From Tomocerus qinae (Eukaryota; Arthropoda; Collembola; Entomobryomorpha; Tomoceridae): DNA of 64,000 nucleotides. The notes below the pieces were generated by a model. The model did no database searches. It was not told where the DNA came from and worked only from the letters and a program-made list of their open reading frames with translations. Of this stretch, positions 1-64,000 are shown piece after piece (the stretch's first letter is position 1; every line of letters begins with the position of its first letter). Position numbers and translations under genes: made by a program. The DNA is taken from assembly GCA_020055645.1 (NCBI GenBank), contig CM034546.1, forward strand, positions 85,808,001 to 85,872,000, read 5' to 3'.

Positions 1-1126
1 TGAGAATGTTTATGAAAGTCATATAACTTTAGAAATGAAATGCTGTGTTCTGATTTATTATTTATTATAATAACCATGAATATTTTGGCCGCTTCCACTC
101 ATTTCCACCTTGCCTCATTGTCGGCAATCACCTCTGTGTGCCACGGATTCCGTGGCAAACAGAATGCATTTGGTAGAACCAACGATACTAGACCGTACTG
201 TTAGAATTATCGCTAAGTGACTTTTTTCAAATAATAACCGCAGTGAAAATCGCTTCTGATTGGTCGTTGCATTATTCCATAGTAATAATTTCATAGCAAA
301 ATTTTATATGATTTTCATAAATCATTCCCAAGGGAAATATTTATTTCAACACTGAACTTTGAACTAAGACTTGTGATAGGAAAATACTGACTAACACTTT
401 TAGCATAATCGCAAACTCAATACACTGTACTCAACTCTATGATGCTTACTTGCTGAACAGATCAACTGATAAACCATAAGATGATCACTCACTCACAGAC
501 AGAGACCCTAACTAGTATTATGACAGTCGTCTTATGTTCACAAGAAGCCGTCCACGTATTTTGGACGTCTTGAGGAGCCCTCAGCACTTAGAACGAGGTT
601 CATAAGCAATAAGTTATTTAGATTTTAAGTGTTTATCAGAGTTGAATTCAACCAAGGGAGCACTAACAACCCTTGCCGATTGAGAAATTAATTGCAATTA
701 AATTGACCCATATCAATTTTAATTGGGCGAAACCAAATGCAATTTTGGTTTTAGTAACATTTAAAAAAAAAAAATTTCGGTGTACAATCAAATAAATAAA
801 ATTACTTTGATTAATTAAGGGGCTCATTTGACCTTTTCGCGGTTTCTCAATTGGTGGGCCAGTGCAGTGGTTGAAGTTTACTAGTAGATTTACTAGGAGT
901 TTCTGACAAAAGCATAAATTACTCACGAACCAGAAGAGATTTATATTAAACAATTAATTATATTAACATTTATTTAATCAGTTTAATCAAATGTGTAAAT
1001 TAGTAGCAGTTGCCAAAACTATCCAACATTTCAATTTGAAAATCTCAATCTTGTACGATTCGTAAAACAGGAGTGCTGATTTTTCTACTAAAAAGTACAG
1101 GGAAAAACCACTTAATTTGAGTTACA
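1..1126. other. AT-rich DNA, no gene seen
   Basis: No coding region or RNA gene could be supported. A small palindrome (CCACGGA-T-TCCGTGG) lies near position 162. A stretch around 255-360 has a TCTGATTGGT motif followed by CCCAAGGG. This loosely resembles the arms of the next element and may be an older relative. Confidence 0.4.
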
Positions 1127-2325
1127 AAGTATTTACTGTTGACTCACAGGTTTCGTATACTTTTTCAAATTCTGACCACACTCAAAAACAATTCTGATTG
1201 GTTGAAATTTTTTTCGATTAGCCAATGAAATTGCAGAGATTTATAATCAAATTCTATATGCTCCCTAGTTACTACCCCAAGGGGTAACATTTCATGTAAC
1301 AATGCTCTCAATGGTGAATAGCTGTGCAATTATGGTACGATAATGCAAACTAAGAGTTTTACATTATCGAAAACCCATTTTACGTTGAAATCATATTCGT
1401 AGACAGAGTGACAGAGAACCGAGTATCGGAAGAGTATAATTTAAAGCAACAAAGTGTTTTAGTATACTTTAAACAGTGAACACTGAATATGTCAATCCTT
1501 ATACTATTACGGACGGGCAAGTACTTACTGGCGTGAATGGTATAACAATAAATCACATTACATACAATTACAGGCTATTTATGCAGGTGTAGTGTACTCG
1601 AACTACATACATAGTATAATTGTTTAACATTTTAGAATTGTAGAAAATAGCATTTCTTCACTAAGTTAATATTGATATATATACAAAACCAACTTTTACA
1701 TAATTAGCTGCGTAAATACTAATGCAATGCTAAGCTTATTCATATTATGGAAGTTTACATCTTGAAAATAGCAAGTTAGTGGAGCAACTTTCGAACTGAA
1801 AATTTATAAATAGACTGCAACAAGGAGAAATGATTGAGAAAGCTACGATTTATACAATTATAACAAAGGATTTTAGCTTTTAGCCTGTAATTGTATGTAA
1901 TGTGATTTATTGTTATACCATTCACGCCAGTAAGTACTTGCCCGCCCGTAAAGGATTGATATATTCAGTGTTCACTGTTTAAAGTATAATAAAACACTTT
2001 GTTGCTTTAAATTACACTCTTCCGATACTCGGTTCTCTGTCACTCTGTCTACGGATATGATTTCAACGTAAAATGAGTTTCCGATAAATGTAAAACTCTT
2101 AGTTTGCTTTATCTTACCATAATTGCACAGCTATTCACCATTGAGAGCATTTTTACATGAAATGTTACCCATTGGGGTAGTAACTAGGGAGCATATAGAA
2201 TTTGATTATGAATCTCTGACATTTCATTGGCTAATCGAAAAAATTTCGACCTATCAGAATCGTTTTTGAATGTGGTCAGAATTTGAAAAAGTATACGAAA
2301 ACTCTGAGGCAACAGTACTTACGTT
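1127..2325. mobile_element. 1.2-kb foldback (inverted-repeat) element
   Basis: Two arms of about 450 bp, 1127-1577 and 1879-2325, are reverse complements of each other over nearly their full length, with scattered substitutions and short indels. They enclose a spacer of about 300 bp. Landmarks are GTATACGAAA at 2291-2300 against TTTCGTATAC at 1151-1160, and the ACTTACTGGCGTGAATGG motif near 1524 mirrored near 1920. No open reading frame of note is present. This is the structure of a non-autonomous foldback DNA element; a transcript across it would fold into a very long hairpin. No clear target duplication was found, so the exact ends are approximate. Confidence 0.8.
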
Positions 2326-2873
2326 AAAATATCATTGACAACAGTCGCATCTTCTGCTGACGGATCAATAACAGATCGTGGTTGGTGTCTTATTACTCCC
2401 ATTGCTTGATGATAACGAAATGCAGGCTGCTTGATTTTAATTTACTTTCGAGGAGTCTTTTAGTTATTAGTATACAAGAATACAAGATTAAAGATTGTAT
2501 TATATACGTCTTCTTCACTGTTCACCAAAAGTGAAAGATAGTGGCCCAGAGGATGACCCAGTTCAGCTCCAGCCAAGTACTTGCACTGATGAGGTTAGGT
2601 TGGTTGGGGACTGGGGATGAGTCAAATTCAAGTGGATGGAGAATGGAAATGCAGTAGAATAAAAATGAAACTGTCAACAGTATGCAGTAGGGAAGCAGAC
2701 TTAAATTGAGAAAGATAATAAATGGAAGTTATCCTCTACATACGCATACAACAAGGGGAGTACAAACTACAAACTGACGATAATATCAACTAAGACAACC
2801 TATTAACTAATTATAATATATACCAAGTTTGCAACTTGCCTCTTTTCGACTCTGGGTAAGTCATAAGTCATCA
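2326..2873. other. unique-looking DNA, no gene seen
   Basis: Nothing beyond AT-rich single-copy-looking sequence was recognised between the foldback element and the next TIR element. Confidence 0.4.
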
Positions 2874-3079
2874 GAATAAGGGTTTTTAATTATGTATCCC
2901 AAAGCATTTACTTTGTGGTACGCTTCAAAAAGTCCATCCAAAGGCACCCGACAACTAGTCCCTTCCTTCACAAACACCTTTCAGCCTTTCTAAATCAAGG
3001 CTGAAACACACCTTGGTGTCCTTAGTATCGAAATTATGAACAAATTAATCAGATTGTTCAAAAAATACCTTTCCCCAAA

Positions 3080-3419
3080 CGTACCCCAATGACTTAGACG
3101 AATTTCAAGCGTACCCCAATGACTTAGACGAATTTCAAGCGTACCCCAATGACTTAGACGAATTTCAAGCGTACCCCAATGACTTAGACGAATTTCAAGC
3201 GTACCCCAATGACTTAGACGAATTTCAAGCGTACCCCAATGACTTAGACGAATTTCAAGCGTACCCCAATGACTTAGACGAATTTCAAGCGTACCCCAAT
3301 GACTTAGACGAATTTCAAGCGTACCCCAATGACTTAGACGAATTTCAAGCGTACCCCAATGACTTAGACGAATTTCAAGCGTACCCCAATGACTTAGACG
3401 AATTTCAAGCGTACCCCAA
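3080..3419. repeat. 30-bp minisatellite, about 11 identical copies
   Basis: The unit GTACCCCAATGACTTAGACG plus AATTTCAAGC repeats with exactly 30-bp spacing and no visible differences between copies. Such uniformity implies recent expansion or homogenisation. Confidence 0.95.
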
Positions 3420-3631
3420 ACTTTTTATTTTGGTGGCCCCCACTTTCTGAAGAAGCCATTTTGTCCCCCCTTATAAATTACTTTCCGACGCCTATGCAAC
3501 AGAGCAATCCATACACTATAGACAGGTCATTGATAGATAATCATATTGTCACTAAGATATGCAAATCAATGCTAATAACGAATATACGGCAATGACAGCT
3601 TTTCCCAGCTCCAGACTAACTACTTTATAGA

Positions 3632-3704
3632 CCTGAGGCGCTCAAGAGATTCGAACTCCAGATCTCATCCTGAGAAGCGGCTGTTTAGACCACTAGACAG
3701 ACCT
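3632..3704 (-). repeat. tRNA-like fragment, possible SINE head
   Basis: On the minus strand a TAGTGGTCTAAACAG segment resembles a tRNA A box. About 30 bases later GAGTTCGAATCTC resembles the B box of an RNA polymerase III promoter. The T-arm pairs four of five bases, but no proper acceptor or anticodon stem forms. It is therefore not a functional tRNA, more likely the decayed head of a tRNA-derived SINE. Confidence 0.4.
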
Positions 3705-3722
3705 GTACGCCCTGAACTCCTA

Positions 3723-4395
3723 CCGTACCCCAAAAGTAATCTAATGGTTTTAGACGAATTTCTATCGTACCCCAAACGTACCCCAATACACTTAGACGAA
3801 CTTCTACCGTACCCTAAACGTATCCCAATGACTTTTAGACAAATTTCAAACGTAACCCAAACGTACCCAAGTGGTTTTAGACGAACTTCTAGCGTACCCC
3901 ATACGTACCCATTACCCAAGTGGTTTTAGACGAACTTCTAGCGTACCCCGAACGCACCCATTACCCAAGTGGTTTTAGACGAACTTCTAGCGTACCCCAA
4001 ACGTACCCATTACCCAAGTGGTTTTAGACGAACTTCTAGCGTACCCCATACATAGCCCAATGCACTTAGACGAACTTCTAGCGTACCCCATACGTACCCA
4101 ATGCACATAGACGAACTTCTAGCGTACCCTATACGTACCCAATGCACTTAGACGAACTTCTAGCGTACCCCATACTTACCCCAATGCACTTAGTCGTCAG
4201 AAATAATTGAATTACATTTGGGGGACGGTAGAAGTTCATCTAAGTGAATTGGGGTATGTATGGGGTACGCTTGAAATTCGTCGAAGTTATTGGGGTACGC
4301 TGGGAGTTGGTCTAAAACCACTGAGGGTACGCTTGGGGTACGCTAGAAACTCGTCTTAGTGCATTGGGTACGTTTGGGGTAATTTTTTTTGAAAA
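3723..4395. repeat. degenerate GTACCCCA array with inverted segment
   Basis: From 3723 to about 4195 the sequence repeats GTACCCCAWACGTACCC followed by CACTTAGACGAACTTCTAGC-type units of about 45-50 bp, with many variants. From about 4205 to 4395 the same motifs appear in the opposite orientation (TGGGGTACGCT and relatives). The array is related to the homogeneous 30-bp array on the left but is much older or less homogenised. Confidence 0.85.
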
Positions 4396-4810
4396 ATCTT
4401 AATAATTTACTCATAGATGTGTTTTAACCTTGGTTTAGAAAGGATTCGTGTTTGTGAAGGACGAGAGTAATTGTCAGGTGCCTTTGCATGGACTTTTTGA
4501 AACGTACCCGAAAGCAAATGCTTTGGGGTACATCTTTAAAAATCTTAATTGAGGATCGATAGATATCGGGCGGGACACCAAACAACATTCTGCCTGACGC
4601 CCAGGTAAAGAGATAGAAGTTGAAGTAACAAACGGATACTAAAAACGAGACGAACCATAGAGCCGAATACAAGCCAAACTAAAAGCAGTCATATTACATC
4701 AAAATAAATTTAACACAGCTAAGCTGTAAATGATACTACTACTGCATTACACAGGTTCCAAATAATATTCCATGCAAAAAAATCGTTTTAACAAAACCCT
4801 CAAAAATTTA

Positions 4811-5696
4811 ATAAACCATGTACAAATGGATGTAAAAAAGTAGCGGCAAAAGAGTAAAACAGTGTCTATTTTTAGTTTAATAATGTTTCTTAGATCATTC
4901 TGATATCGAACGAGGTATTAAACGATTTTTTAGGACGAGTATAACGGAAATTACGTCAATTTTTATGATTTTACCCCCTTCCTCTGTTAGGGGATGACTG
5001 CAACCTACATAATAGTGTTCCTTAAATCATTCTGATATCGAACGAGGTATTAAACGATTTTTTAGGACGAGTATAACGGAAATTACGTCAATTTTTATGA
5101 TTTTACCCCCTTCCTCTGTTAGGGGATGACTGCAACCTACATAATAGTGTTCCTTAAATCATTCTGATATCGAACGAGGTATTAAACGATTTTTTAGGAC
5201 GATTATAACAGAAGTTACGTCAATTTTTATGATTTTACCCACTTCCCCTGCTAGGGGATGACTGTAATCTACTTAATAGTGTTCCTTAAATCATTCTGAT
5301 ATCGAACGAGGTATTAAACGATTTTTTAGGACGAGTATAACGGAAGTTACGTCAATTTTTATGATTTTACCCACTTCCCCTGTTAGGGGATGACTGTAAC
5401 CTACTTAATAGTGTTCCTTAAACCATTCTGATATCGAACGAGGTATTACACGTATTTTTACGACGCACAGAACGGAAGTTGCGTCAATTTTTAAATTTCG
5501 AACCCCACCCCTGGTCAGGGGGTGTGGCCGATTTTGCCCATTCACGAACTTGATCTGTCTTTTGACCCCTAGATTGCGTAAAAAAAGTTTGAACGAAATA
5601 TTTTATTCCGTTCGAAAGTTATCGTGCTTACGGACGGACAGACAGACAGACAGACAGACAGATTGGGCATTCCTATAAAGCAGCTGCCGCTACTTA
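4811..5696 (-). mobile_element. family A (GTCY)n element with 132-bp array
   Basis: Read on the minus strand, the element begins near 5696 with AAGTAGCGGCAGCTGCT, which can form a 6-bp hairpin. Next comes TTTATAGGAATGCC, a (GTCT)n tract (5635-5671) and CACGATAACTTTCGAA. It then contains a 132-bp tandem array and ends near 4838 with the inverse GCCGCTACTT, followed by TTTTTACATCC and CATGGTTTATT. The copy at 25980-26362 shares both ends and lacks the array. Hairpin end, GTCY microsatellite, internal tandem repeats and a conserved 3' block match what is known of Helentron-associated elements (DINE-1/mini-me type). That class assignment is inference. Confidence 0.6.
4891..5500. repeat. 132-bp tandem repeat, about 4.6 copies
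   Basis: The phrase CATTCTGATATCGAACGAGG recurs with starts exactly 132 bp apart (near 4891, 5023, 5155, 5287, 5419). Copies one and two are nearly identical; the last diverges and runs into the (GTCT)n-bearing end of the element. Confidence 0.9.
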
Positions 5697-6473
5697 ATAA
5701 ACTATGTCACACACAGGTGTAGGCAATAAGAGGTTCAAAAGGTCAAAGGTTAACAGCAACGGTAAAATTTTGTGTTAAACATTGTTGGGCCCCAAGCGGC
5801 ATCCCATTTAGCCCCCACGATATACTGGTGCTGAAATGTATTTCGAATGCATTCGGTAACATGATAAGTGTTTAGGAGTCAAAAAAGTGGTTAGAATGTA
5901 CAGAATGAAAGTGACCCACTTCCCCAGACGGGGGATTAAGGTATTTGTCATCTAGTATTTCAAAAGTTGTTTAAGAAGCTTTTTTTCGGAAGAACTATTA
6001 CACGACTTTAAGCGATGTACAAAACCAATTGAATTTTGAAAACAGACGCTGAAATCTAGCCGCATTCCACCTCACTGAGTGAATGACGAAAACGACGGTA
6101 ATATTTCAAAGCTGACCGAGATGTTCCATTTTTTCTACACATCTCATGTTTCCCCATAATGCCGAACTAGATTGTAGTTCATTAGTTTCCCCACCGCCCA
6201 CATCAATCCCTTTGACTGTGGTTTCGGTAGATAGTGGACAGGGACAATGGGAATTCATGCGCGTAACTAATTAGATGACGAGGCATTTGGTACCCATAAG
6301 GAGTAACTCCCGCCGTAAATTTGAGTTTGGAGACTTTCTTATGGTAAAATAGGTAAAATGTAAAAAAGTAAATAAACCGTGGTAAACGTTGTACAAAAGT
6401 AGCGGTAAAATAATAAACTAACACATGTCGTTATAAAATATAATTAAGAATTAATCAGCTTTCAATAATACAA
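5697..6473. other. no gene; possible family A end fragment
   Basis: No coding sequence is supported. At about 6340-6424 the text GTAAAAAAGTAAATAAACC...AAGTAGCGGTAAAATAATAAAC resembles the 3' end of family A (minus orientation) and is probably a fragment. The rest is unrecognised. Confidence 0.35.
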
Positions 6474-6843
6474 TCATTTCTGAATGTTGTAATGACATTT
6501 ATATTTTTTCGGCCATATTGCACAAATAGGCTTGTGGTAACCATAATAAGCCTCAGAAAACCAAGCTTGCAAATGGTCTACATTGGATAAACAGCAATCA
6601 ATGGTGGTACCATGATCCGTTGATGGAACTTTAAAATCTAGTTGCGAGTACAGATTAAAACTGCGAAAGAGTCGTAAAATGCTCTGCCCTTCAGGTTTCT
6701 TAAAATTGATGTTGATATCGCCGATCATTACTATGTTTCCAGTTGCTTCACGACACGGTGCGCCAAACTGTCTGGAAATAATGATTTGGATCCACATTTG
6801 TATTTTCTCGGGCAAACACAATGGCACCCTCAGAGTTTCTTAT
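6474..6843 (-). pseudogene. endonuclease (EEP) C-terminus, Helentron-type relic
   Basis: A minus-strand reading frame of about 120 residues ends with a stop at 6474. It contains VMIGDININFK (the GDFN-like motif of endonuclease/exonuclease/phosphatase domains), then a short gap, TTIDCCLSN (TxID motif) and YGYHKPIC in place of the usual SDHKPI. This arrangement is typical of the C-terminal endonuclease fused to PIF1-like helicases in Helentron-type elements and also occurs in LINEs. The SDH to YGYH change alters a catalytic-site position. The flanking piece at 7056-7445 looks like the N-terminus of the same kind of protein, so the middle (Rep and helicase) appears deleted. There is no intact start. 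A hAT MITE sits just upstream. Confidence 0.6.
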
Positions 6844-6849
6844 AGTACC

Positions 6850-7039
6850 CAGTGTTTGACTAGCCACCGGCTAGTGGATAAAATGGTTTTATCCAGGCTA
6901 AAATGACTTTTGGCCAGTGGACAAAATGAAAACACATGTAAATTTGACTATGGCCATTTTAGCCACTATCCATTTTATCCGGATAAAATGGCCTCCTGGC
7001 TGGCTAAAATGTAAAAAAGCCGGATAAAATAAAACACTG
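6850..7039. mobile_element. hAT-type MITE, 190 bp, perfect 8-bp TSD
   Basis: The element runs from CAGTGTTTGACTAGCC to AAACACTG and is flanked by identical 8-bp duplications, ATAGTACC, at 6842-6849 and 7040-7047. Inside are repeated GGATAAAATGG/CCATTTTATCC motifs in both orientations. It inserted into the Helentron relic. A copy with a 15-bp internal duplication is at 34645-34849. Confidence 0.92.
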
Positions 7040-7055
7040 ATAGTACCATTACAAT

Positions 7056-7445
7056 TTATCTGTGCCTTTTCCACCATTTTGCAATGGCTTTTTGTATTGC
7101 TTCACGACGCCCAGGATCTTGTCGTGCCTTTTCCATCGACTTTGCAGTGGCTTTTTGTATTGTTTCACGACTCTCAGGATCTTGTCGTGCCTTCTCCATA
7201 GATTTTGCAGTTGCTTTTTGTATTTTTTCACGACGCTCAGGATCTTGTCTTGCCTTCTCCATATATTTTGCAGTCGCTTTTTGTATTGTTTAACGACAGT
7301 CAGGGTCTTGCCGTGCCTTCTCCATAGATTTTTCATTTACTTTTTGCATAGCTGCACGACGATAAGGGTCTTGACGAGTTTTCTGTATAGATACACGTTT
7401 CTCCCTTAGCTTTTGTAAATTCTATTTCTTTTTTAATTTGGGCAT
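7056..7445 (-). pseudogene. Lys/Arg-rich repeat N-terminus of Helitron-like protein
   Basis: On the minus strand an ATG at 7443-7445 opens MPKLKKK, followed by an in-frame stop. The frame continues with a 21-residue repeat, consensus MEKARQDPERREAIQKATAK, in about 4.7 copies (63-bp DNA period). It has another internal stop and ends at 7056. Basic, charged repeats at the N-terminus are common in Helitron/PIF1-type proteins of invertebrates, ahead of the Helitron N-terminal domain. With the endonuclease tail next door, this is best read as the start of an internally deleted Helentron gene. Alternative: an unrelated low-complexity repeat protein. In-frame stops show it is dead. Confidence 0.5.
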
Positions 7446-8775
7446 TCTGAATGACAAAAGTAAATGACAAATCTATCACAATTTGAAATAAACATTCCAT
7501 TGTTTTAAAAACCAAACAAACGAGATACTGCAACGATTATAATATTGAATAGCTATTACAGACGAATTTTACTGCAAGACATTTGGAGGTCAGATGTCAG
7601 ATGAGATCACTCACGAGAATTACTTAGAATTACTGTTTTACTTAGGCATTTAGGTTCATTATTTGTTACATAGTCAATTCTTAATTTATTAGTTAAAGTT
7701 AGTTAAAGTTAAAAAGATGCAATATACACGCATTCAAGTACATTCATTATGTAATTAAGGGTCTTAACAAAAGTTATTTCAAATTCATTGCTACAATTTT
7801 TATGAACCTCTGAAAGGGAAAACTTTTTTCTGATATTTTCTAGTGACTTTGCGTAGTCTAAGGTTTATCTTTATGTACATTAACCTTCTCCGTATTGGAA
7901 AAGTGGCATTCAAAATACGCAAAAGAGTGTTTTCCATTTCCTGTTGTTCTCTTACTATTACTAAAATAAACCTCCATAAGCTCCGCTCAAAAGAATGTAA
8001 GAGCATGCATGTAAACAGAGAATGTAAGGTCAGCGTCCCTTAAAGTATCGTTAATATTCACTCTATACTACGGTTATAGTTTTTGCCAGATTATTTTCCC
8101 AAACTCTCCGACGTGGCAAAAAGGCGATTTACCAAATTATTCTGAGGGGTCAAAATCGTGGCAAAACAATATTTGCCAAAATGTCTTTTGCCAAATCGAC
8201 CTACCACCTCATATTTATGGGCCTGTATCCTCAAGTTTGACGAGGTCTTTTTTTTGAGATTGACATATCTTCTTTGAATTCAAGCACTCACAGTCACACT
8301 CCCGTATCGGTAGTGTGGATTACGATATTCGGATTTTAACGCTGGGTCGAGCTGCATGGACTTCAGTAGCATTTTTCCTTAGAGTGGCTTGCGCTTTTCT
8401 ATCCTCCAACGAAAGGTCATCATTTATGTATATTCAGAGGCCTTTGAACAATATATCATATCATATCAAGGTTTTATTGTCATACTTTGTTCAGCCGGAT
8501 ACAAGTCTTGCTGTTTTCCAACAAGGGACATACATAGATTTGAACTATAATTAAGGTTTTGGTATTATAGTTCTTGTAAACATAGCATAATTACAAACAG
8601 TACAGATTACAATTTTCGGAGGCTCATTTCGAAAACTCCTAAATTTAGGCTAGTTTTTTTGAAAAATAAAAAATAAATAAAATCAATTACAAACGTAAAG
8701 CTAAGAAATAATACACAATACAGATTACACACGCTTGGATTCGATGTAACAATTTAGATCTTTTTTTGAATACAT
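7446..8775. other. AT-rich DNA with one dispersed repeat
   Basis: No gene is supported. The stretch 8090-8215 (TTTGCCAAA-rich, ending AAATCGACCTACC) resembles 61540-61665, suggesting an old dispersed repeat. A reverse-oriented polyA-like stretch near 8655-8690 may mark a retroposed tail. Confidence 0.35.
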
Positions 8776-9110
8776 GTATATCAATCAATCAATTTATTTC
8801 AACTGTAGCGTTTTGTAGGCATGAGCCCATAACACATCGGGTTATAAGTTATTTTTCCTAAAATTATTTACGCTTATTACAATTACAATCAGTATGAAAC
8901 CGCTATTAACACTAATGCTATTAATTATCATTATGTCAAAGAAAATACATTTATTCGTTCCGAAGGAACGCTCTAAGTTTAATTGCACTTGTACAGAAGT
9001 AATACAAATTATCAAGCTTGCTCTTATCGTATACCTTGAAAATATTACAGAGATCGTAAAGCACCATAATATTGTTTTAGATAATGAACCCTACGGCTTC
9101 TAAATAGAGG
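8776..9110 (-). mobile_element. LINE 3' end fragment (CR1/L2-like tail)
   Basis: On the minus strand the sequence runs from about 9110 and ends GGGCTCATGCC...AAATAAATTGATTGATTGA. A short tandem ATTG/TGAT tail after an AATAAA-like signal is characteristic of CR1/L2-group non-LTR retrotransposons. No reverse transcriptase remains, so clade and 5' boundary are uncertain. Confidence 0.45.
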
Positions 9111-9145
9111 ACACTCCAGCATAAAATGAAATAAGTCTTCTTTTT

Positions 9146-9599
9146 AGCTCGCCTGATAAAGCGAGCTTATAGAATCGCACAGTCCGTCCGTAACGTCCGT
9201 ACGTCCGTCCGTCCGTCCGTCCCCACGCTAACTTTCGAAAGCAATGACGGATATTGACCAAACTTGGGAAAAACAATGCCTACGGACCACTGACAATCCC
9301 TATTGAATTGGGGGTAAATCGGTCCATTGGTTACCGAGATACCGCGCGCTCACTTTGTCTTCATTTTGATAGTCAAAGTGATAATTTGCCATTAAATGGA
9401 CATTGGAAAGTTCAAAGGCGTTTCCTATAAATTGTTAGCGGGATAGTATAAAATATATCAATCCGCTTCTACCAAATTTGAGATTTTATAACAAAGCAAA
9501 TAAAACCGGAAAATAACTATTAGACGATGGAAAAAAATCTATTTTGGATTTTTATTCTATTTTATAGTCAAATTTTAATTTTTTGATTTCCTCATTTTT
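9146..9599 (+). mobile_element. family B (GTCY)n element, 5' part only
   Basis: This starts TTTTTAGCTCGCCTGATAAA with the perfect hairpin GCTCGC-CTGATAAA-GCGAGC. Then come CTTATAGAATCGCACA, a (GTCC)n tract and a conserved body (AACTTTCGAAAGCAATGACGG, CCGCGCGCTCACTTTGTCTT). It is cut off at 9599, where the next copy begins; the 40-bp array and the 3' end are missing. Confidence 0.8.
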
Positions 9600-10852
9600 A
9601 GCTCGCCTGAAAAAGGCAGCTTATAGAACCACACAGTCTGTCCGTACGTCCGTCCGTCCGTACGTCCGTCCGTCCGTACGTCCGTCCGTCCGTACGTCCG
9701 TCCGTCCGTCGCCACGATAACTTTCGAACACAAAGGCGGAAGTTGACCAAACTTGGCAAAAACAATACCTATGGGCTACTGACGATCCCTATTGATTTTG
9801 GGGGAAATCGGTCCATTGGTTGCTGAGAAACCGCGCGCTCACTTTGTCTTGATTTTGATGGTCAAAGTGAAAATTTGGCATTAAATGGACATTAAAAAGT
9901 TCAATGGCGTTTCCTATTAATTGTTAGGGGATAGTATAAAATATTTCAATCCGCTTCTACCAAATTTAAGATTTTATAATAAAGTAAATAAAACGGGAAA
10001 ATATCTATTATAGGACGGGAATAAATCTATTTCGCATTTATATGCAAATAGATAGTTAAATTTATGTTTTTCAAATTGCTTTTCATTATGATAGCCAACA
10101 TTAATCAATATTGATTTTCTGTTGATTTTCATAGTCAACATTAATCAATTTAGATTTTCTGTTGATTTTCATAGTCAACAATTATCAATTTTGATTTTCT
10201 GTTGATTTTCATAGTCCACATTAATCAATTTTGATTTTCTGTTGATTTTCATAGTCCACATTAATCAATTTTGATTTTCTGTTGATTTTCATAGTCAACA
10301 TTAATCAATTTTGATTTTCTGTTGATTTTCATAGTCAACATTAATCAATTTTGATTTTCTGTTGATTTTCATAGTCAACATTAATCAATTTTGATTTTCT
10401 GTTGATTTTCATAGTCAACATTAATCAATTTTAATTTTCTGTTGATTTTCATAGTCAACATTAATCAATTTAGATTTTTTGTTGATTTTCATAGTCAACA
10501 TTAATCAATTTTAATTTTCTGTTGATTTTCATAGTCAACATTAATCAATTTAGATTTTTTGTTGATTTTCATAGTCAACATTAATCAATTTAGATTTTTT
10601 GTTGATTTTCATAGTCAACATTAATCAATTTTGATTTTCTGTTGATTTTTAAAATAATATAGCTTCGTTTCCTTATAATATCAATGTCTGAATTTTTAAT
10701 ATATCTTAGCTACATAAATAAAGACCCAATTCTGAAAGTTTGGTCAAAATCCGTACGCTCGGTTTTGTGCTACGTGCGAGTACTTTTTGTCTGTCAAAAT
10801 GTGTACACGTTAACCTTTAATCAGGCGAGCTTCTGTTACGGCTTGCTGTAGG
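9600..10852 (+). mobile_element. family B (GTCY)n element, complete copy
   Basis: The 5' end is AGCTCGCCTGA, followed by GGCAGCTTATAGAACC, a long GTCC/GTAC tract (9640-9712), a conserved body and a 40-bp minisatellite. The 3' end is TCAGGCGAGCTTCTGTTACG GCTTGCTGTAGG. The 11-bp terminal motif is inverted at the other end, and the 3' block can form GCGAGC-(10 nt)-GCTTGC, a 6-bp stem with one G-U pair. There is no coding capacity: the frame across the GTCC tract (SVRPSV-like) is a by-product. The layout resembles the DINE-1/mini-me Helentron-associated elements known from Drosophila and molluscs; this assignment is inference. Confidence 0.75.
10080..10650 (+). repeat. 40-bp minisatellite inside family B
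   Basis: About 14 copies of a 40-bp unit (TTGATTTTCTGTTGATTTTC followed by ATAGTCAACATTAATCAATT). Each unit contains GTTGA...TCAAC and TTGATT...AATCAA dyads, so single strands could form small hairpins. Confidence 0.95.
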
Positions 10853-10967
10853 TTTTTCCATGTTACATAAGGAGCAATTCTCGGGGTTATTTAAGACTGT
10901 AAAAACAATTCTGTGTGTTAATGTAGTTACCCCCAGTTCTCAGCTTCGCCATCACTCTTATCTTATT

Positions 10968-12445
10968 AGCTCGCCTGATAAGGCAGCTTATAGAATCGCA
11001 CAGTCCGTCCGTCCGTCCGTCCGTTCGTCTGTTACCACGATAACTTTCGAACGCATTGACCGATTTCGATCACTTGTCAAAAACATTGCCTATGACCATA
11101 GGACAAAGCCTATTGAAAATGGGCCACATTGGTCCACAGGTTGCTGAGATGACGCGCGCGCACTTTGTCTTCATTTTGATAGTCAAAATGAAAATGTGAC
11201 ATTAAATGGACATTAAAAGTTCAAATGTGCTTCCTATTAATTGTTAGCGGGATAGTACAAAATATTAATTGCCGCTTCGACCAAATTTAAAATTTTATAA
11301 TAAAGTAAATAAAACCGGAAAATACCTATTATAGGACGAAAATAAATCTATTTCGCATTTATATGCAAATAGATAGTTAAATTTATATTTTTCGAATTGC
11401 TTTTCATTATGATAGCCAACATTAATCAATTTAGATTTTCTGTTGATTTTCATAATCAACATTAATATATTTTGATTTTCTGTTGATTTTCATAGTCAAC
11501 ATTAAGCAATTTTGTTTTTCAGCTGATTTTCATAGTCAACATTAATCACTTTGGTTTTTCTGCTGACTTTCATAGTCAACGTTAATCAAATCTTGATTTT
11601 CTGTTGATTTTAATGGTCAATTTTAAGCAATTTTGATTTTTTGTTTATCTTAATAGTCAATATCAATCTATTTTGATTTTCTGTTGATTTTCACAGTCAA
11701 TATTAATCTATGTTGATTTTCTGTTAATTTTAATAGTCAATATTAATCTACTTTGATTTTATGTTGATTTTAATAGTCAATATTAATCTATTTTGATTTT
11801 ATGTTGATTTTAATAGTCACCATTAATCTATTTTGATTTTCTGTTGAATTTCATAGTCATTATTAATCTATTTTGATTTTCTGTTGATTTTCATAGTCAA
11901 CATTAAACAATTTTGTTTTTCAGCTGATTTTCATAGTCAACATTAATCACTTTGGTTTTTCTGCTGACTTTCATAGTCAACGTTAATCAAATCTTGATTT
12001 TCTGTTGATTTTAATGGTCAATTTTAAGCAATTTTGATTTTTTGTTTATCTTAATAGTCAATATCAATCTATTTTGATTTTCTGTTGATTTTCACAGTCA
12101 ATATTAATCTATGTTGATTTTCTGTTGATTTTAATAGTCAATATTAATCTACTTTGATTTTGTGTTGATTTTAATAGTCAATATTAATCTATTTTGATTT
12201 TATGTTGATTTTAATAGTCACTATTAATCTATTTTGATTTTCTGTTGAATTTTATAGTCATTATTAATCTATTTTGATTTTCTGTTGATTTTAATAGTCA
12301 TTATTAATCTATTTAAATCAAAATAGATTAATATTGAACTAATTTGAATAACTATTTACTAATCAAAATAAATGGATTGTTCCACCAAAACATGTGTACA
12401 CTGTCCCCTTTGATCAGGCGAGCTTCTGTTACGGCTTGTCGTAGG
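10968..12445 (+). mobile_element. family B (GTCY)n element, long copy
   Basis: Complete copy: AGCTCGCCTGATAAGGCAGC start, GTCC tract near 11005, the conserved body, an enlarged 40-bp array, and the TCAGGCGAGCTTCTGTTACG end followed by GCTTGTCGTAGG. About 115 bp separates it from the preceding copy. Confidence 0.8.
11400..12320 (+). repeat. 40-bp minisatellite with 401-bp higher-order unit
   Basis: Diverged 40-bp units run through this stretch. A block of ten variants starting ATTAAGCAATTTTGTTTTTC at 11501 recurs starting at 11902 with the same order of variants. This is a 401-bp higher-order duplication. Confidence 0.85.
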
Positions 12446-12544
12446 TTTTATACTACAATTTTGACGGAGGTATATAGTTTTTATACAATAGGTTATATGT
12501 TGAATTGTTTGCTCTATTTATGTCCTCCTATATCAGCTGTTTAC

Positions 12545-13990
12545 GAAAACTATCGAATATGAATTTGCTGTTGTCACTCGCCTGTTTAGCGTCATGTCTA
12601 TTACAAACTGCCATACAATTCGTTTTTTTAGCAGTGCTTTGAATTGCGCTACCCAGTTAAGACTGTCGTCCTTCACATTTTGCTCTTGTTTCATCAAGGC
12701 ATTGTAAGCTATTTTGGGTAAACGGAATTCATGTATGTCCAGTACTCTAACCCAATAAGAATATGTACGTTTAAAGACATTAAGCAATAATTTGACCCTG
12801 CCACATTCTACTCTAGTAAAGTAATTTGCAGTAGATTTTTTCATACCAAGGATTCGTTTTAAGAAAAGTACAGTACAGACTGTACAGTTTCTATTTTGTC
12901 TAGGTATCTCAAACCCCAGGCTGGACTAGCATACAAAAAACAAGCCTCTATAATATACTCAAATAGTTTTATTCTACCATCCAAGTTATCCATTTTCGAT
13001 TTACACATTGTACCCCATACTATGTTAACTGCTTGTTTTGCTTCTTTAATTTTGTCATCCGTGGCGACAGAGAATACTCCCGAGCTGGAGAAAGCGATTC
13101 CCAAATATTTATATTCCTTGACAACCTCAATTTCAGGGTCGCCATACCTAACACGTACAAAACGACTCAGTCTACCCGCCCTCTTAAAAACAATTACTTT
13201 AGTTTTACGCAGATTTAACTTAAGGTTTCTGTCTTTAAGGAATTCGAATAAGGCATTCACCTTCTTTTGAAGGTCAGATAAGGTCCCAGCAAGTAAAACC
13301 ATGTCATCGGCAAACATGAGTAAATGAACACCGTGTATTGGGTCGAATTGGACTTTTGAGGCTCCAGATTCGTCCAAACATGCTTCTTGTTTATTGATAT
13401 ATACAGAAAATAGAGTCGGGCTGCAAATTTCGCCCTGTAATAGGCCCCGTGCTACTTTCATCTTATTTGTTTTCCCTATGGCTGTTCTTACACATAAACT
13501 GGCTTTTTCGTATATTCCGGACATCATTCTAATGATTTTATCACTAAAACCTTCGTCAAACATTGTCTGGAACAGAATGGAGTGTTCTGCCGTCAAGAAA
13601 GCGTTTTCGACATCCAAAAAAATAGCATACAATTTGTGTCCTTTAGAAAGTCGTAGTTGAATTAGGGCAGCTAGGGTAAATATGTGGTCGAGGCAACTGC
13701 GCAGCCTTCTAAAACCTGCCTGGCATTCCCCAATTGTGTCTCCTTCAAATAGAAAAAACTGAATTCTTTCCTGGAGGATTTTAGTAAACCACTTGAGTGT
13801 GGTTCCAAGTAGAGCTATTGGTCTGTAGTTGCGTGTATTTCTAGGGTCTCCTTTTTTAAATATGGTACATATATCGGCATGGGCCCAATCGTCTGGTATG
13901 TTTTTGTAATCTTTCTTCGCTTTGATGAAGGAATTGTGAAGTTCACCCGCCCAGCCTTCTGCTTTCCCTTTTGTACTGAGGTCTTTAACT
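12545..13990 (-). pseudogene. LINE C reverse transcriptase (degenerate)
   Basis: Minus-strand coding for a non-LTR reverse transcriptase, broken by frameshifts (one near 12850, another near 13635). In order the frames show IFKKGDPRNTRNYRPIALL (RT motif 1/2), CQAGFRRLRSCLDHI, the first catalytic aspartate in YAIFLDVENAF (about 13605-13635), QGEICSPTLFSVYIN (motif B), the second and third catalytic aspartates in MFADDMVLL (about 13300-13318), and LNLRKTKVIVF and YKYLGIAF of the palm/thumb. A C-terminal extension (LKRILGMKKSTANYFTRVE and onward) ends near 12545. FADD replaces the usual YADD. The endonuclease lies just upstream at 14082-14545. Clade is uncertain; the copy is 5'-truncated and inactive. 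Confidence 0.85.
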
Positions 13991-14081
13991 TATTTTGCTT
14001 TAAGCTTTCAATCATCATCATACCAATCTACACATAAAGAATTTCAGACACCATTTCGCACAGGGACGTGTCTTTGATTAA

Positions 14082-14545
14082 TTAATGATTAACATTTGTA
14101 CTTAATTGTGTGACAGAGATTTCTTTTTCGCTAGGGGAAATGTTTCCATAGTGAATAGTGTCCTGTACAACTTGACGTTGTTCGGATTTCCGTGATCTTG
14201 TGCATGGTTTGTTTACACGTGTAGCTTTTGAGTCTGCATTTTTCTGGGCGAAATCTGTCGTGATCACAAGATATTTGTGGTAAGAGAGCGCCGATTCGAT
14301 TGCACTATTGGTCATAGCAAGGTCTATACAGCTCCTCCCATTCCCATTCATGTACGTAAAGTCTCCTGGTATATCGCCTTTTGTCCTACCGTTTAAAAGA
14401 ATCCTGTTATGTTCAATTGCAAGATTACTGAGTTTAACTCCTTTGGGATTTTTAGTCAAATCTAGAGAGGTTCGCTCTGCTTTACATCCTAGTAGATTGG
14501 CTTGTAGTATGTTGTCGGGATTTAGCATGAGCAATTGTATTCTAA
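14082..14545 (-). pseudogene. LINE C endonuclease C-terminal half
   Basis: A minus-strand frame of about 150 residues shows SLDLTKNPKGVKLSNLAIEH, a GRTKGDIPGDFTYMNGNGRS segment and CIDLAMTN. These are the pattern (N...GxxL, NGR, GDFT, SxID) of the second half of LINE apurinic-type endonucleases. The final SDH motif is replaced around ITTDFAQ. It continues into the reverse transcriptase frames after about 90 bp. The 5' part of the element is missing, replaced by a tandem array that itself includes the first part of this coding sequence. Confidence 0.7.
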
Positions 14546-15029
14546 TATTATAACATTAATTCAGATTCAAGTGTTAACTACTGCTTAGCCAATTTACTAA
14601 TCATTTTGATACCAAATATGAGCTTCTAGTATATTGGCGGGATTTATCATCACCATTTGTATTCTAATATTGTACGTTTAATTCAGATTCAACTGTTAAT
14701 TACTGCTTAGCCAGTGATCCGAAATTGATGATATGCTTTACACAGTACTCTAACAGTATTACTGATCATTTTGATACCAGATACTAGCTTATAGTATGTT
14801 GGCGGGATTTAGTGGCGCTATTTGTATTCTAATATTATACGTTTAATTCAGATTCAACTGCTAATTACTGCTTAACCAGTGATCCGAAATTGATTAAATC
14901 CTTTATACAGTACTCTAACAATATCATTTTGATACCAAATACCAGTCTGAAGTATGTTGGCAGGCTTTTGTATCGCTATATGTATTACAATATTCTACTG
15001 CAAATTCAGATTCGACTGCTAATTACTTC
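14506..15029. repeat. about 155-bp tandem repeat derived partly from LINE C
   Basis: The phrase AGTATGTTGGCGGGATTTAG recurs at 14506, 14638, 14793 and 14951 (spacing 132, 155, 158), with CATTTTGATACCA and CAGATTCAACTGCTAATTAC shared between copies. The first copy lies inside the LINE endonuclease frame (residues NPDNILQAN). Later copies translate in the same direction to a similar NPANIL, so the repeat includes LINE sequence. The last unit was split by the MITE at 15030 and resumes at 15798. Confidence 0.8.
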
Positions 15030-15797
15030 CAGGGTTGTGGGTCGGGTTTTTTATGGGTTGGGGTTTTTTGGGTTTTTTGGCAAAAAACCCACCCCGCTTT
15101 ACTTAAAAAACCCCGGGTTTATTGGGTTTTTTGGGTTTTTTACAAAACATACAAAAATGTGCACTACAGCTCCATCTAGATACGTAATACATACTAATTT
15201 CTATTCAAAAATGTAAACAAATGCATAATCAGGTGGAAACAAATATAGCTTCTACACTTCTACGCGTAATTAATGTATCGTAATGTGAGGACTATAATAA
15301 TATTAATTTTATGTATACTTTAGTCATTGCATTGTAAAGATTATGTTTATAATATTGTTGTACTCATAATTTCAATTTATCACTTACATATTCATTACTG
15401 TAATGCTTTGCAATTAAAGCTTCAAATTAACAAAGGAATAATATCATAAAGTCAATATAATCAGTAAAATATTATAATGCTTAATATTTCACTAGTTGTT
15501 ATCAAACAGTAATAATAATATAGGTGTTCACAAAAATACTGCATTTGCTACGTTACAACATAAAATTAAACTATTTATGCTTTAATTTTTCTTTTCATTG
15601 ACGTAAGTAATAGTAGTTGACACGGTTGTTGTTGTTGTCAGCTGTAGTTTTCATATATGGTATAGTATAGGCTTGTATTTATACCTATAGTTATATAAAA
15701 AACCCTTAAACCCAAAAAACCCAAAAAACCCTAAAAAACCCAAAAAACCCGGGGTCGAGGGTTTTTTCCTAAAAAACCCGGGTTTTTCGATACCTTG
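15030..15797. mobile_element. hAT-type non-autonomous element, 768 bp, 8-bp TSD
   Basis: Starts CAGGGTTGTGGGTCGGG and ends CCCGGGTTTTTCGATACCTTG. It is flanked by identical 8-bp duplications, ATTACTTC, at 15022-15029 and 15798-15805. Both ends consist of GGGTTTTTT / AAAAAACCC blocks facing each other. The interior is AT-rich without coding sequence. The left end is almost identical to the left end of the BED-type hAT relic at 39808. Confidence 0.9.
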
Positions 15798-15805
15798 ATT
15801 ACTTC

Positions 15806-17600
15806 TAAGCCAGCTGTCCGAAATTGATGCAATACTGCATATATATCTATGATCAATTATAGGTTTTTGGTAACATTAATGTAAGGAATTGTTAATGAGA
15901 TACAATGCAGTTAGTAATAAGTAGTTGAAAGTCATGGTAACAATTACAATGCGCCAATCTTTGTTTTGAATGACTTTGCAAGTAAATGTCAACGAAATTG
16001 TCAAAGCGTTCAATTCAAAGTGTTTAAAAAATCTTGAGGTTCTTCACCTTTGATTGAGTTGTCTACCATGTTGGGACTTATTTTTGTGAAGACTGGTAGG
16101 AAGTGCAAGACGGAATGTCTAAAACGTTCTCTCTATTGTTACTTTGAAAGACTTATCATTAGCATGTGGTGAGCGTCTTCAATAGCATCTTACCATCCAT
16201 ATCTTGTAATTAAATTTCTTTCTATATAATCAATTGTAATTTTGTGTTGTTAGTTCACACTTATTTAATTAGTTTTTAAGTCATAAATATTTATTATTTT
16301 AGACGTTTTCGAAGATCTCAAAAATGTTGATGAGTGCAAATGATGTTTTAAATCATTAAAGTTTGTTGGCAGAAAATTTGGGTGGTTCAGCAAAAGAATT
16401 AAAGGTAATGTATTAGTTAAGATCAACTAAGTAACTCTTTACAAATGCTTTAAAAAATTCTTATAACCTTTTCAATTGTTATCTCAAGGTGGTTTAATAA
16501 TCATTGTTATTGATATTATGAATTTTAATATTAGAATTTTGCCATTACGAAAGATAAAAGTAAACTTATTAATTAATTTTTATTTCTTAGAACGAAAGGG
16601 TGTACAAGTAGTGACATAAAATATTAGGGATGAATTAAAGAGGCAAAACGAGAAAATAGATATTTAGGAAAAAATGCTGGGTTCAATGAACAGCTGTACG
16701 AAACGGAAATTAAATGTATGCCAAGAATTTTAACCTATATTTCGATTCATTGCAATAGTATTTTTACCATCTAATTTTTTATCTCTTTAAATTTCTTAGG
16801 TTTTTCAATTCGAAGATGGATACTTTATTAGGAAGGCTACTTATGATGAAGCTTGTCAATACACTTTGTTTAGAAAACAACACTTCCGTTGTTTGTAGCA
16901 CTATAATACAGTCCTCAGGAAATGCAGATTAAGAGACTTATGCTGAACGCTATATATTGTAAGTGTTTTTTAGAAGTGGCACTTAACAAGCAATAACGAT
17001 TCATTTTCTAAAAACTGACAAGGAATTGTTTTAATATCTTAGAAACGATTTGCCGTTTTACCTGAAGTTAATTGATTGCAACACTCTGGCCCTCTTAATT
17101 GGGCCCGGAGTAACAGTGTGATTTCCTGAATCAAAAAGGACAACGTCTGTTAGTAAAAAAAGCAAGAAAAGTTGTTTGATCCTGTGCATTGCCAACTGAT
17201 GAGGACAATGTCAAATAAAGAAAGCTTGTAGTGAAAATATTTCTTTTGTTTTGATATCAATGTCTCATAATGATAATGTCTAACAGAGTATTCAGTTTTA
17301 AATGTTTTTTTTATTTAATTAATCCATTACATTTAAATAATATATATGTTATTGTGATGGCTACATGTGTTAATAAATGTCTTTAATTACTTGCAACCTT
17401 TACAAATCACATTGTTTTTCTTCAATTTTAATTTTATTTTAGTCAGCACTGGAAGAACAATACGAATTAGTAAATACCTAACTTGTAAATAGTGCTTTAA
17501 TAAAATTTATTTAGTTCCCCTCGTTTTAGCTCGTTCTAACATGTTTTAAAAAACATGTTTTATAACACAACAAATGTTCCATAAACACTAGTTTCTACAT
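15806..17600 (+). other. AT-rich DNA; possible decayed exons
   Basis: No intact gene. Short stretches look exon-like: at about 16800-16890, following TTTCTTAG, the plus strand reads VFQFEDGYFIRKATYDEACQ before stops intervene. At about 16325-16405 a frame ending SLLAENLGGSAKELK precedes a GTAATG donor-like site. These could be remnants of a multi-exon gene or chance. I do not recognise a family. Confidence 0.2.
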
Positions 17601-17639
17601 GTTCTATTTAACACGCATTCCATAGTTATGAAGTACATG

Positions 17640-18060
17640 TGTAGCCATAGCTATATTTTCGTATGGGTAACTTTTAAATGTAAAGTCACAGAAGGTCAAA
17701 ACTGATGAAATTGAACTTGCAACCTGATGCAAACCTTGTCTAGCAAGGCAATGACCTTGTCTGCGTTGCCAAAATTTGTAGCAGTGATTTCTCTGACCAA
17801 CAGCTTGTTCACATAAATTATGCAAGTTGAATTATATCAATTTTTACCATACATATGTGACTTTACATTCAAAAGTTATACAGTCAACTATTCAATATTA
17901 TAAAAGATTCGAAGCGTTGGGGAAAGCTGTTGGTTGGAGAAAGCAATGTTACAAATTTTGTCAGTCAATGAACTGATGCAAGTTAAATTTCATCAAATTT
18001 GACTTTCTGTGACTTTAGATTCAAAAGTTATACCGTCAACATCCATTATTTCAAAGTATT
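17640..18060. repeat. three diverged copies of a 70-bp segment, one inverted
   Basis: The segment GCAAGTTNAATTTCATCAA...TGTGACTTTANATTCAAAAG TTATACNGTCAAC occurs inverted at about 17645-17725, then direct at about 17820-17892 and 17983-18045. Confidence 0.6.
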
Positions 18061-18217
18061 CCAAGTATTGGTGCTATTCATCAAAGAAAGTACTGCTACA
18101 AATTTTAATATACAGAAGATAACCCCATTGATGAATTTCAAAATGATTATGCGTATTAACATTGTCTAATTTCGAAATTACCTAAAAAAATTGCAAAAAA
18201 TGCTGCATTGTCCATGG

Positions 18218-18500
18218 CATAGATAGTGCAGGAGTCATGCATGCCCATGTTTCTGCAGCTTATCACCTTTCCTTAGCTTAGGCGATCTGCATGTTGCCAT
18301 CCTCATCTCCGTACCTATCTAATTCTAATACCTATCCCTAATTAATGCCTACACCTTAAACTATAACTTATCTGTGTACTACCCTAATCCACCCACACAA
18401 AACGCACAGACACAAAATCATGCATACTATTACATCCATCAAATTACATTCATTCCGAATCTGACCAGGAGACGAAGTCCAGGTCATATAAAAATTCGCA
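18218..18500 (+). repeat. dispersed repeat D, copy 1
   Basis: Nearly identical over about 280 bp to 23426-23705. Shared phrases are GCCCATGTTTCTGCAG, AGGCGATCTGCATGTTGCCA and CATCCATCAAATTACATTCA. It ends with the hairpin GACCAGGA-GACGAAG-TCCAGGTC (one mismatch here). No coding function seen. Confidence 0.85.
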
Positions 18501-18567
18501 CTCAATTACTCTATGCTCTTTCACTCAGTTTAATTTACGCATACACACATACTTACATAGTGCACAA

Positions 18568-18601
18568 AAAGTAGTCTGGCACAGGAGTGCCAGACTACTT
18601 T
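18568..18601. other. perfect 15-bp hairpin
   Basis: AAAGTAGTCTGGCAC, loop AGGA, then the exact reverse complement. It may be the subterminal hairpin of a mobile element or a structured RNA end. No CTRR Helitron terminus follows directly. Confidence 0.8.
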
Positions 18602-19058
18602 CTACACTCTGAGATCAACCCACTTGACCATGCCCGAAACAGGTAAGCATGCTGAAGCTGCTTAGGCAAGTCGGAAATGGAGAGGAATCGGGATTCAGCA
18701 GCTACGAGCACCCGAATTCCCCTTACAGTGGACGACCGCTTACAGGACGAACTCTGCATCTACGGATCGGGTTCTATTTTCTAAATAATATAAAATAAAT
18801 TAAACCTAATATAAATAATATATACAATAATACCTAAAATATAATCTAATATTAATTTAATATAACTTAATGGTATTATTTAAATGAATTAATCAAAATT
18901 AAACATTTAATTTGTTTGTTTTGTTGATTGCAGCCTGAACAAGGGCAGGTTGGTTCGCTGAAGATGTTGGATGGGAAAGTGTTTAATGTTATGTAATTGT
19001 AAATGAGTGAGTGTGAGTAGTAATAGTAGTGAAGAGTAAAGATGCCTGTTATGCAATA
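18602..19058. other. GC-richer patch then AT-rich DNA
   Basis: About 18605-18775 is noticeably more GC-rich than its surroundings and has short open frames on both strands, but none matches a family I know. It is followed by a TAAT-rich low-complexity stretch. Confidence 0.3.
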
Positions 19059-19385
19059 ATGTTGCTGTAAAACGACAAAGAAATAGAACAATGTAAATAT
19101 CTTGTCATATAGTAGTTGTAATTGCAAGCAGTCAAGTTGTGCTGAAAATCAGTTACATAAATTCAGGCAATTCAACGTAGTTCAAATAATGATTAGTTAC
19201 AACATAATATAAATCCATGTAAAGTAAAAACATAAATTCAATCAACAATATATAAATTCTGTAAAATAAGTAAAGTACAATAGATAAACACACATACCTG
19301 TAAAATGACAAAGAAATAGAACAGTGTAAATATCTTGTCATGTAGTAGTTGTAATTGCAAGCAGTCAAGTTGTACTGAAGCAATT
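19059..19385. repeat. 85-bp direct repeat, 242 bp apart
   Basis: The segment starting CTGTAAAACGACAAAGAAAT and ending GCAAGCAGTCAAGTTGT occurs at 19059-19143 and again at 19301-19376 with few differences. It could be a solo-repeat pair around a small element or a local duplication. Confidence 0.75.
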
Positions 19386-22300
19386 ATTACAATCTCAGAT
19401 CTATTTATAGATTCGAATATTTGTGGCAAAAGATACGACCAAACTGCATGCAGTAAGGTACACATTCCTACTCCTAACAATCAGGTATTATTTTCTAGGG
19501 ACAAAATTAAATTAAGCATAATACCCCGTAGAACAAATTGATGTGAAAAGTACAAAAGTTCATATACTACTTACTATTCATCGTAATCTACAAATTTCAG
19601 TCTTTAGTTACATTGTGATTGGATCATATTATGTCGGATGATGAGTTGAACTGCTGGTCAGTCAACTTATCATTTACAACTTATACAGATTCGTCCTTTT
19701 TTACTCAAAGTATTCTACACGTAAGAATCAGATGCATAATATTCAAAGATAACTAAAAACACTCGTGTTCACTAAATACAATTTGTGGCCACGTCCTCGA
19801 GAAGCTAATCGAGAAATTGCTCGAAATTCTCAAAGCAATCTCGAATATTTTTGCGGGAAATTTTGAATTCAGGTTGAGAAACAGCATGGCATAAATTATA
19901 AAACATTAAATAAATGATGCCTAATTGAGTTTTCAGCCTGGATTACTATAAGTAAGTAAACCTATAGCTACACTAATATTATTGGGACATTATTTCACAC
20001 AAAAATTGAAAAATAATTTTTTGTTGAAATTAAGGCTGTCTCGCCAATGTCTATAAAAATTCTTTAATTTGCTAATAGTTCTGTAATATTAATTTTGTGT
20101 TCCTATATAGAATAAAACATTCTTAGAACATGAATATGAATAAATATTGAAAAATAATTTCCGTATAAGTTAAGGGTGCCTTGACTATATATATATAAAA
20201 TAATTCTATAATGAAATTAATTGTTCTTTTCTCTCAATAAAGGGAGACACGTAGCAGTAACATTGTGCCGAAGATTTTCCAATACTATCTAAATGTGAAA
20301 AGGACTATCCTGTGGATAAATATTGCTGGCATACTTCAAAGTGAAAACTACTTGATGATTCCAGAAAATAATGAAAACTTCTGGGTATGATAAACATTAA
20401 TAAAAATATTTGAAAATATATTATTTCATAAAATATAGTATAAGAATGGTATTTGACCTAAGTACATGTGTACGGTTTGGAAAATCCATCCGTTGATTTA
20501 CATTTACTTTGCTGATGTAATTCGGGTTTTTACTGACTTTCGATTTACATCATTTATGTAAACTTTAGTAATAGAACAGTTTGGATAAGCCCGACTCGGT
20601 CTACACCAAAGTAATTTTGCTTAAAATTCTTGAGTTGTAAAGTCAACCACCTACTACAATGTATTGTTAATGTTAATTTATTTAAGTTACATAGAGTTAC
20701 AGTATAGTTGTACCTCCATAATATAATATTCTCTTTTGGTTATTTGTTAGCAACTTTCAGCTCAATTTCAATCAGTGCAACTACCAATTAGATTTGCTAG
20801 ATTTTTTTCATTATAAACAGAACTTACATTCCTTACTTATTGAACATGCACAAAACATTATTTTTTGGTTTTGAGCAATACTTACTATAATTGTAATGCT
20901 AACGGGGATAAGGGGGAATCTCGATTTAGTGTTTCCATATAATTACAATTTGACGAATAAACAAAACTATAGGTTTCAGGGAATGTTCATGAATTTCGTA
21001 CTCTTCGATTTTTTTGCTAGCGAAATGGATATGATTACTATACTGCAGAGATTTGCCAAATTAACTAGGACTGAGACAGAGCTTATGCATTGTAGTGTTG
21101 AAAAATACTTTGGAATGTAATCCAAAAAGTATTATAGTCGGATTCAAAAACCTAGTCAGAAAATATGTTAAGGGATGCGTTCAATTTTAAAAGCTTGAAA
21201 TTTTGAACTATAAAGTTGTAACCTTTGAAAATTTCCTTAAATGTTGCACAGCTACGGACAGATTAATCTGACAACCATATATCCCAGCAATATTTTTATG
21301 ATATTAACAAAGGATCTGGGACCACTAGCCATGCAGTAATTTTTTTAATCATTGAACTATCTTTTTTCAGTTGTTACATTGAACTATGACACTAAGGTTA
21401 TATCCCGGGTACCTTGGCTGACTTAAATATAATAATAATAAATATCCCTATTTATGCTTATGTACTATGCATTAATAAATAGGCCCGGTATTTTAGTAGG
21501 TAGTACTGGCAGATCTATTCTTTTAGGAAGAATTCTTGATCACTTACAGTCAGAGAGCTGTATTGCTTATCTGTATCTGGCTAAAGGTGGTATCCTTTTA
21601 TCCCAAAATTTTGGAGGGGTTAAGACAATCAGCGACCATGGAACCTTCCAATTATTGGAAGATTCCATGGTTATTTATATAGATTATTTTATGTTTGGAA
21701 TGTTCCAAACAGTCAGAAAATACACAGACAAAAATGTGAAATTTTCAGTGCAACTACTTAAGAGTAGGGTTTGATGAATTTTTTAATGGATGTAGGACCA
21801 GTGGTCTTAGATCCTCAACGAATTTTGCGATTCACATTTACCCTCTATGACAATTTTGCTTGTTACCTAGTACCACTACCATTAGTGGCAAAATCAATCT
21901 TTTAAAGCTCTCTATTAAGCAATCCCTTAATGAAGCAATCCGACTACTGTTTTGAATTAGACTGTATAGCATTACGGAAAGTATAGTCCAGGCTTTAAAC
22001 TGTAGACAGTGAAGGGGCTACAAAGTGCTTATAATATTTATAAGGAAGAAATTTTTAATGAAAATACTTTAAATAGAACTTTTAAATATTTTAGAAATGC
22101 CACCAAAAATTTTTTTAGCTTTTAGAAATGTTTCAACTATTGGTGAAATAGAGTCCAACAACAAAGGGTTAAAGATGTGGACTATAATAGAGAAATAATA
22201 ATCATAATGAATGTAATTTCAGTACCTAAACGTTAACCATTGTCTATCTTTAAAATTTGTGCCACTATTTCGTTTAGTTCTCACACAAAGGTTTAGGTAT

Positions 22301-23425
22301 GAGCTATTGATGTCATATCATAATTAATCCGTGATTTTGTAGTGCAGATGCACGATTGTGTGGGATGGGAAAATGTCAATACGTTTAAGTGGTCACATTT
22401 GGTTGGTAAAATTTTTACATTTGTTTATGGAAAGTCCCTAGATGTGCAAAATTTTGATTTGCAAACTTAGTTGCTATTGGTATTAATGTTATATTTTTAA
22501 CTATTCGAGATTCACCCTTGTATCCGGGAGGTGTTCAATTAATAATAAAAATTCCGCAGACCGAGCACTCTAATGACTAATCAGGATTATGCAGGATAGA
22601 TTTGCAACCACACAAAAATAATTTTAATCGACCCAATGTGTAGGTAATCTGTGCATCCTCAATATTATCAAATGTAATTGTTTGGAGTTGTACCGCAGTG
22701 TCTTCTCACCTTAGCCAAGATAAAATAACAATGTTACTCACACTCATTAATATTATCAATAAAATACATTCAAAGTATACAAAATAGTTGTAAATTAGTA
22801 TGTAAGAATATTGGCTACATGGTACGTCAATTAATTTAGGATATTGATGTCATATAATGTCAATTAGTTTAGAATATTGATGTCATGTAATATCAATTAA
22901 ACTCAAAATTTTAGGTTGTTAAGTTGTTGCTTATTTATAAAGCAATATCCAATAGAATTTTAAAGTCTAAAATAATAAAAAGTAAAAGTTGCAATTAAAC
23001 TTTGCTATGCATTACACTTTTGTTAAAAAAGTACTGTACTAAAGTCTGTACCTATAATCAGTCAAAATTAACGTGATTTGGAGTGGAAAAGGGTACTCAG
23101 TACTATACCTATTTAATTAAAATTTTGTAAGCATCCGCTGAAGAATGTTTTTGGTCAAGATATTGTTCCAGCTACGGATCTCATCTATCATTATAAATTA
23201 TTATTGAAATGTCTGTAAAATATATCAATTCACTATTACAAACACAATCATACACACATTTCACATGGATAGAATTTTCACAATTGTTGTTGTTCAATTT
23301 AAATTTTATCGAAAACTTTCACGTGGCCTTAAGTCAAATTTCATTCTTTTTCCAAAATTTCAAAATGTATGCCCCATTTTCAAACAATGTGAGCCACGCT
23401 TCAACAGTGTAGGGCCCCTTGGGGG
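19386..23425. other. 4-kb AT-rich anonymous DNA
   Basis: No recognisable gene or element. Plus-strand open frames at 20896-21120 (74 aa) and 21454-21774 (106 aa) show no motif I know and are probably chance. A 36-bp duplication (ATATTGATGTCATATAATGTCAAT type) lies at 22837-22900. Confidence 0.35.
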
Positions 23426-23705
23426 CGAGGATACTGCAGGAGCCATGCTTGCCCATGTTTCTGCAGGTTATCACCTTTCCTTAGCTAAGGCGATCTGCAT
23501 GTTGCCATCCTCATCTCCGTACCTATCTAAATCTAATACCTATCCCTAATTAATACCTACACCTTAAACTACAACTTACCTGTGTACTATCCTAATCCAC
23601 CCACACAAAACACACAGACACAAAATCATGTATACTATTACATCCATCAAATTACATTCATTCCGAATCTGACCAGGAGACGAAGTCCTGGTCAAATAAA
23701 AATTA
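23426..23705 (+). repeat. dispersed repeat D, copy 2
   Basis: Second copy of the repeat at 18218-18500. Here the terminal hairpin is perfect: GACCAGGA-GACGAAG-TCCTGGTC. It abuts the Helitron Rep fragment. Confidence 0.85.
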
Positions 23706-23709
23706 TATA

Positions 23710-23885
23710 GGTAAGACTGGAAAGATAATAGTGTGGATGGGATATTGACAGTACTGGACCCCGCAAACGACACAGACGATCCTTCCAACCAGAATAGTCC
23801 GTGCATATGAGGTGAACCTCTATGCTGAAATTCAATTCGATAGAAGAAGTCCTTCACCAGATACCCAGAAAAAGCTCCACCAGGA
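23710..23885 (-). pseudogene. Helitron Rep (HUH nuclease) fragment
   Basis: A minus-strand frame reads LVKDFFYRIEFQHRGSPHMH followed by GLFWLEG. RIEFQHRGSPHxHGLxW is the signature of the Helitron-like N-terminal/Rep region, including the HxH metal-binding pair of rolling-circle (HUH) initiators. Only about 60 residues survive. Downstream the frame degenerates into repeat D, and upstream it is cut by a family B element. There is no start codon, helicase or tyrosine motif. It is a dead fragment, but it proves that rolling-circle transposons were active in this genome. Confidence 0.85.
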
Positions 23886-23891
23886 GATAAT

Positions 23892-24977
23892 AGCTCGCTG
23901 CTCGCCTGAATAAGGCAGCTTATAGAACCGCACAGTCTGTCAGTACGTCTGTCCGTACGTCTGTCCGTACGTCCGTCCGTCTCCACGATAACTTTCGAAA
24001 GCAATGACGGATATTGACCAAACTTGGCAAATACAATGCCTATGGACCACTGACGATCCCTATTGAATTGGTTGTAAATCGGTCCAATGGTTGCCGAGAT
24101 ACCGCGCGCTCACTTTGTCTTCATTTTGATAGTCAAAATGAAAATGTGGCATTAAATGGACATTAAAAAGTTGAATGGCGCTTCCTATAAATTGTTAGCT
24201 TGATAGTGTAAAATATTTCAATCCGCTTCTACCAAATTTAAGATTTTATAATAAAGCAAATTAAACCGGAAAATAATTATTAGACGATGGAAAAAAATTT
24301 CCTTTAAATTTTAAAAATCATTATTAACCGATTTTAATTTTCTGTAGATTTTAATACTCATAATCAATCAAGATTGAATATTTGTTGATTTTCATAGTCA
24401 ACATTAATCAATTTTAATTTTCTGTTGATTTTCATAGTCAACATTAATCAATTTTGATTTTCGGTTGATTTTTATATTCAGCATTAATCAATTTTGATTT
24501 TCTGTTGATTATGATAATCGATATCAATCAATTGTGATTGCCTGTTGATTTCAATACTCAATGTTAATCAATTTTGATTTTCTGTTGATTTTGATAGTCA
24601 ACATCAATCTATTTTGATTTGCTGTTGATTTTGATATTCAACATCAATCAATTGTGATTGCCTGTTGATTTTAATACTCAATGTTAATCAATTTTGATTT
24701 TCTGTTGATTTTGATAGTCAACATCAATCTATTTTGATTTGCCGTGATTTTGGTATTCAACATCAATCTATTTTGATTTGCTGTTGATTTTGATAGTCAG
24801 CATCAATTTATTTTGATTTCCTGTAGGTTTTTATATTGAATTTTGAATTGTATTAATCTAGTTTGAATTAGTTCTTACTTTAATAATCAAAATAAATTTA
24901 TTTCTATTATTATTACAACCAAAATGTGCACACGGTCCCCTTTACTCAGGCGAGCTTCTGTTACGGCTTGCTGTAGG
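23892..24977 (+). mobile_element. family B (GTCY)n element, fourth copy
   Basis: Starts GCTCGCTGCTCGCCTGA (a small duplication of the end), then GGCAGCTTATAGAACCGCAC, GTCT/GTCC tract, the conserved body, about 13 diverged 40-bp units (24320-24860) and the 3' end ACTCAGGCGAGCTTCTGTTA CGGCTTGCTG. It inserted next to the Helitron Rep fragment. Confidence 0.8.
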
Positions 24978-24983
24978 TTTTGA

Positions 24984-25120
24984 ATTATGATCAATATTGA
25001 TCTACTTTGAACTGCTGTTCATTTTAGTAATCAAAAGTTTATTTATACTATTATTCTACCAAAAATGTGTACACGGTCCCCTTTACTCAGGCGAGCTTCT
25101 GTTACCGCTAGCTGTAGGTT
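24984..25120 (+). mobile_element. duplicate family B 3' end
   Basis: Immediately after the complete copy, a second 3' terminus follows (ACACGGTCCCCTTTACTCAG GCGAGCTTCTGTTACC). This is a head-to-tail partial copy, as expected from rolling-circle read-through, a truncated insertion, or unequal exchange. Confidence 0.75.
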
Positions 25121-25348
25121 TACTATTACATTGTATGATTTACCTAGAGACCCCAATATGGGTCTAGATCTAGATTAAACAGTTTGGGGTTTTACCAACG
25201 GATTGTTGGTACTTGTTTCTTTAGATGTACTTCTAATTGAATGTATACATTCAAGTAATAAATCATTGTTAAAGCTGTGCAAACAAGCGTTCCACAAACT
25301 TCAGATATAACTACAGCACATCTGGAATGTTCATTTCTAGATCGTATC

Positions 25349-25702
25349 TCAACCCATATAACAATGAAATGTCAATTTAACGTTTACAAAAAATTTTATT
25401 TTAAATTTACTCTTTTTTAGTTTAAGGAGGCCGTCTTTACAGACTTGCCGCATTATTTTCCCAGGTGTCGTATTGTAGATTTCAAGAGCAGATTTCAGAT
25501 TGAACACCTTCAAAAAGTTCGGAAATCTCTCCAAATGGCGCATGGGGTCAATGAGTTTGGTTTGGAGTACGGGAGGATCGTAAAAATAATATTGCTCCTG
25601 CCCCGGAGGAAAGTGGTTGTGTTGTGGCCTCGCTCTGCTCCTCCCTGCGATATCGCAATGTATTATATAGACAAAATGGCTCAGTGAAGCCATTTCACAC
25701 AT
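25349..25702 (-). CDS. unrecognised 117-aa open frame
   Basis: An uninterrupted minus-strand frame of 117 codons. Its composition looks protein-like in the middle (PPVLQTKLIDPMRHLERFPN, then FLKVFNLKSALEIYNTT and a CKDGLLKLKKSK basic stretch). The N-terminal part contains HCDIAGRSRARPQHNHFPPG. No signal peptide, membrane span or catalytic motif is evident. Context is all mobile-element debris: a family B end lies upstream and a 159-bp hairpin element directly beyond its start. It may be a fragment of a transposon-encoded protein or an exon. I do not recognise the family and give no function. Confidence 0.25.
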   Translation of the reverse strand: MCEMASLSHFVYIIHCDIAGRSRARPQHNHFPPGQEQYYFYDPPVLQTKLIDPMRHLERFPNFLKVFNLKSALEIYNTTPGKIMRQVCKDGLLKLKKSKFKIKFFVNVKLTFHCYMG

Positions 25703-25726
25703 ATAACACGCATCGTAGCCTAGTAA

Positions 25727-25885
25727 CTGCTACCAGTCGTATCTGAATTTTTATAATGCTTGAGCGGGTCTATTGTATGTTGAAAATTCTTATAGGTTAA
25801 ATTCGTCCCATTTAACCATTAAGATTTTACACCATAAAATAGGCCCGCGCAAACATTATAAAAATCCTGATACGACTGGTGGCAG
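25727..25885. mobile_element. 159-bp near-perfect hairpin element
   Basis: Arms 25727-25802 and 25810-25885 are reverse complements (about 85 percent by eye) separated by a 7-nt loop, TCGTCCC. Ends are CTGCTACCAGTCGTATC and GATACGACTGGTGGCAG. It is either a small foldback MITE or a small-RNA precursor-like structure. Confidence 0.85.
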
Positions 25886-25979
25886 ATTTAATACATTGGG
25901 GTATACGATGCGTGTTTTGTGTGATTTCACACCTCATCATTCATCAAACCAAGACTTCCTGAATTCCATTAATATTATT

Positions 25980-26362
25980 AAGTGGTGTACAACACCGCTT
26001 TATAGGGATGCCTGATCTGTCTGTCTGTCGGTCTGTCTGTTAGCACGATAACTCAAAAACGGTTAGAGATAATCAACTCAAACTTACTGTACGTGATGTA
26101 GGGATGAAAAGCGAGACCCCCTGCCTGTGGGCGTGGTCAAAATATTTAAAATTAGTGTAACTTTAGTTATTGACAATGTAGAACGTCATGAAATGGTTCG
26201 CTCTAAAAGGTTATTTGTTAGGCCATGTCAAGTCACACGTGTAAAAAGGTCATAGGTCATTGAAAAAATTCACTAAAACCGTCATGTAACGTCAAATAAT
26301 TGGTCCAATCTTTTTATGCAATTTCATACCACTTTTTTACATCCATTTGGACATGGTTTATT
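25980..26362 (+). mobile_element. family A (GTCY)n element, short copy
   Basis: Starts AAGTGGTGTACAACACCGCT, an 8-bp hairpin with one wobble and loop ACA, then TTATAGGGATGCC, (GTCT)n and CACGATAACTCAAAAACGG. It ends ATACCACTTTTTTACATCC...CATGGTTTATT. Both termini match the element at 4811-5696, which carries a 132-bp array this copy lacks. Confidence 0.7.
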
Positions 26363-27224
26363 ATTTCACTAGGCCTCCACAGTACTAATTGTGAATTTCA
26401 AAATGGTTACGCATATTAAGGTTCAGGGGTGGTTCAAAATACGGAGAAATTCAATGAGGGGCAGGTTCTGGGGAAGTATCTATGGTATGGCTACGATTTA
26501 AGATACAGCTACACATATGAATAATAGAAAATTGGCTATATTCTCCCCCCTTGTCAAAAAAGGTGTTTTGGTAAAATGACAATAATTTGAGTTATAGACA
26601 TCGTAGAAAATCGTGCTTTACAGTAATGAGAAACTGATAAAATTTGCCAACTTCCACTCGCCGACATATGCCACTTTACTCTTTTAGATCCGAAGTTACA
26701 GACAGTTTTCTAAAAAATCCCTACTCTTTCAATGTAAATTTCTACTATTTTCCGTCCAAATGAGTTTCTCTGAAAGGGTCAAATGACAACTGATCCAACC
26801 TGTACAACTACTGTAAAAGGAATTTGAATTAGAGCCATGGAAGCCCGAATTTCCATTTACGAATATTGAAAGGTTTTCAGAAAAACACAAAATTTTATTG
26901 GGAAGTGTCTTGGCAACTACCTCTATTATCCTAGACAACCGCATAATGTCACTGTTGAATACTGTTTATTTCCATATTTATTTCGCATAAAACAACTTCA
27001 AAAATAATAACAATGAAATTCGCGTGCCAAATAACTTACAAAGAAATCCCAGGGCTCTATTTACTTTTCCTTTTACGTGAGTGAGTAGAGAAGAAATATT
27101 GAGGCAGAACTCAATTCAATCATCACTATCACCATCTTTCAGTCAACCCGCTTTATTTATCATCAATTGTGATCCATCTAAGAGTTGAGCTTTTACAACA
27201 TGTGATTGATCCGCTCAACTGTTA
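26363..27224. other. no gene seen
   Basis: AT-rich DNA without a recognisable coding region. GAATTTCAAAATGGTTACGC near 26394 echoes a phrase near 18135, so an old dispersed repeat may begin here. Confidence 0.35.
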
Positions 27225-27226
27225 TA

Positions 27227-28293
27227 CCGTATTAATCGATTTAGTTCCCCAGGGGAACTCCCATTTGGAGACCATATTTTGGTCAAAAATATTCTTATAG
27301 TTCCCCACATGGGGAATTATTACGATATGGGGAACTATATTTCGAATGGCAACTTAAAAAATTTCAATGTCAAATTTTTGAATTATTTCAATGCAAAATT
27401 AAATTATAAATATAGTAAATGAGTATATTATAAGGAATTTAGTTATCAACGCCGTCGTCAGAGGATAGTTATACGCCCATACGCTCTGTTAGATCAAGAT
27501 CCATTTCTTTGTCGTCAGTCATCATCGTCATTCTGCTTTACAAAATTTACCACTTTTTAGCGCTTTTTACCATCACAGTGGTAACAATGCATTTAATGGT
27601 ACAAAGGCATTTAATAGTACAAAGGCATTTAATGGTACAAAGGCGTTTAATGGTAAAAATGGTAAATGATAGTGAATACTTAGCAGATATACAGAAACGA
27701 TACATTAAAATAAGTTTTCATGCTCTATTTTCTCTAAAATATTTCGAATTAAGATTTATATTTGAATGTTCACCGAAAGTAGTGAAAAGCTAATTTAAAC
27801 GACTTTAAACGCCTGGTACAGCCAACTTTCATTCAATTAGAAAAAATGTTCATTTAATTAAAATTAATTATTCAGTAAGTAAAAGTAAATAAGGACGATT
27901 TTTTTCCCAATTAGTTGACTTTTTTTTGGATTAATTAACACACATTAAGTTGGGCAGTCAACATTCGACAGCTGCAAAGTTCTGCTAATTAAAATAAAAG
28001 TATTTTTACTAATTCTTACAAATTTTTAGGCGGTGGTAAATGGCATTAAACAACATTAAAAACCATTTACCAACGGTAAGTGGTAAATGGTATTTTGTCC
28101 ACTGGTTGACAAGTGCAGATTTACTGATTTGATTTGTATATGGTTCTTATGCCTTCAATTTAGGATTTAGGGTGGGGAACTATTTCGATATGGGGAACTA
28201 AACATTTGGATAGCTATATTTTCACAAATTTATTCATTTAGTTCCCCAACTGGGGAATTATTACGATATGGGGAACTAAATCGATTAATACGG
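27227..28293. mobile_element. TIR element, 1.07 kb, TA target
   Basis: A 25-bp perfect terminal inverted repeat (CCGTATTAATCGATTTAGTT then CCCCA) lies at both ends and is bounded by TA (27225-27226 and 28294-28295). This is consistent with Tc1/mariner-type insertion. Subterminal GTTCCCCA...TGGGGAAC motifs are repeated several times at each end. The interior has an 18-bp tandem repeat and AT-rich DNA with no transposase. Confidence 0.75.
27586..27662 (+). repeat. 18-bp tandem repeat, four copies
   Basis: GCATTTAATGGTACAAAG repeats four times with minor changes, inside the TIR element. Confidence 0.85.
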
Positions 28294-28552
28294 TAAAAAT
28301 CCTAGTCTAGTATGCCCTAGTCGACCGAGCAGCGAATGCATGCAATAGCTACAACTAGAAAGCAAAGGTATTGCTGGTGATGTTGAGATGCAATATGCAA
28401 TGCACATGTAAATACTTACTCTAGCTAGCCCACCACCTACACACCAACGCTCGCACTTCGTAGACCATCTCATTTCATAAAATTTAGCAATTTTATTTAG
28501 TCTAGTTATGGGTCATCATTGTGACCTTTTGTGACTGTCCACAGCCTGAACA

Positions 28553-28764
28553 ACAACAGCTACAGAGTCAAGTAAGATCTCGTTGTAAATGGCAGATAAA
28601 AACTTGGGTGATGAAGGTCCGCTGTGTTTAATATCTGTACCCTTATTCCCCATAAGGGGAGATATTTTATTACTAAAATAAAAATTGCAAACTTGTGGAC
28701 CTCTATCACCCAAGTTATTTAATTGGCTTTTCAACGAGGTATTTTTCGACTCTGTAGCTGTTGT
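28553..28764. repeat. inverted repeat, 68-bp arms
   Basis: Arms 28553-28620 and 28697-28764 match in reverse complement (ACAACAGCTACAGAGTC...AACTTGGGTGAT...GGTCC). The 76-bp spacer contains a small CCCCATAAGGGG palindrome. Confidence 0.75.
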
Positions 28765-28849
28765 AGAACGGCTCAATTTTAGAATCGAAATTGTCAAGTT
28801 TTCCATTTAGCTAAGAATCCAACCTTAATTATTTTTTTAGTTTTAGCCG

Positions 28850-31800
28850 TTTGTAAGAAGAGAGGTGCTGGTCTACTCTTCTGCTATTTGCTAGGTTCTA
28901 CTCCTTTTCTTCAACTTGGCCCGTGTATATGCGTAATAGAAACTTGTATGCACTAATAAATGTGTATGGTTGAGAGACTGATTAGTGAGAGAGAATTCAA
29001 TACTATTTATTTTATACTTTAACTTATGTAATGATTTGTCTGTCCTTTGTCTCTTCATTTTACCGCTTATGCCACACAACTCAAGTTCCCAAGGTGTTGT
29101 CCCTTTCCTAGGTGATTACAGAATGTCCAATAGAGTAACAAAACAGATAGTTCACCCATCGTTCTGTTCCCTGATTTGCATATCGCCTCTGGCTCTCTTG
29201 TATATCCTTACATACTACCCCGCTTCAACAAAATCCCCTGCCCGTAAAAAAAGTGTTGGTAGGGATTGGAAGAGTGAATATGTGTCATTCATTAGTTGTT
29301 AAGTTGGTCTTGTCGTCATTCGTCAGACAAAATACAATTTCACACAATATTCACTAATTTCCATTACATTACATTGATCAATTTTTTTAACTTCCATCTC
29401 ATCTCATTTCATACAATTCCAAAACAAATCAAAATCATGGTACATAGAACTTATTACATCTAATTCAGCAAACGTATTTACAACATGCTTCCGGCCATTT
29501 ACTAATCACAACACTAAAATAAATAAATCAATACTTGGTAATAATATAATGTGTTATAGTGTTAGTTTCACAAGTTTTTTTCAATAGTATCATAATATTA
29601 TATACATGTGCATGATATGGTCATATGATTAGTATAATTAACTTAAATTGAACAATTGAACGTTTTAAAGATAGTTAGAATAATTTAAAATAATATTGTA
29701 TACATAAATTCCAATATCGCATTTCATTTTTCATCACTTGTAATTCATTTCCACAAAAGATTGAAAGATAGTTTCTCGAAGCGTAAACATGTAGAATAAT
29801 CAAGTAATATTTGGCGTATCTCTGAAGATTAGCTTGTCGATTCCTTTGGAATTAACATGTAGTTGATGTTTAAAACTTTATCCATTTTCGAAGATCGATT
29901 CACAGATAACAGATTATTTCTCAAAGTAGTCCGTAGAAAAATTCCAAAGATGTTTGACGTGTTCGGATCAGATTTTTAGGAAGTAATTGGAAATTCCGTA
30001 GTCGTGCAGTACTGGAGTTCGCGAAATGATCAGTAATGCCTCAGACTTCGAAGTCGAGTAGATCATAGCTCCAACATCGTAGAAATTACAGCGAAGTGTC
30101 ATCAATGCTCGTTGTCACCAATCATCGTTAATGTTCATCTTTGCCGTTATCGTGTAGATATGACAAAATTCCGTGACACACGTAATTCTAATCAGCAGTC
30201 GCTCATACGATTTTTCCCGCCAAATGCTCAAACTTTCCCAATAGCGCCATATTTCTCTGCGACTCATAACAAAATGATTATCAAACTCAATCCACTATTA
30301 TTTCGATTTCAATAAATATCCTTCTCTTGTTCAATGTTTCACTCAATTGTAACTAATACATTCCCGTCTCTCTCTCAACTCTTAATGTTTTTACGTTTAC
30401 ATCCATTTAAAATTACTTTAAACTTATCATTACTACATATAGCTTAACATAAACTAAATTTCCTTCGCAACTTTTAATTCTTCATTCTTAATTGTATGAA
30501 TTACTCAAATATAAAACTGTCGAAGTATATTTTTAAATTCTGCCGAATCCGTCGGAGTACTATCTCATAAATATTGTATTATTGAGTACCACAATTTATA
30601 CGTTAGTAAAGATAACAAAGTATTTAAACCAAATTGTAAGATTTTTACAGAAAAATAATTATTTATCCATATTAATATTCCGGTTGAAGGTTGATCAGTC
30701 CTTTTCCCCAAAGTATCGTTATGTATTTACTTTAACTATGATAAACTTTGTTGTACTATGTATTCAAAACCGACATTAATCAATAACTTACAATTTCTTA
30801 TTTCAGTAAATTCAATACAACATTTCAGACTTAAATGTTTCCCCCTGTCATGAAGACTATTTCACTGTCGAATCTTACTAAATATCTTAACTTACTAACA
30901 ATTTAAAATCGAACGTTTCAATTTTTGTTTTCATTACTTCAATATTTCTCAAAATACTTTTTTAGCTTTCCATTTGAAACTGACATTTTCCCCAAATCTA
31001 ATTTAATAACATTTTCCCATATAGCTCAAAATATTACTCCCATTTAAATTATCGACTTTACACAAGTGATTATATTTCCAACTTACAATTTTAATACATG
31101 TGAATCAATGACAATTATGCTATATAAGTATTATACTTCCAATTTGAATACAACTTTAGACAAACAAATTTCTCGATTACTGGATTCTCTCGAAATAAGC
31201 TCAACATACAATACTTTCAATTATCTATGAAAAATTCGCGCAAAATTCCTCTTACACAATCATATTACATTTTAAAGTCATACTATCTGCCTTCTGGCTT
31301 TCCGTTAGTTCAACCAAAAAAATTTCTAATGTCTTCAACTTACTAAGTTACTCAAATTTCTGCAGAAAACTGAGTTCCCTAAGATTTAATTGGTATTTAT
31401 CAGCCAACCAATAGATATCACAGTAACAGTTTCCTTCAATATCATTTTTCCATGACAAAAAATTACTATTAAACTCAACTGTACAAGCTATCCACAGGAT
31501 TTCACCCATCCTTTACAATTTCTCAATTTTTCATTACCCGAAAGAATAAAGATAAATCAAAACTAAGTCGATTAAAATTGTAAATATACTTAACGTTATT
31601 TAAAAGCTTTTGTACGAATTTACGTCTAAATTCTAACTCCTTAACATCGTCTTTTCCAAATGAATCCTTCACAATAATATGACTCGCTCTTATTTTCAAT
31701 ATTTTGTATCCATATGCTGCTTCACTAATATAATATTCAATACTTACAGTTATTCTTCGATATTCTAGAAGTAACACATGACTCCCAAAAAATCCAATAA

Positions 31801-32285
31801 CAAATATTTCAACCATTTCCGAATTTATCTTATAATTTCCATAGCTACTTCCAATTTTAGATTTTATCCGTTCGAAATAATCATATCTCAATCATTTAAG
31901 CCTTTGCTCATTCATACTGGTTCTAATTAATACGTTAATTTAAAATTTCAATTTGCACTTATTCTAACTATAACATTAACTCAGTTATTTCACATTCGAT
32001 TGTCAATGCAAAATCCATAATCTTAAAATACATTAAATCATTTCACTAAAAATTATTCCTTGCGAATTCCATTTCGCTCCTACATCAATTTATGTATTTC
32101 CTCAAATACATACTCATTTTTCCATTTTCCCTTATCATCCGTAGTCTTTATATAAAATCCGTAAGCAAATCCCTATTGCTTATTTATCATTAAATCATTA
32201 ATTCCATTTAAAATCAAACAATATCATTTATTCCTTCACTTTAAAATAATGTACTCCTTAGCACATTTCACTCATAATCTCGTAC
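28850..32285 (-). other. 3-kb strand-asymmetric tract, possible LTR element
   Basis: From about 29300 to 32285 the plus strand is visibly G-poor relative to C (individual lines have about 4 G against 12-14 C), so the minus strand is purine-rich. On the minus strand a polypurine-like GTTGAAGCGGGG (about 29217-29228) is followed by TAGTATGTAAGG. This is the arrangement seen at the 3' LTR boundary of retrotransposons. No second LTR, primer-binding site or pol domain could be identified, so this is only a candidate. A 122-aa minus frame (31523-31891) is the longest open stretch and is unrecognised. Confidence 0.25.
31523..31891 (-). CDS. unrecognised 122-aa open frame
   Basis: An uninterrupted minus-strand frame of 122 codons within the purine-rich strand of the asymmetric tract. 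It is basic and aromatic-rich (LEYRRITVSIEYYISEAAYG, ending LSFDLSLFFRVMKN) and shows no domain I recognise. Low stop density is partly expected from the composition. It may be a remnant of an LTR element gene or chance. Confidence 0.2.
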   Translation of the reverse strand: MRYDYFERIKSKIGSSYGNYKINSEMVEIFVIGFFGSHVLLLEYRRITVSIEYYISEAAYGYKILKIRASHIIVKDSFGKDDVKELEFRRKFVQKLLNNVKYIYNFNRLSFDLSLFFRVMKN

Positions 32286-32377
32286 CTGTTTACTGGCCAT
32301 TTTTTCCACTGGCCAGTAAACATTTTAGCCAGCCTCTAGACCATTTTGGCCACTAACCGGTGGCCAGTCAAACACTG
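32286..32377. mobile_element. relic of hAT MITE (CAGTGTTTGACTGG family)
   Basis: The right end GGTGGCCAGTCAAACACTG is the inverse of the left end of the MITEs at 6850 and 34645. The left end CTGTTTACTGGCCA is degraded. The interior contains CATTTTGGCC/GGCCA motifs. No clean target duplication. Confidence 0.55.
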
Positions 32378-32667
32378 TCTTCGATGAATATAAGAAAAAA
32401 TATATAAGCAATGGGCATTATCTGTCATCTGTATATACGTATAAATAATAGTATTTAAATGATGTTATGGTTGGTAATAATGGTATAGTAGAAGCAAGGA
32501 AGGTCAATCCCTCTGTGATAGGAATGAATGGGTCTGTGGAAGGAAATTATTTGCACTTTCTTTAAACCGTGGACACGGAGTTAAGGAGACGGAAAGTGGA
32601 GCTCGGTTTGTTTACTCTCCTCCACTCCGAAGGACGTACGCGAGCAGTATAGTACTAGGTAAATGCC

Positions 32668-33078
32668 CAGTGTTGTGCAGTGGTTAAAACCACTAGTGGT
32701 CATAATGGTCATAATGGTCAAAATGGCCCGGTCAAAAAAATTAAAAAGTGGTCAAAATGGTCAAAATGGACAAAATGCCTGTTTGGGGTTAAGTGAGACC
32801 CCAAGGTAGCTTTTACTGCAACAGTAAACAACAAATACAACTTTTTAAAGATTGCAGTTAAAAATGATTAGAGAGTGTCATTCTGTAGTCTGATGTTAGT
32901 AGAATAGTGTTTCATTGGTTTTAGGCCATATTTCATTCTCTAAATATTTTAAATTTCATTTGCTAGCCTAAGTAACTGTATACTGATATTTTGTCCATTT
33001 TAGCCATTTTGACCATTTTGACCATTTTGACCAGTGGCCCGGTCAAAATGCAAAAAAGTGGTCAACAGTACAACACTG
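32668..33078. mobile_element. hAT-type MITE, 411 bp, perfect 8-bp TSD
   Basis: From CAGTGTTGTGCAGTGG to GTACAACACTG, flanked by TAAATGCC at 32660-32667 and 33079-33086. GGTCAAAATGG and CCATTTTGACC motifs are repeated at opposite ends. It is related in style to the MITE at 6850, but a distinct subfamily. Confidence 0.92.
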
Positions 33079-33086
33079 TAAATGCC

Positions 33087-34644
33087 ACTTACCTACTACT
33101 ATACTACGTTTGAAATACTGAGCAGCCATATGGGGATAAAGGAGTGCGCAGTCAGAGTCACATCACATTCAGTCTCATCTAACGAGGTCGTCGTGTTTTC
33201 CTTCTGTACGTTTGTTTTTGTGATCATAAGCAACTTTTGCAAGCGAGTGCAACTGAAATCGAACAAGAAAACACGACGAACTCTTTCGCCGTCTATCTAA
33301 AGGAGATTCCATATCTCTTATTCTTTCGGGAGGGAAACAAACAATTCCTATGTCTGTCCTGCATTATCTCATTACTGAATTCTTAAGATCTATTTTCAAA
33401 GATGACATTCCAAATCTAATCTATAGAGACAAGATATTCATAATAATACAAATTGAATTAAGTCTTCTTCCTCAAAGATGAAAAATTCTGAGTCGAATGC
33501 CATTTCCTAGGAGCATTGGCAATATGAAAGTTGTATGAAGGATTCGTGCTAGTTACGCTGCTGGCTGTGTGTATTTAGTTTTGTGTTCTCCTTTTATTTG
33601 AGTCCTGGATTGGATAGTTATATGTGTGTGTGGCCTGGCTGGGTGAACAGAGTTGAGTTGAGTGTCCCACTTTCTCCGAACATGAGCAAAACGCTCTTCT
33701 CAGATCGACTTGACTTAGAGAACAACTCTATAGAATTCCATTTTCTCATTTGGTGATCGTGCCGTGTCAGAGCAAAACGCTTCTTTGTCGCTTCTCCAGG
33801 GATACCCCACTTGCAGATTGGCTCAAGTCTTGGTGTTTTCTCAAATGAGTTGAGAGACTGAAGAGTAGACACATCTGCCTCCCCTCTTTCTCCTCCGTCC
33901 CGCCGTCTCAGGCATCACTCTCTCCGTTATTCCAAGCATAAATCTCTTCCAGGCTCGTTTGGACACTTCTGAACTTGAATCTGGCAATGTGGCAATAAAG
34001 ATTTTATTAGGAAAGAGTTTCCCCCTAATCCGATTGTGACATTGACCCCCTTTCTCTGTCCGGATTCTCCCTGCAATCACTCAGCCTCCATCTCCTCCCT
34101 CCCCCTCCCATTTATCATCACCTCACACATCACGAATTCCCAATCAATCATCAATAGTAAATAATACATTTCTCAATTCATCTATTGATTCTACAATATA
34201 GATAGATACTGGGACGCTATTCTCATTCCCTTAGCAAGGGGAAGCAAATATTGAGTTACTACTGGAGTTACTGTTGTCGATATTCTCATCATTGTCGTAG
34301 GTTTAAGTTTGCTACCGTTGTCTAAGGTATAGGAAATTTCCATAGGGCTGCTACAAAACCCGATTCTCATCCCCTGATTTTGCTACAACATAGCAGAAAT
34401 CTGTCAAAAAGTAAGCGCAAACTGAGAGCTACCGCAACTTTGCGATCTCATTGTTGAAGGCACTTGGAGAATGGAGACAATTGTAATTCCTATGATTACT
34501 TTGACAATATCAATTGTAATTTGATAATCTCCGGTCTCGGACTCCGTACGACTGTCAAGTGCTATGCATATTGAAGTACAAGACAACTGTAAATAGGAAA
34601 CTGTAAATTCCATAAATACAGTCACTCTACATATATATCCCTTT
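33087..34644. other. no gene recognised
   Basis: Pyrimidine-rich stretch (33840-34140, CCTCCATCTCCTCCCTCCCC). Minus-strand open frames of about 80 codons at 33618-33872 and 33841-34080 show no known motif. On the minus strand GAAAGGGGGTCAATGTCACA near 34040-34060 could be a polypurine tract and LTR start, but no partner was found. Confidence 0.25.
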
Positions 34645-34849
34645 CAGTGTTTGACTAGCCACCGGCTAGTGGATAAAATGGTAGTGGATAAAATGGTTTT
34701 ATCCAGGCTAAAATGACTTTTGGCCAGTGGACAAAATGAAAACACATGTAAATTTGACTATGGCCATTTTAGCCACTATCCATTTTATCCGGATAAAATG
34801 GCCTCCTGGCTGGCTAAAATGTAAAAAAGCCGGATAAAATAAAACACAG
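34645..34849. mobile_element. hAT-type MITE, 205 bp
   Basis: Nearly identical to the MITE at 6850-7039 except for a 15-bp internal duplication (TAGTGGATAAAATGG). The flanks share CCCTTT on both sides (imperfect target duplication), and the right terminus is CACAG instead of CACTG. Confidence 0.88.
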
Positions 34850-36181
34850 ACCCTTTGCGTATACAAGTTGTCACTAACCATATACGGGATATCCTTTTGC
34901 ATATACAAGTTGTCGCTACCCTCATATACGAAATGATTTATACAAGTTATCCGGATACCCGTTACCTTGGATAACTTATCAAAAACTGCTACAACGTCGC
35001 AAACTTGATAGGGGACTGCTAACTGACATGAGAATATGGATTTATTTTGAAATTGTAAGTAGACTCTTGCGATATCGCATCTTTATCACAAAAGATGAGA
35101 ATACCGTCCCTGATTTATTGCGAATTATAGTACATACATACCTCCATACTACGTCCTGTACATAAGCTTTCCTTAATATTTCCTTCGATTCTAATCAATA
35201 AATAAAGCTAAGCTCCAGCCAGATTGAAAAGTGTAAAACGGGGCTCAGCTCAAAGTTCGTTTTTGTGTGCTATGGTGCACACAGGCAAAAGTAGACGGTT
35301 TAAATAAGAAGTTTCTAGAGTTCGTGACTTGTCATATCCAGAGTGTCTTAACTCTTTTAGTTGGAATTGGGAAGTGATCGAGTTGTTAGTGTATTTCCAG
35401 TTCTACAACTCTTTCTCTACTGATCTCTCCATTCCACTGTGTAGAGACGCGAGTATAGGTGCCTCCTGAGGAATTGTTCTTGGAGTATCTTGTATCTCCT
35501 ACTTAGCCTGGTCTGAGATGAGGAATGAGAGTACATGACAGATGTGTTTTCATGTGTGAAGTTGGCAAGAGTCTGTATGAAATTCACATCTCAAGCTGGG
35601 ATCGTTTGAGGAAAGTAATTGAGAGCAGAACTGGAACTAACTATCCTCTTCAGCCACAATCACACAACTCAGTGTATAGTGTATAGTAACAGTTGACGTT
35701 CAGTTTAAGATATCGCGTGATAAGGAGATGAAACGACAGAGGATCTAATCTGAATCTCTCCTCCACTCAACCTCCGTTCTTGAATAACTGGTCCCTGTTG
35801 ATACCATCGTCTCTCTTCTCATCACACAAACACTCGATTATTATGAATCCAACGAAACTTTTCTTCTGCTGATAAGAGGACACAATAGCTTTGTAGGTGT
35901 TCTCCTTTGTTCGTGCTCAGTCAAGCGCAAACTCCCTTTTGTTATGGTTATCAGCAGAGGATTTCGTTGGATTGATAATCTACGCAGTAAAAGTTATATA
36001 GCCGTCGACCGACCGACCTCCCTGCAATTTCTCTCCCACTCATCCCCACAAACCCGACTTAATCAATACGTAACAAAATACCACAACAACATAGGTTTAC
36101 AATTACAACATAACATCTAGGACAATGGAACAATGAAGCGCCATCACTAATTGGATATCTTGTATTGTGTTGCTAATTGCT
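34850..36181. other. no gene; one 30-bp inverted repeat
   Basis: No coding region recognised. Inverted arms AATCCAACGAAA...CTGCTGATAA lie at about 35845-35875 and 35947-35973, about 70 bp apart, and may be a small foldback element. Confidence 0.4.
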
Positions 36182-36223
36182 CTTTCCTCGACACTCGGCG
36201 AAGCGAGTGCTGGTCGAGGAAAG
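36182..36223. other. 42-nt hairpin beside 20-bp array
   Basis: CTTTCCTCGAC pairs with GTCGAGGAAAG (11 bp), and ACTCG with CGAGT inside, leaving loop GCGAAG and a small bulge. It lies about 45 bp before a tandem array, an arrangement seen in Helentron-associated and other element termini. Confidence 0.75.
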
Positions 36224-36267
36224 ACAAACGTAGTGTAGTACGACAAACGCAGTGTAGTGACTAAAGT

Positions 36268-36562
36268 AGTGGCTACTTTAGTTATTCAGTGGCTACTTTA
36301 GTTATTTAGTGGCTACTTTAGTCATTTAGTGGCTACTTTAGTCATTTAGGGGCTACTTTAATTATTTAGTGGCTACTTTAGTTATTTAGCGGTTACTTTA
36401 GTTATTTAGTGGATACTTTAGTTATGTAGTGGCTACCTTAGTTATTTAGTGGATACTTTAGTTATTTGGTGGCTACTTTAGTTATTTAGTGGATACTTTA
36501 GTTATGTAGTGGCTACCTTAGTTATTTAGTGGATACTTTAGTTATTTAGTGGCTACTTTATT
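36268..36562 (+). repeat. 20-bp tandem repeat, about 15 copies
   Basis: The unit AGTGGCTACTTTAGTTATTT repeats with 20-bp spacing. Variants (GGATAC, TATGTAG, CTACCTT) recur in blocks of 40-80 bp, indicating higher-order duplication. Confidence 0.92.
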
Positions 36563-36636
36563 TATTTTTAGGTTAATTTTGTTATTTTTTTTGGGTATTT
36601 TATTTATTTGATGGTGAATTCATTTTCTTAGAGAAA

Positions 36637-36790
36637 GGCGGGCGGCTCTAGGGGCATTAGATAGAGAAGTCTCCTAGCGCCGCCCGGGCGGCTGTGGAGG
36701 CCCCTAGAGCCGCCCGCCCGCTGGACCAGATCCCCAAATCTGACATGCGGGCGACTCTGGGGGACGGACATGAGTCGCCCGTTGTACAAA
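36637..36790. repeat. GC-rich palindromic island
   Basis: GGCGGGCGGCTCTAGGGGC (36637-36655) is perfectly inverted at 36700-36718. The 44-nt spacer contains the 14-bp palindrome GCCGCCCGGGCGGC. A second dyad CGGGCGACT / AGTCGCCCG follows at about 36746-36782. This is very unlike the AT-rich surroundings. Confidence 0.9.
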
Positions 36791-36799
36791 AATAGTTTG

Positions 36800-38619
36800 G
36801 AGGATTCCACAATACGATAGTTACAAATTAAACCTGGTGCCTACTAAATTATCTTCATAAATCTCATACAATTTTACTGACAAAACAAATTCGAACTACC
36901 AGCTACTTGTCACCGGTACAAAATATTTGACAAATTCCTCTTTTGTGATGAAACAACGCTTTTCATGTTGACGGACTTAAAAATAAAGGAGAAATTTTAT
37001 TATTGAATTAAGCAAGGAAGGGGAAGTCAATTTGCAAGCATTCCGCTTTTCATCTTCTTCGGAATGGAATACGAAGAAGCTAGACTACGAAATAGAAAAC
37101 ATGTGCGAATCGTCGCTTTCATTGATATGGCAAGTCCCTCATTCACTTCTCTTCTATAATCTAATCTAATCACTTACTGATATTTTTCAACATTTGATAC
37201 ATAATTTTGTATTTCCACTAGTGCATGTGTTCTTTATAGCGAACGAACTACAGAAGTGTTGGCTTTATTGCCAAATAATATGCACCTGTAATGGAAGTTC
37301 CCAAACCTGATAATGACACAATTTGTTTGTTGACGTTTTATCAATCAGTTAACTGCATGGAAAGGAAGCAAAAATGACCAAGATGTATCTGTTTGCCATA
37401 AAATCTCAGTATTTAGGTATTTTTGATATCCATTATGAGTTTCAGTAATTTCAACACCGTACCGTACCACCTTTCGACAGTCACTTTCTTCTTGACTCTA
37501 TCCCGAATTACATCTCGACCGTGCTGTCCGCACCGAGAGATATATTATATGGGGACGCACACTTCTTCTCTAGCATAGTTCTACCATAGCCCTTTTAAAG
37601 AATTCATAGTTCTCTAAATTTCTCTATTCGCGGCTGAGTAAAACTGCAGTAACTGGTTGTAAAACTGCAGTGCCAGGTTGTAAAACGTCACTACCCAAGG
37701 TTGTAAAACTTTAGATGTGAAAATTCCCAATACCGTATACGACCCACAGTGACAGATTTTGATTCTAAAAGTGGATTTAAGGGTGTCTGGAAATACATGT
37801 TAATTGCACGTTGTACCACGGTGTAATGATTCCAGATGAGTTAAATAGAGAAAAAAATTAGAATTAAAATGGCGCTGGTCATTTTTGCTACTAATTGCTA
37901 CTCTAGGAGCTATTAAATTTCAAAGTTCCAAAAAATGAGAATTCACTGGCCTTCTCCAATGTATTATTCTGGCAAGGATATCTAGCTGCTGCTGCTGCGA
38001 CAGAGGTGGTGAATTCATTCAAGCAAAATCTGTCACTGTGCGACCCATCCTCGCCATGTTAACTATTAAAAATGTTGATTTTGTCAATGAACGGAATATA
38101 GACCGTGTACCGAAACATTCCGGGCAGAGGCGAAGTGAGACATTTCTGCCGTGTACAGGCAGAATGTAACTTCTATAGAGCGCACCTTCGTGAAATTTAA
38201 AATAGCGGACCCTACTTACATTATCTCAAATATTGAGATATATAAAAATGTTAGTTGTACCTTCGTGTAGATTACCAATTAATTTTTTTTTGAAAATTGT
38301 ACTCCATTTTCTCAAAAACAGCTGAAATTATATTTCAACTAAATCAATATAGAATCTACACGCACAATTTATCCCCAACCAAAGTACTTTGGCTGGATAG
38401 TGCATAAAAAATGCTCCATTTTACTAATTGGAACCATAGGGGATAAATTGTGCATTCAAAAGTTATAAGCATTTTAAAAAGTCTCGAAATAGAGGAAATT
38501 CGTAAAATTGCAAAAATACCAAAGTAATTTAATGAAAGGACAAAATACAGTCATTAATTACAAAATAATTTAAAGGTCAAGACCCAAATAAATTAATGAT
38601 CAACTAAAAAGGCAATATT
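36800..38619. other. no gene; small repeats
   Basis: No coding region recognised. A GGTTGTAAAACNNCAGTNCC-type unit of about 28 bp repeats three times at 37636-37712. GCACAATTTATCCCC at 38362-38376 is exactly inverted at 38439-38453, and between them lies the 14-bp palindrome CCAAAGTACTTTGG. Confidence 0.45.
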
Positions 38620-39465
38620 TGGTATTCTGAGGTTTTTGAATACGCTGATTTCGAAAAATTAAACGCTACTACGAAAATTTGAAAAAGGCATCCCCACCCA
38701 CTCAGTTTTTATCATCACATTTGTTTAAAATTTTAGATTTTGGAATTTTCAAACATGCTGATTTCGAATATAATAAGCATTTATTTGTCAATTCAAAATT
38801 TCGGGTGGGCGGGGTGCCCCACCCATTTAACTAAGTACAGTCAAATTATTATTATAAATTACATTTTGAGGTTGCCAGATAATATCGCTAATTTTGAAAA
38901 TAATAATCGTTACTGTAAAAATCAGAAAAGTGGGAGGGGCAGCCCCACCCACTCAGTTTTTATCATCACATTTGTTTAAAATTTAAAATTTTGGAATTTT
39001 CAAACATGCTGATTTCGATTATAATAAGCGTTTATTTGTCAATTCAAAATTTCGAGTGGGCGGGGTGCCCCACCCATTTAACTAAGTACAGTCAAATTAT
39101 TATTACAAATTACATTTTGAGATTGTCAGATACGCTAATTTCGAAAATAATATTCGTTACTGTAGAAATCAGAAAAGTGGGAGGGGCAGCCCCGCCCACT
39201 CAGTTTTGGTAGTCATATTTGTCTAAATTTTATGTTTTAAGGGATTTAAAATGTGCTCGTTTTGAATGCAACAATAATTTATTTGTAAATTCAAACTTCG
39301 AGGTGGGTGGGGTGGCCCCACCCATTTTATGAAGTGCGTCGAATTATAATTACACAATACATTTTAAAGTTTTCCATGGCGCTAATTTCAAAAAAAAACT
39401 CATTAGTTTAAAAATCATAAAAATGGGAGGGTCCGCCCCGCCCACTCAGATTTTGTAAGTAGTAA
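38620..39465 (+). repeat. 251-bp tandem satellite, about 3.3 copies
   Basis: A partial copy precedes units starting near 38740, 38991 and 39241. Shared features are AACATGCTGATTTCGAATAT, TTATTTGTCAATTCAAA, GGGTGGGCGGGGTGCCCC and GGGAGGGGCAGCCCCACCCA. The first two full units are nearly identical and the third is diverged. Open frames of about 75 codons across it are by-products. Confidence 0.92.
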
Positions 39466-39807
39466 TGATGCTGTTTCAAATGTGGTGGGGTCATACTGTC
39501 TTGGGGCAGATGATCTTATTACCTAAAACGCCATGACCAGCATAAGTACCCATAACTTAACTGACCTCGGGTTATAGTTAAACGGCGTGGTGAAGATGGC
39601 GCACGAAGTACTAGATCGTTAATGCTACCTTCTACTGCTGAAATGCAGTGCCCGGATTGTTTCGGTACTTTACCTATAGTCTATAATGCTGACTATAGTG
39701 TAACTGAAAAAGTCGAGGTCAGCTCTCCCTCGTAAGGTGCCTATGTGTTAGTGGATTTAGGGCAGGGGTTTTTGAGCATTCTGATTGCAAACATAAACAC
39801 CAATTAC

Positions 39808-39845
39808 CAGGGTTGTGAGTCGGGTTTTTTATGGGTTTTTTATTA
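39808..39845 (+). mobile_element. hAT left terminus
   Basis: CAGGGTTGTGAGTCGGG followed by TTTTTTATGGG matches the left end of the 768-bp element at 15030 at all but one of about 28 positions. It starts the BED-type hAT relic whose coding remnants follow. The matching right terminus was not found. Confidence 0.7.
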
Positions 39846-39978
39846 ATTCCTTAATATAAATCTTTTTAGGGACGGCCTGCTTCTGCCTTATTGAAACTTT
39901 AAAGTCGTTGTATTATTTTTGTTTTTTATAATTTTAACTTTGAATGACAATGACACTACTACCATAATTTTTAATAAA

Positions 39979-40053
39979 ATGGAAATTGGCTTCAATCACT
40001 TCAACAGTAAAAGACCCTACACAACCTATGAAATAGAAGAAATTTTGAAAGGT
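39979..40053 (+). pseudogene. possible first exon of hAT relic
   Basis: An ATG at about 39979 opens a 25-codon frame (MEIGFNHFNSKRPYTTYEIE) that runs into a plausible donor, AAAG|GTATAA. It could be an upstream exon of the BED-finger gene or chance. No acceptor was pinned down. Confidence 0.25.
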
Positions 40054-40808
40054 ATAACCATATATTTGCATGTATCAATTTTTTTTATTTAATTCATTGC
40101 TTTTATAAACCAAAAATAGCTTTCTTAAAAATAACAATATAATTACATAATATGTTTATTTATTTCATAGTTTGTTTATTCATCTATTTCTGTTTGTCAT
40201 AATTTTATGAAAAATGATCAGTTGAAAATGTAAATGTCTAGAGTCGACACGCAAGAAAGTGTGGCTCTCGAAAAGTGTTAATAAATTCATGAAAGTTAAT
40301 GTTTAATGTCTGCGACAACCAGAAGTACTGATTTTTAGCAGTTGTATATACTATTCGATATTTTATTAATTAGACGAATCCAATGGTCGTCAACATTTAA
40401 CATTTTCTCCATCAAATACTTCTAAAGAAAACTAGCTATGGTTTCTACTAAGACGAGAGAGGCGAGTTGAGACGAGCACAAGTGGTGGAAAAAAAATTCA
40501 ACTACCACCGCACGACGAACTTTAGTGTAGGACGTCACTTTTATTCCGCCACGTAATGTGTAACGTACACTCCATACTCTTCAAGGGCGGCCTTTGCCGC
40601 ACCCGGAAATTGGTGGTGTTTTGGGAGAGAATTCGTACCCTGTGTATTAATCAGGCTTAAGTTTTTCCCTACTCAATTACGCAGGGTATTTCTCTCTCCG
40701 AGATTGAGTAAAACGCTAAACGTATTCCAACCAGCGTATTTTCTAAATACTGCGACAGGTTCGGAATTCGTTTAGGCGGGTAAACTAAAAGATAACCAGA
40801 GTGAAAAT

Positions 40809-41384
40809 ATGGAACCATTGAATTGTCCTTGCGTCACGACTTGTGACAGTGATGACAATGTCACTTTATCATCCGACGAAGATATTGAAGTTATCGACAG
40901 CCAAAAAAGACATTTGGGCAGTAGTAAAGAAAGACCAGGTCGCCATTAAGATGTCGTATGGAATTGCTTTGTAAAAACCGTGCTAAATGGAAAGAAGGAA
41001 GCCAAGTGTAAAACCTGTCATTTGATATTTAAATGGCCAAAAGTGGAAAGATTGCGAAACCATATTAAATGTTGCAATAAATATGATAAAGCAAGAAATT
41101 GTAAGAAGGTCAAAACAGGTCCACAACCAGCCATACTAAATTGGGATTTGAAATCACTTGCCGAAAGAAATGAAGAGCATCATAAGAAAATTGACAAACA
41201 GATAGCAAAATTTATATTCAGTTCTAATATTGCCTTCCGCACAATGGAGAATTCCGAATTTGCTAAGCTAATTTCTCTTCTACGGCCTCACTATAAACTG
41301 CCAACAAAAGAAGTTTTATCAACGACAATATTGAATGAACTTTACCAAGAAATAACCGAGAGTAAAATTACTGAAACTGAATGA
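40809..41384 (+). pseudogene. BED-finger hAT transposase, N-terminal part
   Basis: The plus frame begins MEPLNCPCVTTCDSDDNVTL with an acidic stretch. It meets one in-frame stop (about 40948) and continues VWNCFVKTV, then CKTCHLIFKW...LRNHIKCCNK, a BED-type C2HC zinc finger. After this come FIFSSNIAFRTMENSEFAKL and LLRPHYKLPTKEVLSTTILN, which match the opening of the DUF659-type hAT transposase core. The frame stops at 41384, before the catalytic region. Normally such proteins exceed 500 residues, so more than half is missing. The upstream CAGGGTTGTG terminus fits an hAT element. Later core motifs of the same type occur at 53.5 kb, either from another copy or from this one separated by insertions. 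Confidence 0.8.
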
Positions 41385-41754
41385 AGGTTGTGTGTTAGTG
41401 GGAGAGTACAACATATACTATTGATGAGTACTAGAAATGAAATAAGTAACCCCTTAATGGGGGCGGTAGATCATGAGTTTGCATATTATACATTAAAAAG
41501 TATGAAAATTAACAGATTAAAATGTTTAAAACATTGCTTGATGCATGACTACAATACCCTACGGACGGGGAACCAAATACAATACTTATCGAATCAACAT
41601 AATAATAGTGAACCAAATTCAACATCATTTAACTAATCAGCGAAATTAAAGTAAATGTTTAAAGTCCTTTCATCAGCCCCTGATTTTTATTACAACATTG
41701 ATATTATATGGACATAATATGTAATTTTAAATCCCTCAGTCAATTTACAGCACT
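41385..41754. other. relic DNA after hAT frame
   Basis: The phrase GTTAGTGGGAGAGTA...ACTATTGATGA (41393-41428) recurs inverted near 61465-61500, marking a dispersed repeat. No coding sequence recognised. Confidence 0.4.
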
Positions 41755-42090
41755 CCGTCATTTTAATTACCTCATCATTGTAAATAGACAGCATTTTAAA
41801 TAATCCCGTCGTTTTAAATCCCACCGTCATTTTAAATAACCCAGTGATTTTCAATAACCCAGTGATTTTCAATAACCCCGTCATTTTCAAGAAAGCCGTC
41901 ATTTTCAATAAACCCGTCATATTCAATAAACCCGTCATTTTCAATAAACCCGTCATTTTCAATAAACCGGTCATTTTCAATAAACCCATCATTTTCCAAT
42001 AACCCCGTCATTTTCAATAAACCCGTCATTTTATATAACCCCGTCATTTTATATAACCCCGTCATTTTCAATAACGCTATCACTTTCAAA
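41755..42090 (+). repeat. 18-bp degenerate array flanking the satellite
   Basis: About 18 copies of CCCGTCATTTTCAATAAA-like units with many substitutions. The unit shares CCCCGTCATT with the 18-bp form in the main satellite, so this is probably an older, unhomogenised edge of the same repeat. Confidence 0.85.
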
Positions 42091-42104
42091 TTTTTCATAT
42101 TTTC

Positions 42105-42152
42105 TCTGATAATTTGTCCCCCCCACCAAAGTTTTTTCTGGTTGCAGCCCTG
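42105..42152. mobile_element. hAT-like right terminus
   Basis: TTTGTCCCCCCCACCAAAG then TTTTTTCTGGTTGCAGCCCTG. Inverted, it reads CAGGGCTGCAACCAG, a typical hAT terminus. The satellite begins at the next base. No left partner or target duplication was found. Confidence 0.45.
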
Positions 42153-45100
42153 GTAAATGACCCCGTCATTTTAAATAGACGTCATTGTAAATGACCTCAC
42201 ATTTTAAATAGACGTCATTGTAAATGACCTCACATTTTAAATAGACGTCATTGTAAATGACCCCGTCATTGTAAATGACCCCGTCATTTTAAATAGACGT
42301 CATTGTAAATGACCTCACATTTTAAATAGACGTCATTGTAAATGACCTCACATTTTAAATAGACGTCATTGTAAATGACCTCACATTTTAAATAGACGTC
42401 ATTGTAAATGACCTCACATTTTAAATAGACGTCATTGTAAATGACCTCACATTTTAAATAGACGTCATTGTAAATGACCCCGTCATTGTAAATGACCCCG
42501 TCATTGTAAATGACCCCGTCATTGTAAATGACCCCGTCATTGTAAATGACCCCGTCATTGTAAATGACCCCGTCATTTTAAATAGACGTCATTGTAAATG
42601 ACCTCACATTTTAAATAGACGTCATTGTAAATGACCTCACATTTTAAATAGACGTCATTGTAAATGACCTCACATTTTAAATAGACGTCATTGTAAATGA
42701 CCTCACATTTTAAATAGACGTCATTGTAAATGACCTCACATTTTAAATAGACGTCATTGTAAATGACCTCACATTTTAAATAGACGTCATTGTAAATGAC
42801 CTCACATTTTAAATAGACGTCATTGTAAATGACCCCGTCATTGTAAATGACCCCGTCATTTTAAATAGACGTCATTGTAAATGGCCTCACATTTTAAATA
42901 GACGTCATTGTAAATGACCTCACATTTTAAATAGACGTCATTGTAAATGACCTCACATTTTAAATAGACGTCATTGTAAATGACCTCACATTTTAATTTT
43001 AAATAGACGTCATTGTAAATGACCTCACATTTTAATTTTAAATAGACGTCATTGTAAATGACCTCACATTTTAATTTTAAATAGACGTCATTGTAAATGA
43101 CCTCACATTTTAAATAGACGTCATTGTAAATGACCTCACATTTTAAATAGACGTCATTGTAAATGACCTCACATTTTAAATAGACGTCATTGTAAATGAC
43201 CTCACATTTTAAATAGACGTCATTGTAAATGACCTCACATTTTAAATAGACGTCATTGTAAATGACCTCACATTTTAAATAGACGTCATTGTAAATGACC
43301 TCACATTTTAAATAGACGTCATTGTAAATGACCCCGTCATTGTAAATGACCCCGTCATTGTAAATGACCCCGTCATTGTAAATGACCCCGTCATTTTAAA
43401 TAGACGTCATTGTAAATGGCCTCACATTTTAATTTTAAATAGACGTCATTGTAAATGGCCTCACATTTTAATTTTAAATAGACGTCATTGTAAATGACCT
43501 CACATTTTAATTTTAAATAGACGTCATTGTAAATGACCTCACATTTTAATTTTAAATAGACGTCATTGTAAATGACCTCACATTTTAAATAGACGTCATT
43601 GTAAATGACCTCACATTTTAAATAGACGTCATTGTAAATGACCTCACATTTTAAATAGACGTCATCGTAAATGACCTCACATTTTAAATAGACGTCATTG
43701 TAAATGACGTCACATTTTAAATAGACGTCATTGTAAATGACCCCGTCATTTTAAATAGACGTCATTGTAAATGGCCTCACATTTTAATTTTAAATAGACG
43801 TCATTGTAAATGGCCTCACATTTTAATTTTAAATAGACGTCATTGTAAATGACCTCACATTTTAATTTTAAATAGACGTCATTGTAAATGACCTCACATT
43901 TTAATTTTAAATAGACGTCATTGTAAATGACCTCACATTTTAATTTTAAATAGACGTCATTGTAAATGGCCTCACATTTTAATTTTAAATAGACGTCATT
44001 GTAAATGACCTCACATTTTAATTTTAAATAGACGTCATTGTAAATGACCTCACATTTTAATTTTAAATAGACGTCATTGTAAATGACCTCACATTTTAAA
44101 TAGACGTCATTGTAAATGACCTCACATTTTAAATAGACGTCATTGTAAATGACCTCACATTTTAAATAGACGTCATTGTAAATGACCTCACATTTTAAAT
44201 AGACGTCATTGTAAATGACGTCACATTTTAAATAGACGTCATTGTAAATGACCCCGTCATTTTAAATAGACGTCATTGTAAATGGCCTCACATTTTAATT
44301 TTAAATAGACGTCATTGTAAATGGCCTCACATTTTAATTTTAAATAGACGTCATTGTAAATGACCTCACATTTTAATTTTAAATAGACGTCATTGTAAAT
44401 GACCTCACATTTTAATTTTAAATAGACGTCATTGTAAATGACCTCACATTTTAATTTTAAATAGACGTCATTGTAAATGACCTCACATTTTAAATAGACG
44501 TCATTGTAAATGACCCCGTCATTGTAAATGACCCCGTCATTTTAAATAGACGTCATTGTAAATGACCTCACATTTTAAATAGACGTCATTGTAAATGACC
44601 TCACATTTTAAATAGACGTCATTGTAAATGACCTCACATTTTAAATAGACGTCATTGTAAATGACCTCACATTTTAAATAGACGTCATTGTAAATGACCC
44701 CGTCATTGTAAATGACCCCGTCATTGTAAATGACCCCGTCATTTTAAATAGACGTCATTGTAAATGACCTCACATTTTAAATAGACGTCATTGTAAATGA
44801 CCTCACATTTTAAATAGACGTCATTGTAAATGACCCCGTCATTTTAAATAGACGTCATTGTAAATGACCTCACATTTTAAATAGACGTCATTGTAAATGA
44901 CCTCACATTTTAAATAGACGTCATTGTAAATGACCTCACATTTTAAATAGACGTCATTGTAAATGACCTCACATTTTAAATAGACGTCATTGTAAATGAC
45001 CCCGTCATTGTAAATGACCCCGTCATTGTAAATGACCCCGTCATTTTAAATAGACGTCATTGTAAATGGCCTCACATTTTAAATAGACGTCATTGTAAAT

Positions 45101-46737
45101 GACCTCACATTTTAAATAGACGTCATTGTAAATGACCTCACATTTTAAATAGACGTCATTGTAAATGACTTCACATTTTAATTTTAAATAGACGTCATTG
45201 TAAATGACCTCACATTTTAAATAGACGTCATTGTAAATGACCTCACATTTTAATTTTAAATAGACGTCATTGTAAATGACCTCACATTTTAAATAGACGT
45301 CATTGTAAATGACCTCACATTTTAAATAGACGTCATTGTAAATGACCTCACATTTTAAATAGACGTCATTGTAAATGACCTCACATTTTAAATAGACGTC
45401 ATTGTAAATGACCTCACATTTTAAATAGACGTCATTGTAAATGACCTCACATTTTAAATAGACGTCATTGTAAATGACCCCGTCATTGTAAATGACCCCG
45501 TCATTTTAAATAGACGTCATTGTAAATGGCCTCACATTTTAAATAGACGTCATTGTAAATGACCTCACATTTTAAATAGACGTCATTGTAAATGACCTCA
45601 CATTTTAAATAGACGTCATTGTAAATGACCTCACATTTTAATTTTAAATAGACGTCATTGTAAATGACCTCACATTTTAATTTTAAATAGACGTCATTGT
45701 AAATGACCTCACATTTTAAATAGACGTCATTGTAAATGACCTCGTCATTGTAAATGACCTCGTCATTGTAAATGACCTCGTCATTGTAAATGACCTCACA
45801 TTTTAAATAGACGTCATTGTAAATGACCTCACATTTTAAATAGACGTCATTGTAAATGACCTCACATTTTAAATAGACGTCATTGTAAATGACCTCACAT
45901 TTTAAATAGACGTCATTGTAAATGACCCCGTCATTGTAAATGACCCCGTCATTGTAAATGACCCCGTCATTTTAAATAGACGTCATTGTAAATGACCTCA
46001 CATTTTAAATAGACGTCATTGTAAATGACCTCACATTTTAAATAGACGTCATTGTAAATGACCCCGTCATTTTAAATAGACGTCATTGTAAATGACCTCA
46101 CATTTTAAATAGACGTCATTGTAAATGACCTCACATTTTAAATAGACGTCATTGTAAATGACCTCACATTTTAAATAGACGTCATTGTAAATGACCTCAC
46201 ATTTTAAATAGACGTCATTGTAAATGACCCCGTCATTGTAAATGACCCCGTCATTGTAAATGACCCCGTCATTTTAAATAGACGTCATTGTAAATGGCCT
46301 CACATTTTAAATAGACGTCATTGTAAATGACCTCACATTTTAAATAGACGTCATTGTAAATGACCTCACATTTTAAATAGACGTCATTGTAAATGACTTC
46401 ACATTTTAATTTTAAATAGACGTCATTGTAAATGACCTCACATTTTAAATAGACGTCATTGTAAATGACCTCACATTTTAATTTTAAATAGACGTCATTG
46501 TAAATGACCTCACATTTTAAATAGACGTCATTGTAAATGACCTCACATTTTAAATAGACGTCATTGTAAATGACCTCACATTTTAAATAGACGTCATTGT
46601 AAATGACCTCACATTTTAAATAGACGTCATTGTAAATGACCTCACATTTTAAATAGACGTCATTGTAAATGACCTCACATTTTAAATAGACGTCATTGTA
46701 AATGACCCCGTCATTGTAAATGACCCTGTCATTTTAG
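42153..46737 (+). repeat. 4.6-kb satellite array of 33/18/39-bp units
   Basis: Three interchangeable units all begin GTAAATGAC. The common 33-bp one is GTAAATGACCTCACATTTTA followed by AATAGACGTCATT. The 18-bp one is GTAAATGACCCCGTCATT. The 39-bp one has an extra TTTTAA. Rare variants mark large internal duplications: GACGTCAC occurs at 43706 and 44217 (511 bp apart), and GACTTCAC at 45167 and 46395 (1,228 bp apart). No coding content and no spacers of a CRISPR type. Every 33-bp unit has a GACGTC palindrome and a CRE-like ACGTCA. Confidence 0.97.
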
Positions 46738-47494
46738 TAAATATCTCTTTATTTACTAAAAGCAATATAAATATAAAATAAATATAAAATATTCCCGTCA
46801 TCTTAAATATTCACGTCATTTTTACCTCTTCATTTTAAGCAGCTCTGTTATTTTAATTAGCTACTATTCTTTTAATCGTCCTCGTTGTTTCTATTTGTTT
46901 TCTTACCCCGTTATACTAACTATTCAATTCTATGCCAAGTCAACCTATTCAATCCACAACCAAATCATACTATGTAAATAAACGTTGCCTTGCTATTAAT
47001 AGTTTGTGTCGGCTGCGGTCGCTCCGTTCGAGGTAAAAGGGACACTAATCCCTTTACATGGCGGAGGCCTGCCTGCTTAAAGAGTAGGACTTTGTCAAAT
47101 TTTTGAAATTCACTGGCAAAATATTTTCTACTAAAAAATAAAAAACTGGAGTGGCTACCGTCTTCTTTATTACGTCGAGTATGTCAGGAAAAAATTTGGT
47201 AAAGATCGGATGAAAACTGTAGGAGGAGTATCTGGACAAAGCGTGACAGATCGGAGCGTTTTCTCCCACTCCTTCAATGTTAAAATTCGAAATTCAAAAA
47301 ATTATAAAACGATTTCTATGAAAGATATCGTTTTGAAACTCGAAGTTTGGAGTTCTGACTATGATGTCCCCATCCAGTAAAAATTTGAAAGTCGTAAATT
47401 GAGGTTAAAGGACATTTGTGCAGCTATTATTATATAGATAATATACTACCGCTCAAGCCGCAAGGACTTACTTTTAGTAACTCCCTGAGCAGCT
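46738..47494. other. satellite edge and LINE A 3' flank
   Basis: The first part (46790-46870) contains single degenerate units (CCCGTCATCTTAAATATTCA). The middle is unrecognised. The last part (about 47440-47494) is the 3' untranslated end of the minus-strand LINE A; it has a relative at 61384-61452. Confidence 0.5.
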
Positions 47495-48601
47495 TTACTG
47501 TTCAGAGAAGCACATTCGTCCTGCAGACATACAAAATGAAAGCAGAGACGACAAGGGCAACCCCGGTAACTCATTCACATGAAACTTTGTGAAACGCTCA
47601 GGTGTTTGAATCTCAACTCGCTCAAAGCTGGGCATTCAGCTGCATGGTGGACCGACGTCTCGACGCTTAATGCGCACAGAGGGCAGAGCGGAGACGAATG
47701 ATTCCCCAATTGATTCTGATGCTTGACCAAGGAAGAGAAACCACTAATTAATTGAGTGAAGACCCTGAACGTTCTTCTATCCAAACTTGTGAAGTATTTG
47801 CTTTTAATATGTGAAAGTGACGGCAAGAATAATTTTGTCGTTTTACAATCTGTACGCTTTATCCAGTTACGTATGTTGAGTTTATTAAAATATTTACTGA
47901 TAGCGGTTTTAGCACACTGATGATGAGGCAGTATTGGTTCAGGACAAAAAACAGCCATCTTTGTTGATTCTTTGGCCATAATGTCAGCCTCTTTATTTCC
48001 TTTTATACCAGTGTGGCTAGGCACCCACTGCAGTGTGACAGTTGCTTTATGAGAAAGCTAATGCAAAGCGCTGAAGCATTAGAGGATCAATGCCGAATCC
48101 GTGTAATTAGCCTCAAGGGCTTTTATTGAGCTGAGAGAGTCGCTGTAGATATCTTCTTCATCTCTCCAGTTCAAATCAGTTATTCTATGTATGACCATGA
48201 GGATAGCTACCAGTTCCGCTTGGAACACAGTAGAATATTTTCCTAGAGATTGTTGAATGATGATATGACCATCAGTACTAGTAATGACTGAAGTACATCC
48301 CGTTAAATTATCTATTTTAAACCCGTCTGTATAACAGACCAGTCTTTGATTTGAAGGTTGAAGAATATCAGGTTTTTCTGTTTCAAGCACAGTGAAGTTT
48401 TTACCCACAGGCGGTGTTTGAGGAATTTCATCCATGGGGAATTCCAACTCAGGTATATGTTGTGTAACAAGATCAACGTGAGTTAATCTTTTAAGGCTAC
48501 CTCGTCCATACCAGGGCAGCCATTTTCCAGTGCGACGCAGACGATGGGTTTTTGAAATAGCTAATTTATGAGGAATAGGTCTATAGGCTCAATACCTACT
48601 A
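47495..48601 (-). pseudogene. LINE A, RNase H and C-terminal part
   Basis: Minus-strand continuation of the LINE whose reverse transcriptase lies at 50140-51295. Starting at 48601 it shows GIEPIDLFLI and GKWLPWYGRG, then the RNase H domain: CYTDGFK (first Asp, about 48316-48336), FQAELVAI (Glu, about 48203-48226), YSDSLSSIKAL (second Asp), then a broken frame near 48030-48075, and PSHTGIKGNKEADIMAKE (last acidic residue). It continues with a CPLC...H..ECPAL zinc-knuckle-like stretch and, after a frameshift near 47575, ends FCMSAGRMCFSEQ at 47497. The R1/LOA/I-type arrangement is clear and all four RNase H acidic residues survive, but frameshifts and an insertion make it dead. Confidence 0.88.
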
Positions 48602-48790
48602 TACAGTATGTATTGAAAGTGGGTATACATAGGAGTTTAGTATCCATAGCACTTTCATTGTTAGTTCACAGTACAAAAGCTCAGTATGGAATTTTTACCA
48701 GCCAGATTTCCCTTTTATTATTTTATTGTTCGTCTCTCTATCCTTCTTTTCGCAATAAATAATGCGTTGTTTCAATCTGAAGAACTCAAT

Positions 48791-49075
48791 ATGGATAAAC
48801 TTTCAATAAGTAAGCGAATTGAAATTGTAAAGATGCGGACAACAATGTCGTTACGAAAGGTGGCTGAGAAATTCACTATCCTGGAAAGACAGTTAGCATC
48901 AGAACAGCTCGGTTTGATAGGACTGGTTCCGTCAAAAACTTACCAAAAGTAGGAAGACAATTTTTTGATTTCTGAATTGGATGCTAAGGGAGTGGATCCT
49001 TACAACATTTGGTTTCAGCAAGGCGGTGCTCCCCCACATTATGCCATACAAGTTAGGAATTGGTTAGATGAAACT
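48791..49075 (+). pseudogene. mariner-like transposase, deleted relic
   Basis: The frame from the ATG at 48791 reads MDKLSISKRIEIVKMRTTMS and LRKVAEKF, a helix-turn-helix DNA-binding start, and stops after about 54 codons. After a gap and frame changes, 49005-49075 reads YNIWFQQGGAPPHYAIQVRN WLDET. This matches the mariner-group block around the second catalytic aspartate (normally QQDGAPPHY), and here that aspartate is glycine. The middle of the transposase and everything after WLDET are missing, replaced by the 23-bp array. The right arm (50137 toward 49823) carries an inverted copy of only the N-terminal part. Confidence 0.8.
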
Positions 49076-49795
49076 TGATCATGATGATCATGATCAAGTG
49101 ATCACGATGATCATGATCAAGTGACCATGATGATCATGATCAAGTGACCATGATGATCATGATCAAGTGACCATGATGATCATGATCAAGTGACCATGAT
49201 GATCATGATCAAGTGACCATGATGATCATGATCAAGTGACCATGATGATCATGATCAAGTGACCATGATGATCATGATCAAGTGACCATGATGATCATGA
49301 TCAAGTGACCATGATGATCATGATCAAGTGACCATGATGATCATGATCAAGTGACCATGATGATCATGATCAAGTGACCATGATGATCATGATCAAGTGA
49401 CCATGATGATCATGATCAAGTGACCATGATGATCATGATCAAGTGACCATGATGATCATGATCAAGTGACCATGATGATCATGATCAAGTGACCATGATG
49501 ATCATGATCAAGTGACCATGATGATCATGATCAAGTGACCATGATGATCATGATCAAGTGACCATGATGATCATGATCAAGTGACCATGATGATCATGAT
49601 CAAGTGACCATGATGATCATGATCAAGTGACCATGATGATCATGATCAAGTGACCATGATGATCATGATCAAGTGACCATGATGATCATGATCAAGTGAC
49701 CATGATGATCATGATCAAGTGACCATGATGATCATGATCAAGTGACCATGATGATCATGATCAAGTGACCATGATGATCAAGATCAAGTGATCAT
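49075..49795 (+). repeat. 23-bp minisatellite, about 31 copies
   Basis: The unit TGATCATGATCAAGTGACCA plus TGA repeats with 23-bp spacing and almost no variation. Each unit contains the 12-bp palindrome TGATCATGATCA, so the array is a string of potential hairpins. It begins immediately after the LDET codons of the transposase. Confidence 0.95.
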
Positions 49796-50139
49796 GATCA
49801 TTATGACCTGTGGTAACTGCTACTGTTCTGATGCTAACTGTCTTTCCAGGATAATGAATTCCTCAGCCACCTTTCGTAACGACATTGTTGTCCGCATCGT
49901 TACAATTTTAATTCGCTCACTTATTGACAGTTTATCCATATTGAGTTCTTCAGATTGAAGCAACGCATTGTTTATTGCGAAAAGAAGGAAAGAGAGACAA
50001 ACAATGAAATTATAATTGGCTGGTAAAAATTACAAATTGAACTTGTGTACTGTATACTAACAATGAAAGTGCTATGGATACTAAAATTCTATGTATACCC
50101 ATAAACTTCTATGTATACCCACTATCAATACATACTGTA

Positions 50140-51295
50140 CATTCTAACGCAGCAGTAGAAGTACGGTGCATAGCACTGGTGGTCATGAGACATGCTAAGC
50201 GCTGGACTTTAGCCATAGTTGTCATTAAGGATTTGTTTTGAACAGCTGTTAGCCACGAACAAGTCAGAGAAGGCTACTACTGCTGATAGCCATAAAGTGA
50301 TTTTTGGGGATAAGCCTTATGTATTGCCAACGGCTCTTTTGCATTGTATAAGAGCTGCCTTTACCTTGGCAGCTTTAATAGTACAGTGGTGGCTCCAGCT
50401 GAGTGTACTATCCAAGTAAAGACCAAGGTAGCGAACATGTTTAACAAATGTAATACTTTTTCCCCTTAATTTAAGAGGTTTCATTTTCGGTTTTTTATGC
50501 CGTGTATGAAATACAATAATTCCTATCTTGTCCGGGTGAATAGATAGGTCCCGCTGACTACACCAGGTTTCAATCAAATTAAGAGCTCTTTAACCCAAAG
50601 CCCTAATTGTATCTTCATCTATACCAATATGAAGAAGGCCAAGATCATCTGCGTAAGCTTGTCTGTATATAGAACTAACTTCTGAGAGTTTCTCTAATAA
50701 TTCATGGATGACTAGGTTCCAAAATAATGGTGACAGTACTCCTCCTTGAGGGCAACCTCGTATTACTGTTATGCTTTGCATGGCACTCTCAACTGTAACG
50801 TTAACAGTGCGATCTCTTAGCATTCGCTCAATCCAACGAATGATGGTACTGTTTATTCCTTTCTTACTAGAGCCGAATGAATGGTTTTAAAAGTGGTATG
50901 ACTGAAGGCATCCTCGATATCTAGGAAAATATCAAGAGTCATTTTGTTACTCTTGAGGGCACATTCAGTGCGAGCGATGTATTGATGAAGAGCTGCGTCC
51001 GTGGAAATACCACGTAGATATGCAAACTGTCCTGCGTTTTTTATTTCATTTTCAAGTTCTGGAGTTTTGACACTCCTGTCAATAAGACGCTCAAGTTTTT
51101 TTTATTCAGGAAGAGATGAGTGATATTGGTCGCCATGAGTTAGCTTTTTGATAGCTACTATGATGGCTTTGGTATAAAGATTACTTTAGTTTCTCGCCAT
51201 GTCTTTGGAATGTATCCGAAACCTAGACTAGCTTTTATAATATTACACAAAAGTGGAGCTAGTTCTCTTTAGCCATTTGAAGCATCACTGACTTT
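50140..51295 (-). pseudogene. LINE A reverse transcriptase part
   Basis: Minus-strand R1/LOA/I-type reverse transcriptase. In order it shows FGYIPKTWRETKVIFIPKPS (about 51180-51240), a broken SWRPISLISS-like motif, GQFAYLRGISTDAALHQYI, LDIFLDIEDAF (first catalytic Asp, about 50930), RGCPQGGVLSPLFWNLV (about 50715-50765), AYADDLGLL (50641-50658), KIGIIVFHTRHKKPKMKPL, VRYLGLYLDSTLSW and, close to the inserted foldback element, AKVQRLACLMTT...TSTAALE. All catalytic aspartates are intact, but stops and frameshifts occur around 50585, 50865 and 51100. It is truncated at about 51295, where a plus-strand LINE begins head to head. The C-terminal half continues beyond the insertion at 48601. Confidence 0.88.
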
Positions 51296-51299
51296 TTTA

Positions 51300-52830
51300 G
51301 ATTAAGTGAAGATGAAGTCCTTAAAGTGTTAATGAAAATTAAAGTTAGTTCAACACCTGGGTTTGACTGTTTACCAGGTAAAATTATTAAATTGATGTTG
51401 TCGTCCTTAGTAGCCCCAATCACTAAACTATTTAACTGCTGTCTACAATCAGGTCATTTTCCAAGTGAATGGAAAAATGCAAGCGCTACTCTATCGCAAA
51501 AACCTGGCAGCACTAAAGGTAACCCTAGTTCATATAGATTGATATCTATAATCCCTTTCCTTGGTAAGGCTCTTGAGTCCATTATACTTACTGAATTAAG
51601 TATTCATCTATGTAGGAAATCACTCTCGTTAAAAAATCAGTATGGATTTCGTACGGGTCTTTCTACAACTCATGCCCTTGTTGATTTGACAAATATTATT
51701 TATTCTAATTTAGATAATAAAAACATTGTTGGGGTGTCCTTTTATGATATAAAAAAAGCGTTTCCCAGTACAAATTATGCCCATCTGATAAAAAAACTAT
51801 TTGAAATGTTTGATCCCCCAAAATATTTGCTAAAAATTCTCTGTGATTATTTTATTAACCGAAATATGTCAATTAGAATCGGAGAATACATATCAGAACG
51901 TTTCCCCATTTTTGGTGGTTTGCCTGAAGGCTCTACGCTTGGGCCATTATTGTATTGCTTTTATATTGATAATATGAATGACTATCTTGAAAATGATAAA
52001 ATTATGTTCGCTGACGATCTGGCTAAGCCATCCGTGGCAAATTCTGAACTAGAACTTGTATCAGATTTAACACTCTCTATGTGTGGATTTGAGAGTTGGT
52101 GTAATGACAATTTCTCTTTGCCTAGTTGGCAAAAATCTAACTCAGGAATCCTAGAATAAGTGTAAATTTTTCTTTACCTAATGAAATAGTTAATAGTAAT
52201 AATGTCATTACCCGTCTTGATTCCTTTAAATATCTGGGAATTTACTTAGATGATAAGCTATCCTTTAACAAGCATATAGAGTATATTTGTAATCAGATGT
52301 CTGTAAGATGCAATAATCTACTTCGTTTTCGTGCACAGGTACCTTCTGACTCAATGCATACTCTTTTTCGAGCTATTGTGTATTCCATTTTTGAATATGG
52401 CCTCATCATTTATTCTAGTACTTCTTACAATAATTTATTGTTTATACAAGATATTTTCGATCACTTCCTGTTAAAATATTATTATGGTAAGGTTGTAGTA
52501 AGAAGGATGATAGCAGGCAATGTACCCAGACCAGACATGTACGTGTTGTATAACAAGTTTGGTATACTGTCAGTTATTGAACAAATTAAGTTCTCTTTAT
52601 GTACATATTATTTAAGCATTTGCTTCCACCACGCATATCAAGTATAATAAATTAAACTGGTAATAGTAAAATTACACGTCAGAGCTGTGATCTAAAACCC
52701 CTAAGATGTAATTATGAGCATACGAAAGACTCTTTCATAGTGAGGGGAATAACTGAGTGGAATGCCCTACCTATTGAACTAAAAAAACTTGACAGTTATA
52801 TTGTTTTTAAAAGTAAGTTACTTGTGTAAA
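51300..52830 (+). pseudogene. LINE B reverse transcriptase, 5'-truncated
   Basis: The plus frame from about 51300 reads LSEDEVLKVLMKIKVSSTPG FDCLPGKIIK (RT motif 0), SSYRLISIIPFLGKALESII (motif 1-2), QYGFRTGLSTTHAL, SFYDIKKAFPSTNY (first catalytic Asp, usual KAFD altered to KAFP), LPEGSTLGPLLY (motif B, Q to E) and MFADDLA (about 52003-52021, FADD). A frameshift near 52140 leads into SFKYLGIYLDDKLSFNKHIE and the thumb. Another shift near 52650 leads to RGITEWNALPIELKKL, a typical CR1/Jockey-group C-terminus, with a stop near 52829. It begins inside the RT domain, so it is heavily 5'-truncated. Confidence 0.88.
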
Positions 52831-53042
52831 TTAAATCGCTAAGATAATTGTTTACCTTTAAATTGCCTGTATTGACTGCGGAATGATATTATTTAGATCA
52901 CTATTCAACTTTTGGTGGTACTTAAAGTATCTTTTTTATAATTGGCACAATCAGAACTCAAAATTATGTAATTATGTAACTTTATATTATATTACCTAAT
53001 CAAAATTGGTCTTGATGAAATGAATGAAATTGAATGGAAATG
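52831..53042 (+). mobile_element. LINE B 3' untranslated end
   Basis: AT-rich tail ending GATGAAATGAATGAAATTGA ATGG, a short tandem-repeat end typical of CR1-group LINEs. No target duplication seen. Confidence 0.55.
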
Positions 53043-53556
53043 AATCAAATTACTGCATTAACAGGTTTGTTACTAATGGCATGATAAAAATATTGATAAA
53101 AATAAGTATAATTAACTTAAGCTTATATATTATGTCAATCTACTTTTGTAAACCGAATTTCTGTACAAATCATAATTATCTCATTATGATAGACATTTAA
53201 CTCATCTTGAATCCCCATTTTATTGTAACAGGCTGATGATGTAACCGAAATCGATCCCTGATAGCAATAAATAAAGATTCGATGACCAAAGAAAAATAGT
53301 TGACTAGTTTCGCCCTCAGTGATTTGAGAATTTCTGAATTGTTCAAACTCTAATTAATTCATATTTTGTCTGAAGCATTCATAAACAGTTTTTCAGAAAT
53401 CTCTTTTCGCTTTTCTCAGAGTGCAGTTAAATAGCACCCTAAATAGTTCTTAATTCTGCTTTAGATTCTTCTGTTCTTTTGGATTTGTATTTCCTAAGAG
53501 CTATCTTTAGTTTTTTCCTAAGTGTTGTAAGTTCTTAGTTCTAACATGGAGAAATT
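53043..53556. other. no gene; possible SINE-like tail
   Basis: AGGCTGATGATGTAACCGAA and GCAATAAATAAAGATTCGATG (53230-53285) look like the end of a retroposed element. The remainder is unrecognised. Confidence 0.3.
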
Positions 53557-54361
53557 TTACCACCACTTCTGATGGTTTTCAGTGGAGGAAGGTTGGTGAC
53601 TTACACGAATACAATGGTTTTGATGAGAAACCTACTAACACAGAAAAATGAAGAAATGATGACATATGGATGCCACACACATCTTCTGAACTTAATCGGA
53701 AAGAAAATAGGTGATCCGGATTTAATTAATAGAGTTGTTTCAGTTCAACGGTTTTTTAAAGATAGCAATTTTCCTCCAGAAACTTTGAAAAAGAAAAGGC
53801 CAATTGCCCAAACTAACGTGTGCAACAAGGTGGTTTTCGTGCTTCCAAAGTCTAGAAAACTTTGTTAGAAATCATTCTTTGTATGTTGAAATTTGCAAAC
53901 ACGAAAGATCAGTAACTCCAGACGACATAATGAATCTACTGATGAACTTTCAGTTTTATCAGGAAGTAAACTTTTTAATGAAGCGCATTGAACCTTTGGC
54001 TACAGCTATCTATAAGGTTACTATTGTCGTATTGCTTATCAACTGTTGGGTCGATTTGATGATATTGTCGATTTAGCACTGAATAAATATGCTTGCGCTG
54101 CTTACATTCTTCATCCAAAGTATAGAGGTGATTTATAATGAAATTGGTTATTGATTTGGACCTAAATATTTTATATATATTCTATAATTTTATATGCTTT
54201 CAATTTTTAAACAGGTGAAAATTTGGGTCATAAATATTTGGAACGGGGTTACAGATACTTGGAATCAAAACATCCTATGTTTGTTGCAGCAGCTATTAAA
54301 CTCAGTCAAAATGATACAAATTACACTGCCGTAAACCATTGTCATTCACTATATCGGGAAT
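53557..54361 (+). pseudogene. DUF659-type hAT transposase core, with intron
   Basis: Plus-strand fragments in shifting frames: NTMVLMRNLL, YGCHTHLLNLIGKKIGD (matches the YGC.AHxLNLL block of this hAT group), VQRFFKD, then CATRWFSCFQSLENFVRNHS (the ATRW block), then ALNKYACAAYILHPKYRG. Here a GT...AG intron (54128-54214, 87 bp) interrupts codon GGT and the frame resumes GENLGHKYLERGYRYLE and AAAIKLSQND before stops at 54361. At least two frameshifts lie before the intron. The N-terminal BED and early core are absent here; equivalent parts occur at 40809-41384. It is dead, but the family assignment is good. Confidence 0.75.
54128..54214 (+). other. probable spliceosomal intron in hAT relic
   Basis: GTGATT at the start and TTTTTAAACAG at the end. 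Joining the flanks restores HPKYRG-ENLGHKYL in one frame. Length 87 bp and AT-rich. Confidence 0.5.
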
Positions 54362-54409
54362 AATAAACTTTGTTGTTAAAATATGTAAAAGCACACCAAC
54401 GATTTATTG

Positions 54410-54587
54410 AGCATGCTGATTTCAAATCATAGCATCAATTTTATACACTTAAAACTGTTACAGTGGTAAGGTTACCTATAACAAACTTTCTTAAAATCTG
54501 TAAAACCGCAATTCCCATAAATGGTCCTTACCACTATAGCGGTTTTAAGTGTAGTGTTTTAAGTCAAGATTTGAAATCCACATGCTA
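54410..54587. repeat. inverted repeat, about 60-bp arms
   Basis: AGCATGCTGATTTCAAATC...ACACTTAAAACNG...CAGTGGTAAGG (54410-54470) is inverted at 54526-54587. Probably a small foldback element inserted just after the hAT relic. Confidence 0.75.
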
Positions 54588-54699
54588 AATAACCCCTACA
54601 TGCGCTTTACAGAGGACATAATATAGTGCAACCCATGCCCAGCAACCCATGGATATCCCCTATGCAACAGAAAAGTGGATGGAATTTGTGGGAACATTA

Positions 54700-54840
54700 T
54701 ATTTGGTCTTAGTAAACTGGTCTTTGGGCATAAGTAAACTGGTCCTCCCGAAAATCAAACTGGTCCTCCCGTAAAAGTAAACTGGTCCTCCGGGAAAACC
54801 AACTGGTCCTCCCGTAAAAGTAAACTGGTCTTACTGTAAG
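54700..54840 (+). repeat. ACTGGTC subrepeat cluster, copy 1
   Basis: Six spaced copies of AAACTGGTCCTCCCGTAAAA with about 23-bp spacing. The same motif occurs inverted at 61085-61220. Confidence 0.8.
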
Positions 54841-55103
54841 CCATGAAGTCTATAGATAGGATGTACAATATAGTATGGTAAATGATTGATGCAATCATGC
54901 AATCATATTCTTATTTCATTATCTTTACTCGTACGGAATACAACCCTTACGCAAAAATCTTATAAGTTCTATAATAGATCTTATAAGATTGTTGTACGAC
55001 TGGCCATGTTCATTATTTCTCATATGAATTTTGTATTGATATTACATTCAACTTGTAAGTTCATCGTTTTAATCTTACATCCTAAAAATATGTAAGTTTG
55101 CAA

Positions 55104-56287
55104 TCTCCAAAACCATTTCTCGCAATCCACTAAATTTAATTCCCATGGTAACATAAATATTTGTTTGGAAATTTCATGTTTTCGTCATAATTTTGTCCCG
55201 TGAATAGAAAGGAAATAGAAAATACAATTTGCTGTCAGTCAGCGGTCGCAATTTTAAATTTCAAAGTTCTTTCTTGTCTTAGGTCTTCGGCTCCAAAAGT
55301 ACTGCAACTGCATTATCTCCAATTAAAGGTGACTCAATAGCGTTTCATCGGAAGTGTATACCGACCGGGTGGACTTATCGTATAGATCACATTACACCTG
55401 ACATCCTTTCTATTCAAACCCGTAAGAGTCAGTTACTATCATATAGATCGGAGTAGGAGTGGAAACTACTTTCATTACTTTCAAGACATTACGTTGGTCT
55501 GTAAAACCTAGTCAGGAGTCTGAGTACTTTTTGCTCCACCGTGCTCTTTTTTCCCCTTAATTCCTATTTAGCATAAATCGGTATCCTGAAGTATCATTAC
55601 CATGGGCCATGTACTACCATTTTATGCAGTATACTTTTGTGCCAATTTATTCTGAAAAGAAGAGGTGGGATTTTAAACAAAATACCTAGTATTTAGTTAG
55701 TAACTAAGGTGATTTTCAAAAAATTTAACTCCGACTCTTGATTCTCTTATTACGAAGTAATAAGAATATAATACAGGAAATCTTGATTATGTAAAACCAT
55801 ATTTGTTAAATGTATAGTTGCAAAGCTATTGATAATTTTCTAAAATGCTGATTTCTTTTCTGGATGCTGGATTCAAATTTTCTCAAAATCTACCAGACGG
55901 ATTTGAATGAAAGTTTGTGGAAGGATTCATTGATAGTTAAACCCTGTGGTATATTAACCTGACTCTTGCGGTTTTTTAATAGAAAGGATGTTAGGTGTAA
56001 TGTTGCCTATGGGAAAAGTTCACCCGATCGGTAGTACATTTCCGACTAAATTGAGTAACTTCTAAATCGAGATAATGCAGTTGCAGTACTTTTGGAGTCT
56101 TGTTTGCTAAAGACCAAATCAAGAAAAGAACTTCGGAATTTAAAAATTGCGACTGCTTGTATTTTCTATTTCGTTTGTGTTCACGGAACAAAAATAAAAT
56201 TATGACGAAAACATGAAATTCTTAAACAAATATTTATGTTACCATGGGAATTGAATTTAGTGGATAGCGAGAAATGGTTTGAGAGAT
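55104..56287. mobile_element. 1.18-kb foldback element
   Basis: Arms 55104-55432 and about 55940-56287 are reverse complements with substitutions and indels. Shared text includes AACCATTTCTCGC, TTCCCATGGTAACATAAATA, TTTCATGTTTTCGTCATAAT, AAAAGTACTGCAACTGCATT and CATCCTTTCTATT. The roughly 500-bp spacer has no coding sequence. Same general structure as 1127-2325 but unrelated in sequence. Confidence 0.85.
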
Positions 56288-57901
56288 ATTCATCCTGCAA
56301 TAATGTCTTTCATGATCAGACGTCGGAATTTTATTTAAGTAAAATTTTTACAGCCTTCTCATAGAGTTCTGAGACTTCGTATCTACACGAATCATGCACT
56401 AAGGATTTCAAAAATATAAAAGTGTTAGTAAACTTTTTTACACTTTTGAGTTATAAAAAAATTTAAAGTTTTAGTAAAATTTTTTTATATAAAAAAAGTT
56501 TACATAAAATTTTCGACTTAAAAAAATCTTAAGAAAATATTTTGGCAATTTCCAGAATATTGAATGTTCAAAATTTTTTTCAAAATTCTCAAAATGAAAC
56601 TTACAATAAAATAAATGCATTTGCATAAATTATCTTTTCAATAAGCCTACAGTGACAAGATTATCCAAGGTTAAGCGGGGCTTTCAAACATTACATTTTA
56701 GTGTCGTTGTAGTTAGAGTTGAATTACAAGAAAAATTGCAATATGTAGAAAGTAAAACTGACAATTTCCGTCTTTATTTCTTGTCGATTGAATTTATTCT
56801 ATTATACCAATTATTGTTTTAATGTTTTAGCATGCACAAGGCATTTTTGAGTCCACGGCGACAAAACATGAGTATGGAAAATGTTGAAATCTCCTTAAAA
56901 TGGTTTCACCTTATTATTTAACCATATGATTTTGCCATTGGTGTATTTTTGCCCGTTTTGTTGACTTTATTTAATTTCAACTTTAAAAATGTAATTTAAG
57001 ATAATAAGGACGATATTACGTTTGGATTGAATTTTAACGTATTATATAATATCCGATTTTAAATTGGTCTGGAATTTTAGAAGTTAAGATTCGATATTAA
57101 GTTTAGATTAAATTTTAATATTAAAATTTATATGATTTTAAGATGGCAAGCTTGGACTACATTTTAATATTGCAATATATATGTTTTAAGATGTTAAGTT
57201 TGGATTAAGTTTTTATATTATTGAAATGTGTATGATTTTAAGTTGGTAAGTTTGGATTTTAAAATTGAAGATTAAATGTACAATAATGAAATGGTATAAT
57301 ACATGCAGTTCTATATTTATCACCTGATTATTTAGGTAGAGTTTCTGGCTTTTGATTTTTTAATATGTTATATTATAGATAATATTTTTGCCGAAGTCAA
57401 AAAAACTGTTTAGAGAAAATTCTTGCCATGGTAAATTTTTATAAAAATTTTTTTGCCATTTTATGAAAAATTTTTACCATTTTTTGGTAAAATTTTATGA
57501 AAAATTTTTACCATTTTTTGGTAAATTTTCGTGTAAATTTTTTGCGATTTTAAATAAATAAAATTCCGACGTATGTTCATGATTCATATAAGCAAATGCT
57601 AAAATTCTTGCTAGAAATATACAAAAAATGCTTACAATTTTCATACAAGTGACTTTTAAGATCTTATAAGTTACTTGTAAGAAACCTATGTGGAATTGGC
57701 CTCCATTATCACACAATTTCTTACAAGATATGTTGGGTTGGGACGAATAGGGAATTAACTCGTTCGTAATGTATTAATCAGTTGCTATGAGTTCAAAAAT
57801 TGGAATAATTTAGTGATTTTCATGGTTTCGTATTTTGGAAAAAAATTGCAGGGCAAAAGACACTACTTTTGAAAATAGTTATCAGGCCATGTTTACTTTT
57901 T
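56288..57901. other. very AT-rich DNA with short tandem repeats
   Basis: No gene. Diverged units of about 62 bp (TTTTAAGNTGNNAAGTTTGGATTA) run through 57020-57260. A TTTTTACCATTTTTTGGTAA palindromic unit repeats at 57430-57530. ATTAACTCGTTCGTAAT near 57752 is inverted at 59670-59686. Confidence 0.5.
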
Positions 57902-58537
57902 AGCTCGCCTGAGGAAGCGAGCTTATAAAACCACACAGTATGTAAGTCTACCCGCCAACCCTGCAACATTTGAATGCATTAACAGAAATTGATCAAACTC
58001 GTGACAAACGTTGCTAATAGACCTGTGACGTTATGGTGATGGTCCCATTCATTCAATAAGTTGCAGAGATACCATGAGCTCACTTAGTCTTAATTTTGAT
58101 AGTCAAAATGAAAAATGGTCCAAAACAAAGTTTAAACGTGTTCGCAGTAAATTGTTAGTTTTGCATGCCGCTTCTAACACATTCTAACCGAAATTTCTAC
58201 AAAAATAAAATTTCGAATAAATGTGATAGTCAAAATTGCACTTTTTAAATCTCTGTCGATTTTAAGGTCAATATTAAAGGTAACCCATGCACGGCCTTTC
58301 ACAAGGGATTTTGCTTAAGTCATGGTATGAATGCTAACGAAAGCATTATGCATTAGTTTGTGTAGTGTAGTTCCACATTCTGTGCTGTACTCCGCCAAAG
58401 CGCTCTGCCTCCTTCGACAGACAAGTACAGCGCGCGACTCTGCACTGAGTGGTTCTTCGCAGTTTTTGTCTGTACTTCCCATGCAAATTCGAAAATTTCA
58501 AACGCTCATTGAATTATTATTATAATTGATTTATATA

Positions 58538-58811
58538 TCAATAAATACTTTATGTAAAAAAATTTTGTTGGCATTTTTGGAAACTCTGATTTAATACCAA
58601 GGACTTGTGTCTCCAATTCCAATATTATTATTTGTGTCTCGTCAAAATTGTTAGTCAAGGAACCGCGCCACTTTTCTGGTAACTACTTTTTTTGAAACAA
58701 TAATTTCTCCTAAACTACGAACCTTTATGAAAATATTGGACACACAAGTCCTAGTTATTAGGACAGTTTCCAAAAATCTCAACCAAAGAATTTTTATAAA
58801 GTATTTATTGA
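58538..58811. repeat. inverted repeat inside diverged family B copy
   Basis: Arms 58538-58610 and 58742-58811 match in reverse complement (ATAAATACTTTAT...TTTTTGGAAACT...AGGACTTGTGT), with a spacer of about 130 bp. Confidence 0.8.
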
Positions 58812-59366
58812 GTTATTTATGATCATTTAGAACACAAAAATACATGAGAACGCTTATTAAAGGGCATTGTACAGGTTCCCCTTAATATAATTTTTAACCA
58901 GATATTAATCAACTTTAATTTCTGTTGATTCTAATGCTCAATATTATTCAACTTTAATTTCTGTTGATTCTAATGCTCAATATTATTCAACTTTAATTTC
59001 TGTTGGTTTTAAATACCAATATTAATCAACTTTAATTATCTGTTGATTTTCATACTTCATATTAATCAACTTTAATTATCTGTTGATTTAATACTCAATT
59101 TTAATCAATTCATATTTTCTGTTGATTTTAATGGCCAATATTTTTGATTTTCTGTTGATTTTAATGGTCAATATTTTTTGATTTTCTGTTCATTTTAATG
59201 GTCAATATTTTTTGATTTCCTGTTGATTTTAATGGTCAATATTTTTTGGTTTTCTGTTGATTGTAATGATCAATATTTTTTGATTTTCTGTTGATTTTAA
59301 TGGCTAATATTTTTTGATTTTCTGTTGATTTTAATGTTAGCATAAAAGCATTTCAATGTTAGAATA

Positions 59367-59400
59367 AAGCAGCAACAGAAGCGAGCTTCTGTTGCTGCTT
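59367..59400. other. perfect 16-bp hairpin at element end
   Basis: AAGCAGCAACAGAAGC, loop GA, exact reverse complement. It occupies the 3' terminus of the family B copy, where other copies have only a 6-bp stem. Confidence 0.9.
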
Positions 59401-59402
59401 TA

Positions 59403-60126
59403 GTTGAGGTTACCTGCTAGTATAGTTAGCTTCTGCAACGCATTTACCGTAATCTTATGCCCATGATACCCAGTCAACGAAGCAAAAGGAACGGAATGAG
59501 TAATTTGGAACTGTTTTGACCAAGTTTTGACTGTACCAAGGCGAAGAGATAACATTTTGTAAGATGCACCCAGTAAAATCGAAACGCACGATTTTATTCC
59601 GCAATAATTTATTACCAAAACGAAACCATGTTGAAATGCCCCTTAGTTACGAAATTAAAATATTACGAACGAGTTAATTCCCTTTTAGCCCAAACGGTTC
59701 ATATCTATTGTATAAACGGAAATTATAAATACTCTGACGTCATAATAACTCCGCCTAATGTTATAATATACTATTGTGAAGTGAAGTATAGTAACGCAGG
59801 CAACTCGTAATAGTAACCCTCAAAAATTTGCGCGAAATTCATAATCAGTCTCTATATTTTCCGAGCGAATAATATGGTGACTTTTCCGTAAGGGAACATA
59901 CAAATTTCGAGGATTTTAGAAGGAATTCCTCCTATTAACAATGCACAGGGATATAATTTGTCACTGAATGTCAGATTTAGATCTAAGCATCCAACGTTTT
60001 GGAAGTTACAAAAAAGCTGCAACTAGAAGAGGATAAATGGTATAAAGCAATGCCATTAATTGATACATTCAGATAGAAAGGGAAAAGGCTAGATATATCA
60101 ATTTAGATGCTCAAATTAAAAGCACT
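59403..60126. other. no gene seen
   Basis: Unrecognised DNA apart from the inverted ATTACGAACGAGTTAAT motif at 59670-59686. Short open frames show no known motif. Confidence 0.35.
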
Positions 60127-60134
60127 CTTGGAAC

Positions 60135-60367
60135 CAGGGAACTAAAAAGGTACTCCTTTTTTACAAAAAGGTAAAAAGTACTACTTTTTCTAAAAAAGCA
60201 GTCCTTTTTACCTTTTTACCTTTTTTACCTTATTTACATGTAAAGTGAAGTAAATGGGGCACTCTGCTACATCAAAAAAGGTAAAAAGGCAAAAAAGGAC
60301 TGCTTTTAAAAAATCTTACTCAAGGCAAAAAAGGTAAAAGGCAAAAAAGGTCCTTTTTTGTTCCCTG
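60135..60367. mobile_element. hAT-type MITE, 233 bp, perfect 8-bp TSD
   Basis: From CAGGGAACTAAAAAGG to CCTTTTTTGTTCCCTG, flanked by CTTGGAAC at 60127-60134 and 60368-60375. The interior is made of AAAAAGGTAAAAAGG and CCTTTTTACC blocks facing each other. A related end occurs at 63596. Confidence 0.92.
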
Positions 60368-60375
60368 CTTGGAAC

Positions 60376-61084
60376 CTACAAGACAAACACTATTGCTACG
60401 CATTGGCACACTTGACTCTTCATAAGAAAGAATAATGAACCAAAATAAAAAAATCGTCGTTGAGTGTTTGGCAATATTTTAAATCAGTGGTTTTGTACAA
60501 TTCACTTACAATAGTTACAATTAATTCAAATTACTTGACTGTTAATTACTATTTCGTTTTTGATGCATACAAAAGGACTAATAAGCATGTGAACAGTTAC
60601 ATGTGAATTATTTTACATACTGTTTGGACCACTGAAATCCTCCTACCCGGATGAAAACGAGATCCAGAAAATGTGTCTGATGTGGATGTACTGAGTGTGT
60701 CAAAAAGGATGACTGACCGAATAATATTGACTGGTTGGTCAGGACTAAATAAAAGAGATCGATACTCTACGGCTTTATTCGATTTTCACTCATTTATTTA
60801 AAACTAGAGAAAGAATAGTAAATTTAATTACAAATTGCAAATTAGAGTGATAAAAACTGAATTATCTAATTGCACACAATACTTCCTCTCTCTAATTCTA
60901 GAATCAATTGAATTGCACAGAACTGTTGAGCGTCCTTCCTCTAGCAAGTCTACCGCACAATTAAACAAGAATAAACTTGTATTCTCATATCTTACGCTAA
61001 AAGGAAAGAGACTACCAACAGAGGGCACATAATACTACAAATTAATAATAAAATAAACTTCCCCAAATCCTAAACATACAGTCA
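60376..61084. other. no gene seen
   Basis: AT-rich DNA. Overlapping short open frames on both strands near 60830-61030 show no known motif. Confidence 0.35.
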
Positions 61085-61220
61085 GACTCATAAGACCAGT
61101 TTACTTTTCCCGGAAGACCAGTTGGTTTTGCGGGAAGACCAGTTTACTTTTACGGGAAGACCAGTACTAATACTACTAATGCTTGAAGACCAGTTTATAT
61201 AGACCAGTTTACGTGACACC
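61085..61220 (-). repeat. ACTGGTC subrepeat cluster, copy 2 (inverted)
   Basis: GGAAGACCAGTTTACTTTTC and variants repeat at about 23-bp spacing. On the minus strand they match the cluster at 54700-54840, including the shared CCAACTGGTC variant order. Confidence 0.8.
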
Positions 61221-61383
61221 ATTTTACTGTACCCGTTTTGTTACAGTTACTGTAATTAAATACCCACCGTTCTTTAACAAACTGCTCCGTTTCGTCCTTT
61301 TCAGAAAAATATCTTTTGTATTCCCAACTTGTAGCTTTCATGGCTATTTCCATGCGTAATTATCATACCATACCTACCCGCTA

Positions 61384-61500
61384 AGAATTTCTCCGAACAG
61401 TAAAGCTGTTCAGGGAGTAACTGCAAGTAAGTCCTCGCGGCTTGAGCGGTAGTGTGTCTTTGCTAATCAATAGTATTGATCATACTCTCCCACTAACACA
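61384..61500 (+). mobile_element. LINE A family 3' end relic
   Basis: TTTCTCCGAACAGTAAAGCT, a run through TTCAGGGAGTAACT and GCGGCTTGAGCGGTAGT match the minus-strand 3' end of LINE A (47449-47513), including the terminal codons FSEQ-stop. The tail carries ACTCTCCCACTAACAC, shared with 41393-41410. A dead-on-arrival fragment. Confidence 0.7.
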
Positions 61501-61512
61501 CACACACACACC
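61493..61512. repeat. (CA)n microsatellite
   Basis: About nine CA dinucleotides. Confidence 0.9.
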
Positions 61513-61539
61513 CGCTAAGAACACAACATCACAACCATA

Positions 61540-61665
61540 AATTATCATTTTGCAAACTGTCCATCAGTCCATCACGATTTTCCAAACCGGTCAAATGCAA
61601 AAAGAGGCGTTTGCCAAACTTTCCACAGGGTACAATTTGATCTTTTGCGAAATTGACCTACATTC
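61540..61665. repeat. TTTGCCAAA dispersed repeat
   Basis: TTTTCCAAACCGGTCAAATGC, TTTGCCAAACTTTCC and TTTTGCGAAATTGACCTAC resemble 8090-8215 in order and spacing. Diverged. Confidence 0.4.
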
Positions 61666-61858
61666 ATTGCTTTTGAGTAGGAAGTTAGATTATTACTATC
61701 AACTGGAACTGGAGCTGATTGAAGCCAAGATTACTGCCTTTGAAGCCAACACGGCTATTTGCATGTTTTCCTGGTCCTATTTACCTTCATTTGCCTAATT
61801 TACCTTATCTTGACACCAGCCCAATGTCCTCGCATATACCTGCATATTATTTTATTTT

Positions 61859-62429
61859 AACGTGCGTCCTTAGTGGTTCCTTTTACATGTATTTTCCCAC
61901 ACCACTATTTCGTGAATAACTCCCCCAATTTGGAGTCAATTTAGACATATGAGGCCTTATAATGAAGATATGCTAACCAGCTCGGACATGTCATGGTGTA
62001 TTTTACAATTTTGACCTATAAAAGTCACACCACCGGTTTAAAAATGGTTCTTTTTTATTTTATGGCGGGTTGTCTTTAGACTTGGATGAGGATGGAAGGA
62101 CAATTAGAAGGTATTATTGAAAAGTCGGGACTACAAGTCCGAACAGAAAACCGGAAAATTTTCAGTGTGCCCGTTTATTAGTGCGCCCGAGTTATGATCG
62201 AAATGGTCGAAAAATAAAATTTGAATTTCAAGTATAGTACACAGCATAGGAGAACGACAGAGCGGATAAATCATGCGACTTTCATTTCTCTCACAGGTAT
62301 AATAATATTATCTCATTTGCTGATTAAACAACGCACTATTTCTGCTCTCCCTACTTTCGTTCTTATTCCTGTAGCAAATTCAAAGTAGGCATTCCGTTAG
62401 TTGCTTAGTGGTAACTAAGGACGCACGTT
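61859..62429. repeat. 16-bp perfect inverted repeat bounding 570 bp
   Basis: AACGTGCGTCCTTAGT at 61859-61874 is exactly inverted at 62414-62429. It may delimit a small TIR element. No coding sequence or target duplication seen. Confidence 0.45.
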
Positions 62430-63003
62430 GTAAAGACGACTCATCATTGTTTAATGAAAATTCATTTGTTTTGTAAAGACGGGTCATTATTTTTACCAGA
62501 ATTAATAAAGTTAAAGGCATGATTAGTTTATTCAGCAGGCTCATTAATTTGTAGCCTTTTATTTTTGAGGAAACATATGTAGTAGTAATATTTTACATTT
62601 TAAATTTAATTATATGCACTTAAATTCATAGCTTAAGTACTCAAATTAATTAATTGCACTTCCCTACAAGCACGTATAGAGAACTGAATTTAGAAGAGGG
62701 CTAACATTACATAAATATTTTAATTGTATATTCGCGCGGGCGAAAAATTTAGGCATTTTTGAAAGATAATTAATCAAAAATAGACTAAAAATGGCAAATA
62801 ATCATGCGGAGCGAAAATTGTTTTGCTATTTGGAGAAAAAATTCTTTTTCCTTGGATATCGGACTTCAGTCTGTGAAACCCTTCCTCCGTAATTCGTCCT
62901 TGCTTCCCTAGCCTAGGGTTATGTATTTAAACTGATTACATATATTTCGTCAGTTATTTCGTTCTCGGTTGAAATTACTGTACTCGGCCCTAGACAATTT
63001 ATC
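62430..63003. other. no gene seen
   Basis: AT-rich DNA without recognised features. Confidence 0.35.
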
Positions 63004-63140
63004 TGGTCATTTATTGAGAATATTTTTGGGTGGTCATTTGGAGGATTTGACCATTTTAACCATTTGGGTGGTCATATTGGAGTTTTTGACAGTTATGACC
63101 ACATTGACCACTTGAGTGGTCAATTTGGAGGATTTGATCA
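63004..63140. repeat. GGTCA/TGACC repeat cluster
   Basis: GGGTGGTCATTTGGAGGATT and TTTGACCATTTTAACCATTT type units repeat about 2.5 times. Similar in style to the interior of the hAT MITE at 32668 but without recognisable termini. Confidence 0.5.
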
Positions 63141-63243
63141 GAAAACCATACACTTACCCGAAGGCCACGAAAATGACAGCAACGTTAATCCAATCCATTG
63201 CGTTAATGATGTTAATCCATTGCACTCATATTTGAAAACTTAA

Positions 63244-63585
63244 AAACATTTGAAATAAATAAATTCCGTTGACCCTACGGGGTATTTTAATACGCTGATT
63301 TCGAATATGGCCACCAATATATCGTCAGAGTGACCCCTTCCGATATAGGGGGTATGCCCTCATATCGGCAAATATAAAACATTTGAAATAAATAAATTCC
63401 ATCCACCCTACGGGGTAATTGAATACGCTGATTTCGAATATGGCCACCGATATATCGTCGGAGTGACTCCTTCCGATATAGGGGTTGGTCCCCATATCGG
63501 AAAATATAAAACATTTGAGATAAATAAATTCCGTCAACTCTACGGAGTAATTAAATGAGGTGATTTTGAATATGGCCACAGATAT
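63244..63585 (+). repeat. 132-133-bp tandem repeat, about 2.6 copies
   Basis: TTTGAAATAAATAAATTCC recurs at about 63249, 63382 and 63514. Each unit has CTACGGGGTA, AATACGCTGATTTCGAATAT and a TTCCGATATAGGGG motif. The GCTGATTTCGAATAT core is shared with the 251-bp satellite at 38.6-39.5 kb. Confidence 0.9.
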
Positions 63586-63595
63586 ATAGTCAGAG

Positions 63596-64000
63596 CAAGG
63601 AACAAAAAAGCACCTTATTTTGCTTTTTCCTTTTTTATAAAAAATGTAGGTACGAAATTTAAAAAAAGGTTTGCTCTTTTTCCTTTTTTGCGTTTTTACA
63701 ATTTGAGGAAGCATAACTAGCGAAGCTCATACATTACTTACGTTTCATTTGCATGATTTGTAAGTTTACACCGTGTACAAATAAAAATTAATCAAAGTAT
63801 TTACTATTTTATATGGAATCATGAATTCACAATCTCTGTTAGTTGCCTCTGTAACGGCAAGTTTGTTTGTTTTCGTAATTTACAAACGGGGAAGTATAAA
63901 TTAAGGGCAAGTGCGCGGAAAAAGGCAATTCAAGGCCAAAAAGTGTTATAAAACTTGAGGATCAAACAATAAAAAGACAGAAAAAAGAAATGCCAGATCC
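63596..64000 (+). mobile_element. possible hAT-like element, cut by window end
   Basis: CAAGGAACAAAAAAGCACC and a TTTTTCCTTTTTT block resemble the ends of the MITE at 60135-60367. No right end is seen before the window stops, so a longer element may continue. Evidence is weak. Confidence 0.3.

Follow-up and report, generated by a model that had tools for sequence, protein, structure and literature searches.

Two repeat families of the collembolan Tomocerus qinae are very probably non-autonomous Helentrons

The window studied here is a 64,000-nucleotide stretch of contig C1 of Tomocerus qinae (C1:85808001-85872000), and it was compared with a genome of 334 Mb in 115 contigs. Positions given without a contig name are those of the window. 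The motifs of two repeat families, A and B, were present where the earlier note had located them and exceeded shuffled expectation: AGCTCGCCTGATAA had eight matches with up to two mismatches (0.19 expected), and the 3' 24-mer had four with up to three mismatches (0.00 expected). The family A copy previously placed at 4811-5696 proved to be a real and complete element, and its position was corrected to 4810-5695 on the minus strand. It ends with TTTATT (4810-4815) and has both ends in common with other A copies. Read along the minus strand, it consists of a 5' hairpin (5678-5695) whose left arm, AAGTAGCGGCA (5685-5695), constitutes the subterminal inverted repeat of the 5' end, a (GTCY)n tract (5628-5659; offset 36 relative to the 5' end), the shared box CACGATAACTTTCGAACG (5609-5626) directly after the tract, a central array of 4.7 units of 132 bp (4877-5493), the 3' subterminal inverted repeat TGCCGCTACTT (4838-4848) and a short palindrome CCAT..ATGG (4816-4829). 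Directly next to this copy, on the same strand, a third family, C, is represented by its 3' end, made up of GAACCTCTTATT, a palindrome and TTTATT (5696-5736); an endonuclease-class element on contig C5 has a 3' side with 94% identity to it over 51 bp. A decayed A-like (A') Helentron remnant was recognized at 6371-7445 (minus strand), with N-terminal repeats, an endonuclease-like fragment (ORF 6474-6839) that on its own has no Pfam match, and the 3' end TACCGCTACTT...GGTTTATT. The A-like copy at 25980-26362 (plus strand) represents a subtype with the subterminal repeat AAGTGGT, of which only 7 bp are common to its two ends, and is devoid of a central array.

The family B copies of the window are all on the plus strand. 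A 3'-truncated copy (9146-9599) stops where a complete copy with 14 units of a 40-bp repeat (9600-10855) starts, and another complete copy, with 22.5 units, follows at 10968-12449. The copy at 23892-24980 has a damaged 5' edge (AGCTCGC, then TGCTCGCCTGA); behind it lies a second, near-duplicate B 3' end (24981-25121), giving two successive B 3' ends, and adjoining it at 23795-23857 on the minus strand is a fragment of a Helitron/Helentron Rep domain with the motif GSPHMHGLFW (E 7.5e-4, below the family cut-off). An old B-like copy (57902-59415) has a diverged array and 3' end, and the loss of its GTCY tract, already recorded in the earlier note, is real.

That the arrays of A and B differ in their units, 132 bp and 40 bp, was borne out row by row. 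The rows were the copies with both ends recognized, together with the window copies 10968 and 57902, which were cut out by hand; L008, L012 and L019, B copies with no recognized 3' end, were left out, as were, from all both-end counts, four such copies among the 14 A copies fetched of at least 40. The 40-bp unit was found in every one of the 33 B rows, which include a coding element on C1 (see below), and the 132-bp unit in none, and the 132-bp unit was found in 11 of 12 A rows and the 40-bp unit in none. The A copies vary mostly by whole array units (2.7, 3.7, 4.7, 5.7). The suggestion that the array is an exchangeable module thus found no support in this genome: with no crossover in 45 rows the array is locked to its family, and it is therefore inherited within the family. 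Exchange of arrays, if any, proceeds more slowly than these copies spread. A relationship between the 132-bp unit of A and the arrays of similar period at 38.7 and 63.2 kb was considered and rejected, the scores lying within those of shuffled sequences (115 and 10 of 200 shuffles, respectively, were as good on the plus strand, 37 and 33 on the minus strand).

The two families have the same order and spacing of parts, as had been proposed. A loose pattern puts the beginning of the GTCY tract at offset 36, counted from the 5' end, in 32 of the 33 B rows, with only a 12-base degenerate match for the 57902 row, and in 9 of the 12 A rows. The subterminal repeats are unrelated in sequence between A, B and C and matched between the two ends of one element: 11 bases are the same at both ends in 27 of 33 B rows (AGCTCGCCTGA) and in 10 of 12 A rows (AAGTAGCGGCA), and the family C element on contig C5 has a 12-base match between its two end repeats. 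Beside the 5' repeat stands a second inverted repeat, which forms the 5' hairpin. By eye, each of the 100 rows listed has GGCAGCT, GCGAGCT or a form with A for the first G as the right arm of the B hairpin, and the two forms pair with the left arm in different registers; L016 has GGGAGCT. When five 5' sequences were folded, energies of -4.2 to -7.4 kcal/mol were obtained, with z between -2.7 and -4.3 in four of them and -0.93 in A. The 3' palindromes gave -4.3 (C), -3.1 (rarer B form), -2.2 (A'), -1.2 (A) and -0.6 kcal/mol (common B form). Folding supports the 5' hairpins except that of A, and the 3' palindromes are weaker. Among papers holding the string of the CACGATAACT box none was a transposon paper by its title, and a search of viral contigs, from which near records may be absent, gave no matches to the B 3' end and the A box.

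Exact genome-wide matches numbered 1,596 for the B 3' 25-mer, 1,212 for the B 5' pattern, 68 for the A 5' 23-mer and 67 for the A 3' 31-mer, and the read-backwards control gave none in each case. The two blocks co-occur in the expected order, a point on which the earlier note had asked for a check. For B, the ends listed for C1:0-27.7 Mb were used (71 5' ends and 100 3' ends, of 1,193 and 1,596): 50 of the 71 5' ends were followed on their own strand, no more than 3 kb downstream, by an exact 3' end, compared with 8 of 71 that had one upstream and 2 of 71 on the opposite strand. For A, 26 of the 40 5' matches scored (from 434 candidates) had a 3' end downstream, one had it upstream and none on the opposite strand. 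L020, L021 and L022, B copies from three separate loci on two contigs, are 99.7-99.8% identical, so that movement of this family was recent.

Coding relatives of family B were found elsewhere in the genome. A search with Helitron_like_N gave 96 matches, a few of which were inspected closely. On the contig of the window, a 10,919-bp element (C1:89504877-89515795) has the B 5' hairpin and GTCY tract, the 40-bp array and the exact B 3' block, and between them frames matching Helitron_like_N, PIF1 and Peptidase_C48 (Ulp1-type protease); its coding region is broken over three frames. A copy on C7 has an intact open frame of 2,197 amino acids behind a B 5' end and 40-bp array, so that the array sits at the same place in the coding relatives as in B itself. 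This frame has Pfam matches to DUF6570, Helitron_like_N, PIF1 and Peptidase_C48, and a match to Exo_endo_phos_2 with E values of 8.3e-4 in the whole protein and 4.2e-5 for the domain alone; the endonuclease-like domain remains below the Pfam cut-off (23.8 and 24.8 versus 27.4 bits). The endonuclease-like stretches of the C1 element and the C7 protein are 64% identical, and in the alignment of such stretches FHNIQS, GDFNxD and IDICFSN...SHHKP recur, which we take to be endonuclease motifs. A PDB sequence search with the domain gave no matches. The 12 kb read behind the C7 frame yielded no B 3' end. In L066 (C2:45.18 Mb), of which the 5' side and the frame were read, a B 5' end is accompanied by a frame of 2,096 amino acids. 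No single copy in hand combines both B ends with an intact frame. Two other elements, L067 and L068, were rejected as partners of B: near matches to the B ends were chance-like, neither a GTCY tract nor a CACGATAAC box was detected in them, and the part of L068 corresponding to the endonuclease-like domain, like the window fragment, had no endonuclease match in Pfam.

The 5' end of the C1 element was matched by 32 of 32 B copies and its 3' end by 31 of 32, identity being 76-91% over the 5' portion and 83-100% over the 3' portion; at these values the C1 element is a relative and not the immediate source. In 18 of the 32 copies the 5' match runs on to where the array ends (position 857-894), and it is shorter in the other 14. 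Taking into account that a coding Helentron has both B ends and the B array, the assignment of these repeats to the Helentron-associated elements of the DINE-1/mini-me/pearl type, which the earlier note had based on architecture, stands on firmer ground.

For family A, a full-length element with its exact ends was not found, and derivation by deletion is indicated only through remnants. The A' remnant of the window and three close relatives, that is, all four examined of 61 matches, have an A-like 3' end behind an endonuclease-like fragment. An element at C2:58.03 Mb was dismissed as the partner of A since its ends did not match. The C5 element, also considered for this role, proved to belong to the third family, C. 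It has a Rep match and an endonuclease-like match, with AATAAGAGGTTC at its 5' side and GAACCTCTTATT at its 3' side. Its 12-bp end match was chosen from ten listed 11-mer inverted matches between two stretches, and it is supported by the hairpin, GTCT tract and palindrome that adjoin it as well as by the match to the window sequence (see above). Family A, and likewise family C, is a member of a group related to B.

Families A and B insert into T-rich sequence. Genome-wide, TT precedes 1,193 and TTTT 1,071 of 1,212 B 5' ends, and among 31 B copies 28 have TTTT as their 5' flank. TTATT precedes 60 of 68 A 5' ends, a count free of the bias affecting the 16 of 16 A copies read that have this flank, most of which were found with a query starting with TTATT. 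The flank word differs by family (TTATT in A, TTTT in B), resembles the element's own end, and is the same at both sides of most copies. Paralogous empty sites were usable for at least four of 31 B copies with both ends (L005, L002, L004, L025; the composites L015 and L024 were excluded) and for one of 12 A copies (L081). In addition, a joined-flank search with 16 copies (7 A, 9 B), in which 40 of 1,596 candidates were scored, gave junction-spanning matches for three (L003, L028, L077), a result that concerns these three and leads to no inference for the other 13. The filled site exceeded the empty one by three T in L005 and L003 and by four T in L004 and L028; differences of three bases in L025 and of four or five in L002 also fit, and involve a T/A difference between copies. 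The A sites disagree on the number of extra bases: L077 had six compared with two of four fetched paralogues (GATTATTTGG), the other two differing at the site, and L081 had nine, inserted between T and T, compared with two window paralogues that are 91-93% identical.

These observations support T-rich insertion; the absence of any target duplication is likely, though in each single copy a fixed TTATT or TTT repeat is indistinguishable from an end borne by the element. The empty sites require no duplication. L018 and L069 have unlike words at their two sides, the family C element on C5 has TTTATT at its 3' side and CCTTT at its 5' side, and in L024 tandem B copies are joined head to tail by TTT only, all of which makes duplication less likely; a short fixed duplication (TTT, TTATT) retains a small residual probability. 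Truncated copies followed by complete ones, as at 9146-10855, are arranged similarly in L010 and L024, and tandem copies with truncated inner copies are among the forms described for Helitrons in the available part of PMC7492417. The junction in L004, where a B copy stands behind the end of another, is an insertion into the T run of that end, and the C-to-A junction of the window can be explained likewise; both were used neither as evidence for circles nor against duplication, and an abutting junction with four Ts at C1:549112 was left out as evidence.

The same short motif at both sides of most copies could also be accounted for if A and B were MITEs. They would then descend by deletion from a cut-and-paste DNA transposon that has terminal inverted repeats and duplicates a short target (TTTT or TTATT). 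We consider this very improbable. The motif is constant and does not vary with the target, the words at the two sides are unlike in L069, L018 and the one C element read, and the inverted repeat, terminal on the 5' side, lies inside the element on the 3' side, so that neither terminal inverted repeats at both ends nor a target-derived duplication were seen. What largely refutes the explanation is that the coding relative having both B ends is a Rep-helicase element and not a cut-and-paste transposon. Even less credit can be given to the idea that A and B are two unrelated repeats outside a common transposition system, with the GTCY tract and CACGATAACT box common by chance or capture: their subterminal repeats, arrays and 3' blocks have no visible common sequence, but the parts follow each other in identical order and at identical spacing, with the tract at offset 36 in both, and this, the end repeats matched within each family, the T-rich insertion sites of both and the endonuclease-type relatives or remnants with family-like ends known for both speak against it. 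Canonical Helitrons (Helitron1) have 5' TC and 3' CTRR ends and insert between A and T, and membership in this class does not agree with the ends and flanks read here.

Families A and B are thus very probably non-autonomous Helentrons (HINEs) of the DINE-1/mini-me/pearl type, with B arising by internal deletion, and the longer coding Helentrons found elsewhere in the genome are probably of the kind that moves B. The B copies retain up to about 890 bp from the 5' side of a coding Helentron, with hairpin, GTCY tract, conserved box and 40-bp array, together with its last 60-191 bp. Most likely the Rep-helicase-endonuclease protein of coding copies recognizes the matching ends; it would nick at T-rich sequence, one strand would be copied by rolling-circle replication, copying would stop once the 3' subterminal repeat and palindrome had been passed, and the product would be joined into a T-rich target. 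The common ends and array, the coding relatives, the empty sites and one head-to-tail array are observed, and movement of these copies by this protein, the rolling-circle step and the part played by each end motif are inferred.

The main features met here are described in the available parts of PMC4067079, PMC2374699 and PMC7492417, and A, B and C are additional examples of an already known kind of element. As far as these parts go, DINE-1/INE-1 of Drosophila (PMC2374699, PMC4067079) is alike in its subterminal inverted repeats, the partial inverted repeat beside the 5' one, the GTCY microsatellite in the 5' block, the central repeats, TT insertion and an autonomous Helentron partner, and its 3' stem-loop has a putative counterpart here, whereas its subterminal repeats are of 13 bp (11 bp here) and other sequence, and its central repeats are different. 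Cg_HINE of the Pacific oyster, in the accessible text of PMC7492417, shares GTCY/GTCC microsatellites, family-specific satellite-like central repeats and T-rich sites with no TSD seen; no autonomous element could be linked to it, in contrast to B, and some of the oyster elements are related in flanks and arrays, whereas no mixing of A and B arrays was seen in our 45 rows. Central repeats differ between species and families both in DINE-1 (PMC2374699) and in the oyster HINEs (PMC7492417), according to the same sections. The mite and Culex Helentron/HINE pairs, as presented in the available sections of PMC4067079, resemble the present case in that the HINEs are simple deletion derivatives of endonuclease-encoding Helentrons, the number of end Ts is variable and the partner is rarer than the derivative. 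The Culex HINE and its partner are more than 95% alike, in contrast to the 5' identities found here, and OTU proteases and RPA are mentioned there, whereas the protein described here has a protease domain of the Ulp1 type (C48).

One point worth following is the family-specific flank word. In single-strand transposons of the IS608/IS91 type one nicking specificity sets both ends and target. By analogy, the left motif, the 3' terminus of the element and the target could be one family-specific word in A and B, with a single nicking specificity determining ends and target, a tentative proposal that we regard as somewhat doubtful; the single C element read, with TTTATT on the right and CCTTT on the left, is contrary to it. 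A family-specific target word was not found in the available parts of PMC4067079, PMC2374699 and PMC7492417 or among the titles in literature listings, and the accessible sections of PMC4067079 leave open how terminal Ts are shared between the ends, the targets being T-rich. As the flank word of A, TTATT, is not a plain T run, the assignment of terminal Ts becomes more tractable in this family. For family B, a high-copy repeat with an internal satellite is tied to a coding Helentron bearing the same satellite, and the array is therefore inherited with the element, not acquired copy by copy.

On contig CM034546.1, six 5' ends of family B, the non-autonomous Helentron family with a 40-bp array unit, are evenly spaced, about 2.05 kb apart (C1:7991845-8002121). 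This stretch is a tandem array, the repeating unit of which is larger than one B element. At another locus (L062, positions 429-2768 of its own numbering), two B elements adjoin the 10.9-kb coding Helentron of the same contig in head-to-head orientation, with 167 bp between their 5' ends and an inverted match of 1,980 bp at 85%.

Within the window, two arrays have periods near the 132 bp of the family A unit, one with units of 126/251 bp (38687-39455) and one with a 132-bp unit (63243-63595). They have a CTGATTTCGAATAT-like stretch in common (score 27; 2 of 200 shuffles were equally good), and no clear relation was found between either array and the A unit. Shorter units form a 4.4-kb array of about 130 copies of 33 bp (42264-46707) and an array of 31.8 copies of 23 bp with 98% matches (49076-49806).

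On the minus strand, 12859-14555 has a translation with a FADDM motif and looks, on inspection by eye, like a reverse transcriptase remnant of a non-LTR retrotransposon. The A-like Helentron remnant is broken up at 6850-7040 by a stretch of recurring TTTTATCC and GGATAAAA words, which is perhaps a small element inserted into it.
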